A stretch of 64,000 bases of DNA, from contig JALSRK010000031.1 in assembly GCA_026984795.1 (NCBI GenBank), positions 1-64,000 of the forward strand, in the 5' to 3' direction. Each line of letters begins with the position of its first letter. Positions within the stretch are counted from its first letter, which is position 1. The position numbers and the translations under genes were made by a program. Source of the DNA: Solibacteraceae bacterium (GTDB lineage: Bacteria; Acidobacteriota; Terriglobia; Bryobacterales; Bryobacteraceae). Positions 1 through 64,000 of this stretch are shown piece by piece. The notes under the pieces were generated by a model. The model was not told the origin of the DNA, did no database searches, and saw nothing but the letters and a program-made list of their open reading frames with translations.

Positions 1-1
1 C

Positions 2-127
2 TTCAACGCCTTCAACCACGCCGACTTCGCCCCGCCGACCAGCAACTTCAGCTCCTCGCGCTTCGGCAAGGTCACCAGCGCCCTCCAGGAACGACAACTC
101 CAGCTCGGCCTCAAGGTGATCTTTTGA
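2..127 (+). CDS. C-terminal end of a TonB-dependent (Oar-like) receptor, partial
   Basis: Only the last 41 codons are inside the window. They read FNAFNHADF, then SSSRFGKVTSA, and end in an aromatic residue (VIF, TGA at 125-127). This matches the last beta-strands of acidobacterial Oar-like outer-membrane receptors, which typically carry an FN-(L/A)-FNH motif, then FG(R/K)-(I/V)-T-SA, and finish on Phe. The two complete receptors in this window end in similar motifs. The substrate cannot be inferred from this fragment. A terminator-like hairpin follows 32 nt after the stop. Confidence 0.75.
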   Translation, partial: FNAFNHADFAPPTSNFSSSRFGKVTSALQERQLQLGLKVIF

Positions 128-159
128 GGGTGTGAGACGGTACTGTTAACCCCCTTGGC

Positions 160-210
160 AGACCGGGCCGCCTCCGCGACGCTGCTCGCCGGAAAGGCCC
201 GGTCTTTTTT
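160..210 (+). terminator. Rho-independent terminator-like hairpin
   Basis: A perfect 10-nt inverted repeat (AGACCGGGCC at 160-169, GGCCCGGTCT at 196-205) is followed by a run of T at 205-210. The loop is 26 nt, longer than usual. It sits directly after the truncated receptor gene and is the best intrinsic-terminator candidate in the window. It also argues against the far-upstream TTG start of the next TPR gene, which would lie inside the hairpin. Confidence 0.7.
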
Positions 211-244
211 CCCTTGTTTGCCGGTGGTATGGTGGCAGCGTCGG

Positions 245-1387
245 ATGAAACGCCGAGCTTCCCGTTATGCTTCTGGCCCTGGTTGGCTCCTGCTCTCCTA
301 CTGCGTGCTCTCCCCGGCCCTCGCGCCGCTACATGGCGGCCTGGGCATTCCGCGCCCGTCGCCGGCCGCTTCCAGCCAAACATCCTCCCAGGGATCCGCC
401 GCCTCTGATTTGAGGGCCGCTGCAGAGTCGGCCCGGACAGGGGATTTCCGGAAGGCCGAAACGCTTCTTCGGAACTTTCTCCAACGCGCCCCACACCACC
501 CGGAGGCCTTGACTTTGCTGGGCCAGGTCCTCTCTCGAACCGGGCGCGCCGGCGAAGCGGTGGCTTTGTTCCAGCAAGTCGTGGACCAGCAGCCGCGTTC
601 GGCTTCGGCGCGTGTGAATCTCGGGATCGCCCTCGCCGATAGCGGCCGCCTCCCGGAAGCGCTGGAGCAGTTCCAGCGAGCCGTCGAGCTCGCCCCCCGC
701 TCCGCCACCGCCCAGTACAACCTCGGCCGCGCCCTCGCCGATGCCGGCCGGCCTGCGGAGGCGCGCTCGCATCTGGAGCTGGCCATCTCCTTGGACTCTG
801 GCCACGCTCTGGCCCGGCTGGCTCTCGCCGACCTGGAACGCCGGGCGAATCACCTCGAGCGTGCCGCGGAACTCCTGGAGGAGACCGTTCGCCTGCGCCC
901 GGACGACGCCGACCTCCATTACCAGCTCGCCCAGGATCTCGCCGCTCTTTCCCGCGAAGACGACGCGATCGAGCACTGGCAACGGGCCGTTGAATTGAAC
1001 CCTCGGCACCTGCAGGCCCTCTACCGCCTCTCCCGGGCCCTGCGCGCCAGGGATCCAAAGAGAGCCCGCGAATACGCTGAGCGGTTTTCAGCGCTGAAGC
1101 GCAGCCGCCAGGTGGCTGATCGCGCCGGCACCATGGGCGACGCCGCCTTGGTCCTGGCTAAACAGGGCAAATATCCAGAAGCGATCGTCGAACTCCGCAA
1201 GGCCATCGCATTCTGCGGATCCTGCGCCGCCGAGGGCATCCTCCGCCGCAACCTCGGACTCATCCTCGCTCGCTCCGGCGACTACACCGCCGCCGAGAAG
1301 GAGCTCCGCCTGGCCCAGAAACTCCTTCCCGGCGACCCCTCCATCCGCCGCGCCCTGGAGACCCTCTCTAAGCTCCAGCGCCGCTGA
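245..1387 (+). CDS. Secreted TPR protein
   Basis: A 380-aa protein with an N-terminal signal peptide (MKRR, then a hydrophobic stretch WLLLSYCVLSPALAPL) followed by about eight tetratricopeptide repeats. TPR hallmarks are visible, for example LGQVLSRTGRAGEAV, LGIALADSGRLPEAL and LGRALADAGRPAEAR, each about 34 residues apart. TPR arrays are protein-protein scaffolds; no catalytic domain is attached. An in-frame TTG at 155 would place the N-terminus inside the upstream terminator and before the signal peptide, so ATG 245 is preferred, although its ribosome-binding site is weak. It stands alone between two non-coding stretches. The role is unknown; five TPR proteins of this general kind occur in the window. 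Confidence 0.8.
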   Translation: MKRRASRYASGPGWLLLSYCVLSPALAPLHGGLGIPRPSPAASSQTSSQGSAASDLRAAAESARTGDFRKAETLLRNFLQRAPHHPEALTLLGQVLSRTGRAGEAVALFQQVVDQQPRSASARVNLGIALADSGRLPEALEQFQRAVELAPRSATAQYNLGRALADAGRPAEARSHLELAISLDSGHALARLALADLERRANHLERAAELLEETVRLRPDDADLHYQLAQDLAALSREDDAIEHWQRAVELNPRHLQALYRLSRALRARDPKRAREYAERFSALKRSRQVADRAGTMGDAALVLAKQGKYPEAIVELRKAIAFCGSCAAEGILRRNLGLILARSGDYTAAEKELRLAQKLLPGDPSIRRALETLSKLQRR

Positions 1388-1930
1388 GCCGTTGCGCCCC
1401 TTGCAACCTTCGCGCCGCGCCCTCGATCGCGGCAGCCCCCCACCGCCCCGAGTACCCAGGCTCTCGCCCCGGCCTTCTCCGGGAGAGCCGGTCACACATG
1501 AAAATGCCTCCCCCATCTCATGGAAATCCAGTCCGTTTCCCGGCTGGGTTTCGCGCCTCGCCGCCGGGCTCGTGATACAACCCGGGCAGGCGGCTCCCGG
1601 GCCGCCGGCGGTCTTTGACAATCGCAGATACTCGACGCCCGGCGTGTGTCCGAACCGGTCCCGCCCCCTCTCCGGCTCCGCCTCCCTCAGCCCGCGGCGC
1701 CGCTTCTTCAGCCTCTCTTCGCCGCAACTTCTTGCTCGGAGCCCGTGGCGGCTCAACGGTCCGAGCCGTCACACGTCCCGTCAATCCACACAAACAAAAG
1801 AACTTCTGCGTTTCACTCCTTTTCGCCGCCGGAAACCGGCGCCCGTCACCTCACTCCAAGGGCGAGTGCTCCAGGAGGAACCCCGCGGGGCGGCGATATG
1901 CTCGCGAATCTGACGAGGTCCCGCTCGGGA
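1388..1930. other. Intergenic stretch, 543 bp, no convincing gene
   Basis: The stretch lies between the TPR gene (+) and the 3' end of the radical SAM gene (-). Open frames here on both strands are Pro/Arg/Ser-rich, have no good ribosome-binding sites and resemble no family known to me. A GC palindrome (CCCCGCGGGG) lies near 1880-1892 just beyond the radical SAM stop, but it has no T-run on either strand. No other structure is seen. Confidence 0.5.
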
Positions 1931-3247
1931 TCAGTCGAAGCTGCCGGTCACCCCTTGGAAGCGGCGCTGAGCCTGTTTGGCGACCCAGCGGATCACCCGC
2001 GCGTCGTTGTAACAGTAGCCGAGGTTGTGGTTGAGCGTCGAGAAGCAGTGCTTCTCGCAAGACTTTTTCATCTCGCTGAGCTGCCGGACGTCGAACTTGT
2101 GGTTCTCGATCGTCCCCCAGTCATAGGTGGCCGAGTACAGGGGGAAGCACGGCGCCAGCGTGCCGTCCACCCGGATGATCAACGAGTTCTGGCCAGCCCG
2201 GCAGTTCCAGGGCTCCACCGTCCCCCGCATGAAGGCTTTCATGTCGTTCAGGCGCTTGACGGAATTCACCATCTTGTACCCGGAGCGGTTCTTCTCGATC
2301 AGCCAGTCCAGCAACTCGTCCACCTTCGGCCAGTCTTCGGGCCGGATAAAGGTGTCGTTGTCGTCGAGATGCTTGAAATGAGGCTGCTCGAGCATCGGCG
2401 ATTCGTTGATGTGATAGTCCGTGGCGATCCCATGATCGTGGGCGATCTCGGTCAGCTCTCGGATGTCGTCCAGGTTCGTCCGGCAGATGTTCATGTTGAA
2501 GAACACCGTGTAGCCGTAGCGGTACTGCTTCCTCACCAGGTACTCGAAATACGAGCGGATCGGCTTCAGGGCTTTCGGCAGGCCGGGCTTCACGTCAACG
2601 GCGTCAACCGCCAGATTGACGGTGGCCACCCCTGCATCGGCGATCCTGTCGATCACCTCCGGCCGCATCAGCCTGCCGTTCGTAGGCAAGTAGACGAAGA
2701 ATCCCTTCTTGGCGCCGTAGTAGATGACCTTGTGCACGAATTGCGGCCGCAGTAAAGGCTCGCCGCCCATCAGGGCGAAGAAGCGGCACGTGGTGGTGTG
2801 CAGCCAGTCAATCGCCCGCTTCGCCGTCTCTTCCGTCATGCCCTTGACGCGGTTGTCGAAGGCCCAACAGTAATGGCAGTCCAGATTGCATTTCCACTCG
2901 GTGAACAGATATGCAATGATCGGGTGGAATTCACCGGGGAGCACCCTGGACTTTATATAGGGAAACAGGAAACCCCGCATGGCCCGCACCACCTGGGGCG
3001 GAGTCCAGCGCCGGCGTCCCTCCCTGGCGAGCCGCTGCCTTTCGGCTATCTCCGCCTCGTCGTCCTCTCCGAGCAGTTCAGGGTGCTGGGGGAAAACCGG
3101 GTCCGGCAGTTTCTCCAGCCGCCGCGGAGCTGGAGGCGAAACCGGGCGTTCGACGGCCGGTTTCCGCAATAACTCATGAAGCTGAACATCCAAACGGAAT
3201 GTCGTCAGACCTTCCGAAGCTTGCTCGTCTCGCTCTATCGTCTCCAT
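1931..3247 (-). CDS. Radical SAM protein with SPASM-like C-terminal Cys cluster
   Basis: A 438-aa protein. The radical SAM [4Fe-4S] motif CNLDCHYC gives Cys120, Cys124 and Cys127; GGEPLL follows as the SAM-binding glycine-rich motif. The C-terminal part has further Cys residues (WNCRAG, APCFPL, KSCEKHC, GYCYN), as in SPASM/twitch domains that bind auxiliary Fe-S clusters. The start was set at ATG 3247 because GGAGGTT (3251-3257) sits at ideal spacing; the longer frame to 3337 has no such signal. Relatives modify peptides or small molecules, or serve in cofactor pathways. No peptide precursor gene could be found next to it, so the substrate is open. The 119 residues ahead of the Cys motif are a long, charged, proline-rich extension. 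Confidence 0.8.
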   Translation of the reverse strand: METIERDEQASEGLTTFRLDVQLHELLRKPAVERPVSPPAPRRLEKLPDPVFPQHPELLGEDDEAEIAERQRLAREGRRRWTPPQVVRAMRGFLFPYIKSRVLPGEFHPIIAYLFTEWKCNLDCHYCWAFDNRVKGMTEETAKRAIDWLHTTTCRFFALMGGEPLLRPQFVHKVIYYGAKKGFFVYLPTNGRLMRPEVIDRIADAGVATVNLAVDAVDVKPGLPKALKPIRSYFEYLVRKQYRYGYTVFFNMNICRTNLDDIRELTEIAHDHGIATDYHINESPMLEQPHFKHLDDNDTFIRPEDWPKVDELLDWLIEKNRSGYKMVNSVKRLNDMKAFMRGTVEPWNCRAGQNSLIIRVDGTLAPCFPLYSATYDWGTIENHKFDVRQLSEMKKSCEKHCFSTLNHNLGYCYNDARVIRWVAKQAQRRFQGVTGSFD

Positions 3248-3250
3248 TGG

Positions 3251-3257
3251 AACCTCC
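3251..3257 (-). promoter_or_regulatory. Shine-Dalgarno site fixing the radical SAM start
   Basis: GGAGGTT on the minus strand lies 3 nt upstream of ATG 3247 (ribosomal spacing 5-7 from the core). It decides the start against two upstream alternatives (3280, 3337). Confidence 0.75.
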
Positions 3258-3844
3258 AAGTCAATGTCATCTTGAATCATCGCTGTCGAGGATCCACCCT
3301 GCCAATCAGATGGGACGAAAAGGGTGGTCGGGCGCACCTCAACCGTTGAGTGCCGCGTCGGCGCCGCTGCCGGGGAATCCGGGCAACGTTCGTGTCACGC
3401 GGTTCGGCGCCGCTCCTCAGGAACCGCGGCCTGATCCCGCCGCTGGACATGTCACCGGCTGCCGTCGGCGGCCTCCGGCCGGACAATCGGGTCGCTTCAG
3501 GTTGCGAAAGGGCGTACTCCCCTGCTGGGCCCATGCGTCTGGAGCAGGCTCCGGAAACGATAGAGCTAGTCCAGCACGCCATTGTCAAACCTCGATATGA
3601 GATTCGCTCGATACGGCCGGAAGTTACCCGTCGGTCGCGACATTACCCGGCCCTTTGAGGCGGCAATAGGCCCTGCCTCGGATGATGCATTTGTCTCAAC
3701 ACCGGTGACAGGCCGCGCCGGTGCGCACGATCTGGCGCCCCGAGGCGCCCGGTGTCACGAATCATGTTGGACCTTCGGGCCGCGTCGACCCCACCAGGCG
3801 CGCCGCAAACCGGTTCCCCCCTTATGACAATTGTAAGTTGTAAC
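3258..3844. other. Divergent intergenic region with repeated TGTCAC motifs
   Basis: About 590 bp between the divergent radical SAM and receptor genes, with no credible ORF. The hexamer TGTCAC occurs at 3393-3398, 3450-3455, 3753-3758 and just beyond at 3860-3865 on +, and at 3705-3710 on -. That is five copies in under 480 bp, against roughly 0.2 expected by chance on both strands. A larger unit is repeated: CCGGTGTCACGAATC (3749-3763) and CCGGTGTTACGACTC (3869-3883), 13 of 15 identical. These could be binding sites for one regulator serving one or both flanking genes; this is inference. Confidence 0.45.
3699..3755 (+). repeat. Nested inverted repeat (hairpin) upstream of the Oar-like receptor
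   Basis: The outer arms ACACCGG (3699-3705) and CCGGTGT (3749-3755) enclose an inner perfect stem GGCGCC (3734-3739) and GGCGCC (3744-3749) with a CCGA tetraloop; the two stems share base 3749, so they may be alternatives. No T-run follows, so an intrinsic terminator is unlikely. The right arm overlaps one of the TGTCAC motifs. Confidence 0.45.
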
Positions 3845-3939
3845 CATTCACCGTTTCCCTGTCACCGTCCGGTGTTACGACTCCGAAATCATTAGTGAGT
3901 TCTCTCGGATCGCAGCCGGAAAGACGGAAACGGTGAATG
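3845..3939 (+). promoter_or_regulatory. Structured leader: 14-nt arms pair across the start codon
   Basis: CATTCACCGTTTCC at 3845-3858 is the exact reverse complement of GGAAACGGTGAATG at 3926-3939. The right arm contains both the putative ribosome-binding GGAA and the ATG (3937-3939) of the receptor. Between the arms lie a small stem CACC/GGTG (3863-3866/3871-3874) and a stem TCCGA/TCGGA (3882-3886/3905-3909), so the transcript could fold as a three-way junction that hides the start site. This resembles the layout of translational riboswitches or thermosensors, but I recognise no known class. It could instead be a split DNA operator. Confidence 0.5.
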
Positions 3940-6525
3940 ACAAGTCAGAAGCCATTACGCAGCCGGTGGTTCGGGAGCCGCGGGGCGTTGCTCCCGGCCC
4001 GTGCCGCCTCTCGGGCGCGTGGCTTCGCCGCCCTGGTTTTCGCTCTGCTCGGCGCCTTGGCAAGCCTCGTGCCAGTCTTGCCGGGGCAGGAACCGGCCGG
4101 GACCATTCACGGCCGCGTCTTCAGTGTTGCGCCCAATGGCGAGCAGTACGCGATACCCGGGGCCGATGTTGCGCTGGCGCCCAGTCCCACCGAAGCGGAT
4201 TCCGCGCCCGCGGCGGGCGCTGAGCCACGCCGTGGTTCCACCGACGCCGAGGGTCGGTTTGAGTTCACCGGGGTGCCGCCGGCTTGTTATCTGGTCACCG
4301 CCTCCTCGGCCGGACTGGCGGGCCGGGCACGTCGGGTCTGCCTGCTCGCCCCGGGCGGAGAAGTGGAGTTGGACCTGGAGATGACCTTGGCCGAGGTCCA
4401 CCAGTCGGTCGACGTCACGGCGACGGTCGAAGGGCTCGACACCATCGAATCCTCCGCCACCGCCACCGTCGAGGAATCGACCTTGCGGGATGCCCCGATG
4501 ATCAACGAGCGCTTCGAGGATACGCTCCCGCTGCTGCCCGGTGTGGTTCGCGGTCCGGACGGGCTGATCAACCTGAAAGGAGCCCGGACCACCCAGAGCG
4601 GTTCGTTGGTCAACAGCGCCAATGTCACCGACCCGGTCACCGGCTCTTCCGCCATCAATCTTCCGGTGGATGTCGTCAGCGAGGTCAAGGTGCTTTCCAA
4701 TCCCTATGACGCCGAGTACGGAAAATTCGCCGGCGCGGTCTCGGAAGTCCAGACCCAGGTTTCCCAGTTCGACCAGATCCACTTCCAGCTCCAGAACTTC
4801 ATGCCGCGCCTCCGCTACCGCGACGACTCCATCGTCGGTGTGGAGTCGGCGACCCCCCGCCTCACCTTCACCGGCCCGGTGGTTCCGGGCAAAGTCGCGC
4901 TCACCCAGTCGCTGGAATACCGCTTCGTGCGGACCGAAGTGGAGCAGGCGGGGCTGCCGGTGCTCGAACGGGATACGAAGCTCGAGAGCTTCGACTCGTT
5001 CACCCAGTTCGACTTCCAGCTCGGCGCCCGGCACACCGCCGGGCTGAGCCTCTCACTCTATCCCCAGAAGCAGGACTTCTTCGGCCTCGGCGCCTTCCGT
5101 CCGCAGGAAGCCACGCCGAATATCCACCAGCGCGGCTATCTCCTCTCGCTCCGCGATACCTACGCTTTGCAAACCGGCTCCTTGCTCGAGTCCCAGATGA
5201 ACTTCAAGACCTTCGATGCCGACGTCTTCCCGAACAGCTCGGACTTCTACCGCGTGGGCCTCGAGACGGCCCACGGCGGCTTCTTCAATAGACAGGCGCG
5301 GGACACGTTCCGCTACGAAGCCCGGGAAACCTTCCATCTGCACCCGGTGCAGGCCGCCGGCGGGCACCTGCTCAAGTTTGGATTCAGCTTCGTCCGCAAC
5401 CGCTACGACGGCCGCCAGCGGTTCGATGACGTCGATATCCTCGGACGCGCGGGCCGGCTGGTACAACGGGTTGTTTTCGGCCCGCCGGCAAACGTTGCGT
5501 CGCGCCAGAACGAGTACACCGCTTTCGCTCAGAACAAGTGGAGCGTGGCGCCCGGGCTGAGCTTGGACCTTGGCCTGCGGTTCGATCACGACTCGATCAC
5601 CGGCGAAGACAACCCGGCCCCGCGCGCCGGTTTCGCCTATGTGCTGACGAGCGACAACCGCACCGTCCTCCGCGGCGGCGCCGGCCTCTTCTACGACCGG
5701 GTGAACCTCAACGTACCGACGTTCCCCGCACTTCCCCCGCGAACCGAAATCCGCTTCGGACCGGGCGGCGAGATCACCCAGGCGGTCGCCTACCGCCACC
5801 GCTTCGGCGGCCGGCTCAGGAATCCCCGCTCCTTCTCCTGGAGCTTGCAGCTCGACCGGGAACTGGCCGAGGGCCTCTTCGTGCGGGCCGGCTACCAGCA
5901 GCGCAACACCGTCCGCAACTTCGTCCTGAACCCGGAGATCACCCCGGCAGGCTCTTATCTGACCCTGGCAAACTCCGGGCGCGACCGCTACCGCGAGTTC
6001 GAGCTGACCGCCCTCTACCGCATGGGCAAGCGCGGCCAGTTGACGGCCTCCTACGTGCGATCCTCGGCGCTTGGCGATCTGAACGACGTCAACCAGTTCC
6101 TCGGCAATGCCGCCGACGCCGTCATCCGGCCGAACGAGCGTTCGCGGCTCGCGTTCGATGCCCCGAACCGGTTCTTGTTTTGGGCCGACCTCAGCGCGCC
6201 GGCCGACATCACCGTCTCGCCGGTGCTCGATGTCCATACCGGTTTCCCATATTCCATCGTCAACGAGCAAAGAGATTTCATCGGCCCGCGGAACCGCGCC
6301 GGCCGTTTCCCGCGGTTCGCCTCATTCGACCTCCAGATCCTGAAGCGCATCAAGCTGCCTTTCGTGGGCCGCAAGTACGGCGCCCGCATCGGGGTCCGAA
6401 TCTTCAACTTCTTCAACAGCTTCAACCCCCGGGAACTCCAGAACAATCTGGCCAGCGCCCGCTTCGGCACGTTTCTCAACGCCAAGGACCGCGAGTTTCG
6501 GGGGAAGTTCATTCTCGAGTTTTAG
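3937..6525 (+). CDS. Oar-like TonB-dependent receptor with carboxypeptidase-like regulatory domain
   Basis: An 862-aa outer-membrane protein. After a long basic N-terminus and a hydrophobic signal segment (FAALVFALLGALASL) comes a carboxypeptidase-regulatory-like/CnaB fold at about residues 53-145 (GTIHGRVFS, DAEGRFEFTGVPP). A plug domain at about 165-280 follows (DTLPLLPGV, NLKGARTTQSG, SEVKVLSNPYDAEYGKFAGAV), then a beta-barrel ending in LEF. Oar-like receptors take up or display large substrates across the outer membrane; the ligand is unknown. At 862 aa it is shorter than most Oar-like proteins (about 1000-1100 aa), including the second one in this window. The start lies inside a long inverted repeat that may control translation. 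A LolA-like protein gene follows 10 bp after the stop. Confidence 0.85.
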   Translation: MTSQKPLRSRWFGSRGALLPARAASRARGFAALVFALLGALASLVPVLPGQEPAGTIHGRVFSVAPNGEQYAIPGADVALAPSPTEADSAPAAGAEPRRGSTDAEGRFEFTGVPPACYLVTASSAGLAGRARRVCLLAPGGEVELDLEMTLAEVHQSVDVTATVEGLDTIESSATATVEESTLRDAPMINERFEDTLPLLPGVVRGPDGLINLKGARTTQSGSLVNSANVTDPVTGSSAINLPVDVVSEVKVLSNPYDAEYGKFAGAVSEVQTQVSQFDQIHFQLQNFMPRLRYRDDSIVGVESATPRLTFTGPVVPGKVALTQSLEYRFVRTEVEQAGLPVLERDTKLESFDSFTQFDFQLGARHTAGLSLSLYPQKQDFFGLGAFRPQEATPNIHQRGYLLSLRDTYALQTGSLLESQMNFKTFDADVFPNSSDFYRVGLETAHGGFFNRQARDTFRYEARETFHLHPVQAAGGHLLKFGFSFVRNRYDGRQRFDDVDILGRAGRLVQRVVFGPPANVASRQNEYTAFAQNKWSVAPGLSLDLGLRFDHDSITGEDNPAPRAGFAYVLTSDNRTVLRGGAGLFYDRVNLNVPTFPALPPRTEIRFGPGGEITQAVAYRHRFGGRLRNPRSFSWSLQLDRELAEGLFVRAGYQQRNTVRNFVLNPEITPAGSYLTLANSGRDRYREFELTALYRMGKRGQLTASYVRSSALGDLNDVNQFLGNAADAVIRPNERSRLAFDAPNRFLFWADLSAPADITVSPVLDVHTGFPYSIVNEQRDFIGPRNRAGRFPRFASFDLQILKRIKLPFVGRKYGARIGVRIFNFFNSFNPRELQNNLASARFGTFLNAKDREFRGKFILEF

Positions 6526-6534
6526 GGAGGGAGG

Positions 6535-7269
6535 ATGAGACGGCGAATCGGGATGGCGCTGGTCCTCGCGGCGGCCGGGTCTCTGGCCTTCTCCGGTGAT
6601 TCGGAGCGGATGCCCACCGCCGCGGAGATCGCCGCCCGCATGGAACAGATGGATACGTGGCGCAACTCGGCCCTGAGAGCCTACACCGTCCTCCGCCACT
6701 ACGAGCTGGAGAACACCCGCTTCCACAAGCGCGCGCAGATGACCGTCGAAGTGACCTACACCTATCCCGGCAACAAGCATTTCCGGGTACTGGAAGCCTC
6801 CGGGTCCACCTGGGTCCGCCAGAACGTGCTGAAGCGCCTGCTGGAGTCGGAAGTGGAAGCTTACAGCGCCGAGTACCGGCGGCAGACCCGCATCAACCGG
6901 GCCAACTACCACCTGGAGCTTCTCGGCCGGGGCAGACACAACGGCCGGGATTGTTTCATCCTCACGATTACGCCCAAAAGGCCTGAGAAATACCTCGTCC
7001 GGGGCCGGATCTGGGTGGACGCCCAGGACTACGCCATTACCAGGATCGAAGGGACTCCGGCGAAAAACCCGTCCTTCTGGACGCACGATATCAAAGTCGT
7101 CCACGAATACCGCAAGATCGGGCCGTACTGGCTTTCCGCCTCCATCTATACGAAAACCGAAGTCCGGATTTTCGGCTCCACCGTCGTCAAGATCGACTAT
7201 TTCGATTACGAGCTGAACCCCGGGGAAAGCGCCAGAGAGGCTAAACCGGGCAGGGAGAAGGGCGGATGA
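6535..7269 (+). CDS. LolA-like outer-membrane lipoprotein-sorting protein
   Basis: A 244-aa exported protein (signal MRRRIGMALVLAAAGSLAFS). The body matches the LolA_like half-barrel family: an N-terminal helix (AAEIAARMEQMDTWRN), strands with repeated aromatic residues, and the late IWVDAQDYAITRIEGTPAK segment typical of the family's antiparallel sheet. Such proteins bind lipid or acyl chains in the periplasm; the precise role in this subgroup is not known. A strong Shine-Dalgarno (GGGAGGGAGG) directly precedes ATG 6535. Its stop overlaps the next gene's start by four bases (ATGA), which ties it to the lipid-related run downstream. Confidence 0.75.
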   Translation: MRRRIGMALVLAAAGSLAFSGDSERMPTAAEIAARMEQMDTWRNSALRAYTVLRHYELENTRFHKRAQMTVEVTYTYPGNKHFRVLEASGSTWVRQNVLKRLLESEVEAYSAEYRRQTRINRANYHLELLGRGRHNGRDCFILTITPKRPEKYLVRGRIWVDAQDYAITRIEGTPAKNPSFWTHDIKVVHEYRKIGPYWLSASIYTKTEVRIFGSTVVKIDYFDYELNPGESAREAKPGREKGG

Positions 7270-8273
7270 CGCGCACCCGGCTGATCGTCGCCGCTGGCGG
7301 CGTGGCGCTGCTCGGATTGCTGATCGGACGCCTCGGCGCCGCCTCCTTGTCGCAGCTTTCCGCGCTGGGTCCAGTGGCGCCGGCGCTGGCGGCATCGCTC
7401 GCCCTCCGCCTGGCCTGGCGGACTTGGAACCTGAGGGCCGCGCTCCGCGCCGAGAATGTACCGGCGACGGCTGGCACGGTCCTCGGAGCACGGTTGGCGT
7501 CCGAAGCGGCCGGATACCTCTCCGTGGCGGGACCGCTGGTCGCCGAACCCCTGAAGCCCCTCCTGCTCGGGCGCCCCGGCTCCGCCCGACAGACCGTCAC
7601 CGCCACCGTTGTGGACACGGCCTTCTATTGGGTGTCGTCCACCGCGCTGATCCTGGCGGGGGCGTTGGGCGGCCTCCTCCACGCGGGAGACGGACGTTCC
7701 GCGGCGGCAATGGCCCTCGTGGCCGGCGCGGTCTCGGCGGCCGCGGCGGGTCTGGTGCTGCCCCACCGGCCGTTGCTCCCGCTGCTGCGCCACCGCCTCG
7801 AAGGCCGGCTCGGGCGAGATTCGCGCTGGGCCTCGGGCCTGCTGCGGGCGGCCGAAGTGGAGCGCAGGGTTCGCTCTTTCCGCCGGCGCCACCCGGCCCG
7901 TAGCGTGGAGATCTTCGCCCGGGACCTTCTCTGCCAGGCCGCCCGGGCCGGCGAGGTGGCGGCAATCCTCTGGGCCGGCGGGGCGGGGTTTGATCCTCTG
8001 GCCGTGCTCGGGATCGAATCGGCCATCCGGATCGTCAAGACGGCGAGCTTCTTCGTGCCCGGCCGCATCGGCGCCGACGAAGCCGGGGCGGCGGGCGCTT
8101 TTCTGCTGTTCGGCTTCAATCCGGCATTGGGTCTCAGCCTCGCTCTCGGGCGCCGTTTTCAGGCGTTGGCCCGCTGTAGTGCGGGCATGATGTGGCTTTC
8201 GTATCGCCCGTCGAGTGAAAAGCGGAAAGGAAATCTCCATGCAAGCGCTGATCCTGTTACCTCCCGCCTCTGA
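7266..8273 (+). CDS. Lysylphosphatidylglycerol-synthase-type integral membrane protein (flippase-like)
   Basis: A 335-aa polytopic protein with roughly seven or eight hydrophobic segments (starting LIVAAGGVALLGLLIGRLG). It carries the hallmarks of the LPG_synthase_TM/UPF0104 family: RLASEAAGYLSVAGPLVAEPLK in the middle and FFVPGRIGADEAGAAGAF near the C-terminus (the family's P-G-x-x-G-x-x-E loop). Members move or flip lipids and lipid-linked glycans; the aminoacyl-transferase domain of MprF is absent. It starts at ATG 7266, overlapping the LolA-like gene by 4 nt. Its C-terminal 11 codons overlap the next gene. Position in a lipid head-group operon suggests lipid translocation, which is inference. 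Confidence 0.8.
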   Translation: MTRTRLIVAAGGVALLGLLIGRLGAASLSQLSALGPVAPALAASLALRLAWRTWNLRAALRAENVPATAGTVLGARLASEAAGYLSVAGPLVAEPLKPLLLGRPGSARQTVTATVVDTAFYWVSSTALILAGALGGLLHAGDGRSAAAMALVAGAVSAAAAGLVLPHRPLLPLLRHRLEGRLGRDSRWASGLLRAAEVERRVRSFRRRHPARSVEIFARDLLCQAARAGEVAAILWAGGAGFDPLAVLGIESAIRIVKTASFFVPGRIGADEAGAAGAFLLFGFNPALGLSLALGRRFQALARCSAGMMWLSYRPSSEKRKGNLHASADPVTSRL

Positions 8274-9459
8274 ACTCGGTACGGAGGCGCGGCCGTTCAG
8301 CCGATTGGCCGAGCCCGTCTGTGGCCTCGGGCTCCTGGCCCGCACTGTCGCTACGGCGGCGCGGGTTGGATGCGACCGCATTCTGATCGTCCACCCTCCG
8401 AGCGTTCCCCGCCGCACGGTCCTCGCCGCTCTCGACCTGCGGCGAACCCGAGGCGCCCGCGTCGAAACAGCGCCGGCTGCCGCATCCCTTGACCCACGCC
8501 GGCCGTCGAACTGGCGGCAAATCGCGCCCCACCTGGAGGAGAGTCTTCTGTGGCTCCCCTGGAATTTCGTCGTTGACAAGGTCCGCCTTCGGGAATGGAT
8601 ACGGCGCCCGGAGGCCAAGGCTTCCGTCCGCACCCCGGGAACGGCGCGCCGGGCGGAGCTGCTTCGCAACGGTTTGCCGGAAGCCGCGCCGGCCGGCGCG
8701 CCTGGGAGGAGCGTCTTGACGAAAGCCGACAGGCGCATCGTCGAAAACGACCTCGTGCGGCACTCCGGCAAGGAGTGGGACGGCGTGTTCTCGCGGTTCA
8801 ACCGCCGCCTCTGCCGTCCGGCCGTCCGCTGGCTCTCGAAGACTCCGGTGACGCCGAACGCGGTCACTTTCGCGGGCCTGCCGGCGGCTGTCCTCGCCGG
8901 GTACTGGTTCGCCCAGGGCTCCTGGGCCGCCGACGTGCTGGGGGCGCTGTTTTACTTCCTGACGGTGCTGCTCGATGAGATCGACGGCATGCTCGCCCGG
9001 GTGACGTACCGCGAGTCGGCGTTCGGCTGCTGGCTGGAAGCGTTTGTGGATTACGCCACCTACATCCCTCTCTTCGGGGGGATGGCGATCGGTCTTTACC
9101 GGCAATACGGAGCCGTTTGGCTCACCCTTGCCGGCCTGCTGGCCGTGGGAGTGGTGATGACCGCCGCCGTCGCCGTCTATCACCGCCGTCTCGCCTGCCG
9201 CCTCGTCCGCGCCGATCTCTACGTCCCGGAGTACTATGCCCGCCTGGACGGCGACTCGGGCAGCCTGATCTCCCGTTTCGTGCGGCGGACTCATTTCATT
9301 TTGAAGAAAGGCGCCTTTTGTCATATCGTTCTCGGCTTTTCGGCCCTGGGCTTGTTGCCGGTCTTCTTTGCCATGGCGGCCGTAGGCAGCAACATCACTT
9401 GGGTGCTCGGGTTAGTGACCAGCCGTCTGCTCTCGAGACCCGCGCCCGGAGCGGCATGA
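8239..9459 (+). CDS. CDP-alcohol phosphatidyltransferase with degenerate nucleotidyltransferase-like N-domain
   Basis: A 406-aa protein. The C-terminal membrane domain (about 175-400) carries the CDP-alcohol phosphotransferase signature: Asp246, Asp249-Gly250, Ala253-Arg254, Gly263, then Glu267 and Asp271. The position that is normally the third Asp is Glu267. The N-terminal ~160 residues have the layout of a nucleotidyltransferase domain (MQALILL, later DRILIVHPP) but lack the G-x-G-x-R nucleotide-binding loop, so they are probably non-catalytic. The overall design resembles bifunctional inositol-phosphate cytidylyltransferase/DIPP synthase. The next gene encodes an intact nucleotidyltransferase that could supply the CDP-alcohol. 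The start is ATG 8239, with AAAGGA seven bases upstream; an earlier GTG (8215) is less likely. It overlaps the preceding gene by 35 nt. Confidence 0.8.
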   Translation: MQALILLPPASELGTEARPFSRLAEPVCGLGLLARTVATAARVGCDRILIVHPPSVPRRTVLAALDLRRTRGARVETAPAAASLDPRRPSNWRQIAPHLEESLLWLPWNFVVDKVRLREWIRRPEAKASVRTPGTARRAELLRNGLPEAAPAGAPGRSVLTKADRRIVENDLVRHSGKEWDGVFSRFNRRLCRPAVRWLSKTPVTPNAVTFAGLPAAVLAGYWFAQGSWAADVLGALFYFLTVLLDEIDGMLARVTYRESAFGCWLEAFVDYATYIPLFGGMAIGLYRQYGAVWLTLAGLLAVGVVMTAAVAVYHRRLACRLVRADLYVPEYYARLDGDSGSLISRFVRRTHFILKKGAFCHIVLGFSALGLLPVFFAMAAVGSNITWVLGLVTSRLLSRPAPGAA

Positions 9460-9491
9460 GAGAGCAGATGGAACAGGAAAGGAGCTTGACC

Positions 9492-10283
9492 ATGCGTGCA
9501 GTGATACTCGCCGCCGGCCGTGGAACCCGGATGGCGGACGTGAGCCGGGGGCGCCCTAAGTGCCTTCTCGAGTTCGGGAAACGGACAATCCTCGATTACC
9601 AGATCCAGAACCTCCTGGGAGCCGGCATCGACGAGATCGCCATCGTCGTGGGCTATGAAAAGGAGCAGATCGTCGAGCACGTCGCTCACGAGCATCTGGA
9701 CAGCGCCGCCCGGATCCAGTTCCTCCACAATCGGCTCTACCGAACGACCAACAACATCTATTCTCTGGGCCGCGCCCGGAATTGGGCTTCCGGTCGCCGC
9801 TTCTTGTGCCTCAACGCAGACGTCCTCTTCCATCCCTGGATTCTGCGCCCGCTGCTCCGCGCGTCCCACGCCGTCACGTTGGCGGTGGACCCGGAGTTCC
9901 GGGAAGAGACGGCCAAGGTCATTATCCGGGAAGGCCGCATAGTGGCCCTCGGCAAGAAGATCACCCGCGCGGAAGCCAGCGGCACTTTCGCCAACATGGC
10001 GGCGTTTTCTGCTCGGGGGTCGACCCTCCTGTTCCGCACGATCGAGGCGATGGTCCGCGCCGGGATGGTGAACTGCTTTTTCAACGACGCGATCTTGCGC
10101 CTGGCCGCCAAGGGTACAGAGGTGGGTTACACGGAAACCGGAGCTCTTCCCTGGGCGGAAGTGGACGACGCGAGAGATGTCGCCTACGCCGAACGCGCTG
10201 TGTATCCCGCCCTCGTAGGCGCTCACAAGGGAAGCCGGGAAGCGCCGGATGGGTATCACGCAGCGTCGGAGGTTGCCTCCTAG
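9492..10283 (+). CDS. LicC/IPCT-like sugar- or alcohol-phosphate nucleotidyltransferase
   Basis: A 263-aa Rossmann-like NTP transferase. The N-terminus is MRAVILAAGRGTRM with the G-x-G-x-R loop, followed by the conserved KCLLEF lysine. The NNIYSL motif is characteristic of LicC-type phosphocholine cytidylyltransferases and inositol-1-phosphate cytidylyltransferases; NADVLF holds the metal-binding Asp. The product is probably CDP-choline-, CDP-inositol- or a similar CDP-activated alcohol. It lies 32 bp after a CDP-alcohol phosphotransferase whose own nucleotidyltransferase domain looks dead, so the two probably act in sequence. ATG 9492 with AAAGGAG upstream is preferred; ATG 9456 overlaps the previous stop and would add 12 residues. 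Confidence 0.8.
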   Translation: MRAVILAAGRGTRMADVSRGRPKCLLEFGKRTILDYQIQNLLGAGIDEIAIVVGYEKEQIVEHVAHEHLDSAARIQFLHNRLYRTTNNIYSLGRARNWASGRRFLCLNADVLFHPWILRPLLRASHAVTLAVDPEFREETAKVIIREGRIVALGKKITRAEASGTFANMAAFSARGSTLLFRTIEAMVRAGMVNCFFNDAILRLAAKGTEVGYTETGALPWAEVDDARDVAYAERAVYPALVGAHKGSREAPDGYHAASEVAS

Positions 10284-10286
10284 CCG

Positions 10287-11237
10287 GTGCTCCGCCAAAT
10301 GCGTCTGCCTCCGAAAGAGAGCGTCGTCCGCACCACTGCTGTGGCCGGCCTGGCAGTGGCGACCGCCGCTCTTCTCTCCCCGGCCGACTCCAAACCGGCG
10401 CCCCTTGACGTCCTTGTTTGCGGCGGTTTTGCCGCGGAGACGCCCCCGGCCGCCTCGATCAGGCTCATGAGCTGGAACATCGAGCGCGGCGCCCGGCTCC
10501 GGGCGGTCGTCTCGGCGATCAGCCGTGAGAAACCCGAAGTTTGTGTTTTCCAGGAAGTCGATTGCAATGACGCCCGGACCGGACACCGCGACATCGCCGC
10601 TCTGCTCGCCCGGCGTTTCGGCCTGAATTACGTCTTCGCGCGGGAGTTCCAGGAACTGAGCCAGGGCACCCGTGAATCCCCTGCCTACCATGGCCAGGCC
10701 ACTCTGACGGCCCTGCCGATCCGGTCGCCACGGCTGCTGCGCTTCTCCAGGCAGTCCTCCCGCTGGCTTCCCCGCTGGTACCTGCCCAACTGGCCCTTCT
10801 TCCAGCGCCGGCTCGGGGGCCGGATCGCCCTGGTCACCGAAATCCACCTCGGAAACACCAGCGTCGCCATCTACAACGTGCACCTGGAGAGCCAGGGATC
10901 GCGGGAGCTCCGCCTCGCCCAGATCCGGGAGGTAGTGGCCGACGCGCTCCGGTATGGCCCGAAGCGCCCAGTGATCATTGCCGGCGACCTCAACACGAAG
11001 TCGTTCCCCTCGCCCGTCATCTCATTCTTGCTCGAGAGCGGGTTTCGCGACGCGCTTCCCGGGAGCCCCCGGCCCACGCACCGCTCCGGGCGAAAACTCG
11101 ACTGGATCTTCGTCCGAGGCCCCCTGGAGTGCACCGGGGGAAGAGTCTGCGCCGGCATCGACGCCTCGGACCACTACCCGCTCGCGGTCGAGATCGCGCC
11201 GAGCCCTTCGCCGGGCGGACTAGCGGCCGGCCGGTGA
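10287..11237 (+). CDS. Endonuclease/exonuclease/phosphatase (EEP) family protein, exported or membrane-anchored
   Basis: A 316-aa protein. After an Ala-rich hydrophobic segment (VAGLAVATAALL) the EEP fold runs to the end, with all hallmark motifs: SWNIERG (Asn, Glu), QEVD (Glu), YNVHLE (His), AGDLNTK (Asp, Asn), LDWIF, and SDHYPL (His). The family covers nucleases, sphingomyelinase-like and phosphoinositide phosphatases. In this operon a phosphodiesterase or phosphatase acting on lipid head groups is plausible, but that is inference from position. The frame opens with GTG 10287, 3 nt after the preceding stop; ATG 10299 is an alternative. It ends 23 bp from the convergent TPR gene. Confidence 0.75.
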   Translation: MLRQMRLPPKESVVRTTAVAGLAVATAALLSPADSKPAPLDVLVCGGFAAETPPAASIRLMSWNIERGARLRAVVSAISREKPEVCVFQEVDCNDARTGHRDIAALLARRFGLNYVFAREFQELSQGTRESPAYHGQATLTALPIRSPRLLRFSRQSSRWLPRWYLPNWPFFQRRLGGRIALVTEIHLGNTSVAIYNVHLESQGSRELRLAQIREVVADALRYGPKRPVIIAGDLNTKSFPSPVISFLLESGFRDALPGSPRPTHRSGRKLDWIFVRGPLECTGGRVCAGIDASDHYPLAVEIAPSPSPGGLAAGR

Positions 11238-11260
11238 GAAGAGCGGGCGTCCCTGCAGGT

Positions 11261-12733
11261 TCAGCCTCCAGGGCGGCGGCGCCCCAAGCGTTCCAGATCA
11301 CGTTCGATGCTGGAGAGCAGGTTTCGGTCCACACCCGCCCGCGCCCTCTGGAGCGCCAGGCGCAGATACCGCTCCGCCTGGGGCTGGTCCCCGGCACGGG
11401 CGTACGCCGCGCCCAACGTATAGCAATAGAGCGCCCCGGGCGCCTTCTCGTTCTCTACCGCAGCGGTCAGCTGGCGGATGCCCTCGCCATACCGCCCCTG
11501 GATGACCAGAAGGCGGCCGAGATGGAAATGAGCCAGCGCGAAGCCCGGCCGGTTTTCCACTGCCAGCCGGTAATGAGCTTCGGCCTCTTTCACGTCGCCG
11601 CGGCTTTCGAGGAGGACCCCCAGGTTATGATGGGCGCCGGCATAGAAGGGATTGATCTCGATCGCTTTTCGAAATGCGGCCTCCGCCTCGTCGAACCGTT
11701 CCTCCTCAAACAACAGCACGCCGTGGTTGTAGTGGCAGTCGGCCATATCCGGATTCAGCTTCATCGCCAACCGATAGTGCTCCTCGGCTTTCTCGCGCTC
11801 CCCGAGACGCCCATAGAGCGAGATCAGGTTGACGTGAGCCTGCGCCAGGCCGGGATCGATCTCGAGCGCTCTTAGATGGAGCCGGAGCGCCTGCGTCAGT
11901 TTGCCTTCCCGTTCTAAGGCGATGGCCAACTCGATCAGCTTCACCGCTCCCTGGTAGTGGCGCCGGATCTCAGCCATCAGCTCATCGTTCGCCGGTGGGA
12001 TCTTCTGCTGGTACCTCCGGGAAAGCCGGAAGTGAGGTCTCGCCTCCTCGAGCCGCCCCAACCGCCGGTAGGCAACGGCAAGCCCGTAATGAGCGGCGCC
12101 ATATTCCGGGTACAGTGAGCAGGCCCTCTCAAAGGCTCTGGCGGCGCCGGCAACATCTCCTTTCGCCGAGTGGACGCGGCCGAGGCCGAACCAAGCCGCC
12201 GCCGACCCGGCGTCGGCGTCAACGGCGCGCCGATAGTAGGAGGCGGCGTCCTCGGGGCGCCCGAGCTGCATCAGCACGTCACCGGCCTTCAGCAGGCACG
12301 GCCGGTAATCGGGCCGGATTTGCAATGCGGCGTCCAGGCTGGCCAGCGCTTCATCGTACTTGCCCTGGGAAGCTCGGACCTGGCCGAGGTAGTAGAGCCA
12401 TTTGAACTCCCGTGGGGAGAGGGCCGCCGCCCGCCGGTAGGCGGCTTCGGCAGCGGCGTACTGTTGATGCGCATGAAGCAGCATGCCCAGTTCCCCGGCC
12501 GCCGCCGCGCTCGCTGGCCGGGCTTCCACCGCGCTGTAGGCCTTCTCGACCGCCCCACGGACGGCCGGCAATAGTCCCTCCGTGGGCGGCCGCGCAATCT
12601 CCGGCGGCGGTTCGCCATGGCCCTGGGGATGGGAACCGCAGGCGCTGAGAGCCAGGACGAGGGCAACCAGCGCTGGCCAGGCCGGCCCGCAGCTTTGCGC
12701 GCGAAGCTGGTCACTCGGCAGGCTTTGGGTCAT
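11261..12733 (-). CDS. TPR-repeat lipoprotein
   Basis: A 490-aa protein. The N-terminus has a lipoprotein signal ([12 protein letters not shown], lipobox LSAC), followed by about ten TPR units ([68 protein letters not shown]). One break is seen near the middle ([24 protein letters not shown]), which separates two TPR blocks. It probably serves as a periplasmic scaffold tethered to a membrane. The start is ATG 12733, with AGGAAGG at good spacing; the longer frame to 12808 lacks a signal. It is convergent with the EEP gene and lies downstream of the large receptor on the same strand. Confidence 0.8.
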
Positions 12734-12831
12734 TCGCGGCCTTCCTAGTTGCTTGGCGCCGAGGCGCGTCAGACAACGTCCGCAGGAATCGGAATGTATC
12801 GGGAACAAGGCCCGGCGCAGTGAGAAAGGGG

Positions 12832-12905
12832 GAGCGAATCCGGACCGCCCCGGCTGCCCTGTACGCCCAGGCGGGGGCTCGGGGGCCGCAGGTCCGGATT
12901 CGCTC
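12832..12905. repeat. Perfect 15-bp inverted repeat with 44-nt GC-rich loop
   Basis: GAGCGAATCCGGACC (12832-12846) is exactly mirrored by GGTCCGGATTCGCTC (12891-12905). It begins 8 bp beyond the receptor stop codon (complement of 12913-12915) and ends about 100 bp before the TPR lipoprotein start. On the minus strand the stem is followed only by CCCCCTTTCTC, a weak pyrimidine tract, so it may be a transcription terminator or an mRNA-stabilising 3' hairpin. Confidence 0.6.
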
Positions 12906-12912
12906 GCCCGGC

Positions 12913-15900
12913 TCAGAAGAACAACCGCAAGCCGAAGCGGAAGCTTCGCTCATCCTGCTTGGCGCTCGTGATCGTGGCGAAATCGTCTTCTGAAACATTG
13001 GCATTCGGGTTGTTGAAATGGGGCGTGTTGCTCACGTTGAAGGACTCGGCCCGGAACTGCAGGCGGAACCGCTCGGTAATCGGGAAATCACGGAACACGC
13101 CCAGATCGAGATTCACCACCCCCGGACCCCGTAAGATGTTCCGGCCGGTGTTTCCAAACCGCGTCTCCGTGACCGGGGCGAAGGCCGTGGGATCGAAATA
13201 CGGGTGTCCCAACCCCTTGCCGCCGAACTTCCGCACCCGTTTCTTGACCTGATCGGCCGTCTGGCCGTTACCCGGTGCGTTCAGCGAGGCGTCGTCGGCC
13301 TCCACGGTAAACGGCGTGCCGCTGTAGGCGCTGAACAGAGCGTTGATCTGCCAGTCCCGCACCACGTAAGACAGGGCATTCCGTCCGCCGGCGAAGCGCT
13401 TGCCCGGTCCGAAGGGCAGCTCGTAGATCGCGGCGAGCTGGAGAACATGGGTCCGGTCGAAGCCGGCCAGCCCTCGATTGCGCTTCCGCTCGGAGGGATA
13501 GTTGAAGAACAGCGTCGTGCTGCCGTCGTCGGCCCCGTTCTCGTCGTTCTCGTTGATGGTTTGTGAAAAGGTGTAGGCGCCCTTCACGAAGAGGCCATTC
13601 GTGAATCGCCGGTTGACCGTGGCTTGCAGGGAATGGTACTGGCCGGTCAGGAAACCGTCCAGCAGGTTCGTCTCCACCGTCCGGCCGAAGCGCTGGGCGA
13701 ACGGCCGCCCCGCGGTTCCGCCGCCCGGAGGCGCCGCGTTCAGATCAACGTCAGCGAGCTGCCGAATCGTCCGCGTCCCGACGTAGCCGACCGAGGCAAC
13801 GAAATCCAACGGCAGTTCCCGGTCGATGATGAAATTCCACGACTGCACGTAACCCCGGTGGAATCTCCCCTGAGGGAGGAAGTTCGTCTGGGCCGTACCG
13901 GGGATGTCCACGACGCCGCTGCTGATATCGGGTCCGGTGAATTCCGGAATGCCCTCCTCAATGGTGTTGAAGGGCTGGAAAGAGTTCCGGCCGAGGAAAT
14001 CCTGGGCGATGACCACCGGAAACGGAGAGCGGATGAGGCGGCCGATGGCATCAGCGTCATACGTGATCCCATAACCGCTCCGAATCACCGTTTTCGACCC
14101 GAGCCGATAGGCGAACCCCACCCGGGGCGCGAACAGCCGCTTGCTCACGGTGGTTCCGGCGCCGTCCGGAACGCCCCCGCGGCGCCCGATGAGCACCTTG
14201 TTGGTCTCCGGATCATAGCGCTCGATTCCCCCGGCGGCGCGCGTGAGCAACGGGTAGTATTCGTAGCGCAGCCCCAACGTCACCGTCAACTTCGGGCTCA
14301 ACTGCCAGCGGTCCCGCACGTACCAACCCAACTGCCATTCCCTGGTGCTCATGGGCGAGAAGAACTGGAGGCTCTTACCCACTGACTGGGGCAGTCCCAG
14401 CAGGAAGCTGGCGTAGGCATTGAACCGGTTCGGCGAGGAGCCGCCGCTGAGGCCGGTCACGCCGCCGCGGAAGTTGAACCGGCCTCGAGGACCGGCCCCG
14501 CCCGCTTCAGGCTGCCAGTGGTTGATGTGGAGCCGCAGCAAGTCGAATCCAAACCGGATGTTGTGGGCGCCGCGCGTCCAGCTGGCGTTGACCGATCCAG
14601 TGTAGCTTTCGTCGTTGCGGAACAGTGGACTCCAATTGTTCGGGTTCCCCAGCCTCTCGAAGCCCGAGATCGCAAAGATCGGCTTGCCGCTCTGGCGGAT
14701 ATCCGGCCCGTTCGTACCGGGAATGCCAAGCACGTCCAAGCCGAAGTTTTCTCCGAAGTCGGGACCTTTCACGTTCTGGCCCATCCTGCCGTAACCCACG
14801 GTGCCGTCAATCAAGAAGTTCGGGGTGATGATCCAAGTGCTGCCGACGGCGGCGGCGTTCACCAGCGTGTCGCTCAGGCCGATCCCCCCGTTGCAGAGGC
14901 CCCGCCCGCCCGCTTCCCCGAGCACCGGGGCGCACTCGACCTGGGCGTCAACCAGCGTGTATTTGCCGAACATCGTGTAGTTCGACGATGGATTCCAGTT
15001 CACCTTTACATCGAAGTTGTCGCGATTGAGCGACGACGTACCGGAGTTGGCGAAGTTCGAGCTGGTTCCCGGCCGATTCGGCAGCGGCACCAGCGCCTGC
15101 ATCTTCCGGGTGATCGCGCTTTGCCGGTTGCTCGGGATCTTGTTGCCCGGAAAGGGTTGCCGGCCCGTCCCGTCCTCATTCCCAGTGAGTGGATCGAAGA
15201 TGGTCGTGCCGAAACTGCTGAAATCCCCTTCCCGTTGCGCCGCCGTAGCCACCGTCGCCAGCCGCGAAAAGCCCTGCCGTTGCCGCGTCCCCTCCCAACT
15301 GCCGAAGAAGAAGAGCTTGTTCTTCGCGATGGGCCCTCCAAAGGTGCCGCCGTCGATGTTGAAGTTACTGTGCGGCTTGCCGACGTCGGTGAAGAAGAAG
15401 TTCTTTGCCTTCAACTTGTTCCCCGTAAACAGGGCGAATGCTGAACCGTGGTACTCGTTCGTTCCGGACTTTGTAATTACCGTGATGGCCGCTCCCGTCG
15501 TCAGACCTTGCTCAGCGTCGAAGTTGTTCGTAGATATGTTCACCGTCTCGATCGACTCCACCGGCGGAACGTACAGCGTATGGTGAACCAAGTACGGAAA
15601 GATGTTCACCGCGCCGTCCACCCGTGTGCGGTTGTTGTTGCGCACAGTCCCGTTGACATGCGTGGTGAGCGCTCTGTCCGGCGTATCCGTGATGGCGTTT
15701 TGAAAGCGCGCCGGGGTGGCGCCCGGGACCAGGTTGATCAGCGTCTGGAAGTTCCGGTAGTTCGACAGCGGCAAGTCCACGATCGGCTTGGATGTCAACT
15801 CGGCATGCACGTCCGACTGATCGGTCTGCAGCACGGTGGCCGCCGCCTCCACGTCGATCGTCTCCGTTACCTCGCCGAGTTCCAGAGAGACGGGCACGCG

Positions 15901-16233
15901 TGTCACGGTGTTTACCGTTACGAACACGTCGGTTTCGCGGTACGTGCGAAACCCCGGAGCACTCGCGGTCAGAGTGTAAGTGCCCGGCAGTACGTTCACG
16001 AAAATGTACCGTCCCGTGTCGTCCGAGCCGGTCTCGCGTACTTGTCCCGTGCGCTGGGCGGTAATCGACACGCTTGCCCCCGGCACGACCGCTCCGGCGG
16101 GATCCTGGACAGATCCCACGATCGTTCCGTAAAGAACCTGCGCCCTTAGTCCAGGCCCTTGCGTTGTCGCCACAAGAAAGGCCAACGCCAGGCACAGGTT
16201 GGAAATAATAGAGGAAAGTGTAAACCCCCTCAT
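12913..16233 (-). CDS. Oar-like TonB-dependent receptor with carboxypeptidase-like regulatory domain
   Basis: A 1106-aa outer-membrane protein, the full-length size for the family. A signal peptide ([19 protein letters not shown]) is followed by a carboxypeptidase-regulatory-like domain at about 30-120 ([36 protein letters not shown]). The plug has [11 protein letters not shown] and [35 protein letters not shown]. The long barrel includes the [14 protein letters not shown] block and [10 protein letters not shown], and ends FRFGLRLFF. These receptors are strongly expanded in Acidobacteriota; substrates are usually unknown. The start at 16233 is chosen for the signal peptide and GGGAGGG upstream. 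A degradative GH28-like gene lies upstream on the same strand, so plant or microbial polysaccharide uptake is possible but unproven. Confidence 0.88.
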
Positions 16234-16551
16234 TGCTCTAACCCTCCCGCTAAATCCTCGAATATTCTCCCCCCCGCTTCCGATAGTCGTGAGGCTGGCT
16301 TTGTTTGTCAAGTAAACGTTGTCGGCGGCGCGGCAATGTGAACCGTGTAAATGATCACTGGATACATAAACAAAGAGCCGGAAAGCTCACAGCGCGATGA
16401 GTTTAGTTTCCTTACACGTAGCCTGAGGCGCCGAGACCGGGTCGGCCTTTACCCAGCGGAGCCTTGGCGGTGGACAGGGCGCCGGCCAGGTTAGGGTCAC
16501 AGGCGGGCCAGATGCAATGGCTTTCGGATCACCTTGGCCGCCGGGAGCGAA
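16234..16551. other. Intergenic region upstream of the large receptor, with a possible promoter
   Basis: A 318-bp gap relatively rich in A+T in its left half. On the minus strand a perfect -35 hexamer TTGACA (complement of 16306-16311) is followed 17 bp later by GACTAT, only 3 of 6 matches to a -10 box, so the call is weak. The octamer palindrome GAATATTC lies at about 16259-16266. No ORF is supported here. Confidence 0.35.
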
Positions 16552-18006
16552 TCAATTCAAGATGATACGGGCCTGGTGAACGAAGCATCGGAGGTCCTCG
16601 AGGCGCCGGATCCGCCGCCCATGCACCCAAAGCCCGTCGATCGTGACGTTCTCGACCCGGTGCTCGCGGTCGAAGCCGCAGAAGATCGAAAACGGAAACA
16701 GGCCGTCCACGATGCGGATGTTGCGCAACCTCACCCCTTTGATGTGGCCGCGGAACCGGGCGTGGTAGTCGCGTTTGTCCTCCGGCACGCGGATGACGCC
16801 GTCCCAGGCTCCGTGCAGATAGAGCCGTCGCCGTTCCTCTTCGGTTTTCGGCTTGTCGTCGCTGTATTGCGACCGGAAGATGGCGATGTCGAACAGCTTC
16901 TGCCGGGCGTCCTCGATCCGGACGTCCTCCACCAGCACGTTGCTTACGGTGGCGCGGTCGCCATTGTGGATGGAGAAGACGGCCCCGTCCTCGACGTGAA
17001 TGACGTCGATGTTGCGGAAGACGATATCGTCGACGCGCGGGGTCTTCAATTCGAAGCCGATCTCCATGGCGTTGCCCCACTCGGCGTTCCAGAACACCGA
17101 GTTCTGTACCGTCACCCGGTAGGTGCCGCGGTCGCCGCCGGCGCCGGAGCCGAGAAACGACTTGATGGCCACGCAGTCGTCCTTGGTCCGGACGAAGACC
17201 CCGTCGACGAGGACGTCGCTCGAGCGGACGATGTCGATGCCGTCGTCGCTGTTGTTGCCGCTGAGGATCTTGACGTTCGAGATGCGCACCTGCTCGGAGA
17301 GGATCGGCACGATTTGCCAGGTGTCCGAGTTGTAGAGAATGATGCCGCTCACGGAAACGTCCCGGCACTCGAGGAAGTTGATCAGCCGCGTCCGGCGCAG
17401 GCGCGGATGCTTCCGGCCCCGCGTGGACGTGCCGTCCAGGATCCCCCGACCGCGGATCGTCACCCTTTCGGCCCGGTCGGCGACGATGGCGCCGCGAACG
17501 ATGGCCCCGCCGGCGATGTAGACGGTCTCGTCCGAGCCGACCTCGAGGATGCCGACGTCATAGATCTTGCCCCCGGCGAAGTAATGGACACCCTCGTCGC
17601 CGGGCTTGGGCGCATCGCGTTCGATCGGGTTGGCGAACAGGAACAGCGGGCGAGCGAGCTCTCCGTTCACTTCGATGCTCAGGTTCGCCGGCCGGTCGAG
17701 GGAGAAGCGGATCACGCCCTGCTCGATCCGCGGCCGGACGCCCCGGCTGCGCGGCCGCACGTCCACCCACTTGACGTCCCGCGCCGGCCGGATCTCGATC
17801 GCCACCTCCCCTTCGAAATCGAAGGCGGCGAACGAAGCCACGGGCGCCTGATACGTGAAGATCTCCTCGCCGTCTACGAAGACGCGATAGTCCGGCGAGC
17901 GGGGAGCACCGGGCGGCGCGGGGTAGCGCACTACGGCAGCGGGAAGAGAAACGCCGGCGAACAGGAATCCAATGAGCAGTAGTCGTCGCATTGCGAATCG
18001 TTCCAT
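16552..18006 (-). CDS. GH28-like secreted right-handed beta-helix glycosidase
   Basis: A 484-aa exported protein (signal MRRLLLIGFLFAGVSLPAA). The first ~130 residues form a beta-sandwich-like domain; the rest is a parallel beta-helix with regularly spaced V-x-I/G-x-x motifs. NSDDGIDIV and TKDDCVAIKS correspond to the conserved Asp motifs of GH28 polygalacturonases, which hydrolyse pectin-type polymers; related dextranase-like enzymes share this arrangement. The substrate is therefore a polysaccharide, most likely uronic-acid-rich, though this is not proven. GTG/ATG choices: ATG 18006 opens the frame, while ATG 17991 begins right at the signal peptide and may be the true start. It sits upstream of the Oar-like receptor on the same strand and divergent from the DUF1080 gene. 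Confidence 0.75.
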   Translation of the reverse strand: MERFAMRRLLLIGFLFAGVSLPAAVVRYPAPPGAPRSPDYRVFVDGEEIFTYQAPVASFAAFDFEGEVAIEIRPARDVKWVDVRPRSRGVRPRIEQGVIRFSLDRPANLSIEVNGELARPLFLFANPIERDAPKPGDEGVHYFAGGKIYDVGILEVGSDETVYIAGGAIVRGAIVADRAERVTIRGRGILDGTSTRGRKHPRLRRTRLINFLECRDVSVSGIILYNSDTWQIVPILSEQVRISNVKILSGNNSDDGIDIVRSSDVLVDGVFVRTKDDCVAIKSFLGSGAGGDRGTYRVTVQNSVFWNAEWGNAMEIGFELKTPRVDDIVFRNIDVIHVEDGAVFSIHNGDRATVSNVLVEDVRIEDARQKLFDIAIFRSQYSDDKPKTEEERRRLYLHGAWDGVIRVPEDKRDYHARFRGHIKGVRLRNIRIVDGLFPFSIFCGFDREHRVENVTIDGLWVHGRRIRRLEDLRCFVHQARIILN

Positions 18007-18124
18007 AGTCCGTCGCGGCCGGCGGGGCCGGGCCGGCCTTCAAACAACTATCGCAAAACTCCCCGCCTCACACTATCGAACCTGCGGCCGCAGCCGTTTG
18101 CCCGGGTATTATCATGGCTACGTG

Positions 18125-18757
18125 ATGCGTACAGGAACCGTAATTCTGCTGATGGCTCTAGGGACCTCGATCGGCTTCGCGCAACAGGGCAAGCTGCCCG
18201 GCGAAGACTGGGTCCCGCTGTTCAATGGGAAGGACCTCACCGGCTGGGTCGAGGTGGGCCACGAGCGATGGCTCGTCGAGGACGGCGCCATCCACGGCCT
18301 AGCTGTGACGAAAGCTTACGGCTACCTCCGGACCGAGAAGAAGTACAAGGACTTCCAGCTCGGCCTCCGCTTCAAGTGCGAGGGCGACGGCAACAGCGGC
18401 CTCTTCTTCCACGTTGATTTCGAGCCAGGCACTCCGCGGGTGACCCAGGGGCTTCAGTTCGAGATCGACTGCCGGATCAACCACCATACCGCCGGCATCT
18501 ACGGCGACGGACGCCGGTGGGTCGTCTGGCCGGCCCCGGAGAACGAGACCGTCGTCCGCCAGCACGACTGGAACGACCTGCAGGTGCGCGTCGAGGGCAA
18601 CCGCTACGTGGCGCGGCTCAATGGCGTAGAGATGATCGACTTCACCGATCCGCAGCCGAAGTCCTTCGACGGCTACATCGCCCTCCAGCTCCATTCCGGC
18701 GGCGAGGGCAACATGCGCTTCAAGGACATCTATATACGCGACCTCACGAAGCGCTGA
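18125..18757 (+). CDS. DUF1080 (3-keto-disaccharide hydrolase family) secreted protein
   Basis: A 210-aa protein with a signal peptide (MRTGTVILLMALGTSIGFAQ), then a concanavalin-like fold of the DUF1080/3-keto-glucoside hydrolase family. Typical motifs are WVPLFNGKDLTGW at the start of the domain, DFQLGLRFKC, GNSGLFFH, the central WVVWPAPENETVV region, WNDLQVRVEGN and YIALQLHSG near the end. Some family members cleave 3-keto-sugars in the periplasm; many are only predicted. ATG 18125 was chosen for the signal peptide. Its 3' end overlaps the convergent ogt gene by 14 bp. Confidence 0.85.
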   Translation: MRTGTVILLMALGTSIGFAQQGKLPGEDWVPLFNGKDLTGWVEVGHERWLVEDGAIHGLAVTKAYGYLRTEKKYKDFQLGLRFKCEGDGNSGLFFHVDFEPGTPRVTQGLQFEIDCRINHHTAGIYGDGRRWVVWPAPENETVVRQHDWNDLQVRVEGNRYVARLNGVEMIDFTDPQPKSFDGYIALQLHSGGEGNMRFKDIYIRDLTKR

Positions 18758-19310
18758 CGCGACGCCGGTGGCGGCCGCCGGACCCCCGGCGCGCCCCGGC
18801 CCCCTCGATCGCCAGCAGCTTGGCTTTCAGATCGAGCCCGGCCGAGAAGCCGTGCAAGCCGCCGGAAGCCCCAATCACCCGGTGGCACGGCACCAGAACC
18901 GGCACGGGGTTCCGGCCGTTGGCCGCGCCGACGGCCCGTACCGCTCTCGGCGCACCGATCGCCACCGCAACTTCTTTATAACTGCGGGTTTCCCCATAGG
19001 GGATTTCTAGTAGCACCGTCCAGACGCGGCGTTGAAACTCCGTGCCGTGCAGATCCAGCGGCACGGTAAACCGCATGCGGCGGCCGGCGAAGTACTCGCG
19101 CAGCTCGTCGGCCGCCTGTACCAGAATCGGGTCGGCCTGGGCGCGCACGAGCCGCGAACCGGGAAACATCCGCCGCAACTCCTCGAGAAACGCCTCCCGC
19201 CGGCTCCGCAACGCCACCCGGCAGACGCCCCGCGCCGTCGCCGCGAGATAGATCCTCAGGCCGCCCGCCTCTACCGCCGCCCACCGGATCTCGCTTCCGC
19301 CCGCGCGCAT
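18744..19310 (-). CDS. ogt: Methylated-DNA-protein-cysteine S-methyltransferase
   Basis: A 188-aa DNA-repair protein that transfers the methyl group from O6-methylguanine to its own cysteine. The active-site PCHRV motif is present with Cys142. The helix-turn-helix DNA-binding segment (QRRVWTVLLEIPYGETRSYKEVAVAIG) and the conserved VGAANGRNPVPVLVPCHR block are intact. No AdaA-type regulatory domain is present, so it is an Ogt-type stand-alone enzyme. It is followed 6 bp upstream (same strand) by the nitrilase-family lipoprotein gene, so the two may be co-transcribed, although no functional link is evident. The 3' ends of this gene and the DUF1080 gene overlap. Confidence 0.9.
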   Translation of the reverse strand: MRAGGSEIRWAAVEAGGLRIYLAATARGVCRVALRSRREAFLEELRRMFPGSRLVRAQADPILVQAADELREYFAGRRMRFTVPLDLHGTEFQRRVWTVLLEIPYGETRSYKEVAVAIGAPRAVRAVGAANGRNPVPVLVPCHRVIGASGGLHGFSAGLDLKAKLLAIEGAGARRGSGGRHRRRVSAS

Positions 19311-19316
19311 CGGCGC

Positions 19317-20642
19317 CTATCGCGGCATTACCGGCACGTCTAACCGCAACTCGCGATGGAAGCGCCCCCGCATGTCGCCGAGCCACGGATCCACCCACCG
19401 GCGGTTCAGATCGACCGTCGCCCGGATGACCTCTCCGTCCTTGGCCGCCTCGGCCACGATGTTGCCGTCAGGCGTATAGACCCGGGTGGGGAAGTCGTAG
19501 CCGGAAGTCACCAGGTAGACCTGGTTCTCGATGGCCCGGGCTTTCATCAGCGTCTCGTTGCCGCCCCAGATCGGCACCAGGATCAGTTCGGCTCCGCCGA
19601 GCGCCAGCCCCCGGGCCGGGTCGGCGTATTGTGCGTCCCAGCAGATCATCATGCCGACCTTGCCGAAGTCGGTCTCGAAGACCGGATAGGCGGAGCCCGG
19701 GCTGATGCCGCCCTCGGTCTCCTCCCGGGGGATGTAAACCTTGTGATACTTGCCCGCGAGCTTGCCGTCCCGGCCGATCAACACGGCGGTGTTGTACAGC
19801 GCCGGACCGTCCCGCTCGTAGATGCCGGCGGCGACGTAAGCGTTGTGCCGCCGCGCCAGCTCGCCCAGCCGCTCCGTCGTCGGCCCCGGCACCCGCTCGG
19901 CGACGTCGGCGTACTTCTTGCCCGTCCCGACCACCGTGATACCCTCGGGCAGCAGGATGATGTCCACCTTGTCCCGAACCTCACGGTCCACCAGCTCGAT
20001 GAACCGCCGCACGGACTCTTCCGCCGAGCCGGTCTCCTGCGGACGGTAGTTCACCGAAACGACGCGCACGGGCCGCGGCTCGGGCGCGGGAATCGGCTCG
20101 AGCTTCACATCGTCGAACCAGACCCTGCCGTCCGGCGCGTCCCACAGCAGGAGCTGAATGCGGACCGCCGCGGCGTCCTCCGGCGCCGGGGCCTCCGCTG
20201 TCAGCCGCGTCCATTCGCCCTCGGGCTCTTCGCGCCAGGCGTATTCGGGCTGGCCGGCGCGCTTGCCGTCGCCCTTGGCCCAGTCCAGGCGGCAGACCAC
20301 CTGGCGGGTGTGAAGCGTCAATCCCTCGTAACGGTAGAGCAGGCTCAGCCGGTACCAATGGCCCGGCTCGATGCCTTCGACGGTGCGCTCCCAGCCACCG
20401 AGGACCGCCCGGTTGCCGTTGCCCCTCACCACCAGCGCGCCCTCGGGCGTCCGGGCCCCCTCGCGCTCCACGGTGAGCAGGGCGGCGTTCTCCGGCCGCG
20501 GCGCCCACGGCCGCCAATCCCCGTACTCGGTGAGCCCCGCCGCCCCGGCCTCCGGCGCCGCTTCCTTCGGCGGCCCGCCGCAAGCCGCGAGCAACGGCAA
20601 TACTACCACGGCGATACATTTGACGTACCTTGTGCTCCGCAT
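19317..20642 (-). CDS. Nitrilase-superfamily amidohydrolase lipoprotein with N-terminal jelly-roll domain
   Basis: A 441-aa predicted lipoprotein (lipobox LLAACGG, Cys21). Residues ~37-185 look like a carbohydrate-binding-module-type jelly-roll (GHWYRLSLLYRYEG, VRIQLLLWDAPDGRVWFDDVKLEP). Residues ~190-441 form the carbon-nitrogen hydrolase domain with the complete Glu-Lys-Cys triad: Glu233 (ILLPEG), Lys301 (KYHKVY) and Cys334 (MICWD). The family hydrolyses C-N bonds in amides or nitriles and is normally cytoplasmic; here the enzyme is surface-tethered and fused to a putative ligand-binding domain. The natural substrate could be an amide-bearing sugar or peptide, which is speculative. It lies 6 bp before ogt on the same strand. 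Confidence 0.85.
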   Translation of the reverse strand: MRSTRYVKCIAVVVLPLLAACGGPPKEAAPEAGAAGLTEYGDWRPWAPRPENAALLTVEREGARTPEGALVVRGNGNRAVLGGWERTVEGIEPGHWYRLSLLYRYEGLTLHTRQVVCRLDWAKGDGKRAGQPEYAWREEPEGEWTRLTAEAPAPEDAAAVRIQLLLWDAPDGRVWFDDVKLEPIPAPEPRPVRVVSVNYRPQETGSAEESVRRFIELVDREVRDKVDIILLPEGITVVGTGKKYADVAERVPGPTTERLGELARRHNAYVAAGIYERDGPALYNTAVLIGRDGKLAGKYHKVYIPREETEGGISPGSAYPVFETDFGKVGMMICWDAQYADPARGLALGGAELILVPIWGGNETLMKARAIENQVYLVTSGYDFPTRVYTPDGNIVAEAAKDGEVIRATVDLNRRWVDPWLGDMRGRFHRELRLDVPVMPR

Positions 20643-20719
20643 GGCTGCTCCGATTATAGGCCGCCGCCGGGTGCAGCGATACCGCCGGACCTCCTCTGAG
20701 AGCCCCCGGGCCTCAGGCC

Positions 20720-21889
20720 TCAGCGGTACGCCGGAATCCCCGTGACGCGCTCGCCGATGATCAGCGCGTGGATGTGGTCAGTCCCCTCGTAGGTCTTCAC
20801 GGTTTCGAGATTCGCCATGTGCCGCATCAGCGGGTACTCGTCCATGATGCCGTTGGCCCCCAGCAGGTCACGGCTGATGCGGGCGCACTCGAGCGCGATG
20901 GCTACGTTGTTGCGCTTGAGCATCGAGACGTGGGCCGGGTCGGCCTTGCCCTGGTCCTTGAGCCGCCCCACGTGCAGGGCCAGCAACTGCGCCTTGGTGA
21001 TCTCGGTAATCATCCAGGCGAGCTTCTCCTGGACAAGCTGGTGCGAGGCGATCGGCTTGTCGTCGAACTGCTTGCGGTCCAGGCTGTACTGCCGGGCGGT
21101 CTCGTAGCACTCCATGGCCGCGCCGATCACCCCCCAGCCGATGCCGTACCGCGCCTGGGTGAGACAGCTCAGCGCCGTCTTCAGGCCCACCGCCCCCGGC
21201 AGCGCGTTCGCAACCGGAATCCGGCACTCATTCAGTGACAGGCTCGAGGTGACCGAAGCCCGCATCGAGAGCTTACCGTGGATGTCCGAGGTCGTGTAGC
21301 CGGGCGTTCCCTTCTCCACCAAGAACCCTCGCACGCGGCCCTCGCCCCGCGCCCAGACGACGGCCACGTCGGCGATGGAGCCGTTGGTGATCCAGGTCTT
21401 TTCGCCGTTGAGCACCCACTCGTCGCCCTCCAGGCGCGCCGTGGCCCGCATGCCCCCGGGGTTCGAGCCGAAATCCGGCTCGGTGAGCCCGAAGCAGCCG
21501 ATCGCCTCCCCGGTGGCCAGCTTCGGCAGCCACTTCTGCTTCTGCTCCTCGGAGCCGTAGGCGTGGATGGGGAACATCACCAGCGCGCTCTGCACCGAGA
21601 TGAAGCTCCTGACGCCGGAGTCGCCCCGCTCGATCTCCTGCATGATCAGCCCGTAGTCGACATTGCTCATGCCGGCGCAGCCGTAGCCCTCCAGGTTGGC
21701 CCCGAAGAAGCCCATCTCGCCCATCAGCGGGATGATCTCGTCGGGGAAGCGGCCCTCGTTCCAGCATTCGCGGATCACCGGCTTGACGTGCTCCTCGACG
21801 AACTCCCGCGCGGTCTGCCGCACCAGCAGCTCCTCCTCGGTGAAGAGCGAATCGATGTGCATGTAGTCGACGCCTCGGAAAGGTGGCAT
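20720..21889 (-). CDS. Acyl-CoA dehydrogenase, glutaryl-CoA dehydrogenase-like
   Basis: A 389-aa FAD enzyme that oxidises acyl-CoA to enoyl-CoA. The family's N-terminal helices (EEELLVRQTAREFVEEHVKP), the FAD-binding segment CFGLTEPDFGSNPGGM, the WITNGSIAD strand, the LDRKQFDDKPIASHQLVQEKLA helix and the closing YEGTDHIHALIIGERVTGIPAY block are all present. The catalytic Glu is in YEGT. This last block is most like glutaryl-CoA dehydrogenases, so lysine/tryptophan catabolism is likely. The start was set at ATG 21889, which gives the family length and has GGAACT upstream; the frame extends another 34 low-complexity residues. It is divergent from the TPR-barrel gene. Confidence 0.85.
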   Translation of the reverse strand: MPPFRGVDYMHIDSLFTEEELLVRQTAREFVEEHVKPVIRECWNEGRFPDEIIPLMGEMGFFGANLEGYGCAGMSNVDYGLIMQEIERGDSGVRSFISVQSALVMFPIHAYGSEEQKQKWLPKLATGEAIGCFGLTEPDFGSNPGGMRATARLEGDEWVLNGEKTWITNGSIADVAVVWARGEGRVRGFLVEKGTPGYTTSDIHGKLSMRASVTSSLSLNECRIPVANALPGAVGLKTALSCLTQARYGIGWGVIGAAMECYETARQYSLDRKQFDDKPIASHQLVQEKLAWMITEITKAQLLALHVGRLKDQGKADPAHVSMLKRNNVAIALECARISRDLLGANGIMDEYPLMRHMANLETVKTYEGTDHIHALIIGERVTGIPAYR

Positions 21890-22060
21890 AGCAGTTCCAT
21901 TGTCGCCTAGCGCGCAGAGGGGCATCAGCGGGGCGGGCGGGGCGCCTGCTCCGGGAGCATCGCGACGATCCCGCCGCTCCGGCTGGGTCAAAGTGAGATT
22001 CTTGCTCCGGCGGAACCACTATCACTTGCGAGTATGCCGGGCATAGGCACGGGGGTAGCC

Positions 22061-24079
22061 ATGAGCAAGGCCGTTCTGATCTGTCTGGCGATGCTAGCTG
22101 TCCCGTCGTGGGGCCAGGCGCCCGATCCCGCCTATCCTCACCTCGAACGCGCCTACGCTGCCCTGCGGTCGAAGGACTATGACGCCGCCATCGCCGCCTT
22201 CCGCCGGGCCCTGGACGCCGGGGCGCGGCGGCCCGCCGTCTACAAGGATCTGGCGTACACCTATCTGAAGGTCGGCGAGAACGAGGCGGCCCGCGACCAG
22301 TTCGAGCAGGCGATGCGCCTGGACCCCCAGGACTTCCATGTCGCCCTGGAGTATGCCTTTTTGTGCTACGAGACCGGCCGCGAGGCCGAGGCGCGGCGGG
22401 TCTTCGACCGGGTCCGGCGAGAAGGCGATCCGCAGTCGCGCCAGACCGCCGAGCGCGCCTTCCAGCGTATCGATGCGGCCCTGGCGGCCGGCATCGAGCG
22501 CTGGCGCCGGGTGGTGCAGGCGGATCCCGGCAACTTCAGCGCCCACCGGGAGCTGGCGCGCCTGGCCGACCATCGTGACGAGAAGGCCCTCGCCCTCGAG
22601 CACTACCGCGCGGCCTGGCAGCTGCGGCCGGAGGAACGTGAACTGCTGCTCGACATCGCCCGCCTGGCCCGGGACCTCGGCCGCGAAAACGAAGCGATGG
22701 CCGCGCTGCTGGCGGCCTCCCGCGGCAGCGAGCCCCGCGCCGCCGACCGCGCCCGCGAACTGCTGCCGGACCGCTACCCCTACGCCTATGAGTTCGAAGC
22801 CGCCCTCAACCTCGACCCGGCCAACGTCAAGCTGCGCCGCGAATACGCCTACCTCCTGCTCGAAATGCACCGCACGGCCGACGCGGAACGCCAGTTCGCC
22901 CGCATCGTCGCCGATGCGCCGGACGATCTGCTCGCCACCGCGCAACTCGGGTTCCTCTTGCTGGACCGCGGCGAGCATGAGCAAGCCATGCCGCTGCTCA
23001 AACGGGTGCTGGACGGCGGAGACCCCGAACTGGCGGAACGGGTGCGCAAGACGCTGAACCTGCCCGCGCCACGGCGCCCCGCTCAGCCGCCCCCGGCGTC
23101 TCCGCCGCCGGCGTCCGACGCCAAGGCCATGGGCCGAAAAAGCCTCGAGCTCGGCTATCTGAAGGACGCCGTCAAGTACCTCCAGCTCGCCCACGAGGCC
23201 GACCCGCTGGACTTCGAGGTCATGCTCGACCTCGGCCGCGCCTGGAACATCCTCAAGCGGGACGACGAGGCGATCCGCTGGTTCGACCTGGCCCGGCGCA
23301 GTCCCGACCCGAAGATCGCCGCCGAGGCCCGGCGCGCCTGGCGCAACCTGCGCCCGGCCTACAAACGCTTCCGGCACACGTTTTGGATCTTGCCCTTCTA
23401 TTCCTCCCGGTGGAAGGACGCCTTCGGTTATGCCCAGTACAAGCTCGAAGCCAAGCTGAAGCGCCTGCCGCTCCGGCCCTACATTTCCGTCCGCTTCGCC
23501 GGCGACGCCCGCCGCACCATCGGCTCCGTCCTGCCTCGGTACCTCTCGGAAAGCTCCTTCGTCGCCGGGGTGGGCATCCGTACCGTGACCTGGAACGGGC
23601 TGACGGGGTGGGCCGAAGCGGGCTCCGACATCAGTTACCTGGACCGCCACGACCGCCCCGGGCGCATGGCGCCAGACTACCGCGGCGGCGTCTCCTTCTC
23701 GAAGGGCTTCGGAGCGCTGCTCGGCGGCGAAGCGCCCGGCTGGTTCTTCGAAACCTACGTGGACGGCCTCTACATGAGCCGCTTCGATCACACCTTCCTC
23801 GGCTACTTCCAGAACCGCGCCGGCTACACGCTGCCTGCGCTCGGCAGCTTCCAGTTGCAAGCCGGCTGGAACGGCAACCTGACCGTCGAGGCCAAACGCC
23901 AGCCGTGGGCGAACTTCGCCGAGTACGGCCCGGCGCTCCGGTTCCGCTGGTCGTGGATGCCGAAGTCGATGGTGATCTCGGTGGATCTGCTGCGGGGCGT
24001 CTACCTGCTGGCGAACAGCCCCTATGGGTCCCGCTACACCGATCTGCGCGTCGGAGTGTGGTATGCCTTCACCCGGTAG
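22061..24079 (+). CDS. TPR outer-membrane beta-barrel protein (PgaA/PelB/NfrA-like)
   Basis: A 672-aa protein. A signal peptide (MSKAVLICLAMLAVPSWGQ) is followed by roughly eight to ten TPR-like helical repeats through about residue 430, interrupted by a proline-rich linker near 340 (PAPRRPAQPPPASPPP). The last ~240 residues alternate polar and hydrophobic residues with many aromatic strands (LRPYISVRFAGDARR, FETYVDGLYMSRFDH, FQLQAGWNGNLTVEA) and end in VWYAFTR, a beta-barrel. TPR-plus-barrel proteins export polysaccharides in the Pga and Pel systems, and NfrA is similar. A GGGGGT Shine-Dalgarno before ATG 22061 fixes the start. Its stop overlaps the next gene by 17 nt, so the two are translationally coupled. 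No synthase or deacetylase is adjacent. Confidence 0.7.
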   Translation: MSKAVLICLAMLAVPSWGQAPDPAYPHLERAYAALRSKDYDAAIAAFRRALDAGARRPAVYKDLAYTYLKVGENEAARDQFEQAMRLDPQDFHVALEYAFLCYETGREAEARRVFDRVRREGDPQSRQTAERAFQRIDAALAAGIERWRRVVQADPGNFSAHRELARLADHRDEKALALEHYRAAWQLRPEERELLLDIARLARDLGRENEAMAALLAASRGSEPRAADRARELLPDRYPYAYEFEAALNLDPANVKLRREYAYLLLEMHRTADAERQFARIVADAPDDLLATAQLGFLLLDRGEHEQAMPLLKRVLDGGDPELAERVRKTLNLPAPRRPAQPPPASPPPASDAKAMGRKSLELGYLKDAVKYLQLAHEADPLDFEVMLDLGRAWNILKRDDEAIRWFDLARRSPDPKIAAEARRAWRNLRPAYKRFRHTFWILPFYSSRWKDAFGYAQYKLEAKLKRLPLRPYISVRFAGDARRTIGSVLPRYLSESSFVAGVGIRTVTWNGLTGWAEAGSDISYLDRHDRPGRMAPDYRGGVSFSKGFGALLGGEAPGWFFETYVDGLYMSRFDHTFLGYFQNRAGYTLPALGSFQLQAGWNGNLTVEAKRQPWANFAEYGPALRFRWSWMPKSMVISVDLLRGVYLLANSPYGSRYTDLRVGVWYAFTR

Positions 24080-26120
24080 AATCGCCGCCCTGCTGCTGGC
24101 TGCCTCCGCGCTGGCCGCCGCCCCGGCCCGTACCGGCGGGCCCGCCGGACCCAGGGCGCCGGCGCTCACCTACCACGCAGATGGTTCCGCTGCGGGCTCC
24201 TGGTCGGACCTGCTCTCCGCGCTCGGGCTGCAGGAGGTCCCGCTGGAAGAGGCCGATATCCTGATCACCGGCTCGGGGGAGCCGCCGCCGGATCTCGAGA
24301 CCCGCGTCCGGTCCGGGCTCTTGGCGGTAGTCGAAGCCGGTTCCCCGGCCGCCCGCGGCTTCGGATTCGTTCCAACGGAGAAGCGCATCACGGTCCAGAG
24401 CCTCCGGGACGAGCGGGCCCCGGAATTGCGTATCGTCTGGGAGCATGAGCAGGAGGTGCCGGTCTACAGACTCCCCGACGGGGCGCGGGTCTTCGCCCGG
24501 GACCGTTGGACCGGAGCGCCGTTGGCGGCCGGGCTTCGCCTCGGAGCCGGGGCGGTACTCTGGACGGCGGTCTCGCCGGGCAAGGGCGGCTACGAGCGGT
24601 TTCCCTACTTGCTTCAGGCCCTGGCCGATCTGGGCCTGGAGGCGCCTTTCCGCTCCCAGCGCCTCTGGGCGTTCCTCGACGGAGCCTACCGGCTGCGCGT
24701 CGATCTGGACTATTTCGCCCGGAGGTGGCGCCGGGCGGGAATCAGCGCCGTCCAGGCCGCCGCCTGGCACTACTTCGAGGGCGACGAGCAGCGCGACGCC
24801 TGGCTGCAGCGGCTGATCCGCGCCTGCCACCGCCAGGGGATCCAGGTCTACGCCTGGCTCGAGCTGCCCCACGTCAGCGAGCGCTTCTGGCAGGAGCACC
24901 CGGAATGGCGCGAGAAGACGGCCGCCGGCCAGGACGCCCACCTGGACTGGCGCAAGCTCATGAACCTGCTGAACCCGGACTGCGCCCGGGCGGTGGCGGC
25001 GGGCATCGAGCGCCTCATCCTGAACTTCGACTGGGACGGGGTGAACCTGGCCGAGCTCTACTTCGAGTCCCTGGAAGGGGCGGCCGATCCGGCGCGCTTC
25101 ACTCCGATGAACGCTGACGTGCGGGCCGAGTTCCAGCGGCTGCACGGCTTCGATCCGGCCGGCCTGTTCCAACCCGGCGTGAAGCCGGCCCCAGCGAAGC
25201 TGCGCCTGTTCCTGGACTACCGCGCCGACCTGGCGGCGCGGCTCCAGGAAGAGTGGATCGCCCGGATCGAACGGCTGCGGAACAAGCGGCCCCACCTGGG
25301 GCTCGTCCTCACCCAGGTGGATGACCGCTATGACGCTGGGATGCGTGACCTGATCGGCGCCGACAGCGCCCGCGCCCTGGCGCTGCTCGACAAGCACGAC
25401 TTCGTGTTCCTCGTCGAGGACCCGGCCACCGTCTGGAGCCATGGTCCGGAGCGCTACCCGGAGATCGCCCGGCGCTACCGGCCGCTCACCAGCCGGCACG
25501 GCCGCCTGGCCATCGACATCAACGTGGTGGAGCGCTACCAGGACGTCTACCCCACCAAGCAGCAGACCGGCGGCGAAATGCTGCGCCAGGTACACCTGGC
25601 GTCGCTGGCGTTCCCGCGGGTGGCGCTCTACGCCGAGCACTCGCTCTTGAAGCCCGACCTCGCCCTGCTGCCCGCCGCCGCGGCCGCCGTCGAGCGCGCG
25701 GTCCGGCACGGCCGGGCCTTGACGGTGACGAGCCGCTGGGGAGCCGGCGTGCGGTGGCGCGGTCCGGCCCGGGTGAACGGGAAGCTCTGGCCCGTCATCG
25801 GAGAGGGCGTCGTCTGCCTGCCGCCGGGCACGCACACCGTGGAGCCGGCCGCCGAGGAGCCGCCGCTGCGGATCCTGCGACTGAACGCCGATCTGGTTTC
25901 CGCCGAAGCCAGCGGCGAAAGCGTCGAGATCGCCTACGAGGCCTCGGCCCGGGCCTACGCCGTGCTGGAGCGGCGGCCGGCTCGTCTGGCGCTCGACGGC
26001 TTCGAGGAGCCGGTGAAGGGGCTGGAAACCGAAGAGGGCTTCGTCGTCAGCCTGCCCCGGGGCCAGCACCTGGCGGTCTTCTACGCGGAGGATCGGGGCG
26101 GCTCTCTCCTGTCGGAGTAA
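24063..26120 (+). CDS. Secreted TIM-barrel glycosidase-like protein, paired with the TPR-barrel exporter
   Basis: A 685-aa exported protein (signal RIAALLLAASALAAAPA). The N-terminal ~200 residues look like a class-I glutamine-amidotransferase-like domain (ADILITGSGEPPPDL, AVLWTAVSPGKGGYERFPYLLQALADLGL). A (beta/alpha)8 domain follows at about 220-530: YFARRWRRAGISAVQAAAWH, QGIQVYAWLELPHV, WDGVNLAELYFESL, LVLTQVDDRYD and LAIDINVVERYQDVYPT. The acids in NLAELYFE are catalytic candidates. A C-terminal beta-sandwich closes the protein. This order resembles the hydrolase parts of PelA/PgaB, without a polysaccharide deacetylase domain. It starts at ATG 24063, 17 nt inside the TPR-barrel gene. The substrate is unknown. 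Confidence 0.65.
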   Translation: MPSPGRIAALLLAASALAAAPARTGGPAGPRAPALTYHADGSAAGSWSDLLSALGLQEVPLEEADILITGSGEPPPDLETRVRSGLLAVVEAGSPAARGFGFVPTEKRITVQSLRDERAPELRIVWEHEQEVPVYRLPDGARVFARDRWTGAPLAAGLRLGAGAVLWTAVSPGKGGYERFPYLLQALADLGLEAPFRSQRLWAFLDGAYRLRVDLDYFARRWRRAGISAVQAAAWHYFEGDEQRDAWLQRLIRACHRQGIQVYAWLELPHVSERFWQEHPEWREKTAAGQDAHLDWRKLMNLLNPDCARAVAAGIERLILNFDWDGVNLAELYFESLEGAADPARFTPMNADVRAEFQRLHGFDPAGLFQPGVKPAPAKLRLFLDYRADLAARLQEEWIARIERLRNKRPHLGLVLTQVDDRYDAGMRDLIGADSARALALLDKHDFVFLVEDPATVWSHGPERYPEIARRYRPLTSRHGRLAIDINVVERYQDVYPTKQQTGGEMLRQVHLASLAFPRVALYAEHSLLKPDLALLPAAAAAVERAVRHGRALTVTSRWGAGVRWRGPARVNGKLWPVIGEGVVCLPPGTHTVEPAAEEPPLRILRLNADLVSAEASGESVEIAYEASARAYAVLERRPARLALDGFEEPVKGLETEEGFVVSLPRGQHLAVFYAEDRGGSLLSE

Positions 26121-26159
26121 CCCCACGACCAGGTCCGGGCGGCGCTTCGCCGGCGCCCC

Positions 26160-26789
26160 TCAGAACCGGAAGACCCAGCCGACGCTCGCTTCGCCCTGGT
26201 TCATGTAGTGGTCGTTGGGAATCTCCCAGCAGTAGCCCCACCAGTCGCACCAGACGCCGCCGGGCGTCGAGAACAAATAGGTCGGCGTCCACCGGGCCTG
26301 GAACCGGAAGCCCATGTGGTCGTTGACGAACAGCTTCAGGCCGCCGCCGACGTGGTAGGAGGGCTTCGTCTGTGAAGTGTGGTTCCCGGAGCCCCGGAGC
26401 GCCCCGACTCCGAAGGAGAGAAACGGGCGGACCCGGGCGAACGGATCCCGGAAGTTGTAGACGACGCTGCCCATGTACTGGTCCAGATGAACATCGACAT
26501 TCTCGAGCACCTGATAGCCGCCGCGGAGCCACGCCTTCGCCCTCGTCGGCTGGCGGCTCCAGAGGAACTCCAGGGCGAAGTGCTCGTTCAAGTTGTAGGC
26601 GGCAGTGACACCGTAGGACAGGCTGGGACTGAACTTCACCCATTCGACGTCACGCACGACGGGCTTGTCGGATTCCACCGGGACGTCGCCGCCGAACTTG
26701 TAGCCGGCGAACGGCGCAACCTCGAAACGCTGCGCGTGCAGGGCTCCGGCCACCCCAATCAGCAGGACCGCTGGCCACCACTGGCGCAT
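26160..26789 (-). CDS. Outer-membrane beta-barrel protein
   Basis: A 209-aa protein with a signal peptide (MRQWWPAVLLIGVAGALHAQ) and eight or so amphipathic strands: RFEVAPFAGYKFGG, SLSYGVTAAYNLNEHFALEFLWSR, FLSFGVGALRGSG, YHVGGGLKLFVND, FRFQARWTPTYLF, ending SVGWVFRF with a terminal Phe. This is the OmpA/OmpX-like 8-strand barrel type. A loop with paired Cys (GVWCDWWGYCWE) could form a disulphide at the surface. It is convergent with the glycosidase-like gene 40 bp away and has no partner gene. A role in envelope structure or ligand binding is all that can be said. Confidence 0.75.
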   Translation of the reverse strand: MRQWWPAVLLIGVAGALHAQRFEVAPFAGYKFGGDVPVESDKPVVRDVEWVKFSPSLSYGVTAAYNLNEHFALEFLWSRQPTRAKAWLRGGYQVLENVDVHLDQYMGSVVYNFRDPFARVRPFLSFGVGALRGSGNHTSQTKPSYHVGGGLKLFVNDHMGFRFQARWTPTYLFSTPGGVWCDWWGYCWEIPNDHYMNQGEASVGWVFRF

Positions 26790-26875
26790 CGCGAGAGTAT
26801 CCTCCCAGGGTGTCGCCCGTCTCTATTCTGCTGGACGCGGCCGGAACCAGCCAGGTTCTACCCAGTCGCTTGCCC

Positions 26876-27724
26876 TCAGCCGGGGCACGCTGGAGCCGCC
26901 TCGTCCTTGGGCGGCGGCTGCGGCACCGGGATGCGGTCAATGACGGCCTGAACGGCATCCGCCCCGAACGGCTTCCGGAGCACGCCGGCCACGAGACCGT
27001 CTTCGCGAACGGGTGGGCGAGTGAGTGTCACCAGGCTCCGCACGGCCAGGATTACCCGCAATCCAGGGATTCGGCTGTCATGAGCGAGGCAGCGGAGAAG
27101 CTCTTCGCGCTCGCCGTTCGGAAGCGACCAATCGATGATTGCGAACTCCGGGTGGAACGCCTCCACGGCGGCCGAGGCCTCGTAAGCGTTCACCGCAAAG
27201 TGGCACCGGACGCCGCCGGCGCCGCCGCTCTTCAGTTCTTCGATGAATGAGGCGTCCGTCGTGATCACCAGGACGTCGGCGGGAAGCCGGTGAACGCGCC
27301 GGTAGTAGGCGCATTCCTGGCAACTCCCCCGCAAGTAGCGCCGGGAGTGGCCGCAGGTGGGATTGTCCACCAGCCGGAAGCACCACTCTGCCCGCGAACG
27401 GTGAACGATGCACCGCCGGCACTCCTCGCACGGCTCGCCGTTGCGGGCGAAGTATTGCCAACAATACAAACGGGTACGGGGAAGCGCTTCCTCGGATGGC
27501 GCCTTCGCCGATGGGATTGCGAGCCGTTCGACGGCTTCGATGGGTATGCGGTGATGGCCCCCCGGGGTGCGCTCGGCCGGCAGCTTGCCTTTCTTGATCC
27601 AGCGCAGAACCGTGTCCGGCGCCACGCCGCAAAGGTCGGCGGCCTCGCCGGTGGTCAGCCATTTTGCTGAGCCGGGAGCAGCCTTGCCGAGGCTTCCGGG
27701 CGCGGTATCGAGGAGCTCGCTCAT
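26876..27724 (-). CDS. Regulator: MerR/excisionase-type HTH, eight-Cys domain, receiver-like domain
   Basis: A 282-aa protein with three parts. Residues ~21-66 form a MerR/BldC/excisionase-type helix-turn-helix (LTTGEAADLCGVAPDTVLRW, then HHRI). Residues 85-141 contain eight cysteines: 88, 99, 102, 105, 115, 124, 135 and 138, spaced C-x2-C-x2-C and C-x2-C, suited to an Fe-S cluster or two zinc ions. Residues ~150-270 resemble a two-component receiver domain, with the phosphoacceptor-position Asp198 (IIDWSLP), Lys251 (RKPFG) and only one acidic residue (Asp157) of the usual pair. It may sense redox, oxygen or metal and regulate transcription. It is divergent from the SCP2 gene, 254 bp apart. 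The start at ATG 27724 lacks a strong Shine-Dalgarno; 27751 is an alternative. Confidence 0.65.
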   Translation of the reverse strand: MSELLDTAPGSLGKAAPGSAKWLTTGEAADLCGVAPDTVLRWIKKGKLPAERTPGGHHRIPIEAVERLAIPSAKAPSEEALPRTRLYCWQYFARNGEPCEECRRCIVHRSRAEWCFRLVDNPTCGHSRRYLRGSCQECAYYRRVHRLPADVLVITTDASFIEELKSGGAGGVRCHFAVNAYEASAAVEAFHPEFAIIDWSLPNGEREELLRCLAHDSRIPGLRVILAVRSLVTLTRPPVREDGLVAGVLRKPFGADAVQAVIDRIPVPQPPPKDEAAPACPG

Positions 27725-27860
27725 GGCTGGATCAGCGGACCGGGAAAGCACAAGCCAACGTACTATCTATGATGAGACCTGCAAATCCGGAACGTCAAGC
27801 GCCAACTGCGCCGCTTGCGGCTTCTCTTCAGCGCGCCAGGAGCTAGAGATCCGAAAACCC

Positions 27861-27889
27861 TTGTGCGGCTCCGTACTTTTCGTTATCAT
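27861..27889 (+). promoter_or_regulatory. Candidate sigma-70 promoter for the SCP2-like gene
   Basis: TTGTGC (27861-27866), a 17-bp spacer, then TATCAT (27884-27889), five of six matches to TATAAT but only three of six in the -35 box. It lies 90 bp upstream of ATG 27979, in the only A+T-rich patch of the divergent intergenic region. Confidence 0.4.
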
Positions 27890-27978
27890 AATGTTTTGGT
27901 TACCGGTTCTGCCCGCGCTCCGCCGGCACGCGTGGCCCGTGCCGGCCGGCAAACCGATTTCGGACGGGGAATCTCGGC

Positions 27979-28452
27979 ATGAATCAGAGTTTCGAGTTCC
28001 TTTCCCCTGAGTGGGTCCAGGAAGTAGTTACCCGCGTGGAGTCCGCCAAGGCTGACGACCCGTACTTCCGGGATCTGGTCTCCGGGTTCAGTCTCAGCAC
28101 CCTTTATCTGGTCAAGAACATCCCGGCGGCTCTCAGGAAGCGGTGTGGGGGCGGACGGACTCTCGCCTTCCAGGTCCGTGTCGAGAGGGGCACGGTGAAG
28201 GAAATCGACTTCAGCGTCGATCCCGAGAACGCCAATGTGGACGTGGTCGTCCAGGTCGATTACCGCGACGCGCGGAAACTCTTCGAAGGCAAGCTGAGGC
28301 CGGCGATCGCGGTGGTCTCGGGCCGCGTCAAGGCGAAACCGACGAACGGCTTCAGCGGCTGGTCGAAGATCGCCGCGAAGTCGGTGGTCACCGCCGGGCG
28401 CATTCTCCGCACGGCGCGGAAGGTTCCCACCACCTTCGGCGGCAAGAATTGA
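27979..28452 (+). CDS. SCP2 sterol-transfer-family-like protein
   Basis: A 157-aa cytoplasmic-looking protein. The central part (LAFQVRVERGTVKEIDFSVDPENANVDVVVQVDYRDARKLFEGKLRPAIAVVSGRVKAKPTNG) follows the SCP2/sterol-carrier pattern: alternating strands, a -V-D-Y/-T-x-x-D-A-R-K turn and a GRVK strand near the C-terminus. SCP2 domains bind lipids or fatty acyl-CoA. There is no signal peptide. GGGGA upstream supports ATG 27979. It is divergent from the HTH/Cys/receiver regulator, which may control it; that is inference from position. It is convergent with mqnC. Confidence 0.6.
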   Translation: MNQSFEFLSPEWVQEVVTRVESAKADDPYFRDLVSGFSLSTLYLVKNIPAALRKRCGGGRTLAFQVRVERGTVKEIDFSVDPENANVDVVVQVDYRDARKLFEGKLRPAIAVVSGRVKAKPTNGFSGWSKIAAKSVVTAGRILRTARKVPTTFGGKN

Positions 28453-28485
28453 GACCCGCCCGCAGTTCGGCCTGTCCCAATCGTT

Positions 28486-29520
28486 TCAGTGAAGGAAGAA
28501 CGTCCGGTAGAGCGTGTCCCGCTGGCGGGGGACGAAGCCGGCGTCGCGGATGATCCGCCGCAGTTCTTCTTCGGTGGCCCGGTTGCGCGCCCCGGCGGCG
28601 GCGACCACGTTTTCCTCGATCATCACGCTGCCGACGTCGTTGGCGCCGAAACGCAGGCCCACCTGGCAGGTCTTCAGCCCCTGCGTGACCCAGGAGGACT
28701 GCACGTTGGAGATGCTGGAAAGGAACAGACGGCTGACGGCCAGCGTCTTCAGGTACTCGACGGCGGAAGCCTCCTCCTTGATGGTCCTGCCCAGCGACGT
28801 ATTCTCCGGCTGGAACGTCCAAGGGATGAAGGCGGTGAACCCACCGGTCTCCTCCTGCAGGTTGCGCACCCGCTCCAGGTGATTCACGCGCTGCTCCAGC
28901 GTCTCGCCGCAGCCGAACATCATGGTCGCCGTCGTCCGCATCCCCAGCTTGTGGGCGGTGCGATGCACTTGGAGCCATTCCCCCGTGGTGCACTTGAGGC
29001 GGGAGATGCGGCGGCGAACCTCGTCGTCGAGGATCTCGGCCCCGCCGCCGGGGATCGAATCGAGACCGGCATCGCGCAGCCGGGCGATCGTATCCCTGAG
29101 GCTCAGCCCGCTGACCTCGGCGATGTTCAGGATCTCCGGGGCGGAAAAGCAGTGCAGCCAGACCTGGGGGAACCGTTTCTTGATGCCGCGGAGCAGCTCC
29201 TCGTACCAGCCGATCTCCAGTTCCGGGTGCAGCCCACCTTGCATCAGGATGCCCGTGCCGCCCAACTCGACGGTTTCCTGGATCTTCTCGAAGATGGTCT
29301 CGAGCGGCAGGACATAGCTCTCAGGGTGGCCGTGAGGCCGGTAGAAGGCGCAGAAGCTGCAGTACTCGGTGCAGACATTCGTATAGTTGATGTTGCGGTC
29401 AATGATGTAAGTGACCACGCCCTCCGGGTGGAGACTGCGCCGCAGGGCGTCGGCTTCCATCCCCACCCCGATCAGGTCGGGATCGGCCAGCAGCTCTAGC
29501 GCCTGCTTGCGGGTGATCAT
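28486..29520 (-). CDS. mqnC: Cyclic dehypoxanthinyl futalosine synthase
   Basis: A 344-aa radical SAM enzyme of the futalosine menaquinone pathway, cyclising dehypoxanthine futalosine. The signature IIDRNINYTNVC is followed by the cluster motif C-x3-C-x2-C (CTEYCSFC) and FCAFYRP. GGTGILMQGGLHPE and SIPGGGAEILDDEVR are also conserved in MqnC/MqnE/CofH relatives; the IIDRNINYTNVC stretch favours MqnC. It overlaps mqnA by four bases (ATGA), so the two are co-translated. MqnB/MqnE and MqnD are not in the window. Menaquinone from this route serves respiration, consistent with an anaerobic or facultative lifestyle, which is inference. Confidence 0.9.
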   Translation of the reverse strand: MITRKQALELLADPDLIGVGMEADALRRSLHPEGVVTYIIDRNINYTNVCTEYCSFCAFYRPHGHPESYVLPLETIFEKIQETVELGGTGILMQGGLHPELEIGWYEELLRGIKKRFPQVWLHCFSAPEILNIAEVSGLSLRDTIARLRDAGLDSIPGGGAEILDDEVRRRISRLKCTTGEWLQVHRTAHKLGMRTTATMMFGCGETLEQRVNHLERVRNLQEETGGFTAFIPWTFQPENTSLGRTIKEEASAVEYLKTLAVSRLFLSSISNVQSSWVTQGLKTCQVGLRFGANDVGSVMIEENVVAAAGARNRATEEELRRIIRDAGFVPRQRDTLYRTFFLH

Positions 29521-30335
29521 ACCGCCACCGCCCTCCGGACCAGATCCAGGAACAGCGCCATCCCCTCACGTTCTTCCTCGCCAAGAGTGAACCGAATGTG
29601 GTCGTTCAGGTAGGTCCGGGCCAGCCCTTCGGGGATCTTTCGCCGCGGGGCCTCGGCACGGACGATCTCCTCGATCCTGCCCCTGCCGAACTCCACCGAA
29701 GCCTGCAACATTTCACTGAGGCCTGGGAGATCCAGCTCCGGCCGGGCGGCCCAAACGGCGAAGACCATAGGCTTGCCTGTCCACCGGGTCCACTCGGCGC
29801 CCAGGTCCAACACCTCACCGGGGAACCCGGACGGGTCGAAGCGCAGGGCGGCATCGCCGATCAGAAGCGCGGCGTCGGCGCGGCCGAGCATCGCCGGCAG
29901 CTCCGGGGCCATCGGGATCACTTCGGGTTCGGCTCCGAATCTCTCGGCGAGAATGAGGCGCGCCAGAAGGGTGGAGGTCCGCGATCCTTCGTCTGCCGCC
30001 AGAGTCCGGATCCGGGAGAGGGGAGCTTTGCTCACGAGCAGAATGCTGCGCACCGGGCCGCGCGAAGCGATGCACACACCGGGGAGGGCCTTGGCGCCGA
30101 GCCGCTGGATCTCGACCACCGGCATGATCCCTACGTCCGCCCGGCCCGCGCCCACGAGATCGGCGCATTGAGCAGGCGTCACGAAGAGAAGCTCGCACAG
30201 ACCTTTCTGAGGCCCGTGGAGCATCCCCCACACCAGGGGCGACGTATTGAGGTAACGAACGGCGGCGACGCGTACAGGACCTCTCCGGCGCCCCTCTGAA
30301 TTGTCCACCACGCGTGTCAAATCCCAGGGTAGCAC
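29517..30335 (-). CDS. mqnA: Chorismate dehydratase
   Basis: A 272-aa protein with a periplasmic-binding-protein-like fold that dehydrates chorismate to 3-enolpyruvylbenzoate, the first step of the futalosine pathway. Family motifs seen are VAAVRYLNTSPLVWG at the N-terminus, ADVGIMPVVEIQRL, the SRTSTLLARLIL loop, LLIGDAALRF and GKPMVFAVWAAR. The frame opens at GTG 30335, giving about 21 extra residues ahead of the family's usual first strand (VRVAAVRYLN), so the true start may be one of two GTG codons near 30310; none has a clear Shine-Dalgarno. It overlaps mqnC by 4 nt. Confidence 0.88.
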   Translation of the reverse strand: MLPWDLTRVVDNSEGRRRGPVRVAAVRYLNTSPLVWGMLHGPQKGLCELLFVTPAQCADLVGAGRADVGIMPVVEIQRLGAKALPGVCIASRGPVRSILLVSKAPLSRIRTLAADEGSRTSTLLARLILAERFGAEPEVIPMAPELPAMLGRADAALLIGDAALRFDPSGFPGEVLDLGAEWTRWTGKPMVFAVWAARPELDLPGLSEMLQASVEFGRGRIEEIVRAEAPRRKIPEGLARTYLNDHIRFTLGEEEREGMALFLDLVRRAVAV

Positions 30336-30357
30336 CGGGCCCCGGCGCCCGGCTATT

Positions 30358-30708
30358 TCACACTAAGTCATCCGGTTCGGGGTCTTCCTCCCTCTCCCGC
30401 CAGCGGCGATATGCCGCCGCAACGACCGCGAAAACGTCGGACTGCTCGGCCGTTTCCGAGTCCAGCAGCTCGGGACCGATCTCGACGATCTCACGCCAGA
30501 AGTCCGCGACCACGGGAGGCAGGCTCCCAGGACGTTCCCCAGGTACGAACGGCTGGAAAGCACGCGGCACGGCGTCGGTATCGCGGACCGCGCTGGAGAA
30601 CAGCAGTTCCCACTCCCCGCGGTCCATCTCGCTGGGAAGCCGGCCCTGCTCCTCCATCTCGAGCAGTTCCGCCAACATCAGCAACCGATCTGGTGTCGGA
30701 TCGAACAT
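30358..30708 (-). CDS. Conserved-looking small protein of unknown function
   Basis: A 116-aa acidic protein that I do not recognise. It begins MFDPTPDRLLMLAELLEMEEQGRL, probably a helix, and continues with EWELLFSSAV and a Pro/Gly-rich turn (FVPGERPGSLPP), then another helical block (FWREIVEIGPELLDSE) and ends REREEDPEPDDLV. No signal peptide, Cys or His cluster is seen. The start at ATG 30708 is supported by AGAGGT four to five bases upstream; a TTG one codon earlier is less likely. It lies 22 bp ahead of mqnA and 91 bp after the parvulin gene on the same strand. Confidence 0.55.
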   Translation of the reverse strand: MFDPTPDRLLMLAELLEMEEQGRLPSEMDRGEWELLFSSAVRDTDAVPRAFQPFVPGERPGSLPPVVADFWREIVEIGPELLDSETAEQSDVFAVVAAAYRRWREREEDPEPDDLV

Positions 30709-30799
30709 CAATACCTCTGCTTAGATAGACGCATCCGAAGGGCAAACGTTCTAGGAAGTTGGCGAGAAATCTCTGGGCGGTCCGCTGCAGGCGGGCACG

Positions 30800-31840
30800 C
30801 TATTCCAACGTCACCCCACGGCTCTTGGCGATCTCGATGGCGTAATAGTTCGTCACCCGGGCTTCATTACGGGCAACCTCGTAATAAGCCGCCCGAAGAA
30901 GCTGCTCCTTGCGGTTCCGCAACGTTTCCCGGATCGTCTGCTGCACCCGCGGATCCTCGAGCTTCCGCTGCCCGGCCGGCTCACGGGAAATCAGCTTCAA
31001 GATGCGGAACCCTTCCGGAGACTGGATGACGCCCGAGATCTCGCCCGGCTTCAGCGACATGATCGCCCGGCGGATCTCCACACTCGCTTGCTGGAGTTGC
31101 GACTCCGGAATGAACCCCAGATCGCCGCCGTTGGCGGCAGTGTTCGGATCCTCCGAATAAGCCTGAGCCAGCATGGCGAAGTCCTCGCCCTGCTTCAGGC
31201 GCGCTTCGATGGCGGCGATCTTCGCCTTCGCCTGCTCGAGGTTCTGCGCCTTGTCGCTCCGCAAGTTGCGCACGTTGGGGTCGGGATACGGAGTGACCAG
31301 GATCTGCGCCAGGTGGATCTGCGGCTCCACCAGGTTGAAGCTGGCCTTGTTGGCTTCGTAGAAAGCCTTGACGTCGGCGTCGGTGATGGTGATCCGGGAG
31401 ATGATTTCCTTGTTGAACAGCTTCTCGATACTCAGGTCGCGGCGAAGCTGGGCCCGGAGGTCGTCCTCGGTCAACCCGCGGGCCTTCAGTTGTTTCTGGA
31501 ACTCTTCCTGAGTGTAGGGAGCCTTGAGCTCCGCCAGCTTGGCGTCAACGTCGGCGTCCACGGCCATCAGGCCGAGCTTCTCGGCCCGCTGAAGCATGAT
31601 TTCGTTATCGATCAAGCCGCGCAGGATCTCGAGCTTCTGGATGATCACCTGATCGTCGCTGGCGTCGGGCTCCTGCGAGGGGAACAGCACCCGATACTGC
31701 TTTTCGAGCTGCTCAAAAGTGATGTAGCGGCCGTTGACCGCAGCGGCTACGTTCTTCGGGGGCTCTCGTTTGCAAGATAGGCCGAGCAGCGCGCCTGCCA
31801 GGAGGGCAAGGACGGCGGTCCGGTTCTGGGCCATTCGCAT
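30800..31840 (-). CDS. SurA/PpiC-type peptidyl-prolyl isomerase lipoprotein
   Basis: A 346-aa predicted lipoprotein (LAGALLGLSC). The N-terminal SurA-like helical region (NGRYITFEQLEKQYRVLF, ILRGLIDNEIMLQRAEKLGL) is followed by a parvulin rotamase domain at about 175-285 (IHLAQILVTP, AKIAAIEARLKQGEDFAMLAQAYSEDPNTAANGGDLGFIP, GVIQSPEGFRILKL). A C-terminal helix closes the chaperone module. Such foldases help outer-membrane proteins fold, apt in a genome full of beta-barrels. ATG 31840 is preceded by GGAGTGGA. It is the second gene of a same-strand run with a TPR protein and an HtrA protease, which would make a periplasmic quality-control cluster (inference). Confidence 0.85.
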   Translation of the reverse strand: MRMAQNRTAVLALLAGALLGLSCKREPPKNVAAAVNGRYITFEQLEKQYRVLFPSQEPDASDDQVIIQKLEILRGLIDNEIMLQRAEKLGLMAVDADVDAKLAELKAPYTQEEFQKQLKARGLTEDDLRAQLRRDLSIEKLFNKEIISRITITDADVKAFYEANKASFNLVEPQIHLAQILVTPYPDPNVRNLRSDKAQNLEQAKAKIAAIEARLKQGEDFAMLAQAYSEDPNTAANGGDLGFIPESQLQQASVEIRRAIMSLKPGEISGVIQSPEGFRILKLISREPAGQRKLEDPRVQQTIRETLRNRKEQLLRAAYYEVARNEARVTNYYAIEIAKSRGVTLE

Positions 31841-31892
31841 TCCACTCCATTCTAACCAACTGGATCAAGGGGCATGGCCGGCGGGCGGGGGG

Positions 31893-33008
31893 TTACTTGC
31901 GGCCTTCCAGGAAAGCCAATTGCTGCTCGACAATCGCCCGCTCCGGGGCCCGCGGAGCGATTTCCAGGAACCGGCGCAACTGTGCTTTGGCCTCATCGAT
32001 CCGTCCTTGCTGGGCCAGAACCATGCCGAGGATATGGAGAACCTGAGGGTATTTCCGGTAGGCTTTCAAGCGGATGGCTTCACGGGCGCTCGCCTCAGCT
32101 CCGGCGAAGTCACGCAGTTGCAGGCGTGCCGCCGCCTGGTAAAACCAAGCCTCCGGGAATTCGTAAGGATTGCGGTCCAGCACGTATTGGGTGCGCTCCT
32201 CGACCCGGCGCCAGTCGCCATGAGAAGCATCCAGGTACGCGAGGCGCAAGACCGGCGGCAGATAACCGCCGTCGAAGGCGGCCGCTTTTTCGTAAGCCTG
32301 CCGGGCCTTCTCCGGCTGGCGTGTGGCTTCGTACACACGGCCGGATTCATACCAGGCGGCGGCGTACTCGGGATAGATGCGGATCGCCTCGTCCAGACGG
32401 CGGCGGGCGGCCTTCCACTTCTTCTTCCGAGCAGCGGCGCGCGCCTTCTCCAGCGCTTTCCTTGCCGCCGGCGGGGCCTCGACACTGGAAGCGCTCACCG
32501 TCATGCCTCTACCGGCTCTCTTCCGGACCAGGCGAATCGTGCCGGCGTCGAAGTTACCCATCGAATCGTTGCCGGAGACGATGACCGGCTCGGCATAATA
32601 CCCGTTGAGCAGCACCTGGAGACGGCAATCAATGGAGACGCCGAACTCGATGCCATAACGCCGGGGGCCGGTCATCGTCTCCGGGCTGATGGCGGTGAAA
32701 TGCACGCTGATCAGGCCGCCGGGCTCGACGCCCACTTCCCATTCCGGCTGGCCCGTGCAACGGACCAACACAGTGGCGTCCGGCGGCGCCGGACGGCCGT
32801 CTTCGAGCACCGCTTTGCCTTTGATGAAAACCGAGTGGCGGTAGACGTTGCCCCGGGCGGGCGCGCCGGCGCCCCGGCCACTGATCGAGGAGTTTCCCAG
32901 GTCGGAACCGGCGGGAGCGGTTTCCGGGGGCTGGGCCGAAGCCGGCGCCGCCAAAAGACCCGCCAGGGCCAACCACGTAAAGACGGTCGTGAACGGGAAA
33001 CCTGGCAT
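31893..33008 (-). CDS. Secreted TPR protein with N-terminal beta-rich domain
   Basis: A 371-aa protein. After a signal peptide (FTWLALAGLLAAPASAQ) comes a beta-rich region at about 55-155 with paired Cys (ATVLVRCTGQ, GVSIDCRLQVLLNG), reminiscent of carboxypeptidase-like regulatory domains. A basic helix (LEKARAAARKKKWKAARRRL) leads into about five TPR units (YESGRVYEATRQPEKARQAYEKA, HILGMVLAQQGRIDEAKAQLRR). The beta-domain/TPR combination is common in acidobacterial secreted proteins; the function is unknown. It lies between the parvulin and HtrA genes on the same strand, which suggests an envelope role. Confidence 0.75.
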   Translation of the reverse strand: MPGFPFTTVFTWLALAGLLAAPASAQPPETAPAGSDLGNSSISGRGAGAPARGNVYRHSVFIKGKAVLEDGRPAPPDATVLVRCTGQPEWEVGVEPGGLISVHFTAISPETMTGPRRYGIEFGVSIDCRLQVLLNGYYAEPVIVSGNDSMGNFDAGTIRLVRKRAGRGMTVSASSVEAPPAARKALEKARAAARKKKWKAARRRLDEAIRIYPEYAAAWYESGRVYEATRQPEKARQAYEKAAAFDGGYLPPVLRLAYLDASHGDWRRVEERTQYVLDRNPYEFPEAWFYQAAARLQLRDFAGAEASAREAIRLKAYRKYPQVLHILGMVLAQQGRIDEAKAQLRRFLEIAPRAPERAIVEQQLAFLEGRK

Positions 33009-33109
33009 GACCGGCGCCCCCGCCGCCCACCTTCATCATCGCAGCCCGAGCGCTCACAGATCAACAGAAATCCACGCCGGCCGGACGCCGGAGGCTCAGC
33101 GCTACGGCG

Positions 33110-34267
33110 TCACAGGCGTTCGCCCCGGGCGCCCCCGAGCGTGACGTTGACCTCGATGACGCGGCCGTTCCGGAAGATTTTCAGGTGGATCGTGTCGCCG
33201 GGGCGCTTGCGCCGCAGGTAGCGGCGCAAGGCGTCGCGGGTGTTCATCGGCCGCCCGTCGATCTCCATGATCAGGTCGCCGCCGATACCCAGCTCGAAGT
33301 TCCCGACGATCACCCAGCGGCGGGCGCCGCGCAACCCCGCGGCTTCGGCCGGGGTGCCGGGGAACACTTTGTAAATGAGAAAGCCGCCCTCCCGGGGCAG
33401 GTCGATCGCCTCGGCCAGGTCGCCGCGGATCGTGACGCCGTTGATCCCCAGAATCGGCGGGCCGTAAGTGCGCCCGGTGCGGTACTCCTCGATCATCCGC
33501 CTGGCGCGGTTGATCGGCATGGCGAAGCCGATGCCGATGTTGCCGCCGGGGCCGTAGATCGCCGTATTCACGCCGATCACGTTGCCCTGGGAGTCAAGCA
33601 GCGGACCGCCGGAGTTGCCGGGGTTGATGGCCGCGTCGGTCTGGATCATGTCCTCGAGGTCGTTGCCGTTCTCGTCCCGGATCGTCCGGCCCAGCGAGCT
33701 GACGATCCCGGTGGTCAAGGTCCCCTCCAGACCGAACGGATTCCCGATGGCCAGCACCTTCTGCCCCACCTGGACGGCGTCCGAGTCGCCCAGCCGCAGA
33801 TACGGGACCTTGCGATCCAGCTCGATTTTGATCAGCGCCAGATCGTTGTACCGGTCGCGGACCAGCACCTTGGCCCGGTAACGGCTGTGGTCCGACAGCG
33901 TCACCGTGATCTGCGGAGCCCGGCCGGAGATCACATGGTTGTTGGTGAGGATCTCACCGTTGTCGCGCACGAAGAACCCCGACCCCGTGTTGCGGCTCGG
34001 GTAGATCTCGTAGAAGAACCCGAGCCGGTAGACCGTGCTGGTGATGTTCACGGTCGCGTCCCGGGCCATCTTGTAGATCTCGATGTTGTTCTGCTCGTCG
34101 GGGCTGAGACCGGCCGAGTAGGCCACATCCGGCGCTCTCCAGAGCGGCGGCGCCGCAGGTTCGGCGGCGGGTTCTCCGGAACCCCGCCGCAGCGGGCTCC
34201 ACTCGGAGATCAGATAAAAACCGGCGCTGGCCAACAACGCCGCGATCAGTAACGTGCGCGCTCTCAT
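33110..34267 (-). CDS. HtrA/Deg-family serine protease with PDZ domain
   Basis: A 385-aa periplasmic protease anchored by an N-terminal hydrophobic segment (LLIAALLASAGFYLI). The trypsin-like triad is His111 (NNHVI), Asp142 (YNDLAL) and Ser219 (GNSGGPL). One PDZ domain follows at about 280-375 (GILGINGV-type start, FPGTPAEAAGLRG, DLIMEIDGRPMNTRDALRRYL, GDTIHLKIFRNGR). One PDZ and an uncleaved anchor make it DegS-like, though DegP-like degradation is also possible. It overlaps coaE by four bases. The gene sits in a run with a parvulin and a TPR protein. Proteases of this family degrade misfolded envelope proteins or start stress signalling; which applies here is unknown. Confidence 0.9.
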   Translation of the reverse strand: MRARTLLIAALLASAGFYLISEWSPLRRGSGEPAAEPAAPPLWRAPDVAYSAGLSPDEQNNIEIYKMARDATVNITSTVYRLGFFYEIYPSRNTGSGFFVRDNGEILTNNHVISGRAPQITVTLSDHSRYRAKVLVRDRYNDLALIKIELDRKVPYLRLGDSDAVQVGQKVLAIGNPFGLEGTLTTGIVSSLGRTIRDENGNDLEDMIQTDAAINPGNSGGPLLDSQGNVIGVNTAIYGPGGNIGIGFAMPINRARRMIEEYRTGRTYGPPILGINGVTIRGDLAEAIDLPREGGFLIYKVFPGTPAEAAGLRGARRWVIVGNFELGIGGDLIMEIDGRPMNTRDALRRYLRRKRPGDTIHLKIFRNGRVIEVNVTLGGARGERL

Positions 34268-34869
34268 CGGGCAATGCTCCGTAGTTCTTCGTAGACTTTC
34301 CTTACTTGCCGGACCGTCTCTTCCTTCGCTCCGGAAGTGTCGATCACATAGTCCGCCAGCTTGATCTTCTCTTCGGGCGGCAACTGCCGGCGGATGCGGG
34401 CCAGCACCTCCTCGCGGCTCAGCCCAGTCCGTCGCATGGCCCGTTCAATCTGCTGTTCGGTGTCACAGACCGTGACGATCAAACGGTCAAAACGTTTGTA
34501 GCTGCCGGTCTCGATGAGAATCGCCGCCTCCACCACCGCTATGCCCTCCGGGTGGCGTGCGCTGTACTCGCCCAGCAGCTTCTCTTCAAGCTGAATGACC
34601 AGCGGATGGACAATCCGGTTCAGCTTCGCCAGCTTCTCCGGGTTGCCGAACACCTCTCCAGCGAGTTTGCGGCGGTCGATCCGGTCTTCTTCATCCAGGA
34701 TAGCGCGGCCGAATTCCGCCACCACGGCCTCGTAGGCGGCGCCGCCCGGCGCAAGCACCCGGTGGCCCAGTTCGTCGGCGCTGATCCAATAACAGCCCAG
34801 ATCGGCCAACGTTCGTCCGACGAAACTCTTGCCGGTGGCGAGCCCGCCGGTCAGCCCGACGCGCAGCAA
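34264..34869 (-). CDS. coaE: Dephospho-CoA kinase
   Basis: A 201-aa P-loop kinase that phosphorylates the 3'-hydroxyl of dephospho-CoA in the last step of coenzyme A synthesis. It has the Walker A motif GGLATGKS at residues 8-15, the ADELGHRVL segment holding the catalytic Asp, and the family's HPLVIQLEEKL and AAILIETGSYKRFD motifs, plus the C-terminal YVIDTSGAKEETVRQV. Length is typical. Its stop overlaps the HtrA start and it lies 4 bp after folD on the same strand, so folD, coaE and htrA probably form one operon. Confidence 0.93.
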   Translation of the reverse strand: MLRVGLTGGLATGKSFVGRTLADLGCYWISADELGHRVLAPGGAAYEAVVAEFGRAILDEEDRIDRRKLAGEVFGNPEKLAKLNRIVHPLVIQLEEKLLGEYSARHPEGIAVVEAAILIETGSYKRFDRLIVTVCDTEQQIERAMRRTGLSREEVLARIRRQLPPEEKIKLADYVIDTSGAKEETVRQVRKVYEELRSIAR

Positions 34870-34873
34870 AGGT

Positions 34874-35791
<918 letters not shown>

Positions 35792-35812
35792 CGCCTTCCT
35801 ATTATCGGGCAA

Positions 35813-37228
35813 TCAGTGGCGCGGGGCCTTCTCGCGCAGGTGGAAATGGTAAACCAGCGCCCCGGTGCCGATCGTGATCACCGCCGCCAAGGAGACCAGC
35901 GGCTTCAGCGTCATCCCGAAGATGGTCATCCAAACGCCGACGACGATAAACATGACCGGCACGAGCGGCCAGGCGAAGCTGACGACCGGCAGCTTCCGCC
36001 AGCCGCTCCGGCGGCGAAACAAGAACAGCGAGGCCACGCTGGCGACGGCGAAAAAGTTCAATGTGAAGCCGATATAAAGCAGCAAGTCCGGGAAAGGGGT
36101 GGCGGTAATCAGCATTGCCACCACGCCTTGGCAGGCGATCGCAAACACCGGCGTGCGCCACCGCGGACTCACCTTCGCCGCCGGCCGCAGGAATGCGCCG
36201 TTCTGAGCCATCGCATAGTAGACCCGCGGACCGATCGTCACCATGGCATTCACCGTCGAAACCAGCGACAGCGCCATCAAGGCGCTGAAGATTCCCGCGC
36301 CCCCGGGGCCGAACAGGTACTGCGCCGCCAGCGACCCGATCGCGATTTCACCCTTCATACGCTCCAGCGGGGCGGCATAGATGAAGGTGACGTTCAGGGC
36401 GACATAGAGCACCGCCACCAGCACCGTGCCGATGGCCAGCGCCGCGGGCAGCGTCCGGGCCGGATGCCGGAGCTCCTCGGCGACGTAGGTGGCGGCGTTC
36501 CAGCCGCTGTAGGCGAAATAGATGAAGAACAAGCTAATGGCGAACTGGGCTGCGATCGGGCTGGTGGAGGTACGCTCAGCCGGCTGGGAGAAGTGCCCCC
36601 AGTCACCGGCGCCGGAGGTCAGCCCGAGGATCACGAAGGCCACCAGCACGACCACCTTGGTGGCGGTGAGCACGTTCTGCAGGCGGGCCACCCGCTGGAT
36701 GCCGAAAAAGTTGATGACGGTGAACAGCGCGATCAGCCCGCAGGCTGTGACCTGGGCGCCGCCGAGTTTGATCTGAAACGCTCCCGAGCCGAAGGCCAGC
36801 AGCGCATTCTGCTGTTTCGAGGCGGGGAAGAAATAACCGACATAGTCCGCGAAGGCCAGCGCCGCCGCCGCGATCGGCGCCGAGAAGCCGGCGAAGAACG
36901 AGACCCATCCCGTCATGAAACCCCACGTCGGGCCGTAGGCCCGGGTGAGGTAGACGTACTCTCCGCCCGAGCTCGGAAAGTTGATGCCCAGTTCGGAATA
37001 GCAGAAGGCCCCCGCCAGCGCGCAGGCGGCTCCCACCACCCAGATGATCAGAATCAGCGACGCATCGCCGAGATCGCCGGCGAGGAAGCCGGTGGTGGTG
37101 AAGATCCCCGTGCCGATCATGTTCGACACCACCAGCGCCGTGGCGCTGATGACGCCGAGCTGCCGCAACAAGCCGGCCGCCGTGACGCCGGTGGCGGACG
37201 CGGACTTCGGGCTTCCCATCCCCGTCAT
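35813..37228 (-). CDS. APC-family amino acid permease
   Basis: A 471-aa polytopic membrane protein of about 12 transmembrane segments. The first helix contains VVSNMIGTGIFTTTGFLA, the family's substrate-binding G-T-G-I-F-type motif. GEYVYLTRAYGPTWGFMTGWVSFFAG is the conserved second block. Such permeases move amino acids with protons or by exchange; the substrate is not predicted here. It lies 21 bp upstream of folD on the same strand. The gene is divergent from the PIMT gene, 103 bp apart. Confidence 0.88.
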   Translation of the reverse strand: MTGMGSPKSASATGVTAAGLLRQLGVISATALVVSNMIGTGIFTTTGFLAGDLGDASLILIIWVVGAACALAGAFCYSELGINFPSSGGEYVYLTRAYGPTWGFMTGWVSFFAGFSAPIAAAALAFADYVGYFFPASKQQNALLAFGSGAFQIKLGGAQVTACGLIALFTVINFFGIQRVARLQNVLTATKVVVLVAFVILGLTSGAGDWGHFSQPAERTSTSPIAAQFAISLFFIYFAYSGWNAATYVAEELRHPARTLPAALAIGTVLVAVLYVALNVTFIYAAPLERMKGEIAIGSLAAQYLFGPGGAGIFSALMALSLVSTVNAMVTIGPRVYYAMAQNGAFLRPAAKVSPRWRTPVFAIACQGVVAMLITATPFPDLLLYIGFTLNFFAVASVASLFLFRRRSGWRKLPVVSFAWPLVPVMFIVVGVWMTIFGMTLKPLVSLAAVITIGTGALVYHFHLREKAPRH

Positions 37229-37331
37229 TGTACGTGAGTCCCCGGCGCCGGGCCCTCCGGGCGGCGGAGATCGCGCCGGCGGCGGTCCGGAAATCGTGGA
37301 CAGGGCGGCCCCCAGGCCCTATGATGCGGGT

Positions 37332-38024
37332 ATGAGACGCGCTTGCGTCGCGGCCTTGCTGGTCGCCGCCTGCCTGACGGGCGCTCGAGACCCGTACCAG
37401 GCCCGGCGCGAGGCGATGGTGCGCGACCAGATCATGGCCCGCGGCATCCGGAATCCGGATGTCCTCCGGGTGATGCGAGAGATTCCCCGGCACGAGTTCG
37501 TCCCGCCGGCATTGCGCGAGCAAGCTTATGAAGATCACCCCTTACCCATCGGCTACGGCCAGACGATCTCCCAGCCCTACATCGTCGCCCTGATGACCGC
37601 CAAGCTCGACGTGAACAAAAGCCACCGGGTGCTCGAGATCGGCACGGGATCGGGTTATCAGGCGGCCATCCTGGCCCAGCTCGTCAAGCACGTCTACACG
37701 ATCGAGATCGTCCCCCAGCTCGCCGAGCAGGCCAAGAAGCGGCTGGCGAAGTATCCCAACGTCACGGTGCGCCACGGCGACGGCTACGAGGGCTGGCCCG
37801 AGCAGGCCCCCTTCGACCGCATTATCGTCACCGCCGCTCCCCCGGAGATCCCCCAGGCGCTCATCGACCAGCTCAAGCCGGGGGGCAAGCTCCTGGCTCC
37901 TGTGGGCCCCTCGCCCTGGTCGCAAGAACTTGTGCTCATCGAGAAACGGCCCAACGGGAAGCTGCGCCGCAAGAGCATACTCCCCGTGGTCTTCGTGCCG
38001 ATGGTCAGGGGGAAAAAGGAGTAA
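37332..38024 (+). CDS. pcm: Protein-L-isoaspartate O-methyltransferase with signal peptide
   Basis: A 230-aa SAM-dependent methyltransferase that repairs isoaspartyl residues. Motifs: MVRDQIMARGI, GYGQTISQPYIVALMT (the isoaspartate-binding loop), VLEIGTGSGYQAAILAQ (SAM motif I), HGDGYEGWPEQAPFDRIIVTAA and LKPGGKLLAPVG. The N-terminus (MRRACVAALLVAACLTGARD) is a signal peptide, so this copy is predicted periplasmic; typical PIMT is cytoplasmic. The first 15 residues include a lipobox-like VAAC, so a lipoprotein is possible. ATG 37332 is the only start that includes this signal. The aminotransferase gene begins 38 bp after its stop. Confidence 0.88.
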   Translation: MRRACVAALLVAACLTGARDPYQARREAMVRDQIMARGIRNPDVLRVMREIPRHEFVPPALREQAYEDHPLPIGYGQTISQPYIVALMTAKLDVNKSHRVLEIGTGSGYQAAILAQLVKHVYTIEIVPQLAEQAKKRLAKYPNVTVRHGDGYEGWPEQAPFDRIIVTAAPPEIPQALIDQLKPGGKLLAPVGPSPWSQELVLIEKRPNGKLRRKSILPVVFVPMVRGKKE

Positions 38025-38062
38025 CTTTGGAGAAGATCTCCAGCGAGGAGGTGTCCGTCAAG

Positions 38063-39289
38063 ATGCAATATCCGTCCCGCCGCAGCTTTCTGGCAGGTTT
38101 CACGACCGCCGCCGCTGCTCTTCCCGCCGCCGCGTCGGCCGGCGAAGCCTATTGGCGGATGGTGCGCCGGCAGTTTCCCTTCAGTGAGAAAAAGGTCCCG
38201 ATGAACGCCGCCAACATGTGCCCGCCGCCGCGGGCGGTGACGGAACGCCTCGTCGAACTGACCCGCGACACCGACGCCGATTGCTCCTTCAACAACCGCG
38301 CCAAGTTCAAGAAGCTGCTCGAGCAGAGCCGCGCCCACATCGCCCGGCAGCTCGGGGTGAGCCCCGACGAGCTCGCTCTCGTCCGCAACACCACCGAGGC
38401 GAACAACATCATCTGCAACGGTCTGCCGCTCGAGCCGGGCGACGAGGTCCTGCTCTGGGACCAGAACCACCCGACGAACAACGTCGCCTGGGACGTGCGG
38501 GCGGCGCGGTTCGGCTTCAAGGTCCGGCGCGTCTCGACCCCGCCGCGGCCTGCCGGCCCGGAAGAGCTGGCCGAGGTCTTCCTCCGGGCGCTGTCGCCGC
38601 GCACCCGCGTCGTGTCGCTCACCCACCTCTCCAACGTCACCGGCGTGCGGCTGCCGGTGCGCGAAATCGCCGAGGCGGCCCGCAAACGGGGCGTCTACGT
38701 ACACGTGGACGGGGCCCAGACGTGGGGCGCGTTCGATCTGAACCTGCGCGAGATGGGCTGCGACTCCTTCAGCGCCAGCGCCCAGAAGTGGTTCGTCGGC
38801 CCGCGGGAGGCCGGCATCCTCTATGTGCGCGCCGAGCACATCCCGCGTATCTGGCCGGGCACGGTGGGGGCCGACTGGGGCCGGGAAGTGAGTCCGGCGG
38901 TCACAGGGGTGCGGAAGTTCGAGTCGATGGGCCAGCGCGACAACGCCCGCCTGGCAGCCCTGGACACGGCCGCCGGCTTCCTGGACGCCGTCGGCCAGAG
39001 GCGCGTAGAGGAGCGGGTGCTCGAGCTGGCGCGAGTCTTGAAAGACCGCCTGGCGGACCTGGGCGTGAAACTCGTGACGCCGCGGAACCCGGAGCTGAGC
39101 GGGGGCGTTTGCATCGTCGAGGCCCCGGCGGAGAACCGGCGGAAAGCGGTCGATATTCTGTACCAGGACCGGGGCATCGCCGCCGCCCCCACCGGCGGCC
39201 TGCGCCTGTGCCCGCACATCTACAACACGATGGAACACATCGACCGCGCCGTCCAGGCGGTGAAGTCGGTGCGCAAGCTCCTGGCGTGA
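38063..39289 (+). CDS. Tat-exported class V aminotransferase (isopenicillin N epimerase-like)
   Basis: A 408-aa PLP-dependent protein. The N-terminus carries a twin-arginine signal (SRRSFLAGFTTAAAALPAAASA). The class V core has NTTEANNIICNG, HPTNNVAWDV, LTHLSNVTGVRLPV, HVDGAQTWG (PLP-binding Asp) and FSASAQKWFVGPREAG with the PLP lysine in AQKW. Family members transfer amino groups, desulfurate or epimerise. A Tat signal implies the folded enzyme with its PLP is exported, an unusual compartment for this family. ATG 38063 was chosen because it places the RR motif close to the N-terminus and has GAGGAGG upstream; an in-frame TTG at 38027 is less likely. It follows the pcm gene on the same strand. 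Confidence 0.82.
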   Translation: MQYPSRRSFLAGFTTAAAALPAAASAGEAYWRMVRRQFPFSEKKVPMNAANMCPPPRAVTERLVELTRDTDADCSFNNRAKFKKLLEQSRAHIARQLGVSPDELALVRNTTEANNIICNGLPLEPGDEVLLWDQNHPTNNVAWDVRAARFGFKVRRVSTPPRPAGPEELAEVFLRALSPRTRVVSLTHLSNVTGVRLPVREIAEAARKRGVYVHVDGAQTWGAFDLNLREMGCDSFSASAQKWFVGPREAGILYVRAEHIPRIWPGTVGADWGREVSPAVTGVRKFESMGQRDNARLAALDTAAGFLDAVGQRRVEERVLELARVLKDRLADLGVKLVTPRNPELSGGVCIVEAPAENRRKAVDILYQDRGIAAAPTGGLRLCPHIYNTMEHIDRAVQAVKSVRKLLA

Positions 39290-39326
39290 GCAAGCCGGCG
39301 GCGATCTGCCGCGCTAGCGGCGGGAT

Positions 39327-40523
39327 TCAGCGGCGGACCGGCGCGGCCCGAGTGTCCTCGTCTGAGCCCACCGGCCCGACCGTGCGGCCCCAACCGTCCG
39401 TCAAAGCCGTCGCCAGCACTTTGTCCCGAACCGGAACCAGCATCTTCCGGCGCTGGCGGTAAGGAATCGCCTCCAGGTACTGCAGGCGGCCCACGACGAT
39501 ACCTGGGTGAACCCCCATGCGCCCGGCGAACTCACAGATCTTCTCCTTCGAGAAGTAGGGCGCGGTCTTTTCGATGAAGCGCTTCACGGCGCGGCGTGGG
39601 AGCAAGAATTCCGACGCGAAGCGGTCCGCTCTCCTTTCGACGCCCGCCCTCACCTCCCCGGGCTCCGCGCCGAGGCCGACCAGGTCCACGTCGGGGAGCA
39701 AACTCCGCTGCACACCGTCGCGGAATTTTACATGGGCAAGCTCGTGCAACAAGGTGTGCCAGAACCAATCGACCCGGCCATAGCGCAAGCTGAGGGCCAC
39801 CACCGGCCGCCGCTCGTCCAGCCACAGGCAGGCGCCGTCGATCCGCGTGCCGGCCAGATGCTCCACGATCAGGAATCGAACTCCGGCCCTCGCAAGGATG
39901 TCGCTCACCCGGGCCGGAGCCTCGGGATCGGACAACAGAGACCGGATCTCGTCCAAGGCGTTCTGAAGGGCTTCAGCGCTGAACTCCCCGGCGGGAACGA
40001 TGGCGCCCAACTGCTTCACCCGGAACAGCCAGGCCCGCTGCGCTGCGGTGAGAGAAGCCAGCCCGGCGGACTTGCTCGCCGCGTGCGGCAAGAAAGCAGG
40101 CTCCTCATCGATCCGGTCGATGGCGTAAAAGCGGCAAATCTCGCTCTCGAGCTCGTCAATGTCCCGCGCCGCACGGATCCAGCCGCGGCGGATCAATTCC
40201 TTCACGGGGGCCAACCCGTAGAGCCGCGCCCGCCGGCGCACCGGCTCGTCGTTCGATTCGAGGCGGCGCAAACGCCAGGCGTTCTCCAGATTCAGCCACA
40301 ACGCGGCGCTGGTGCCGAAGGCCGCCCCCAACCGCCGGGCTGTTTCCGGGGTGATCGCCCTCTTGCCGCGGATGATCTCGTTTACGAGGCGCGGCGAACA
40401 GCCCATGATCTCGGCGAGGTCGCGCTGGCTCCAACCTCGAGCCTCCAGCTCCTCTCCGATGAACTCGCCGGGGCGTAATACTTCCGCCGGAGCACGTTCG
40501 GGCCCAGTCATCGTCTCTCTCAT
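39327..40523 (-). CDS. higA: HigA-type antitoxin fused to ImmA/IrrE metallopeptidase
   Basis: A 398-aa fusion. Residues ~12-85 are a HigA/XRE helix-turn-helix antitoxin (RPGEFIGEELEARGWSQRDLAEIMGCSPRLVNEIIRGKRAITPETARRLG, with the WLNLENAW hallmark of HigA). The C-terminal part is an ImmA/IrrE-type zinc peptidase with the HELAH motif and a downstream Glu (ERRADRFASEFLLPR). The enzyme may cleave a repressor, or the domain may sense a signal. The HigB toxin gene precedes it, with 61 bp between its stop and this start; the toxin-first order is typical of higBA. Three in-frame ATGs (40529, 40523, 40511) compete; 40523 has GAGGT at good spacing. Confidence 0.8.
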   Translation of the reverse strand: MRETMTGPERAPAEVLRPGEFIGEELEARGWSQRDLAEIMGCSPRLVNEIIRGKRAITPETARRLGAAFGTSAALWLNLENAWRLRRLESNDEPVRRRARLYGLAPVKELIRRGWIRAARDIDELESEICRFYAIDRIDEEPAFLPHAASKSAGLASLTAAQRAWLFRVKQLGAIVPAGEFSAEALQNALDEIRSLLSDPEAPARVSDILARAGVRFLIVEHLAGTRIDGACLWLDERRPVVALSLRYGRVDWFWHTLLHELAHVKFRDGVQRSLLPDVDLVGLGAEPGEVRAGVERRADRFASEFLLPRRAVKRFIEKTAPYFSKEKICEFAGRMGVHPGIVVGRLQYLEAIPYRQRRKMLVPVRDKVLATALTDGWGRTVGPVGSDEDTRAAPVRR

Positions 40524-40584
40524 CTCCATCCACCTCAGCCACGTCCAGAGGGCCACCTCCCAGAGCCGCCCGAGGACGGCTTCC

Positions 40585-40881
40585 TCAGTGATAGTCCTCT
40601 ATGGCGACGACGATCAGTTCCTTCTCCTCGCCGGAGCCTTCGAACTCGACGATCAACCTCCACTGACCGTTCAGACGCATGGCTCGCTGGTGTTTCCTCC
40701 GGCCTTTGAGCTTCTCGAAGCGCAGCGACTTCAACTGGTAGGAATCCCGCTCGTCGGCGGCGCTGCAGATCAACATCATCCGCTTGCGGAAGCGTCTGAC
40801 AACCTCCTCCGGGAACTCACCGCGAAAGCCGGGATCCGTGTACAGCCGCCCGAGAGCCTTGTCCCGAAAGCGGAATTTCAT
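40585..40881 (-). CDS. higB: HigB-type RelE-superfamily toxin
   Basis: A 98-aa basic protein of the RelE/HigB toxin fold, which cleaves mRNA on the ribosome. It opens with MKFRFRDKALGRLYTDPGF, then VRRFRKRMMLICSAADERDSY, KLKGRRKHQRAMRLNGQWRLIVEFEGSG and closes VVAIEDYH. The G-x-(R/Q)-(A/Y)-(M/I)-R-(L/I)-N-x-(Q/R)-(Y/W)-R segment is the family's signature. It is upstream of its antitoxin on the same strand. The palindrome at 40930-40946 lies 49 bp before its start and may be the antitoxin-binding operator. It may be active; no truncation is seen. Confidence 0.85.
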   Translation of the reverse strand: MKFRFRDKALGRLYTDPGFRGEFPEEVVRRFRKRMMLICSAADERDSYQLKSLRFEKLKGRRKHQRAMRLNGQWRLIVEFEGSGEEKELIVVAIEDYH

Positions 40882-40929
40882 TCACCTCATAAGAGCGTAC
40901 CAGGAGAGCGGCGATCTTGGAATTACCGA

Positions 40930-40946
40930 TTTACACCTACTGTAAA
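40930..40946 (-). promoter_or_regulatory. Palindromic operator candidate for higBA
   Basis: TTTACA and TGTAAA flank five bases (17-bp dyad, 40930-40946), inside a wider pair GGAATT/AATTCC. HigA-type antitoxins repress their own operons by binding such dyads near the promoter, and TTTACA is also a five-of-six match to a -35 box on the minus strand. No firm -10 box could be placed. Confidence 0.55.
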
Positions 40947-40974
40947 CAAAGGAATTCCCGACCTGGCGCTCGGA

Positions 40975-41853
40975 CTACTTCGAACCCGGGTGCGCGGCGT
41001 TCTTGACCAGCATGCCGCTGGGGTGGAGGATGAATTCAGGCTCTTCGCCCGTCTCTTTCCGAATCTGCGCCTCAGCCCAAGCGAGCTGTTCGCGCGCCTC
41101 GTGCGCGTTGTCACCGCCGGGCTCCAGCGCCAGGTAAAGCTTCAAGTTGGCGGCCGCCTCCCGGTAGCGCCCCTGCCTGGCAGCGACGAGGCCGAGGACG
41201 AGATAGGCCCCGGCGTCGGTTTCGACCCAGGCGTCCTCGATCGCCTTCTCTGCGCTCCGGCGGGCGGCGGCGAGGTCACCGAGGGCATATCGCGCCATGG
41301 CGTGGATCACCAGAAGATGCGCCTGGCCGGACGGCATGATCTCCAGAGCGCGGCCGGAAGCCCGCGCTGCTTCTTCCCAGTCGCCCCGCTCGGCCGCCAG
41401 CTCCGCCAGTCCGGCATAGGCCCGCCACGCCTCCGGATCCAGTTTCAACGCCTTTCGGTAAGCTTCCGATGCCCGGCGCACATCGCCGATCGCCTGATAG
41501 ACGCGCCCCAGGTCCGCCCAGGCGCTGGCATAGCCCGGATAGTAGGTGACGGCCTTCTCAAACAAGCGGCGCGCCCTCGGCAGCCGCCCCCGTACGGCCC
41601 GGCGCCGGCCCCTCAGATAGGCACGCAGCGCGGTGCGCGGTGCGGTGAACTCGGCCAGAAACTTGGCGATGCCCTCGGGGACGCCCCCTTTCTCCCCGCG
41701 GCCCGCTGCCGGGGCCTGCTCAGCGTTCGTGCCGGCGGCGGCCCCCTCCGTCCCGGCCGCAGGCGGCGGGAAGCCGAGGGCGGCCGCAGCCACTACCGGC
41801 CCTGCTCCGCAGAGCATCCCCGCCACCGCCAGGATTACCGGCCACCGGCCCAT
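40975..41853 (-). CDS. Secreted TPR protein
   Basis: A 292-aa protein with a signal peptide (WPVILAVAGMLCGAGPVVA), a Gly/Ala/Pro-rich linker, and about four TPR units (YYPGYASAWADLGRVYQAIGDVRRASEAYRKALKL, YAGLAELAAERGDWEEAARASGRAL, AYLVLGLVAARQGRYREAAANLKLYLAL). There is a basic cluster (LRGRRRAVRGRLPRARRLF) just before the repeats. The C-terminus carries a short unstructured tail. No enzymatic domain is visible. It lies between the higBA module and an MFS transporter gene on the same strand, with no functional tie evident. Confidence 0.75.
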   Translation of the reverse strand: MGRWPVILAVAGMLCGAGPVVAAAALGFPPPAAGTEGAAAGTNAEQAPAAGRGEKGGVPEGIAKFLAEFTAPRTALRAYLRGRRRAVRGRLPRARRLFEKAVTYYPGYASAWADLGRVYQAIGDVRRASEAYRKALKLDPEAWRAYAGLAELAAERGDWEEAARASGRALEIMPSGQAHLLVIHAMARYALGDLAAARRSAEKAIEDAWVETDAGAYLVLGLVAARQGRYREAAANLKLYLALEPGGDNAHEAREQLAWAEAQIRKETGEEPEFILHPSGMLVKNAAHPGSK

Positions 41854-41945
41854 GCTCGCATGCGTCTCCTGCCCTTATTCTCCCACGTTTCCAGTTCCCC
41901 ACACCCTCGATCTTGCGCCGCTGTCTCATTGGCAGGAATCGAACG

Positions 41946-43217
41946 TCAGGCCTTGCGGCCGGCTTCCAGCGCCTCGTCCTCCCGCCCGCGCTTCGGCAAC
42001 AGCAGGATGGCCACCGCGCCGAGCATGGCCACGGCGAAGGTCACCAGCAATGCAGTCACATAATCCGGATTCTCCGTCGTGCCTTTCGTCTCGGCGATGA
42101 GCGCCACCAGATACGGGAACCACGTCTGGCCGATCGTGTCGGTCGGCAAGATCACCGACATCGCCCGCGCCAGACTGTTGACGCCGAACTGCTCGGCGGC
42201 CATCAGCGGAATCAGCATGTAGTCGGCGCCCATGGCGAAACCGAACAGGATAGAGAAGACATACAGCGTGTGGGAGCTTTCCGGCGTCACCCGAAGCAGC
42301 AGCGGGATGGACAGCGCGACGATGAAATAGGTTGCGGTCATCACGTACTTCTTCGGGAAGCGGTCGGCGAGCCAGCCCATGCCGATGCGGCCGGCGATGC
42401 TCGAAAACAGGATCACTTTGCTCATCTCCGCGTGCGCCGCATCACGCATGGCCTGGTCGATGAAGCCCTGGTCCTCGAGGATGAACTTCATGTTCGCGAA
42501 AATCGAGCCGATGGCCCCCAGAGAGGCGAACGAGCCGATCGCCAGCAGCCAGAACGCCGGCTTGCTCAGCATCGCCCGGAACGGCTCCGGCTCGATCTTG
42601 GTGATCGCCACGTTGTTGGGATCCCCGTCCGGGTACTGGCCCACGTCGGCGGGCCGGTCGCGCATTACGAACAGCACCAACGGCCAGGTGACCAGCACCA
42701 TGGGCCCCATCGCCAGCAGCACGGCCGGAAACCCCAACGACTCCGTCAGCGGCTTCGCGACATACGGCACCACCAGCGCCCCAAAGACGCCCACGCCGAC
42801 GTACGTGATGCCCATCGCCGTGCCGCGTTTCTTGCGGAACCATTGGGAGATGATTACCTGGTGTGGAATCGGCCCGGAGAACAGGTAGCCCGCCACAAAG
42901 AAGAACCAGATGGCGTAGTAAATCGACAGGTTCCGGGCCACGGTTCCAAACAGCACGTAACAGGCGGCTATCAGGCCGGTCCCAATCAGAATCATCCACC
43001 GCGGACTGAAGCGGTGTACCAGTACCGGCCCCACCCACAAGGTCAGCAGAGCGCCCAGCGGAAAACCTAGAATGATGTCCGCCCGCGTAGCCCCGGTTAT
43101 CGCCTCGCGGTAGTAGTCGTAGAAGAAGGGCGTCGCGTAATAAAAAAACGCGATCTCGATGCCGAAGGTGATGAAACAAGCGGTGACGATCCGGTTGCCG
43201 TAGAACTTGTTCTCCAT
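41946..43217 (-). CDS. Major facilitator superfamily transporter
   Basis: A 423-aa, 12-TM transporter. The loop between the second and third helices reads GPVLVHRFSPRWMILIG, an MFS-type motif A; the second half repeats it with MGWLADRFPKKYVMTATY, a very clean MFS motif. The family resembles monocarboxylate/oxalate-formate (OFA-type) antiporters, but the substrate is not predicted here. ATG 43217 is preceded by GGAGCG at a long spacing of 11. It sits between the TPR gene and the TIGR03437 protein and is not part of a clear operon. Confidence 0.85.
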   Translation of the reverse strand: MENKFYGNRIVTACFITFGIEIAFFYYATPFFYDYYREAITGATRADIILGFPLGALLTLWVGPVLVHRFSPRWMILIGTGLIAACYVLFGTVARNLSIYYAIWFFFVAGYLFSGPIPHQVIISQWFRKKRGTAMGITYVGVGVFGALVVPYVAKPLTESLGFPAVLLAMGPMVLVTWPLVLFVMRDRPADVGQYPDGDPNNVAITKIEPEPFRAMLSKPAFWLLAIGSFASLGAIGSIFANMKFILEDQGFIDQAMRDAAHAEMSKVILFSSIAGRIGMGWLADRFPKKYVMTATYFIVALSIPLLLRVTPESSHTLYVFSILFGFAMGADYMLIPLMAAEQFGVNSLARAMSVILPTDTIGQTWFPYLVALIAETKGTTENPDYVTALLVTFAVAMLGAVAILLLPKRGREDEALEAGRKA

Positions 43218-43301
43218 GTGGGTCGGCGCTCCTTGCGCGAATAACCCATACTTATATCACAGGCGCCCGGACCGTTCCGGCGGATCGCCGCCCGGCGCTG
43301 C

Positions 43302-44744
43302 TCAGCGCCGCTTGACGGCGATATACGGCCCTTCGGGAGAACTCACGCCGTTGACCGTAAGCACCACCTTGTGGTTGCCGTCCGGCAGCGTCTCCGGCAC
43401 TTTGAAGCTCACCTGGTAGAGCCCCGCGCAGCAGGGCGCCGCACCCACGTAGTAAATGTCGGAGGCGGGCACGTCCACGCCGCCCACCCGGATGCGGACG
43501 CCGTCGCGGTTCACCACTTCCGCCTGCCCGTTGGGAACTTCGTTTTGCGGAATGGCGCCGGTCTCGAGCGGCGGATTCGTCTGGCCGAGTCCGGTGGCGT
43601 AGAGGTGCGCAATGTCGCCGGGAGCCGCCGGCCCGCCGCCGGCGAACATCCCCTCCGGAGCCAGGATCGAGTACTGGCTCCCGATCTGGCGCAGGGCCGC
43701 GATCGGGTTGTTACCGTCCAAAGAGTTCGCGAAGTTGAAAAAGGCCGGCGCGGCATCGACCACCGTGACGTCGACCGGATTACTCGCCTGCTCCTGCTCG
43801 GTATTGCAGCCGCGGATCACCCGGACTTCGGCCGTGCCCAGCCCGGTGTCGTGCGGCACCTGGAAGTTGATCTGCCCCGGCAGGATCGCGTACAGCGGCG
43901 ACCATTTCCCGTTCACGGTGACGCACGTATTGAAGACCTTGTCCTGCACGCGGTTGTTTTCATCCAACTCCGGCTGAAGGATCGACGTGCCCTCCGGCAC
44001 GAAGTCCTTGCCGTAAACCGTGGCGATGGCGTTCGGAACCAGACGGTTCACCACCGGCGTCCCGGTGGCCAGCACCACGCCCCCTTCGTTGATTGCCGGC
44101 TGCACGGAAACGTTCGACGCCGCCTCGGCGGCCGCCTCCACCGTGTAGACGCTGTCGCCGGCCGGCGTACCGTCTCCGTCGCCGGCCACCCCGGCGGCCG
44201 CCCAGCGGATGGGGCCTTGCGCTTGCGGCGGGGCGGTCCACTCGAATTCGAAAACCGCCTCACCGTCGGCCGCCACCGCTTCCCAGTGGGTCGGAAATTC
44301 GACGGTCGAACCGGCGCATCCCTCCGGGGTCGCCGAGCTGCGTTGCACCCAGACTTCGTTCTCCCGTCCGGTGAAGACCCCCGCCTGGACGCAACCGGTC
44401 TCGTCGCGGGCCGTGATCTGGAACCCGAATTTCTTCTTGCCCGCCTCGGCCACACGCACTTTCACCGTGACGGCTTCTCCCGGCGTATAGCGGTATTGGC
44501 TCAACGGCTTGCCGCCGATGGTCACCGAAATCGAACCGCGTCCGGGATTCACCGCCCCCGTGTGACAGCCGGCATCGGCGCAGGAGCCTTCCCCGGCGAA
44601 GTTGCCTCCCGTCGATCGGGGCGGCGTCTGCAAGCCGACTTCGCTCGACAGCAACAGGACGGGCGCCGCAGCAGCCAGCGCCGCAACCCAGCGGCCGGCG
44701 CGCGTGCGTATCGCATAACGAAGTGAAATGGTCGGTTCCGCCAT
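43302..44744 (-). CDS. Secreted protein: choice-of-anchor V-like domain plus TIGR03437 C-terminal domain
   Basis: A 480-aa protein with a membrane-type N-terminal signal (WVAALAAAAPVLLL). Residues 55-61 contain C-x4-C-H (CADAGCH), a heme c-like motif with one extra spacer residue; this and the following beta-sandwich (VTIGGKPLSQYRYTPGEAVTVKVRV) match choice-of-anchor V-type Reeler-like proteins. The second half is the TIGR03437 domain typical of Solibacter-group acidobacteria (VPNAIATVYGKDF, LYAILPGQINFQVP, HLYATGLGQTNPP, LYQVSFKVPETLPDG). The function of TIGR03437 is unknown. It lies alone between the MFS and SDR genes. Whether heme binds is not decided by sequence, since the spacing is non-standard. 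Confidence 0.78.
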   Translation of the reverse strand: MAEPTISLRYAIRTRAGRWVAALAAAAPVLLLSSEVGLQTPPRSTGGNFAGEGSCADAGCHTGAVNPGRGSISVTIGGKPLSQYRYTPGEAVTVKVRVAEAGKKKFGFQITARDETGCVQAGVFTGRENEVWVQRSSATPEGCAGSTVEFPTHWEAVAADGEAVFEFEWTAPPQAQGPIRWAAAGVAGDGDGTPAGDSVYTVEAAAEAASNVSVQPAINEGGVVLATGTPVVNRLVPNAIATVYGKDFVPEGTSILQPELDENNRVQDKVFNTCVTVNGKWSPLYAILPGQINFQVPHDTGLGTAEVRVIRGCNTEQEQASNPVDVTVVDAAPAFFNFANSLDGNNPIAALRQIGSQYSILAPEGMFAGGGPAAPGDIAHLYATGLGQTNPPLETGAIPQNEVPNGQAEVVNRDGVRIRVGGVDVPASDIYYVGAAPCCAGLYQVSFKVPETLPDGNHKVVLTVNGVSSPEGPYIAVKRR

Positions 44745-44860
44745 CCCTTTAGTCCCTCCAGAGCATTTATCGGCCGGGCTCAGGCCCCGGTGTAGCCGGA
44801 GGAGCCGGGCCCGGCATTCTACTGCGGAAAACTCAACTCCATGAAGAAACTGCCGGCGGC

Positions 44861-45601
44861 CTACAAGCTCCGCAGATGGAAGCCGCCGTCCACGTCGAGC
44901 ACCTGGCCCGCGCAGTAGTCCAGCAAGCCGCCGGCGATGGCCCGCACCGCCCTGGCGACGTCTTCCGGAGTTCCCATGCGGCGCTGCGGCAGCAGTCCCC
45001 CGGCGATCTTCTCCTCGTACTTCGCCCGCACCTTCTCGATCATGTCGGTGGCGATGATGCCCGGCCGGATCTCGAAGACCAGAATCCCCTCCGGAGCCAG
45101 GCGGTCCGCATACACCTGGGCGGACATGCTGAGGCCGGCTTTGGATATACAGTATTCGGCGCGGTTGACCGACGAAGTGTAGGCGGAAATCGAAGTGACG
45201 AAGACGATCCGGCCGGAGCCCCGCTCCCGCATCCAGTTGGCGGCCAGTTGGGTGAGGAAGTGCGGCCCCTCGAGGTTCGTTCGCAGGAGCTCGTCGAAGC
45301 TCTCTTCAGTGGCTTCGAGGACGTCGCGGCGCTCCCGGGGGGCGATGCCGGCGTTGTTCACCAGCAGGTCGAGCCGGCCGAACTTCTCCCGGGTGAACCC
45401 GATGAGCGCCCGGCGGTCCTCGGCGCTCGCGATGTCGCAGCGGAAGATCTCGCAGCCGGTCTGCGCCTTCAGGGATTCGGCGGCGTCGAGCCGGCCGCGA
45501 TAGGTGGCCACGACCCGGTGATCCCGGGCCAGCTCGATAGCGATGCCCCGCCCGATGCCGCGGCTGGCTCCGGTGACGATCGCAACAGGTTGCTCACTCA
45601 T
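44861..45601 (-). CDS. Short-chain dehydrogenase/reductase, FabG-like
   Basis: A 246-aa Rossmann-fold oxidoreductase. The NAD(P)-binding TGASRGIGRGIA motif, the LLVNNAGIAP motif, the catalytic Ser in VFVTSISAYTSS and Tyr/Lys of Y-x3-K (YCISK), and DVDGGFH near the C-terminus are all present. The family interconverts a ketone and an alcohol; the family is often annotated as 3-ketoacyl-ACP reductase, but sugar or short-chain substrates are possible. ATG 45601 (MSEQPVAIVTG) gives the right length; the frame continues upstream without domain content. Its start overlaps the 3' end of the upstream secreted protein gene by 8 bp. Confidence 0.88.
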   Translation of the reverse strand: MSEQPVAIVTGASRGIGRGIAIELARDHRVVATYRGRLDAAESLKAQTGCEIFRCDIASAEDRRALIGFTREKFGRLDLLVNNAGIAPRERRDVLEATEESFDELLRTNLEGPHFLTQLAANWMRERGSGRIVFVTSISAYTSSVNRAEYCISKAGLSMSAQVYADRLAPEGILVFEIRPGIIATDMIEKVRAKYEEKIAGGLLPQRRMGTPEDVARAVRAIAGGLLDYCAGQVLDVDGGFHLRSL

Positions 45602-46577
45602 GTCCGGCGGAGGGCCGGCTCCCCGGTTGCTCTGAGGCGCCGGCGCTCGGTGAAGCCATCCATGGTACCGCAACCGCTTCGCTGAGCGTGAAGAGGAGCT
45701 GCGTGCCGGCTTCCAGCCGCGAGGCCTTCTTCCAGGCGTCGTCGATCGTCTCCTCGACAGTCCCGCCGGCCTGCTGGCCCACTACACCGCCGAAGACTCT
45801 CCCGAGCGTGGAAGCGGCTTTGCCTAGTCCTTCCTTCACCCGGTCCTTCGTGTCGCGGCCCCGCCGCTCCGCACGCCCGGTGAGCAGCTCGAGCTCACGC
45901 CCGCGGCTGCGGATCTGGAACGCCACCAAGCCGATTGCGACGCTGCCCTTGCCGACGTCGTCCTCCACACGCTTGTCGACGAGGCGAAGCATGATCTCAG
46001 CTCCCGTCTCCAGAACCGGGCTCTTCCGCCCGGGGCTGCGCACGTCGCCCGCAAGCACGCCACGGTAAGTGGATCCGACCTCATCCTGCTTGAGATCGAC
46101 CGGGTCAATGAGGTTGACCGTCAACACAGTTCCGGGGGGAAGAACCACCTCGGAACCAGCGGCGGCGGGGGCGCCGGCCACCGCTTCACGGCTTCCGGCC
46201 TCAGACGCAGCAGCCTGACCCGTTTCCGCTGGGGGCGGGCGCCGGAGAGTAGGAGAAACCGGGGTCCCACGGGCCGGTTGCCCCGTCTGCCCCGCGGCGG
46301 TTCCGGATTCCGGACAGGCATCCGGGCACGGGGGACATTGCATCTCGGGGGCACGGGCCGCCTCCGAGGCAATCACATCCCCGCCGCCGGCGAACTCAAT
46401 CCGCGCCACTTCCGCCGCATTGAAGAAGACGAGCTTGCCCTTGACGACGAAGCGGATCTCCTGAGAGCTGGCCCCGAAAAAATCCCCTTCGAACGTCTCC
46501 CCGCTCTTCAGCACGATGCGATCTGCGAAACAGGCGGGCAACAGCGCTGCGGCCGCCAGGAGCGCCGTCCATTGCAT
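45594..46577 (-). CDS. Secreted acidobacterial-type protein of unknown function
   Basis: A 327-aa exported protein (signal MQWTALLAAAALLPAC, lipobox-like LPACF). The mature N-terminus, DRIVLKSGETFEGDFFGASSQEIRFVVKGKLVFFNAAEVARIEF, looks like an SH3-like or Sm-type strand fold seen in several Acidobacteria/Planctomycetes proteins. A Pro/Cys-rich low-complexity linker (CPPCPDACPE) leads to a C-terminal region with GTVLTVNLIDPVDLKQDEVGSTYRGVLAGDVR and a Gly-rich segment (LGKAASTLGRVFGGVVGQQAGG) that could insert in a membrane. A strong GGGAGGGGG precedes ATG 46577. It is not recognised as a named family. Confidence 0.55.
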   Translation of the reverse strand: MQWTALLAAAALLPACFADRIVLKSGETFEGDFFGASSQEIRFVVKGKLVFFNAAEVARIEFAGGGDVIASEAARAPEMQCPPCPDACPESGTAAGQTGQPARGTPVSPTLRRPPPAETGQAAASEAGSREAVAGAPAAAGSEVVLPPGTVLTVNLIDPVDLKQDEVGSTYRGVLAGDVRSPGRKSPVLETGAEIMLRLVDKRVEDDVGKGSVAIGLVAFQIRSRGRELELLTGRAERRGRDTKDRVKEGLGKAASTLGRVFGGVVGQQAGGTVEETIDDAWKKASRLEAGTQLLFTLSEAVAVPWMASPSAGASEQPGSRPSAGHE

Positions 46578-46619
46578 ACAGCCCCCTCCCCTCTACCGAC
46601 GCCGCCGGAGGGGCGTCTG

Positions 46620-47501
46620 TTACCCGGTTGCGGCTCTTTTTTGCCGGCGGCGTTCTTCGAGCAGCGATCGTGCCACGTGCTTGCCGCGCTCGTAAGCTTC
46701 CTGGTAAGCGAGCCGGCGCTCTTCCCGAGTGTAGCCGTAGCCGATCCGGTACAGCCGTTCGGCCGATTTGCCCACCACGAACGTCCCGGCGTAAGCCACC
46801 GCCGCTTTCGGGATCAGCCCCCCGCCGAATGGGATCTTACCCACCAGTTCCCGCGCCAGGGCCCGCCAGCCGAAGGCCCCGGCGATCACCGATGCGATTT
46901 CGGCCCGCTGCTCGCGATAACCTACCGGCCGGTCGTTGGCCGCCGCCAACAGAAACAGCATCCGGATCTGGTTGACGGTGATAAAAGCGGTGTCCGAACC
47001 GGCCTCGGCGGCGCCCCAGGGAAGTTCCCACAAGCCGGGAGCGATGTTCGGCAGCGCGGTGATCAGCGCGAACAGCGCGTTCTCCTTGGAGATCGAGGCG
47101 ATGACCTTCTCGACCACGGGCCTGCGGAATGGCGCCAGCACCCGGGCCAAGGCGAGCCCGAGTTCTTCCTTGCGGACCAGGATCTCGGCCACCGTGCGCT
47201 CCGGCTTGCCCGGGTGGAAAAGGAAGGCCTCCCTGGGCGCCTCCAGCCCGGCCTCCCAGATCTCGAGATCAAAACGGCCCGGGGCGCCGGCGTCGCCAGC
47301 CCGGAACAGCATCCCGCGCGCTTCGGTCCGCCTCGCCGGCGAGCACCCGGCCGGCGCCAGGAACTCCTCCATAGCCGCGTAGCCCTCCTCGGAGGCAGCC
47401 ACCAGCCGGATCGCCAGCCGCCGCTCGGCGGCGTTGCGGACCTCCCCGGGGTTCAGATTCCGGATCGCCTCGCGAACCTGCTGGAGAATACGAGTAGACA
47501 T
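46620..47501 (-). CDS. DUF697-like protein
   Basis: A 293-aa protein. The N-terminal half is helical and charged (AERRLAIRLVAASEEGYAAMEEFLAP, ILVRKEELGLALARVLAPFRRPVVEKVIASISKENALFALITALPN). The second half carries two or three hydrophobic helices with the DUF697 pattern: IASVIAGAFGWRALARELVGKIPFGGGLIPKAAVAYAGTFVVGKSAERLYRIG. Such proteins are membrane associated and often neighbour GTPases; no GTPase gene is near here. The C-terminus is basic (RSLLEERRRQKRAATG). It lies 35 bp after the sugar-binding lipoprotein on the same strand and its role is unknown. Confidence 0.65.
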   Translation of the reverse strand: MSTRILQQVREAIRNLNPGEVRNAAERRLAIRLVAASEEGYAAMEEFLAPAGCSPARRTEARGMLFRAGDAGAPGRFDLEIWEAGLEAPREAFLFHPGKPERTVAEILVRKEELGLALARVLAPFRRPVVEKVIASISKENALFALITALPNIAPGLWELPWGAAEAGSDTAFITVNQIRMLFLLAAANDRPVGYREQRAEIASVIAGAFGWRALARELVGKIPFGGGLIPKAAVAYAGTFVVGKSAERLYRIGYGYTREERRLAYQEAYERGKHVARSLLEERRRQKRAATG

Positions 47502-47536
47502 TACACCGTCCCTGGCGACGTCCCGCCGCCGGGCCG

Positions 47537-48562
47537 CTACTCAGTCGCCGCCGCCTGGGCCTCTTCCGGCTCGAAACTGGCCTGGTCCTTCAGGAACCGG
47601 TCGACGTTCTTCTTGGTGACCACCATGGCGCCCGTATCCACAAATTTCGGTACGGTCGCGATCACCCGCTCCTTTTCGACTCGCTCGGGCTTGTACTTGT
47701 GATAGTCGGCCAGCATGCGGAGACCAACGTAGGCCATGGTGTAAGGCCGCTGCGCCACCGTCGCCTGGATCAGACCGTGCTGGATCCATTCGAGCGTCCG
47801 CACCGGCGTATCCATGGCGATGACGATCTTGTCGCGCACCGCGTTGCGGCTCAAGACTTCGGCCACCTCGGGGCAGGCGATCGATTCCAGACACACAAAG
47901 GCGTCCACGGTCCGCCGCCGCTTGGCGATGATCTCCTTGGTCAAATCGAACGCCACCGCCCCATCCCCTTTGATGTCCACGACGTCCACGATGCGAATCG
48001 CCGGGAACTGGGCGAAGATGTCCCGGTAGCCCCGCAGCCGGTCCTGCAGGTTCGCCTGGCCGGCGATTGTGAAGACGATCACGTTGCCGGCGTTCTGCAA
48101 CTGCTCAGCGGTCATCTCGGCGGACCGCACGCCGACGCTGTAATTGTCGGTTCCCACAAACGTGAGCCGATCGCTCTTCGGAGCGTCGGAGTCGATGCAG
48201 ATGACGTTCACTCCCTTAGCCACCGCGCTGTCGATCACCGGCGTCATCAGTTCCGGATCGGCCGGCGAAACCAGGATTCCCGCCGGCAGCTTGTCTTCCG
48301 GAACGTTGATCAGATCCTCTATGGCCTGCTTCTCGGCCGCCGGATCGTACTCTTCCGGCCCCACCACTTCAGCGGCCACGCCGATCTCGGCGGCCGCCTG
48401 CATCAATCCGGCCTTGGCCGCATGCCAGTACGGGATGTCCGTGTTGACGGCTACCAGATAGTAGTGCTCCGTCCGGCGAAACTCCCCGCCGCCGCATCCA
48501 GCAAGCGAAACCACAAGAAAGGCAATAGTGGACAAGCACAACGCGCTGCGAAAATTGGGCAT
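47537..48562 (-). CDS. Sugar-type ABC substrate-binding lipoprotein, orphan
   Basis: A 341-aa periplasmic binding protein of the ribose/galactose (LacI-like, type I) fold, anchored by a lipobox (VVSLAGCGGG). It has the standard opening YYLVAVNTDIPYWHAAKAGLMQAAAEIGV, then GILVSPADPELMTPVIDSAVAKGVNVICIDSDAP, TFVGTDNYSVGVRSAEMTA, VFTIAGQANLQDRLRGYRDIF and the hinge-side VDAFVCLESIACPEVAEVL. This domain delivers a sugar or similar molecule to an ABC importer. No ATPase or permease gene lies nearby, so it may use a distant transporter, or may act as a receptor for a sensor kinase. It starts 55 bp from the nuclease-like gene on the same strand. Confidence 0.85.
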   Translation of the reverse strand: MPNFRSALCLSTIAFLVVSLAGCGGGEFRRTEHYYLVAVNTDIPYWHAAKAGLMQAAAEIGVAAEVVGPEEYDPAAEKQAIEDLINVPEDKLPAGILVSPADPELMTPVIDSAVAKGVNVICIDSDAPKSDRLTFVGTDNYSVGVRSAEMTAEQLQNAGNVIVFTIAGQANLQDRLRGYRDIFAQFPAIRIVDVVDIKGDGAVAFDLTKEIIAKRRRTVDAFVCLESIACPEVAEVLSRNAVRDKIVIAMDTPVRTLEWIQHGLIQATVAQRPYTMAYVGLRMLADYHKYKPERVEKERVIATVPKFVDTGAMVVTKKNVDRFLKDQASFEPEEAQAAATE

Positions 48563-48616
48563 GTCTACGTTTCTCCTAGCCTTGCAGTATAAATCAAGTC
48601 GGTCGGTCGGAGTGAG

Positions 48617-50113
48617 TCAAGCCGGAAAAGCCGCCAGGCCGCCGCGCCGCCGGACGACCCGAATCCGGCGGCGCCAGTCCCCGGACAGCCAGACGCATTC
48701 CACCGGCACCTCGGGCGACAGGTAGCGCAGAATCGTCTCCACGGCCGGGTGGAACTCGAGCGCCGGCGCCACCAGCAGCAAACGCGGCACGACGTCCCGG
48801 ACCGGCAAGCCGGAAAAGTAGCCAAGCGACCGGAACCCGCCTTCGAGAGCGTGATGGCGGACCCGCATCCAGTAGTCCAGGGCTTGCAGCGGCAAATGGA
48901 GGTCGGCGGACGCTTTCACCTCGATCACCGCCAGGCGCCCGCTGTGGTCCGCCGCCAACAGGTCGAGCACGTCCCGGTCCCCAGCCTCGAACGCCGGAAT
49001 CTGGCCGTAGACCGGGTTCCGGTGAAGCGATGGATCCAGGTCATCCACCCGGCGCCGGATTCGGCTTTCCAGCCAGGCCTCGGGACAGCGGCGGTAGTAG
49101 GGATGCGACGGATCGGACGAGTCCGGACGGCGCACCCGGCTCAGCTCCCGTGCCAGGGAAACCAGCCGGCTCGCGCTCGAGGCGCCGATCCTCCGCTTGA
49201 CGTCGATGCCCGCCCACAGGGAGCCTTCCACAATCCGGCCGAATTCCAGACCCCGCACGCGGTAGCTCCGTCCCCCGCCGGCCAGGTCGATGACCTCGGT
49301 CCCTTCGATCGCCATCAGCTCTCTCTCGAGCCATTCGATCCCGAAGACCGGACGCCCCCGCGGAGGTTCCAGCCTCGTCTCCAGGTTCCCCAGATCCGCA
49401 GGGTCCACCGCACGCTCCGAGCCGCCGCCGGCATAGACGAAGAGTTTCCAGCCGCCGGCAGCCGAAGCGAGGAACCCCATCCGCTGCGCCACCACCACAT
49501 ACTGGCCCTCGGGCACGAACAAGGCGAGACCTTCGACCTGCCGTCCCCGCCGGCCCCGCAGATAGTCCAGCCAAAGGATGCCGAAGCTCAGCGCCCCGCC
49601 CGCGGCCGCCCCGGGAGGGGCGCCGATCACGGCCCACGCTGTCCGCCCGCGCCGGACCAGTCCTCGCGGGTAAGCCGGCGATAGGCTGTGTGCGAGGTCC
49701 GCCCCGGTGGTCAGCTCCTCCAACACCCACCCGGGAAATCGCCGCTGAACCATGTGCCGGAGCTGCTCCCGGAATATTTGCCGGTGCGCCCGCTGTCCCG
49801 CCGCCGCTCCGCGCGGGCGGTCCTGGTCAGCAAGAGTCAGACGCCCCCGGCGCTTACCGAACTTCTCCACTTCCAACTCGAGCATTCCCGGAACGGCGTT
49901 CCTCAAACCCACCGCGCGCCGGACAAGGTTCCGGCCGTTCTCCCATGCCTCGATCCACACGCCGGTCCGGCGAACCTCGATCGTGTAGGCGCCTTCGCCG
50001 AGCGCGATCGGTTCCTCGCCGGGTTCGATCAAGACCGGAGAGTGCGCTCCGTCAATGAACGCGGCAATCCTGCGAGCCAACTCTTCAGCTTGCGAAGGGC
50101 CCCGCGCGGACAT
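48617..50113 (-). CDS. Large protein with C-terminal PD-(D/E)XK nuclease-like motif
   Basis: A 498-aa protein not assigned to a named family. Near the C-terminus (about 390-440) the motif DVLDLLAADHSGRLAVIEVKAS matches a PD-(D/E)XK core: Asp, about 14 residues, then E-V-K, preceded by QIPAFEAGDRD. The central region (about 180-270) is a beta-rich, Gly-rich domain (WLDYLRGRRGRQVEGLALFVPEGQYVVVAQ), and the first ~100 residues are also beta-rich. It lacks a signal peptide, so it is probably cytoplasmic. ATG 50113 (MSARGPSQAE) is preferred to 50131, though neither has a strong Shine-Dalgarno. DNA repair, restriction-type cleavage or regulation are all possible; nothing nearby narrows this. Confidence 0.5.
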   Translation of the reverse strand: MSARGPSQAEELARRIAAFIDGAHSPVLIEPGEEPIALGEGAYTIEVRRTGVWIEAWENGRNLVRRAVGLRNAVPGMLELEVEKFGKRRGRLTLADQDRPRGAAAGQRAHRQIFREQLRHMVQRRFPGWVLEELTTGADLAHSLSPAYPRGLVRRGRTAWAVIGAPPGAAAGGALSFGILWLDYLRGRRGRQVEGLALFVPEGQYVVVAQRMGFLASAAGGWKLFVYAGGGSERAVDPADLGNLETRLEPPRGRPVFGIEWLERELMAIEGTEVIDLAGGGRSYRVRGLEFGRIVEGSLWAGIDVKRRIGASSASRLVSLARELSRVRRPDSSDPSHPYYRRCPEAWLESRIRRRVDDLDPSLHRNPVYGQIPAFEAGDRDVLDLLAADHSGRLAVIEVKASADLHLPLQALDYWMRVRHHALEGGFRSLGYFSGLPVRDVVPRLLLVAPALEFHPAVETILRYLSPEVPVECVWLSGDWRRRIRVVRRRGGLAAFPA

Positions 50114-50343
50114 GCCAACTGCCGGTAACAAAGTGCATTCGGCCCCTGGAAAGTCTCACCGGCGGCCCTCCCCCGGCTTCGCCGCTTAGCTCGGCGGCCC
50201 CGCTCCTGGACCCAAACCAGGGCGGGCGGAAGAGCCGGCCGGGGCCATCGAGAGCGCGCCCCCCGGCGCCCGGGGTCGATCCCCCGCGAAAACTTGCGTT
50301 CAGCAAGGATTAGGAATAGCATTTCAGTGGGAGGTGGTAGAAG

Positions 50344-50700
50344 ATGAGAAGCTCTCATATCGGGGTCCTGCTCGCGCTGGTTCTGCTCGCCACCCTCATA
50401 CCGCCGGCTGTCCACGCCCAGGTCAAGTTCCCCCGTCTCATCTCCGTGACTCCGGATACTGGAAAAATCGGCGACTTGTTGACGGTCGAGGGCGAGAATC
50501 TCGACAAGTCCAACGTGAAGGCCCTCTACCTTACCGATGGGCAGACCGACTGGAAGACCGAGATCGTCGAACAAACCTCCAAGGCGATCAAGTTCAAGAT
50601 CCCAAAGAACGCGAAGCCCGGGCGGTTCAACCTCATGGTCCTGACGACCGGCGACGACCCCAGGCTGCTCGAACAACCGGTCAAAGTTACCGTCGAGTGA
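50344..50700 (+). CDS. Small secreted IPT/TIG-domain protein
   Basis: A 118-aa protein: signal peptide (IGVLLALVLLATLIPPAVHAQ) followed by a single IPT/TIG immunoglobulin-like domain (PRLISVTPDTGKIGDLLTVEGENLDKSNVKALYLTDG, then IKFKIPKNAKPGRFNLMVLTTGDDPRLLEQPVKVTVE). IPT/TIG domains occur in cell-surface receptors, adhesins and carbohydrate-binding proteins. A stand-alone copy of this size could be a secreted binding or stabilising module. A very strong ribosome-binding site (GGGAGGTGG) lies eight bases before ATG 50344. There is no clear operon partner; the peptidase gene begins 257 bp later. Confidence 0.75.
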   Translation: MRSSHIGVLLALVLLATLIPPAVHAQVKFPRLISVTPDTGKIGDLLTVEGENLDKSNVKALYLTDGQTDWKTEIVEQTSKAIKFKIPKNAKPGRFNLMVLTTGDDPRLLEQPVKVTVE

Positions 50701-50957
50701 TCGCCTGCGCCGGGGGATGCTTCAGGCCGGCGGAGGCGACGCCACCCGATCGTATCGGTAGAGTTTTCGTCGCCCGATTCTCGAGCCCTCCGCAAAGGAG
50801 CGCTTTCGTCCCGGCCTCATCCGGCTTCCAAGCTGCGTGGCGCCAAGCAGCCCAAAGTTCCAAAGTGCGAAACCAATCCACCTGCCAAGAACTCTGCGAG
50901 CGCCGCCCCCGCCCCTGATCGAGCCGCCCGGCATGCAGTTGGGCAATACTGTAAGTG

Positions 50958-51794
50958 ATGGTGGCTGCGGGCTTTTTCGCCATGGCTGTCTTCTGGGTGG
51001 TAAACGTTCCCGTCGCCGACATGCTTTCAGAGCCTTCGCCGGAAGCCGATATGGTCTCCCAGGCGATTCTGGGCGTCACCGTCCGGCCCATCGAAAAACG
51101 CGGCGAGTGGATGCGGGTCCAGACGCCGGACGGCTACCGGGGCTGGGTGCTCATTTCAGGACTGGCCCACCGGGGGGAGCCGTACGCCCAAGCGTCGCCC
51201 GCCTGGATCGACAGCCTCTTCGCCAACATTTATTATGAGCCGGACGTCACCGCCCGCCGCCCGCTGCTCACCGCCCCTTACGACGCCAAGTTGGAACTCG
51301 CCGAGAAGCCGGAGAACGAAGACCAGCGCTGGATCCGCGTCGAGCTGCCGGACGGCCGCCACGCCTGGATCCAGCGGGGCGATCTACGCTTCGACGACCA
51401 GGCCCTGAGCATCGGCGAAACACTCGCCTTGGCGCGCCGCTTCATCGGCCTGCCGTACCTGTGGGGCGGGGTCTCCAGCTTCGGCTTCGACTGCTCGGGC
51501 TTCACCCAGATGCTCTGCCGCCGCCGGGGAATCTACCTGCCCCGGGACGCCGGCCCCCAGGCCCAGTGGGAGGGCATGCAGGCGATCCGCCGGGCGGATC
51601 TCGAAGCCGGCGACCTGCTCTATTTCGGAGAGTCCGAAGACAAGATCACCCACACCGGCATGTACATCGGCGGCGGCAAATTCATCCACGCCACGGCCTA
51701 CCGCCGGCCCGCCGTGCAGATCAGCCGCCTCGACGATCCCCACTGGTCCCGGCTGCTCGTCGCCTGCCGACGCCCGAAAGGAGAAACGCAATGA
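50958..51794 (+). CDS. NlpC/P60 (C40) peptidase with two SH3-like domains, YkfC-like
   Basis: A 278-aa peptidase. Residues ~16-68 and ~90-145 are SH3b-like domains; residues ~150-270 are the NlpC/P60 fold with Cys179 (DCSGF), His232 (HTGMYIG) and His244 (FIHATA). YkfC-type enzymes cut the gamma-D-Glu-L-diamino acid bond of muropeptides. An in-frame stop (TAA 50952-50954) lies just before the start, and the residues ahead of the first SH3 domain (MVAAGFFAMAVFW) are too few for a full signal peptide, so the compartment is uncertain. Its stop overlaps the epimerase start by 4 bp. Cleavage of muropeptides would yield the L-Ala-D-Glu that the epimerase uses. Confidence 0.85.
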   Translation: MVAAGFFAMAVFWVVNVPVADMLSEPSPEADMVSQAILGVTVRPIEKRGEWMRVQTPDGYRGWVLISGLAHRGEPYAQASPAWIDSLFANIYYEPDVTARRPLLTAPYDAKLELAEKPENEDQRWIRVELPDGRHAWIQRGDLRFDDQALSIGETLALARRFIGLPYLWGGVSSFGFDCSGFTQMLCRRRGIYLPRDAGPQAQWEGMQAIRRADLEAGDLLYFGESEDKITHTGMYIGGGKFIHATAYRRPAVQISRLDDPHWSRLLVACRRPKGETQ

Positions 51795-52882
51795 ATCGCA
51801 GGCAGTGGCTGTTGGGAACGGCCAGCGCCGGACTCCTGGCGCCCCGGGCTTCCTCGAGAGAGCCCGCGCGGCTCGAAGCCCGCCTGGTGCGCTTGCGCCT
51901 GCGCCACACCTGGACCACCACCATGTCCTCGAGCGACTTCCGCGACACGGTCCATACCGCCTACACCCGCGACGGCATCACCGGCCGCGGCGAAGGAGCC
52001 CCCATTCCCCGTTACCGGGAGACGCCCGAGGGCGCCAAACGCGCCGTCGAAGCCATGGCTCCACAAATTACGGCCGGCAACCCGTTTGAGTTCGACAAAC
52101 TGCTTCGCACCACCTTCGCCACGATCGAGGACAACTACGCCGCCCGCGCCGCCGTCGATATCGCCCTGATGGACTGGGTCGGGCAGAAGCTCGGCGTCCC
52201 CCTCTACACCTACTTCGGCCTGGATCCCGCCGACGCGCCCCTCACCAGCTTTTCGATCGGCATCGACAAACCCGAGGTCATCCGCCAGAAAGTCCGCGAG
52301 GCCGCGCCCTACCCGATCCTCAAGGTCAAGGTCGGACTCGATGTAGACGAGGCCACCATCCGCGCCGTCCGCAGCGTCACCGACAAGCCCATACGCGTGG
52401 ACGCCAACGAGGGTTGGAAAGATCGCGACACCGCCGCCCGAAAGATCGAATGGCTCATCGGCCAGGGCGTCGAGTTCGTCGAGCAGCCCATGCCCGCCGC
52501 CCAGATCGAAGACGTCCGCTGGCTGCGGGAGCGCTTCGCCATCCCCATCATCGCCGACGAGGCCGTCCTCCACCCCGGCGACATCCCCAGACTCGCCGAA
52601 GCCTACGACGGAGTAAACATCAAGCTCGACAAGGCCGGCGGCATCCTCGAGGCCTGGCGCATGATCCAGATCGCCAAAGCCCTGGGGATGAAGACGATGC
52701 TCGGCTGCATGATCTCCAGCTCGGTCTCCGTTACCGCCGCCGCCCACCTGTCCCCCCTGGTGGACTACGCCGATCTCGACGGCAACTTGCTCATCGCCAA
52801 CGATCCCTACCGCGGCGTGCAGGTCAAAGAAGGCAAACTCGTGCTTCCGGACGCTCCCGGCCTCGGCCTGACCCCTGCCTAG
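51791..52882 (+). CDS. Dipeptide epimerase (enolase superfamily) with Tat signal
   Basis: A 363-aa enolase-superfamily protein, most like L-Ala-D/L-Glu epimerases (YkfB/YcjG). The catalytic Lys pair is in LKVKVG (Lys178, Lys180); metal ligands are Asp204 (RVDANEG), Glu231 (EQPMP) and Asp256 (ADEAV); a second catalytic Lys lies in NIKLDKAGG. The N-terminus (MNRRQWLLGTASAGLLAP) reads as a twin-arginine signal, so the enzyme is predicted to be exported, unusual because the family is normally cytoplasmic. It overlaps the NlpC/P60 gene by four bases (ATGA). The pair forms a compact muropeptide recycling unit. Confidence 0.83.
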   Translation: MNRRQWLLGTASAGLLAPRASSREPARLEARLVRLRLRHTWTTTMSSSDFRDTVHTAYTRDGITGRGEGAPIPRYRETPEGAKRAVEAMAPQITAGNPFEFDKLLRTTFATIEDNYAARAAVDIALMDWVGQKLGVPLYTYFGLDPADAPLTSFSIGIDKPEVIRQKVREAAPYPILKVKVGLDVDEATIRAVRSVTDKPIRVDANEGWKDRDTAARKIEWLIGQGVEFVEQPMPAAQIEDVRWLRERFAIPIIADEAVLHPGDIPRLAEAYDGVNIKLDKAGGILEAWRMIQIAKALGMKTMLGCMISSSVSVTAAAHLSPLVDYADLDGNLLIANDPYRGVQVKEGKLVLPDAPGLGLTPA

Positions 52883-53013
52883 GCCCCCCGGCGGACTCCC
52901 GTCCTCTCCTCGCGGGAACAGAGCTCCCGTTCGCTACCCAGTTGCACTTGGCTGCCGCCGGCCGGGAGCCCTGCTCATCCAACCACAGTCAAGAATAAGA
53001 TATAAGCAGCCTA

Positions 53014-53042
53014 TTGACAGGAACCTGGAGCAGTCGTACAAT
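53014..53042 (+). promoter_or_regulatory. Near-consensus sigma-70 promoter
   Basis: TTGACA (53014-53019) is separated by exactly 17 bp from TACAAT (53037-53042): the -35 matches six of six and the -10 five of six. It lies in a local A+T-rich pocket and is oriented toward the alginate-export-like gene, with a predicted transcription start near 53049, about 70 bp before ATG 53120. It is the best housekeeping promoter found in the window. Confidence 0.7.
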
Positions 53043-53119
53043 GGCTTTGATTGCAACATGGTTGCAACTAAGGGCCGGGCGGCCGCCGCCACGGCCGGCC
53101 CGACCGTCGAACGCGTGCC

Positions 53120-54406
53120 ATGTGGAAATGCCAGCGCGTCCTGTATCTTCTCTTGACAGGTCCTCGAGAATTCCGCCACTGGGCCCGGCCCGGCCTCGCG
53201 GCGTGCTTTCTGGCCGCCGCTGCAGGAGCGGCCGTCCCTGGGACCGCGCCGGGGGACGCGGCCGGCCCCGCAGCACCCGAGACCGCCCGCACCGGCCGCC
53301 GCATTGCTGTCCGGGTCGAGCTTTTCACCCGGGTCCGCGCCTTCGGTTTCGCCTTGCCGAACCGGCATCCCCGAACGCACATCATCCACCGGACGCGGGT
53401 GGACCTCTTCCTCCAGCCTCTGTCTCGCCTCTCCCTGCACCTGCGCGGCGAAGACGCCCGCGGGTTCGTTTCCGCTGGACCAGCCCCGCGCTCCAACGTC
53501 GGCGAACTGAGCCTCGTCGAGGCTGATCTGCGTTTGGGCCGGAACTGGACGTTGCGGGGCGGCCGGCAGGAGCTGTCCTTCGGAGACGAGAGGCTCGTCG
53601 GCGGCGACACGGAATGGTGCCAGATCGGCCAGCGCTTCGATGCGATCCGGTTGCGCTGGCAGCGTCCCCGCTTGCGCTTCGATGCCTTCGCCTCCTCGCC
53701 GGTCGCCGTGCGGCGGCGCGGCTGGGACCGCCCCACCTCGGGGGTCTCGTTTCATGGCCTGCACGTGAGCTGGGCGGGGAGCGGCAGCCGCACCGGGACC
53801 GACGCTTACCTCTTCTGGAAAGCATGGCGCTCCGGCGGCCTGCCCGGCCACCGTTTCACCGCCGGTTTCCGCCACGTCCACCGGATCGCGCACCGCTGGG
53901 AGACGGTAGCGGAATTGGCCGGCCAATGGGGGACCGAGGCGGGACGCCCCGTTCGAGCCTGGGCCGGCCACTGTGAGGCCGGCCTCTCGCTGCTGGCGCC
54001 CGCTGAACTCCCCCACCTGAGCCTGGAGTACAATCTCGCAACCGGCGACGACCCCCGTACCGGCGCCGTGGAGCGGTTCGACGACCTCTACCCTGCCGGA
54101 CACGACCGGTTCGGACTGCCCGATCCCGTTCCCTGGAGCGACATGCAGACCCTCGGCGTGGCTGCCGAGTGGCCGGCTCCCCGAAGGTGGAGCTTCACCA
54201 CCGGAGTGCGCTCGATCTGGCAGGGCCCGGGAATGGGGCTGCGACATCTGGGGTGGCAGGTCTCCGGCATGGCCGGCTGGAGTCTCACCCCCGGCTGGCT
54301 GATCGTCTGCAGCTACTCGAGGCTGGCGGCCAGGGCGGCGGCGTATTACGGCGGACCGATCAATTCGTTTTCCGGCGGCGTGAAACTGCGTTTCGGCGGC
54401 AGGTGA
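53120..54406 (+). CDS. Alginate-export-like outer-membrane porin
   Basis: A 428-aa beta-barrel protein. After a hydrophobic N-terminal segment (AACFLAAAAGAAVPG) comes the alginate_exp-type barrel: VRVELFTRVRAFGFALPN, RLSLHLRGEDARGF, GGRQELSFGDERLVGG, IGQRFDAIRLRWQRPRLRFDAF, and the end GGPINSFSGGVKLRF. The GRQELSFGDERLVG block is the clearest family mark. Family members export alginate (AlgE) or serve as specific porins. There is no alginate-synthesis gene here, so the substrate is unknown. ATG 53120 lies about 70 bp after a near-consensus promoter; no clear Shine-Dalgarno precedes it. The 3' end is 14 bp from the convergent TIGR03437 gene. Confidence 0.75.
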   Translation: MWKCQRVLYLLLTGPREFRHWARPGLAACFLAAAAGAAVPGTAPGDAAGPAAPETARTGRRIAVRVELFTRVRAFGFALPNRHPRTHIIHRTRVDLFLQPLSRLSLHLRGEDARGFVSAGPAPRSNVGELSLVEADLRLGRNWTLRGGRQELSFGDERLVGGDTEWCQIGQRFDAIRLRWQRPRLRFDAFASSPVAVRRRGWDRPTSGVSFHGLHVSWAGSGSRTGTDAYLFWKAWRSGGLPGHRFTAGFRHVHRIAHRWETVAELAGQWGTEAGRPVRAWAGHCEAGLSLLAPAELPHLSLEYNLATGDDPRTGAVERFDDLYPAGHDRFGLPDPVPWSDMQTLGVAAEWPAPRRWSFTTGVRSIWQGPGMGLRHLGWQVSGMAGWSLTPGWLIVCSYSRLAARAAAYYGGPINSFSGGVKLRFGGR

Positions 54407-54420
54407 GTTCAGGAATTCGG

Positions 54421-56067
54421 TCAGCCGGCGATCGCCAACGTCGGGGGGTGCGGGTTCTCGACGCCGTGAAAGGTCACCGGCACCGCCGCCCCAGCGGGCG
54501 CTTCGGCCGGGATCTCGACGTTCATCTGATCGAGTCCGGGAAAACCCGGCGCCGGACCGAGCCATCGTACCGGGGCTTCCACGCCGCCGATGAGAATCGA
54601 GGGCATCACGAGCGGCCCCAGTATCGGGTCATACGGCACAACGATGCCCGTTCCGAACAGCATGATCGTCTCCCCGCGCCGGGCCGGCGAGTCCGGGCCG
54701 ACCAACGACCCATCGGCGTGCAGAGCCGCCGCGCGCGGCGGGTCGCTCCCCCACAGGGCGAACAGCGCCGGGGCCCGAGGGGCCAGCTCGATCGGCATGG
54801 TCGTAGCGGCGTTCCGGTCGCGCCGGATCTCCAGCGTCCCCGTCCTGGCCAAGGGTGGCAGTACGAGATTCACCTGCCCCGGCGAGGCGAAATACAGCGG
54901 GGCGGCTTCACCGTTCACGAGCACCGTCGTCCCGGCCAGCGACCGGGGCAAAGGCAAACCCCCGGCCGCCGCCGTCCCACGGGCCAGGTCCTTCCCGTAC
55001 AGCGACACGATCGCGCCCCGCGCCAGGTTCCTTGTGCCGTCCGCGGCGTTCACTACCGCGGCCGCTTCCGGCTCGCTGCCCGCTCCCGGACCCAGAAACC
55101 ACGGCCGCGCCGTCGGGTCGCTCTTGAAAAAATCGAGCAGCATGCGGGCCACCTTCTCCCGGCCCGACGCTGAGGGATGCGTACCGTCGCGCCCGAAGTC
55201 CGAACAGCTCCAGGTGAGCCCGTCGGAGCGGGCCTTCTCTCCGTCGGCCCATAGATAAGGTCCCCAGGACAGCCACGGGGCCTTCACCGGCCCCGCCCCG
55301 GGATCGTAATTCAGCTCCGCATCGCCGCTGATCTGGGCGTCGATCACCCACTTGACCGAGAAGCCGGACTCGTAAGCGTAGGGCTCCGGGTTCAGGGCCG
55401 TGGAGGCGTAGCCGCCATAGGTGCGGCTCGACAGATACAGCAGCCGCAGCTCGGGAAAGCGGCTCTTCAAGACCCGCGCCAGCTCGGCCAGGTCCCTCTC
55501 CAGACGCCGGGCGTGCTCGGGGAAGGGATCGCTGGGCCGCGGATGGGCCTGCTTCATCCAGACCACCTGCACCTGGCGGGAGGTCACACCGGCTTCCGCC
55601 AAACGGGAGGCGACGTGCTCCCAGTACGGGTCCGGGTCCCTCAGGATCCGGTCGGCCGACTGGCCGCCCTTGGCCCCGTCCACGATCGTCAGCGCCGGGT
55701 TCAGATCCGGGTCCGCGGCCGCCAGCTCGAGAAACGCCTGGAACTCCTGCGTGGTGTTCGACATGCCGATCGACAGCAGCACGATGCGCCCCGCCGGCGA
55801 AGGCGCCCCGAAAGCGTCCCGCGGAACCACCTCGGCGGCCAGCCGCCGGCCTGCCTCCTCGTGCTCCGGCGGCCGGCCGTTGGATCCGTCCCCATAGAGT
55901 CCGCCGGGGAAACCGTGATAAGAGCCGGGACCCAACTCGGTGAGGGGGATCAGCCCGGTGGACGTCCCGGAGCAGTCGGCGCCGCCCACCGGCGCCGCAG
56001 CGAGCAGGAAGCCCGCTGCCGCCGCGGCCAGGCACATGCCCCATGAGCTGCTCCCTCGGCGAACCAT
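54421..56067 (-). CDS. SGNH-esterase-like protein with TIGR03437 C-terminal domain
   Basis: A 548-aa exported protein (signal MCLAAAAAGFLLAAAPVGG). Residues ~80-320 resemble an SGNH hydrolase: VLLSIGMSNTTQEF is a variant block I with Ser in G-M-S-N, and DGTHPSASGREK is the block V D-x-x-H pair. The sialate-esterase and carbohydrate esterase types share this. Residues ~335-548 form TIGR03437 (LARGAIVSLYGKDLARG, LYFASPGQVNLVLPP, IMLFGTGIVVPYDP, GFPGLDQMNVEIP). Fusion of an esterase-like unit to TIGR03437 suggests that the latter tethers or displays enzymes at the cell surface (inference). ATG 56067 has AAGGAG but at short spacing; GTG 56079 is an alternative. Confidence 0.72.
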   Translation of the reverse strand: MVRRGSSSWGMCLAAAAAGFLLAAAPVGGADCSGTSTGLIPLTELGPGSYHGFPGGLYGDGSNGRPPEHEEAGRRLAAEVVPRDAFGAPSPAGRIVLLSIGMSNTTQEFQAFLELAAADPDLNPALTIVDGAKGGQSADRILRDPDPYWEHVASRLAEAGVTSRQVQVVWMKQAHPRPSDPFPEHARRLERDLAELARVLKSRFPELRLLYLSSRTYGGYASTALNPEPYAYESGFSVKWVIDAQISGDAELNYDPGAGPVKAPWLSWGPYLWADGEKARSDGLTWSCSDFGRDGTHPSASGREKVARMLLDFFKSDPTARPWFLGPGAGSEPEAAAVVNAADGTRNLARGAIVSLYGKDLARGTAAAGGLPLPRSLAGTTVLVNGEAAPLYFASPGQVNLVLPPLARTGTLEIRRDRNAATTMPIELAPRAPALFALWGSDPPRAAALHADGSLVGPDSPARRGETIMLFGTGIVVPYDPILGPLVMPSILIGGVEAPVRWLGPAPGFPGLDQMNVEIPAEAPAGAAVPVTFHGVENPHPPTLAIAG

Positions 56068-56162
56068 GTCTCCTTCCACATCTAACCCCGCCGCGGGGCA
56101 TTGGTTGCGGTTATGTGGCCGTTCCGGCAGACTGTCTTCGGCAACCGCCGCCGCGCCGGCGG

Positions 56163-57626
56163 CTATCGGGCGGGCTGCTTTTCCCGTTCCCGGCGCTCGG
56201 CCCGCTTCTTCACCGGAATCTCCAGCCGCTTGATCTTCTGGTTCAACGTCGAAAGCGGAATGCGCAGCGCCTCGGCCGCCTCCGTCTGGCTGTAGTTGTG
56301 CGCTTCCAGCGCCTCGATGATCTTCCGCCGCTCGAAATCGGCGACGATTTCGAACAGCGAAGCGTCGGGCGCCAGTGAACCCGTCGCGTCCCGCCGGATC
56401 CGGATCCCGGAAGCGTGCAGCACCGTCTCCGGCAGCACTTCCAGCGGCACAACCGGCCCGGTCGCCAGCACCACCGCCCGTTCCACCGCGTTCTCCAGCT
56501 CACGGACGTTTCCCGGCCAGTTGTGGTCCATCAGCACTTGCATGGCTTCCGGACTGAACCGCAACTGGCTGCGCCCGTCCGGCCCCACGAACTTCTCGTT
56601 CTCCCGGCAATACTTGTCGAAGAAATGCTCCACCAGCAGCGGTATGTCCTCTTTGCGCTCGCGCAAGGGCGGCAGGACGATGTTGATCACATTCAGGCGG
56701 TAGTAAAGATCTTCCCGGAACCTCCCCTCTTCCACCAGCCGCCGCAGGTCGCAGTTCGTCGCCGCCAGGATGCGGACGTCCACCCGTACCGTCTCCGACG
56801 AGCCCAGCGGCATGAACTCGCGTTCCTGGATCACCCGCAACAGCTTCGCTTGGGTGTCCAGGCTGATGTTGCCCACCTCGTCGAAGAAGATCGTGCCCTT
56901 GTCGGCGATCTCGAAGTAGCCCTTCCGGGAGTTGACCGCCCCGGTGAACGCGCCCTTGACATGGCCGAACAGCGTGGATTCGAGCAGGTCCGGCGGCAGC
57001 GATCCGCTGTTCACCGCAATGAAGACATGACCGGCCCGGGGCGATGCGGCGTGGATCGCTTTGGCGATGAGCTCTTTGCCCGTGCCCGTCTCGCCGGTGA
57101 TCATGATGGTCGAACGCGACGGGGCTACCTGCGCCACGAGGTCCAGGATCGCCTGCATCCGCTCGCTCTTGCCGACGATGTTCGGGAAGCTGTAGCGCTG
57201 CTTCAGCGCCCGCTTCAAATGAACGTTCTCGCGCTCGAGCCGGGCGCTCCGGATCGCCCGGTCGATCTCGATCAGCAGCTTCTCGTTGTCCCAGGGCTTG
57301 GTGAAGTAATCGTTGGCGCCGTTCTTCAGCGCCTGGACGGCGTTCTCGACCGACCCGTAAGCGGTGATCATGAAGATCGGCGTCTCACGGTCCCGCCGCC
57401 GAACCTCGGTGAGGACCTCCATACCCGAGATGTCCGGCATCATGAGATCGAGAAGCACCAGGTCGTAGGAGTCCGACTCGAGCAGCGCCAGGCCTTCACG
57501 GCCGTTCTCCGCCGTTTCCACGTGATAGCCCTCGGTCGAGAGCAGAATGTCCAGGCTCTCGCGGATGTCGGCTTCGTCGTCGATGACGAGGATCTTGCCT
57601 CTGATCGCGGGAATCGCAGCCTCCAT
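56163..57626 (-). CDS. NtrC-family sigma-54-dependent response regulator
   Basis: A 487-aa three-domain regulator. The receiver domain (residues 11-125) has the acidic pair in VIDDEADI, the phosphoacceptor Asp in LVLLDLMMPD and Lys in YFTKPW. The AAA+ domain has Walker A GETGTGKE, the GAFTGA loop that contacts sigma-54, Walker B GTIFFDEVGNI and the NWPGNVRELENAVERAVVL closing motif. The C-terminal Fis-type helix-turn-helix (KIIEALEAHNYSQTEAAEALRIPLSTLNQKIKRL) binds DNA. The histidine kinase gene lies 10 bp upstream on the same strand and is the likely partner. Target promoters need sigma-54; none was recognised nearby. Confidence 0.93.
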   Translation of the reverse strand: MEAAIPAIRGKILVIDDEADIRESLDILLSTEGYHVETAENGREGLALLESDSYDLVLLDLMMPDISGMEVLTEVRRRDRETPIFMITAYGSVENAVQALKNGANDYFTKPWDNEKLLIEIDRAIRSARLERENVHLKRALKQRYSFPNIVGKSERMQAILDLVAQVAPSRSTIMITGETGTGKELIAKAIHAASPRAGHVFIAVNSGSLPPDLLESTLFGHVKGAFTGAVNSRKGYFEIADKGTIFFDEVGNISLDTQAKLLRVIQEREFMPLGSSETVRVDVRILAATNCDLRRLVEEGRFREDLYYRLNVINIVLPPLRERKEDIPLLVEHFFDKYCRENEKFVGPDGRSQLRFSPEAMQVLMDHNWPGNVRELENAVERAVVLATGPVVPLEVLPETVLHASGIRIRRDATGSLAPDASLFEIVADFERRKIIEALEAHNYSQTEAAEALRIPLSTLNQKIKRLEIPVKKRAERREREKQPAR

Positions 57627-57636
57627 GGCCGCCTGC

Positions 57637-60552
57637 TCAGACCTTCACCGGCTTGCCGGCCGCCGGGAAATCGAGGTGGAAGCACGTGCCGGCTCCTGGC
57701 AGGCTTTCCACTTCTATCGTACCGCCATGCTCCCGCACAATGCCGTAGGTCACCGACAGCCCGAGCCCCGTGCCGCGCTTGGCCGGCTTGGTGGTGAAGA
57801 AGGGATCATAGATCCGGGACAGGATCTCGGGGGGGATTCCCTTGCCCGTGTCGGCGACATCGACCTGCACCGAGCCTTCTGAGACCGACGTCCGCACCCG
57901 CAGCGTCCCCCCGCCTTCCATTGCATCCCGGGCGTTCAGGAAGAGATTCAGGAACACCTGCTGCAACCGCCCGGCATTGCCCTTGATCGGCGGCAGTTGC
58001 GGCGCCAGCGACAGCTCCAGGCCGACCCCTGCCTTGCGCAGTTGCGGCTCGATCAGGTTCACCGTGTCCTGGACCGTGCGGTTCAGATCCACGTCGCCGA
58101 ATTCAGTGGGCGAGGTCCGCGAGAAGTTCAGCAGCGAGTTCACGATCTCGCTCGCCCGAAACGTCTGCTTGGCGATCTTCTCCAGCATCCGCGCCTTCGT
58201 TTCGTCCCCGGAGATCTGGCGGGCGAGCATCTGCGCGTAGGTGGAAATCACCGCCAGGGGAGTGTTCACCTCGTGGGCCACGCCCGCAGCCAGTAGCCCG
58301 ATGGAGCTCAGCTTCTCGGCCTGGAGAAGCTGCTGCTCCAGCTCGGCCCGGTCGGTAATGTCGTCGAAGATGATCAGGCGGCCGATCTGGTCCTGATCCT
58401 TCGACACCAATGGCGCTACGGCAATGTTCAGGATGGCCTCGCGGCGCTCGCCAGCCTCCGTTCCCGCGCCGTTCCCTCCAGCCGGACCCGGCCCGGGCGC
58501 CGCCTCCCGCAACTCCGCGGGAATCGCTTCGAGAGCCAGCTTGTACTTATAAATGTGGTGGATGCCGCTCTCGCCCCGCACCCGGTCGAACTGCTCCATC
58601 AGATCCGCCGGCAATAGCTCCGCCAGCCGCCGGCCCAACGCCACCCGCCGCGGGATCCCTGTAAACCGCTCGATCTGCGTGTTCCAGCTCTCGACGCGGT
58701 CGTCCAGATCAGCCGCCAGGATGCCCACGTTGATCGATTCGACGATGTTCTCGCTGAACTCTTTCAGCCGCTCGTACTGCTCGACCTTCGACTGAAGCGA
58801 ACGGTAGAGCCGCGCGTTTTCGATGGCGATGCCGACGTAGCCGGAAAGCGTGATCACCAGCTCGAGATCGTCGCTGGTGAGGAAATCCCCCTTCGCCGTG
58901 CGGCTCGCCCCGATGTAGGCGATCGTCTTCCCCCGCACGCTGCACGGAACGTAATACGTGAGATCGAGCGCTGCGATCGTCCGCCGCACGCGAGCCGGTA
59001 ACCGGTGCGAAACCACATCCAGAGGAAAGCGCGTGCGCTCGAAAAAGATGTACGGGCGCTCCGGCTTGGCCGGCAGGAAACTCAAGTCCAGTTCCCCTTC
59101 CGGCTGCCGCTCCCGCCCCACGGTCTTGTACAGATAGAACCGCCGCTCGGCGTCGTCCAGCAAGAAAAAGCCTACATGCTGGATGGAAAGCGTGTGGATC
59201 AGACGCTCCGCCACCGACTCGAGCATCGAGTTCAAGTCCGTTTCCGAACCCAGCTCCCGGGCGAACTCGATCAGCGTGCGGCGGTAGTCATAGCGGTCCT
59301 TGTAGAAGTAATACCGGTCAAGCTGCTCCTGGATCCAGTTGCGGATCGGCTGGAAGACGAAGGTCGCGATGACGATGAGCAGCACCACCGCCGTCGGACT
59401 GAGGTCTTCGAACCGGCCGAGCGACAGAATCAGCCCGTAAGCCACACCCAGCACCGCCAGCGTCGCCAGCGTGTAGGCGTAACCTTGCTGGAAGATCACG
59501 TCCACGTCCATCAGCCGGTAGCGCAGCACCGCGTAAGCCCAGGTGAGCGGCATCAGCGGCAGAGAGAAGACGGCCAGCTTCATGTAGGGTCCGGGGACTA
59601 CTCCCAGCACATACGGCGCCACGTAGATCAACGAAAACGGAACCACGCCGTATACGGCGCCGTTCCGCAGCCACTTCAACTGCTGCCGGACCACCGCGTC
59701 TTCCTCGCGCCGATGGGCGAAACTTACCGCCGCCGCCCCGATCAGGTAAGTCGCGGCGAGGAAGCCGGTCCAGATCCGGTCCATCGTCCAGTTCAACTCC
59801 ACCAGCGACATCGCCCGCACGCGCAATACGCCGGAAGCCAGACCGAGATAGACAGCCAGAATCGTCAGCGCCGGCAGGTAGAGCAACGCTCCGGCGAGCG
59901 GCCCCCGGAACCATTTCCGGGGCCGGGGGAAAGTGAGCGCAAAGTGCAGGAACAAGGTGGGCGCCAGGACACCCGCGGCCACGTTGCCCCAGTAGATCAC
60001 CTTGTCGAAGTTGTTCAACTTCCCCGTGTAGTGGAACGAAAACAGCACGAAGGAGGCCAGGCAAAGCAGGTAGAAGTGGCGGGCCTTGTGCGCGCTGGCG
60101 CGGCGGAAGTAAACGAAAACCCCGATCGCCAAGAACGCCAGCCCGACCACGTACTGGTAATAGAGCGCTCCCTCAGGCGACCGTTCGCCGATGTAAACAT
60201 CGGCTTCGGCTTGCACGCCGTTGCGCTCGAACGTGTACTTGGCCTTCTTCCACGCGCCGATCGCCACCAGGGCCTTCGGCACGGCGATCGCCGACGGGAT
60301 CGGCGTTCCCTGGATCTGCAACAGAATGTCGCCTTCGTGCAGGCCCGCCCGCGCCGCCGGGCTGTCAGAGTCGATGTGCAGCGCCACGACGCGGTTGCCG
60401 CCGTCCGGCTCGCTCCGGTCCACCCAGATCGCGCCGTCCACCGGCAGGCGGAACTTGCTCTGCTGCTGGAAGTTGATGAAGGCGCACACCACCGCCGCCG
60501 CGCTGAGAATCACCAGCAGCGCCCCGGCTAGTTGTGCCTTCAGTTCCTTCAT
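57637..60552 (-). CDS. PDZ-containing multidomain sensor histidine kinase
   Basis: A 971-aa membrane kinase. One transmembrane helix ([19 protein letters not shown]), then an extracytoplasmic PDZ-like domain at about 50-120 ([31 protein letters not shown]), then about eight further helices. The cytoplasmic side carries a GAF domain ([26 protein letters not shown]), a PAS domain ([32 protein letters not shown]), HisKA with the phosphorylated His in [10 protein letters not shown], and HATPase_c with N- and G-boxes ([35 protein letters not shown]). It phosphorylates the adjacent NtrC-type regulator. PDZ in the sensor part suggests it reads peptides or protease products. The signal is not known. 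Confidence 0.9.
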
Positions 60553-60760
60553 CCCGCCTGCGTCGGGCCTCCTGATCCTTCACCGCACCGCCGCGTCCGA
60601 ATCCTTCTCAGACGAAGCCAGCCTCCGCGTACACTCTTGCGCGGGTGTCAGTGCAATTCGGATGCCACCGTCCCGACCCCTGGGTCTGTCATGAAATTAT
60701 CTCATGTTTTCAACCAGATCGGAGAAACCTTCCCCCGCCCGATCCACTTCTTGGGAACCA

Positions 60761-60779
60761 TACACTTTCACAAAGTGTA
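60761..60779. promoter_or_regulatory. Perfect 8-bp dyad, operator candidate
   Basis: TACACTTT, three bases, AAAGTGTA form a 19-bp palindrome at 60761-60779, 57 bp upstream of the Gfo/Idh/MocA oxidoreductase start and about 210 bp upstream of the histidine kinase start on the other strand. Dyads of this size fit a dimeric helix-turn-helix repressor. No promoter boxes could be fixed around it. Confidence 0.5.
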
Positions 60780-60836
60780 GAACGATTGAGACGCGCCGTT
60801 GCACGATGCGGAACCAGCGTGAGAATCTGTACGTCT

Positions 60837-61841
60837 ATGCGAGACCCGTTCCGCTTCGTCATCGTCGGCTCCGGCGGCATCAGCAAGGCCTACATCCAAG
60901 CCATCGGCAATCTCGAGGACGCCGAGCTCGCCGCCCTGGTCTCCCGCCGCGGCCATTGCCCCGAGACGCTTCCCGAAAGCGTGCCCGTCTACCGCTCCCT
61001 CCGGGAGGTGGACGTGCCGTTCGACGCCGTCGTGCTCGCCACGCCCAACGGCCTCCACCATCAGGGAGCCGTCGAAGCGGCCTCCCTCGGCAAGCACGTC
61101 CTCGTCGAGAAAGTGCTCGACATCTCCATCGAGAACATGGACCGCATGACCGAGGCCTGCCGCCAGGCCGGCGTCGTGCTGGCCGTCACCTACCAGCGCC
61201 GCATGAGCCCCGACAACATCACCGTCAAGAAACTCCTCGACCGCGGCGCCTTCGGCAAGCTCTACGCCGCCCAGATGGACGTCAAGTTCTACCGGGACCA
61301 GGCCTACTACGACTCCGGCGCCTACCGCGGCGGCTGGCAGATCGACGGCGGCGGCCCCTTCATCCAGCAGGCCGCCCACAACGCCGACCTGCTCTGCTGG
61401 TTCTTCGGCATGCCGGAAAAGGTCGTCAGCATGTGTGACCGCTTCGCCCATCAGATCGAAACCGAAGACCACGGCGTCGCCCTGCTGCGCTACCCCAACG
61501 GCCTGATCGTCACCTTCACCGCCTCGACCGTCTGCAAGCCGGGCTATCCGACCCGCTTCGAGCTCTACGCCGAAAAGGGCTCCTTCGTCATGGAGAACGA
61601 CCAGATCGTCCACTGGGCCGTCGAGGGGATCGAAAATCCCGCCGACCGCAGCTTCGAAGTTCACGACGGCGCCGCCAGCGCCACCGTTTCGGATACCGCC
61701 GGCCACGAGGCGATTCTCGAGGACTTCATCGAGGCCGTGCGCACCGGCCGCCAGCCCGCCGTGCCTCCGGAATCCGGCCGCCTGGCTACCGAGCTGGTCC
61801 TGGCCATCTACCGCAACAACGTCCTCGGACCCTTGCGCTGA
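60837..61841 (+). CDS. Gfo/Idh/MocA-family oxidoreductase
   Basis: A 334-aa NAD(P)-dependent sugar or inositol dehydrogenase. The N-terminal Rossmann fold has FRFVIVGSGGISKAYIQAI and VDVPFDAVVLATPNGLHHQGAVEAASLGKHVLVEK, where the E-K pair is the family's catalytic lysine motif. The C-terminal alpha/beta domain follows, with GGWQIDGGGPFIQQAAHNADLLCWFFGMPEKV (the family's G-G-G-x-x-x-Q/D-x-x-x-H-x-x-D pattern). It oxidises a sugar or cyclitol hydroxyl; the substrate is unknown. ATG 60837 begins directly at the Rossmann fold. The next gene is an iron alcohol dehydrogenase 57 bp on. A dyad lies upstream. Confidence 0.88.
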   Translation: MRDPFRFVIVGSGGISKAYIQAIGNLEDAELAALVSRRGHCPETLPESVPVYRSLREVDVPFDAVVLATPNGLHHQGAVEAASLGKHVLVEKVLDISIENMDRMTEACRQAGVVLAVTYQRRMSPDNITVKKLLDRGAFGKLYAAQMDVKFYRDQAYYDSGAYRGGWQIDGGGPFIQQAAHNADLLCWFFGMPEKVVSMCDRFAHQIETEDHGVALLRYPNGLIVTFTASTVCKPGYPTRFELYAEKGSFVMENDQIVHWAVEGIENPADRSFEVHDGAASATVSDTAGHEAILEDFIEAVRTGRQPAVPPESGRLATELVLAIYRNNVLGPLR

Positions 61842-61898
61842 GCCTCGCCCGCCGCGCTCCGGCGTCCGCGCCCGCCGCGTGAGATACCCTGTTCGTGT

Positions 61899-63050
61899 AT
61901 GCGGAACTTCGAATTCCACAACCCCACGAAGCTCGTCTTCGGCAAGGACACCATCCGGCAGATCGGCGAAGAGATCCGCCGCCGCGGGCACCACTACGTC
62001 CTCATGATCGCCGGCGGCGGCAGCATCAGGCGCAACGGCGTCTATGACGCCGTGGTCCGCTCGCTGAACCGCGCCGGTATCCGCTGGGACGAGTGCTGGG
62101 GCGTGCAGCCGAACCCGGTCTTGAGCAAGGTCGAAGAGATGGCCGCCGTGGCCAAGAAGGCCGGCGTCGATGCCGTGCTCGGGGTCGGCGGCGGCAGCGT
62201 GCTGGACTCGGCCAAGGCGGTCGCCGCCGGCTACTATGTGGACGACGTCTGGGGCCTCTTCGAAAAGAAAGAGCCGGTCGCCCGAGCCTTGCCCATCTAC
62301 AGCGTCCTGACGCTGTCGGCGACGGGGTCGGAGATGAACGGCTACGCGGTCATCACCAAGGAAGACGAAAAGAAGAAGTGGCCCATCGGCGGGCCGGCGC
62401 TCTTCCCTCAGGTCTCCATCGTCGATCCGTCGGTGCAAAGCACGCTGCCCTGGGAGCAGACGGTCAACGGCGCCGTCGACACCATCTCCCACATCCAGGA
62501 GCTCTACTTCCCCGGCCGGGACGCCGAAGTCACCCTCGCCCTCGACGAGAGCCTCCTGCGCACCGTCGTCCGCGTCACCGACCGGCTGCGCGAAGAGCCC
62601 GGCGACTACGCCGCCCGCGCCAGCCTCGCCTGGGCTTCCACCATGGCCCTGAACGGAGCGGCCGGCGCCGGCGTCGGCGACGGCGACTGGGCTACCCACG
62701 CCCTGGAGCACGGCCTGAGCGGCGTGCATCCGGAGATCGCCCACGGCACGGGCCTGGGCATCCTCTTCCCGGCCTGGATCCTCTACTGCCAGGACGCCAA
62801 CCCGGAGACCTTCGCTCGCTGGGCCCGCAACGTCTGGGGCAGGGACTCCGTCGAAGACGCCGTCGCCGCCTTCCGCGCCAAGCTCGCCGAGTGGGGCGCC
62901 CCGACGTCCCTCAAACAGTTGGGCGTGGCCGAGTCCGAGATCGGCGCCATCGCCGAGAACGCCTACTCGAGCGGCATGCATGGCTCGCTGAAGCAGCTCA
63001 GTCTCGACGACTTCCGGCGCATCCTGGAGAGCGCCTGGGATCCGGCCTGA
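61899..63050 (+). CDS. Iron-containing alcohol dehydrogenase, YqhD/BDH-like
   Basis: A 383-aa NAD(P)H-dependent dehydrogenase. The N-terminus FEFHNPTKLVFGKDTI is the hallmark of the YqhD/butanol dehydrogenase subgroup. The glycine-rich GVGGGSVLDSAKAVA binds the nucleotide. LTLSATGSEMNGYAVITK and the Fe-binding residues Asp (AVDTISHI) and the His pair in THALEHGLSGVHPEIAHG complete the metal site. Family members reduce aldehydes. It follows the oxidoreductase gene with no strong promoter seen, and the sulfatase gene begins 33 bp later, so the three could be one transcript handling sugars or aldehydes (inference). Confidence 0.9.
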   Translation: MRNFEFHNPTKLVFGKDTIRQIGEEIRRRGHHYVLMIAGGGSIRRNGVYDAVVRSLNRAGIRWDECWGVQPNPVLSKVEEMAAVAKKAGVDAVLGVGGGSVLDSAKAVAAGYYVDDVWGLFEKKEPVARALPIYSVLTLSATGSEMNGYAVITKEDEKKKWPIGGPALFPQVSIVDPSVQSTLPWEQTVNGAVDTISHIQELYFPGRDAEVTLALDESLLRTVVRVTDRLREEPGDYAARASLAWASTMALNGAAGAGVGDGDWATHALEHGLSGVHPEIAHGTGLGILFPAWILYCQDANPETFARWARNVWGRDSVEDAVAAFRAKLAEWGAPTSLKQLGVAESEIGAIAENAYSSGMHGSLKQLSLDDFRRILESAWDPA

Positions 63051-63082
63051 CGCCCTCCGCCGGTGGTATAACGGACTCCGTT

Positions 63083-64000
63083 ATGGCCGGCTCACTGCAA
63101 CAACCCTCACCGCCGGAGGCCCGCCGCGGCGCGCGCCTCTCCCGCCGCTCCTTCCTGGCCGCGCCCCTGGCGGCGGCCTGCGCCCGCAAGCCGCCCGCCG
63201 GCGGCACGGCGCGGCCGCCGAACATCGTCTTCGTCATGCTCGACGACCTGGGCTACGCCGATTTCGGCTGTTACGGCTCCGAGATGATCGAGACGCCGAA
63301 CGTGGACCGTCTGGCCGCCTCGGCCCTCCGCTTCACTGACGTCTACGCCGGCGGCGCCGTCTGCGCCCCGGCCCGCTGCTCCCTGATGACCGGCCTGCAC
63401 ACCGGCCATACGACGATCCGCGCCAACGCCGGCACCGCCCCCATCCGCCCGGAAGACCTGACCGCCGGCGAGGTCCTGCAGCAAGCCGGCTACGTCACCG
63501 GCGTCTTCGGCAAGTGGGGCCTCGGCGACGCCCACACCCCCGGCGAGCCGCGCCTGCAGGGCTTCGACGAGTCCTTCGGCTACCTCCACCAGATCCACGC
63601 CCACTCTTATTACCCGGAATTTCTCTGGAAAAACGGCAAGAAATATCCCTTGCCCGGAAACGCCGGCGGCAAGCGCACTCAGTACAGCGCCGAAATCATT
63701 TTCGAGGCTTCCCTCGATTTCATCCGGAACCACAAGGACCGGCCCTTTTTCCTCTACGCCGCCTATACCCTGCCCCACGGCCGCTACGAGATCCCGTCCG
63801 ACGCCCCTTACACGGACCGCGACTGGCCCCGGCCGGCCAAGAACTACGCCGCCATGGTCACCCTGGCCGACCGGCAGATCGGCCGTCTCTGGCAACTCAT
63901 CCGCGACCTGGGCATCGAGGAAGACACCGTGCTGTTCGTCACCAGCGACAACGGCGGCACTCGCCAGCAGAACGAGTTCTTCCACAGCAACAAGCCGTTC
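63083..64000 (+). CDS. Tat-lipoprotein sulfatase (arylsulfatase-like), 3' truncated by window end
   Basis: The first 306 residues of a sulfatase. The N-terminus has a twin-arginine signal with lipobox (LSRRSFLAAPLAAAC, Cys33), so the enzyme should be exported folded and lipid-anchored. The catalytic core is present: Asp54-Asp55 (MLDDLG) bind calcium; Cys94 in C-A-P-A-R is the residue converted to formylglycine; the GKWGLG motif (Lys) follows, and TSDNGG carries further metal ligands. Sulfatases release sulfate from sulfated sugars or aryl sulfates. The conversion requires a formylglycine-generating enzyme (or anSME) encoded elsewhere. The reading frame is open at base 64000. Confidence 0.92.
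   Translation, partial: MAGSLQQPSPPEARRGARLSRRSFLAAPLAAACARKPPAGGTARPPNIVFVMLDDLGYADFGCYGSEMIETPNVDRLAASALRFTDVYAGGAVCAPARCSLMTGLHTGHTTIRANAGTAPIRPEDLTAGEVLQQAGYVTGVFGKWGLGDAHTPGEPRLQGFDESFGYLHQIHAHSYYPEFLWKNGKKYPLPGNAGGKRTQYSAEIIFEASLDFIRNHKDRPFFLYAAYTLPHGRYEIPSDAPYTDRDWPRPAKNYAAMVTLADRQIGRLWQLIRDLGIEEDTVLFVTSDNGGTRQQNEFFHSNKPF

Follow-up and report, generated by a model that had tools for sequence, protein, structure and literature searches.

A six-gene operon conserved in distant Acidobacteriota

The 64,000-nucleotide stretch of DNA analyzed here (the window) carries a run of tightly packed forward-strand genes, which raises the question of whether they specify a membrane lipid with an unusual head group and, if so, of what class. 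The initial annotation had described five consecutive forward-strand genes with overlaps or short gaps at positions 6535 to 11237, and the coordinates bear this out, as do Pfam matches above cut-off for all but the LolA-like protein. It overlooked a sixth, the first gene of the operon (3937 to 6525, + strand, 9 bp upstream of the next start), which encodes a TonB-dependent-receptor-like outer-membrane protein with an N-terminal carboxypeptidase-regulatory domain (PF13620, 36.9 bits; PF25183, 69.8 bits; PF00593, 41.9 bits; all exceeding their cut-offs). Downstream, on the same strand, lie genes for a LolA-superfamily protein (6535 to 7269), an LPG_synthase_TM (PF03706/HpnL-like) integral membrane protein (7266 to 8273, overlapping the preceding gene by ATGA), a CDP-alcohol phosphotransferase (8239 to 9459), a nucleotidyltransferase (9492 to 10283), and a phosphoesterase of the endonuclease/exonuclease/phosphatase (EEP) superfamily (10287 to 11237). 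The mechanically called reading frame of the transferase begins with a GTG at 8215; the ATG at 8239 has a plausible ribosome-binding site upstream and is the more likely start.

The same six genes sit contiguously on one strand, their order almost unchanged, in two metagenome-assembled genomes of acidobacterial genera other than that of the window (loci L072 and L073; protein identity of about 24 to 48%), so the arrangement is not a chance one. Orthologs of the TonB-receptor-like protein head both operons (48% and 46% identity, respectively), the LolA-like proteins are 45% and 41% identical to that of the window, and the EEP orthologs end both operons (43% and 44%). Four of the genes, those for the nucleotidyltransferase, the transferase, LPG-TM, and EEP, are clustered in L050, L051, and L059. 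The initial annotation had pointed to co-occurrence across Acidobacteriota as the way to judge the cluster, and the genes prove to be co-located in distant members rather than scattered. No close homolog of the transferase was found among 24 genomes of the window's own family. A radical SAM gene upstream (1931 to 3337) was considered as a further member and excluded; it has orthologs in 30 of 396 genomes, which adjoin a transferase of the E type (see below) only in G048.

A predicted divergent transferase and its membrane partner

The transferase combines a degenerate NTP-transferase-like N-terminal domain with the membrane domain of the CDP-alcohol phosphotransferases (PF01066; 32.8 bits, above the cut-off of 22), and its predicted structure (pLDDT 85) has the family fold as represented by AF2299 (PDB code 4o6m; VIA Z 25.2, 3.5 Å over 307 residues). 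The signature of the family, D1xxD2GxxAR...GxxxD3xxxD4, comprises eight residues that have been termed absolutely conserved (PMC4634129). In the window protein the corresponding motif, which the initial annotation did not remark upon, reads DEIDGMLAR-x8-GCWLEAFVD and matches seven of the eight, with Glu275 (counted from the GTG at 8215) at D3; because of this substitution, we classify it as a predicted divergent variant of the family rather than a canonical member. A scan of genome contigs with the single protein gave no relatives; these were found with an alignment of transferases sharing the Glu (the E-type set). Members of this set were found only in Acidobacteriota in this analysis, where they cover several families, retain the operon context, and keep all of the remaining signature residues invariant. 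A single origin of the set is neither established nor rejected (p-AU 0.43). Metal binding could be weaker with Glu in this position, a point against the pathway proposed below.

The LPG-TM protein (PF03706; 46 bits, above the cut-off of 33.4) is presumed to be a flippase or a partner that presents the acceptor to the transferase. With 48.1 bits, it falls far under the cut-off of 195.65 for the HpnL (hopanoid) equivalog (NCBIfam TIGR03476), and it had no detectable homolog among the solved structures searched. In four relatives (L072, L073, L058, and L086), it is fused with the transferase into a single open reading frame.

The predicted activating enzyme and the probable class of head group

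The nucleotidyltransferase (NTP_transf_3; 62 bits, cut-off 27) is the presumed CTP-dependent activator of a phospho-alcohol or phosphonate. A profile of enzymes of the window type (A2) scored 99.4 bits with LicC (PDB code 1jyk), 80.5 bits with PntC (6pd1), and 56.6 to 60.7 bits with IPCT, and the enzymes of the L072/L073 type gave the mirror result, preferring IPCT (137 bits to 2xme). The catalytic residues R13, K23, D110, and D225 are conserved among its relatives, and phylogenetically it groups with the homologs of L054 and L056 (support 98/90). Judged by these comparisons, it is predicted to be a LicC/PntC-class (COG1213-like) cytidylyltransferase and not IPCT-like; of the original "LicC/IPCT-like" label, only the first half stands. 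The predicted activating enzymes of the operon are thus of two kinds: those of L072 and L073 belong to the inositol-phosphate type, that of the window to the LicC/PntC type. The D1+1 residue of the transferase, which is Gly alongside IPCT-type enzymes and Glu255 in the window, agrees with the nucleotidyltransferase type in 38 of 39 loci, an agreement that stems from only three or four independent changes in the tree, too few for a significant sign test.

These observations narrow the range of phosphocholine-, inositol-, or polyol-type lipids that had been envisaged. Inositol is disfavored because the nucleotidyltransferase is LicC/PntC-like and the transferase lacks the IPCT-associated Gly. 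Phosphocholine made by the usual route is disfavored because a search of the window genome for a LicA-type choline kinase gave no PF01633 match at an E value of ≤0.001, although a very diverged kinase might escape such a search. The head group is probably other than inositol, and substrates of the phosphoethanolamine or phosphoglycerate class, for which the operon need not supply a kinase, would fit best.

Predicted export and turnover components

The LolA-like protein has an N-terminal hydrophobic stretch resembling a signal peptide and scores just below the cut-off of PF17131 (LolA_like; 28.4 versus 30 bits). Its predicted structure (pLDDT 78) displays a LolA-superfamily fold, matching 3bk5 (VIA Z 11.2, 4.3 Å over 179 residues) and LolA3 of P. 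gingivalis (9tp6; VIA Z 10.6), and we presume it to be a periplasmic carrier. A constant pairing with the TonB-receptor-like protein outside the operon was sought and rejected. Because such a receptor adjoins only 1 of 19 LolA-like homologs (within about 1.5 kb on each side), and longer stretches around seven of these share no common neighbor, the two seem to be paired only within the operon. The EEP protein (PF03372; 65 bits, cut-off 24.5) carries the expected catalytic motifs SWNIE, FQEV, AGDLN, and SDHYPL; a search of solved structures gave no matches for it.

A proposed lipid head group pathway and its closest known counterparts

With the balance tipped slightly in its favor, we propose that the operon specifies a Kennedy-type route to a membrane lipid whose head group is of the phospho- (or phosphono-) type, together with the export of this lipid. 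The nucleotidyltransferase would use CTP to activate a small phosphorylated alcohol, and the transferase would move the head group onto a lipid hydroxyl (of the diacylglycerol or ceramide type) at the inner membrane. The LPG-TM protein, in complex with the transferase, would present the lipid acceptor or flip the product, the LolA-like and TonB-receptor-like proteins would carry or place it in the outer membrane, and the EEP enzyme would remove or recycle phosphate or phosphodiester. The initial annotation's division into activation, transfer, translocation (which we rate as probable), and turnover is supported by the co-location in distant Acidobacteriota and the LPG-TM/transferase fusions; we infer the substrate, a lipid acceptor, the direction of export, and the role of the EEP enzyme. 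The scheme also draws on the AF2299/IPCT-DIPPS architecture, the LicC/PntC-class enzyme with its catalytic residues, and the LolA fold.

As far as could be found, no pathway with this exact set of genes has been described, as had been claimed, but its general logic has already been proposed for Bacteroidetes (PMC9246714). In our best reading, the operon would be a Kennedy-type counterpart of the proposed, unconfirmed "alternative" inositol-lipid cluster of Bacteroides vulgatus and Prevotella (PMC9246714); its head group would be a different one, probably not inositol, and LolA-like and outer-membrane proteins would form an export arm. Both pair a nucleotidyltransferase with a CDP-alcohol transferase so as to supply a CDP-head-group donor to a lipid, and the Bacteroidetes neighborhood too has LPG-synthase-like and carboxypeptidase-regulatory-domain genes. 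In contrast, the window operon has no adjacent inositol synthase or HAD hydrolase (the synthase lies on another contig, C50), and it has a LicC/PntC-type enzyme, added EEP and LolA-like proteins, and Glu at D3. In AF2299 and AfIPCT-DIPPS of Archaeoglobus fulgidus (VIA Z 25.2 and 23.0, respectively), too, a six-TM CDP-alcohol transferase bears an N-terminal domain resembling a cytidylyltransferase. They differ in that the window has a separate, predicted active nucleotidyltransferase gene, a degenerate N-terminal domain, Glu at D3, and the LPG-TM association, and in that lipids are not substrates of the archaeal enzymes. The LicC/PntC pathways (phosphocholine and 2-aminoethylphosphonate tailoring; PMC6697681) share the nucleotidyltransferase class (99 and 80 bits), but neither a choline kinase nor a PEP mutase was detected in the window genome, and a CDP-alcohol transferase takes the place of LicD. 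In the ceramide diphosphoglycerate pathway of Caulobacter (PMC12275187, PMC11324152), the COG1213 nucleotidyltransferase CpgD produces CDP-glycerate for a lipid (PMC12275187), and dedicated transport genes lie nearby; there, a ceramide kinase and Lpt-like genes are found, versus LPG-TM, LolA-like, and TonB-receptor-like genes in the window.

Alternative explanations

The nucleotidyltransferase might instead activate a phosphonate (e.g., 2-aminoethylphosphonate or a relative), imported or made elsewhere, which the transferase would load onto a lipid. The loci nearest to the window in the trees (L054 and L056 for the nucleotidyltransferase, 98/90; L054 for the transferase, 90/91) both have genes for a PEP-mutase-like enzyme and a phosphonopyruvate-decarboxylase-like protein, and the more distant L075 has a 2-aminoethylphosphonate aminotransferase, above cut-off, beside a similar cassette. 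However, no TIGR02320 match for PEP mutase was found at an E value of ≤0.01 in the window genome (assembly 96.8% complete). Moreover, L054 and L056 own a second nucleotidyltransferase fused to a PEP-mutase-like domain, so the window-type enzyme may use another substrate, and their PEP-mutase-like proteins score too low for the family threshold and contain no EDKx5NS, the motif used as PEP-mutase-specific (PMC6697681). We consider a phosphonolipid unlikely. That the product is no lipid but a soluble phosphodiester akin to compatible solutes, or a surface glycan with phospho-decoration, strikes us as distinctly improbable, given that the LPG-TM fusions and the co-operonic LolA-like and outer-membrane genes indicate membrane traffic and that the Pfam search of the operon turned up neither a LicD-type transferase nor a glycosyltransferase. 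Such a product would nevertheless accord with the soluble acceptors of the structurally characterized six-TM CDP-alcohol transferases, including the nearest solved structures, AF2299 and AfDIPPS, which process no lipids (PMC4634129), and with the service of LicC in glycan decoration (PMC6697681).

The IPCT-type enzymes of the orthologous L072 and L073 operons (137 bits to 2xme) and the myo-inositol-phosphate synthase of the window genome would suit an inositol-lipid operon whose nucleotidyltransferase has diverged. The synthase was dropped as a marker, being present in 26 of 31 relatives in the family, and the score preference (99 bits for LicC against 57 to 61 for IPCT), the Glu in place of Gly at D1+1, and an IPCT-type/transferase fusion already present elsewhere in the window genome (C7, L065) make this reading very unlikely. 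As for the Glu at D3, the native Asp contacts both metals in related transferases, and its replacement by Ala or Ser loses most of the activity (PMC10182977, PMC8633023), as would befit inactive scaffolds or regulators. Yet the substitution is by another carboxylate, the other signature residues are invariant across a set that covers several families, and the operon context is kept. Dead enzymes usually lose more than this, and we give this explanation very little credence.

Implications

The transferase motif is used to find these enzymes, e.g., with PHI-BLAST (PMC9246714); because it is treated as absolutely conserved, pattern searches would miss the E-type set. Lipid-accepting eukaryotic relatives carry three or four extra helices (PMC4634129); the combination with LPG-TM, as a fusion in four relatives, suggests a testable way in which a bacterial enzyme with only six TM helices could accept a lipid. 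Likewise, the match between the D1+1 residue and the nucleotidyltransferase type provides a simple, testable rule for telling inositol from non-inositol head groups by sequence. More tentatively, and with doubt prevailing, the E-type clade, so far known only from Acidobacteriota, with its LPG-TM partner and exchangeable nucleotidyltransferase, may build lipids of the outer membrane in which an undescribed phospho- or phosphono-type head group has taken the place of inositol, served by dedicated LolA-like/TonB-receptor-like export. Should the window product prove to be a novel lipid of the outer membrane, it would be a candidate biomarker for an abundant soil phylum.

Operon organization and distribution

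Within a 5.2-Mb assembly (completeness, 96.8%) that its named relatives mark as acidobacterial, the window forms the opening 64 kb of contig C31, and six genes occupy positions 3937 to 11237, all on the + strand. The first encodes a TonB-receptor-like protein that includes a carboxypeptidase-regulatory domain (3937-6525); it is followed by genes for a LolA-like protein (6535-7269), an LPG_synthase_TM membrane protein (LPG-TM; 7266-8273), a CDP-alcohol phosphotransferase (8239-9459, start ATG at 8239), a nucleotidyltransferase (9492-10283), and a phosphoesterase of the endonuclease/exonuclease/phosphatase superfamily (EEP; 10287-11237), and the six are spaced, in order, by a gap of 9, overlaps of 4 and 35, and gaps of 32 and 3 bases. 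The initial annotation had recognized five of these genes as a candidate operon and overlooked the receptor-like gene. The neighbors on both sides are oppositely oriented, namely, a radical SAM gene (1931-3337, -) and a TPR protein gene (11261-12808, -), and GC content shows no departure that would set the operon region apart. A further large Oar-like TonB-receptor-type gene (12913-16311, -) lies nearby, outside the operon. Orthologs of the divergent radical SAM/SPASM-like gene, 57 to 72% identical, are patchily distributed in Acidobacteriota, occurring in 30 of 396 genomes at E <= 1e-60, and one of them adjoins a transferase of the Glu type described below (locus L053, genome G048).

Within the window's own family (24 genomes), we found no close homolog of the transferase, the matches otherwise being ordinary relatives (~30% identity over 120 residues). 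Phylum-wide, only ten other genomes of 396 yielded matches with the same motif and E < 1e-26, and cassette genes are co-located around these transferases. The relatives are mostly metagenome-assembled genomes (MAGs), and genes outside the window were called in this analysis. Scanning named genomes with an alignment of same-motif transferases detected two loci with all six genes on a single strand, L072 (JAFAMD010000052.1, Acidobacteriaceae MAG) and L073 (JAFAKX010000140.1, Silvibacterium MAG), in the order receptor, LolA-like, nucleotidyltransferase, LPG-TM, transferase, EEP. Identities to the window proteins in L072 and L073, respectively, are 48 and 46% (receptor), 45 and 41% (LolA-like), 33 and 32% (nucleotidyltransferase), 32 and 34% (transferase), and 43 and 44% (EEP), with 24% for LPG-TM in L072. 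Smaller sets occur elsewhere: loci L050 and L051 combine nucleotidyltransferase, transferase, LPG-TM, and EEP; L059 has these four plus another secreted-looking protein; and L055 lacks an EEP gene within the contig stretch examined. Thus, the operon genes, for which scattering in relatives had been named as the contrary outcome, are contiguous as a six-gene set in L072 and L073 and grouped as subsets in other loci.

Several additional genes accompany these cassettes. The transferase-to-EEP interval of L050 (2998-8113) and L051 (3904-9184) encodes an unclassified protein of ~800 residues with no Pfam match and a type-I phosphodiesterase/sulfatase-fold protein (912 to 954 residues), which is also found upstream of phosphonate genes in the frameshift-broken locus L056. 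A family of ~310- to 360-residue proteins, with no Pfam match for the two members tested, lies beside Glu-type transferases in four loci (L054, 5597-6658; L055, 8050-9036; L059, 8699-9643; L052, 4850-5926).

A Glu-type transferase and its membrane partner

The transferase model (pLDDT, 85) gave full-length matches to AF2299 (Z, 25.2; 3.5 A; 307 residues) and AfIPCT-DIPPS (Z, 23.0) that take in a cytidylyltransferase-like N-terminal domain, which, as read from the sequence, is without the GxGxR...PK signature of active enzymes. The C-terminal signature is DEIDGMLAR-x8-GCWLEAFVD, in which the third Asp (D3) is replaced by Glu. All eight signature residues have been termed absolutely conserved (PMC4634129); D3 forms a bridge between two metals in CHPT1 (PMC10182977), and in MjPSS it is in contact with both ions (PMC8633023). 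The Glu form is found in 13 distinct sequences, exclusively from Acidobacteriota (the window, L050 [=L071], L051, L052 [=L074], L053, L054, L055, L056, L057 [=L086], L058, L059, L072, and L073). Every other motif-bearing relative, from many phyla, has Asp in a scan that covers the best 80 of 438 relatives and used search patterns derived from the Glu-type sequences themselves. A single origin of the Glu form is not rejected (p-AU, 0.43), and strong support for it is likewise absent.

In L072, L073, L058, and L086, LPG-TM and the transferase form one open reading frame of ~770 to 890 codons; in the window, they are separate, overlapping genes. The two proteins are thus partners, and the pairing is meaningful because the six-TM CDP-alcohol transferases characterized so far take soluble acceptors, while the lipid-accepting ones possess three or four further helices (PMC4634129). 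LPG-TM presumably serves as the lipid-handling part for the transferase or as a flippase of its product.

Two nucleotidyltransferase classes and a proposed common shell

Profile comparison divided the nucleotidyltransferases adjoining Glu-type transferases into two classes. Those of L050, L051, L052, L058, L072, and L073 best match inositol-1-phosphate cytidylyltransferase (IPCT; 137 bits to 2xme versus 54 to LicC), and those of the window, L054, L055, L056, and L059 score higher with LicC (99 bits) and PntC (80 bits) than with IPCT (57 to 61 bits). In 38 of 39 loci on the tree, the transferase residue after the first motif Asp is Gly with the inositol class and non-Gly with the other; it is Glu in the window. 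This is a strong pattern rather than a proven rule because, once kinship is taken into account, the independent changes number only three or four. Therefore, the window and L072/L073 operons differ in nucleotidyltransferase class, as well as gene order, while sharing the receptor, LolA-like, and EEP genes. A transferase clade of the window, L072, and L073, a group chosen after tree inspection, was weakly rejected (p-AU, 0.025). We infer that the synthesis cassette was exchanged within a retained shell for transport and turnover.

Regarding that shell, the predicted structure of the LolA-like protein has the LolA-superfamily fold, and Pfam identifies the receptor-like protein as an outer-membrane barrel. 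Their positions suggest an export arm, since the two occur together in three genomes and LolA-like homologs elsewhere are mostly solitary. The EEP enzyme retains the motifs of its superfamily and has no close relative among solved structures.

Candidate head groups

The window nucleotidyltransferase clusters with those of L054 and L056 (support, 98/90), and its transferase clusters with that of L054 (90/91). Both loci have PEP-mutase-like and phosphonopyruvate-decarboxylase-like genes, and an L054 aldehyde dehydrogenase scores 507 bits, below cut-off, with the phosphonoacetaldehyde dehydrogenase model. L075, a Nitrospirae MAG locus whose transferase is of the Asp type, encodes a 2-aminoethylphosphonate aminotransferase barely above cut-off. 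The operon's synthesis cassette thus has phosphonate kin. No PEP mutase was found in the window genome at its 96.8% completeness, and L054 and L056 have an additional nucleotidyltransferase fused to a PEP-mutase-like domain; this fused enzyme could be the phosphonate handler, with the window type then acting on another substrate. In the L054 fusion (10883-12535, -), EDKx5NS is replaced by the variant EDNLFPKRCS, and the score of 292 bits falls short of the PEP mutase cut-off (319.55). The L075 stretch from 1500 to 12500, a consecutive series of phosphonopyruvate decarboxylase-like genes, the aminotransferase, a PntC-like nucleotidyltransferase, the CDP-alcohol transferase, and LPG-TM, is a good candidate for an aminophosphonolipid pathway.

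As for other head groups, no choline kinase was found in the window genome. Inositol-phosphate synthase is present, as is usual in the family, and its product could be used by an IPCT-type fused enzyme on contig C7. This paralog from the same genome (L065, ~59231-60751), a bifunctional IPCT-DIPPS-like protein that joins an IPCT-type nucleotidyltransferase to a canonical (Asp) CDP-alcohol transferase, occurs in a presumably nonhyperthermophilic acidobacterium. The remaining candidate substrates include phosphoethanolamine and phosphoglycerate, which require no special kinase; CpgD of Caulobacter provides a precedent for CDP-glycerate (PMC12275187).

We found no paper on this gene set in the open-access literature. 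The operon follows the same logic as the alternative inositol-lipid cluster of Bacteroidetes, itself unconfirmed, which LPG-synthase-like and carboxypeptidase-regulatory-domain genes likewise adjoin (PMC9246714). Beyond that cluster, the LicC/PntC-class activation, the Glu-type transferase, the LPG-TM fusion, and the LolA-like and EEP members are new here, as is the evidence for two alternative activating enzymes in one operon.
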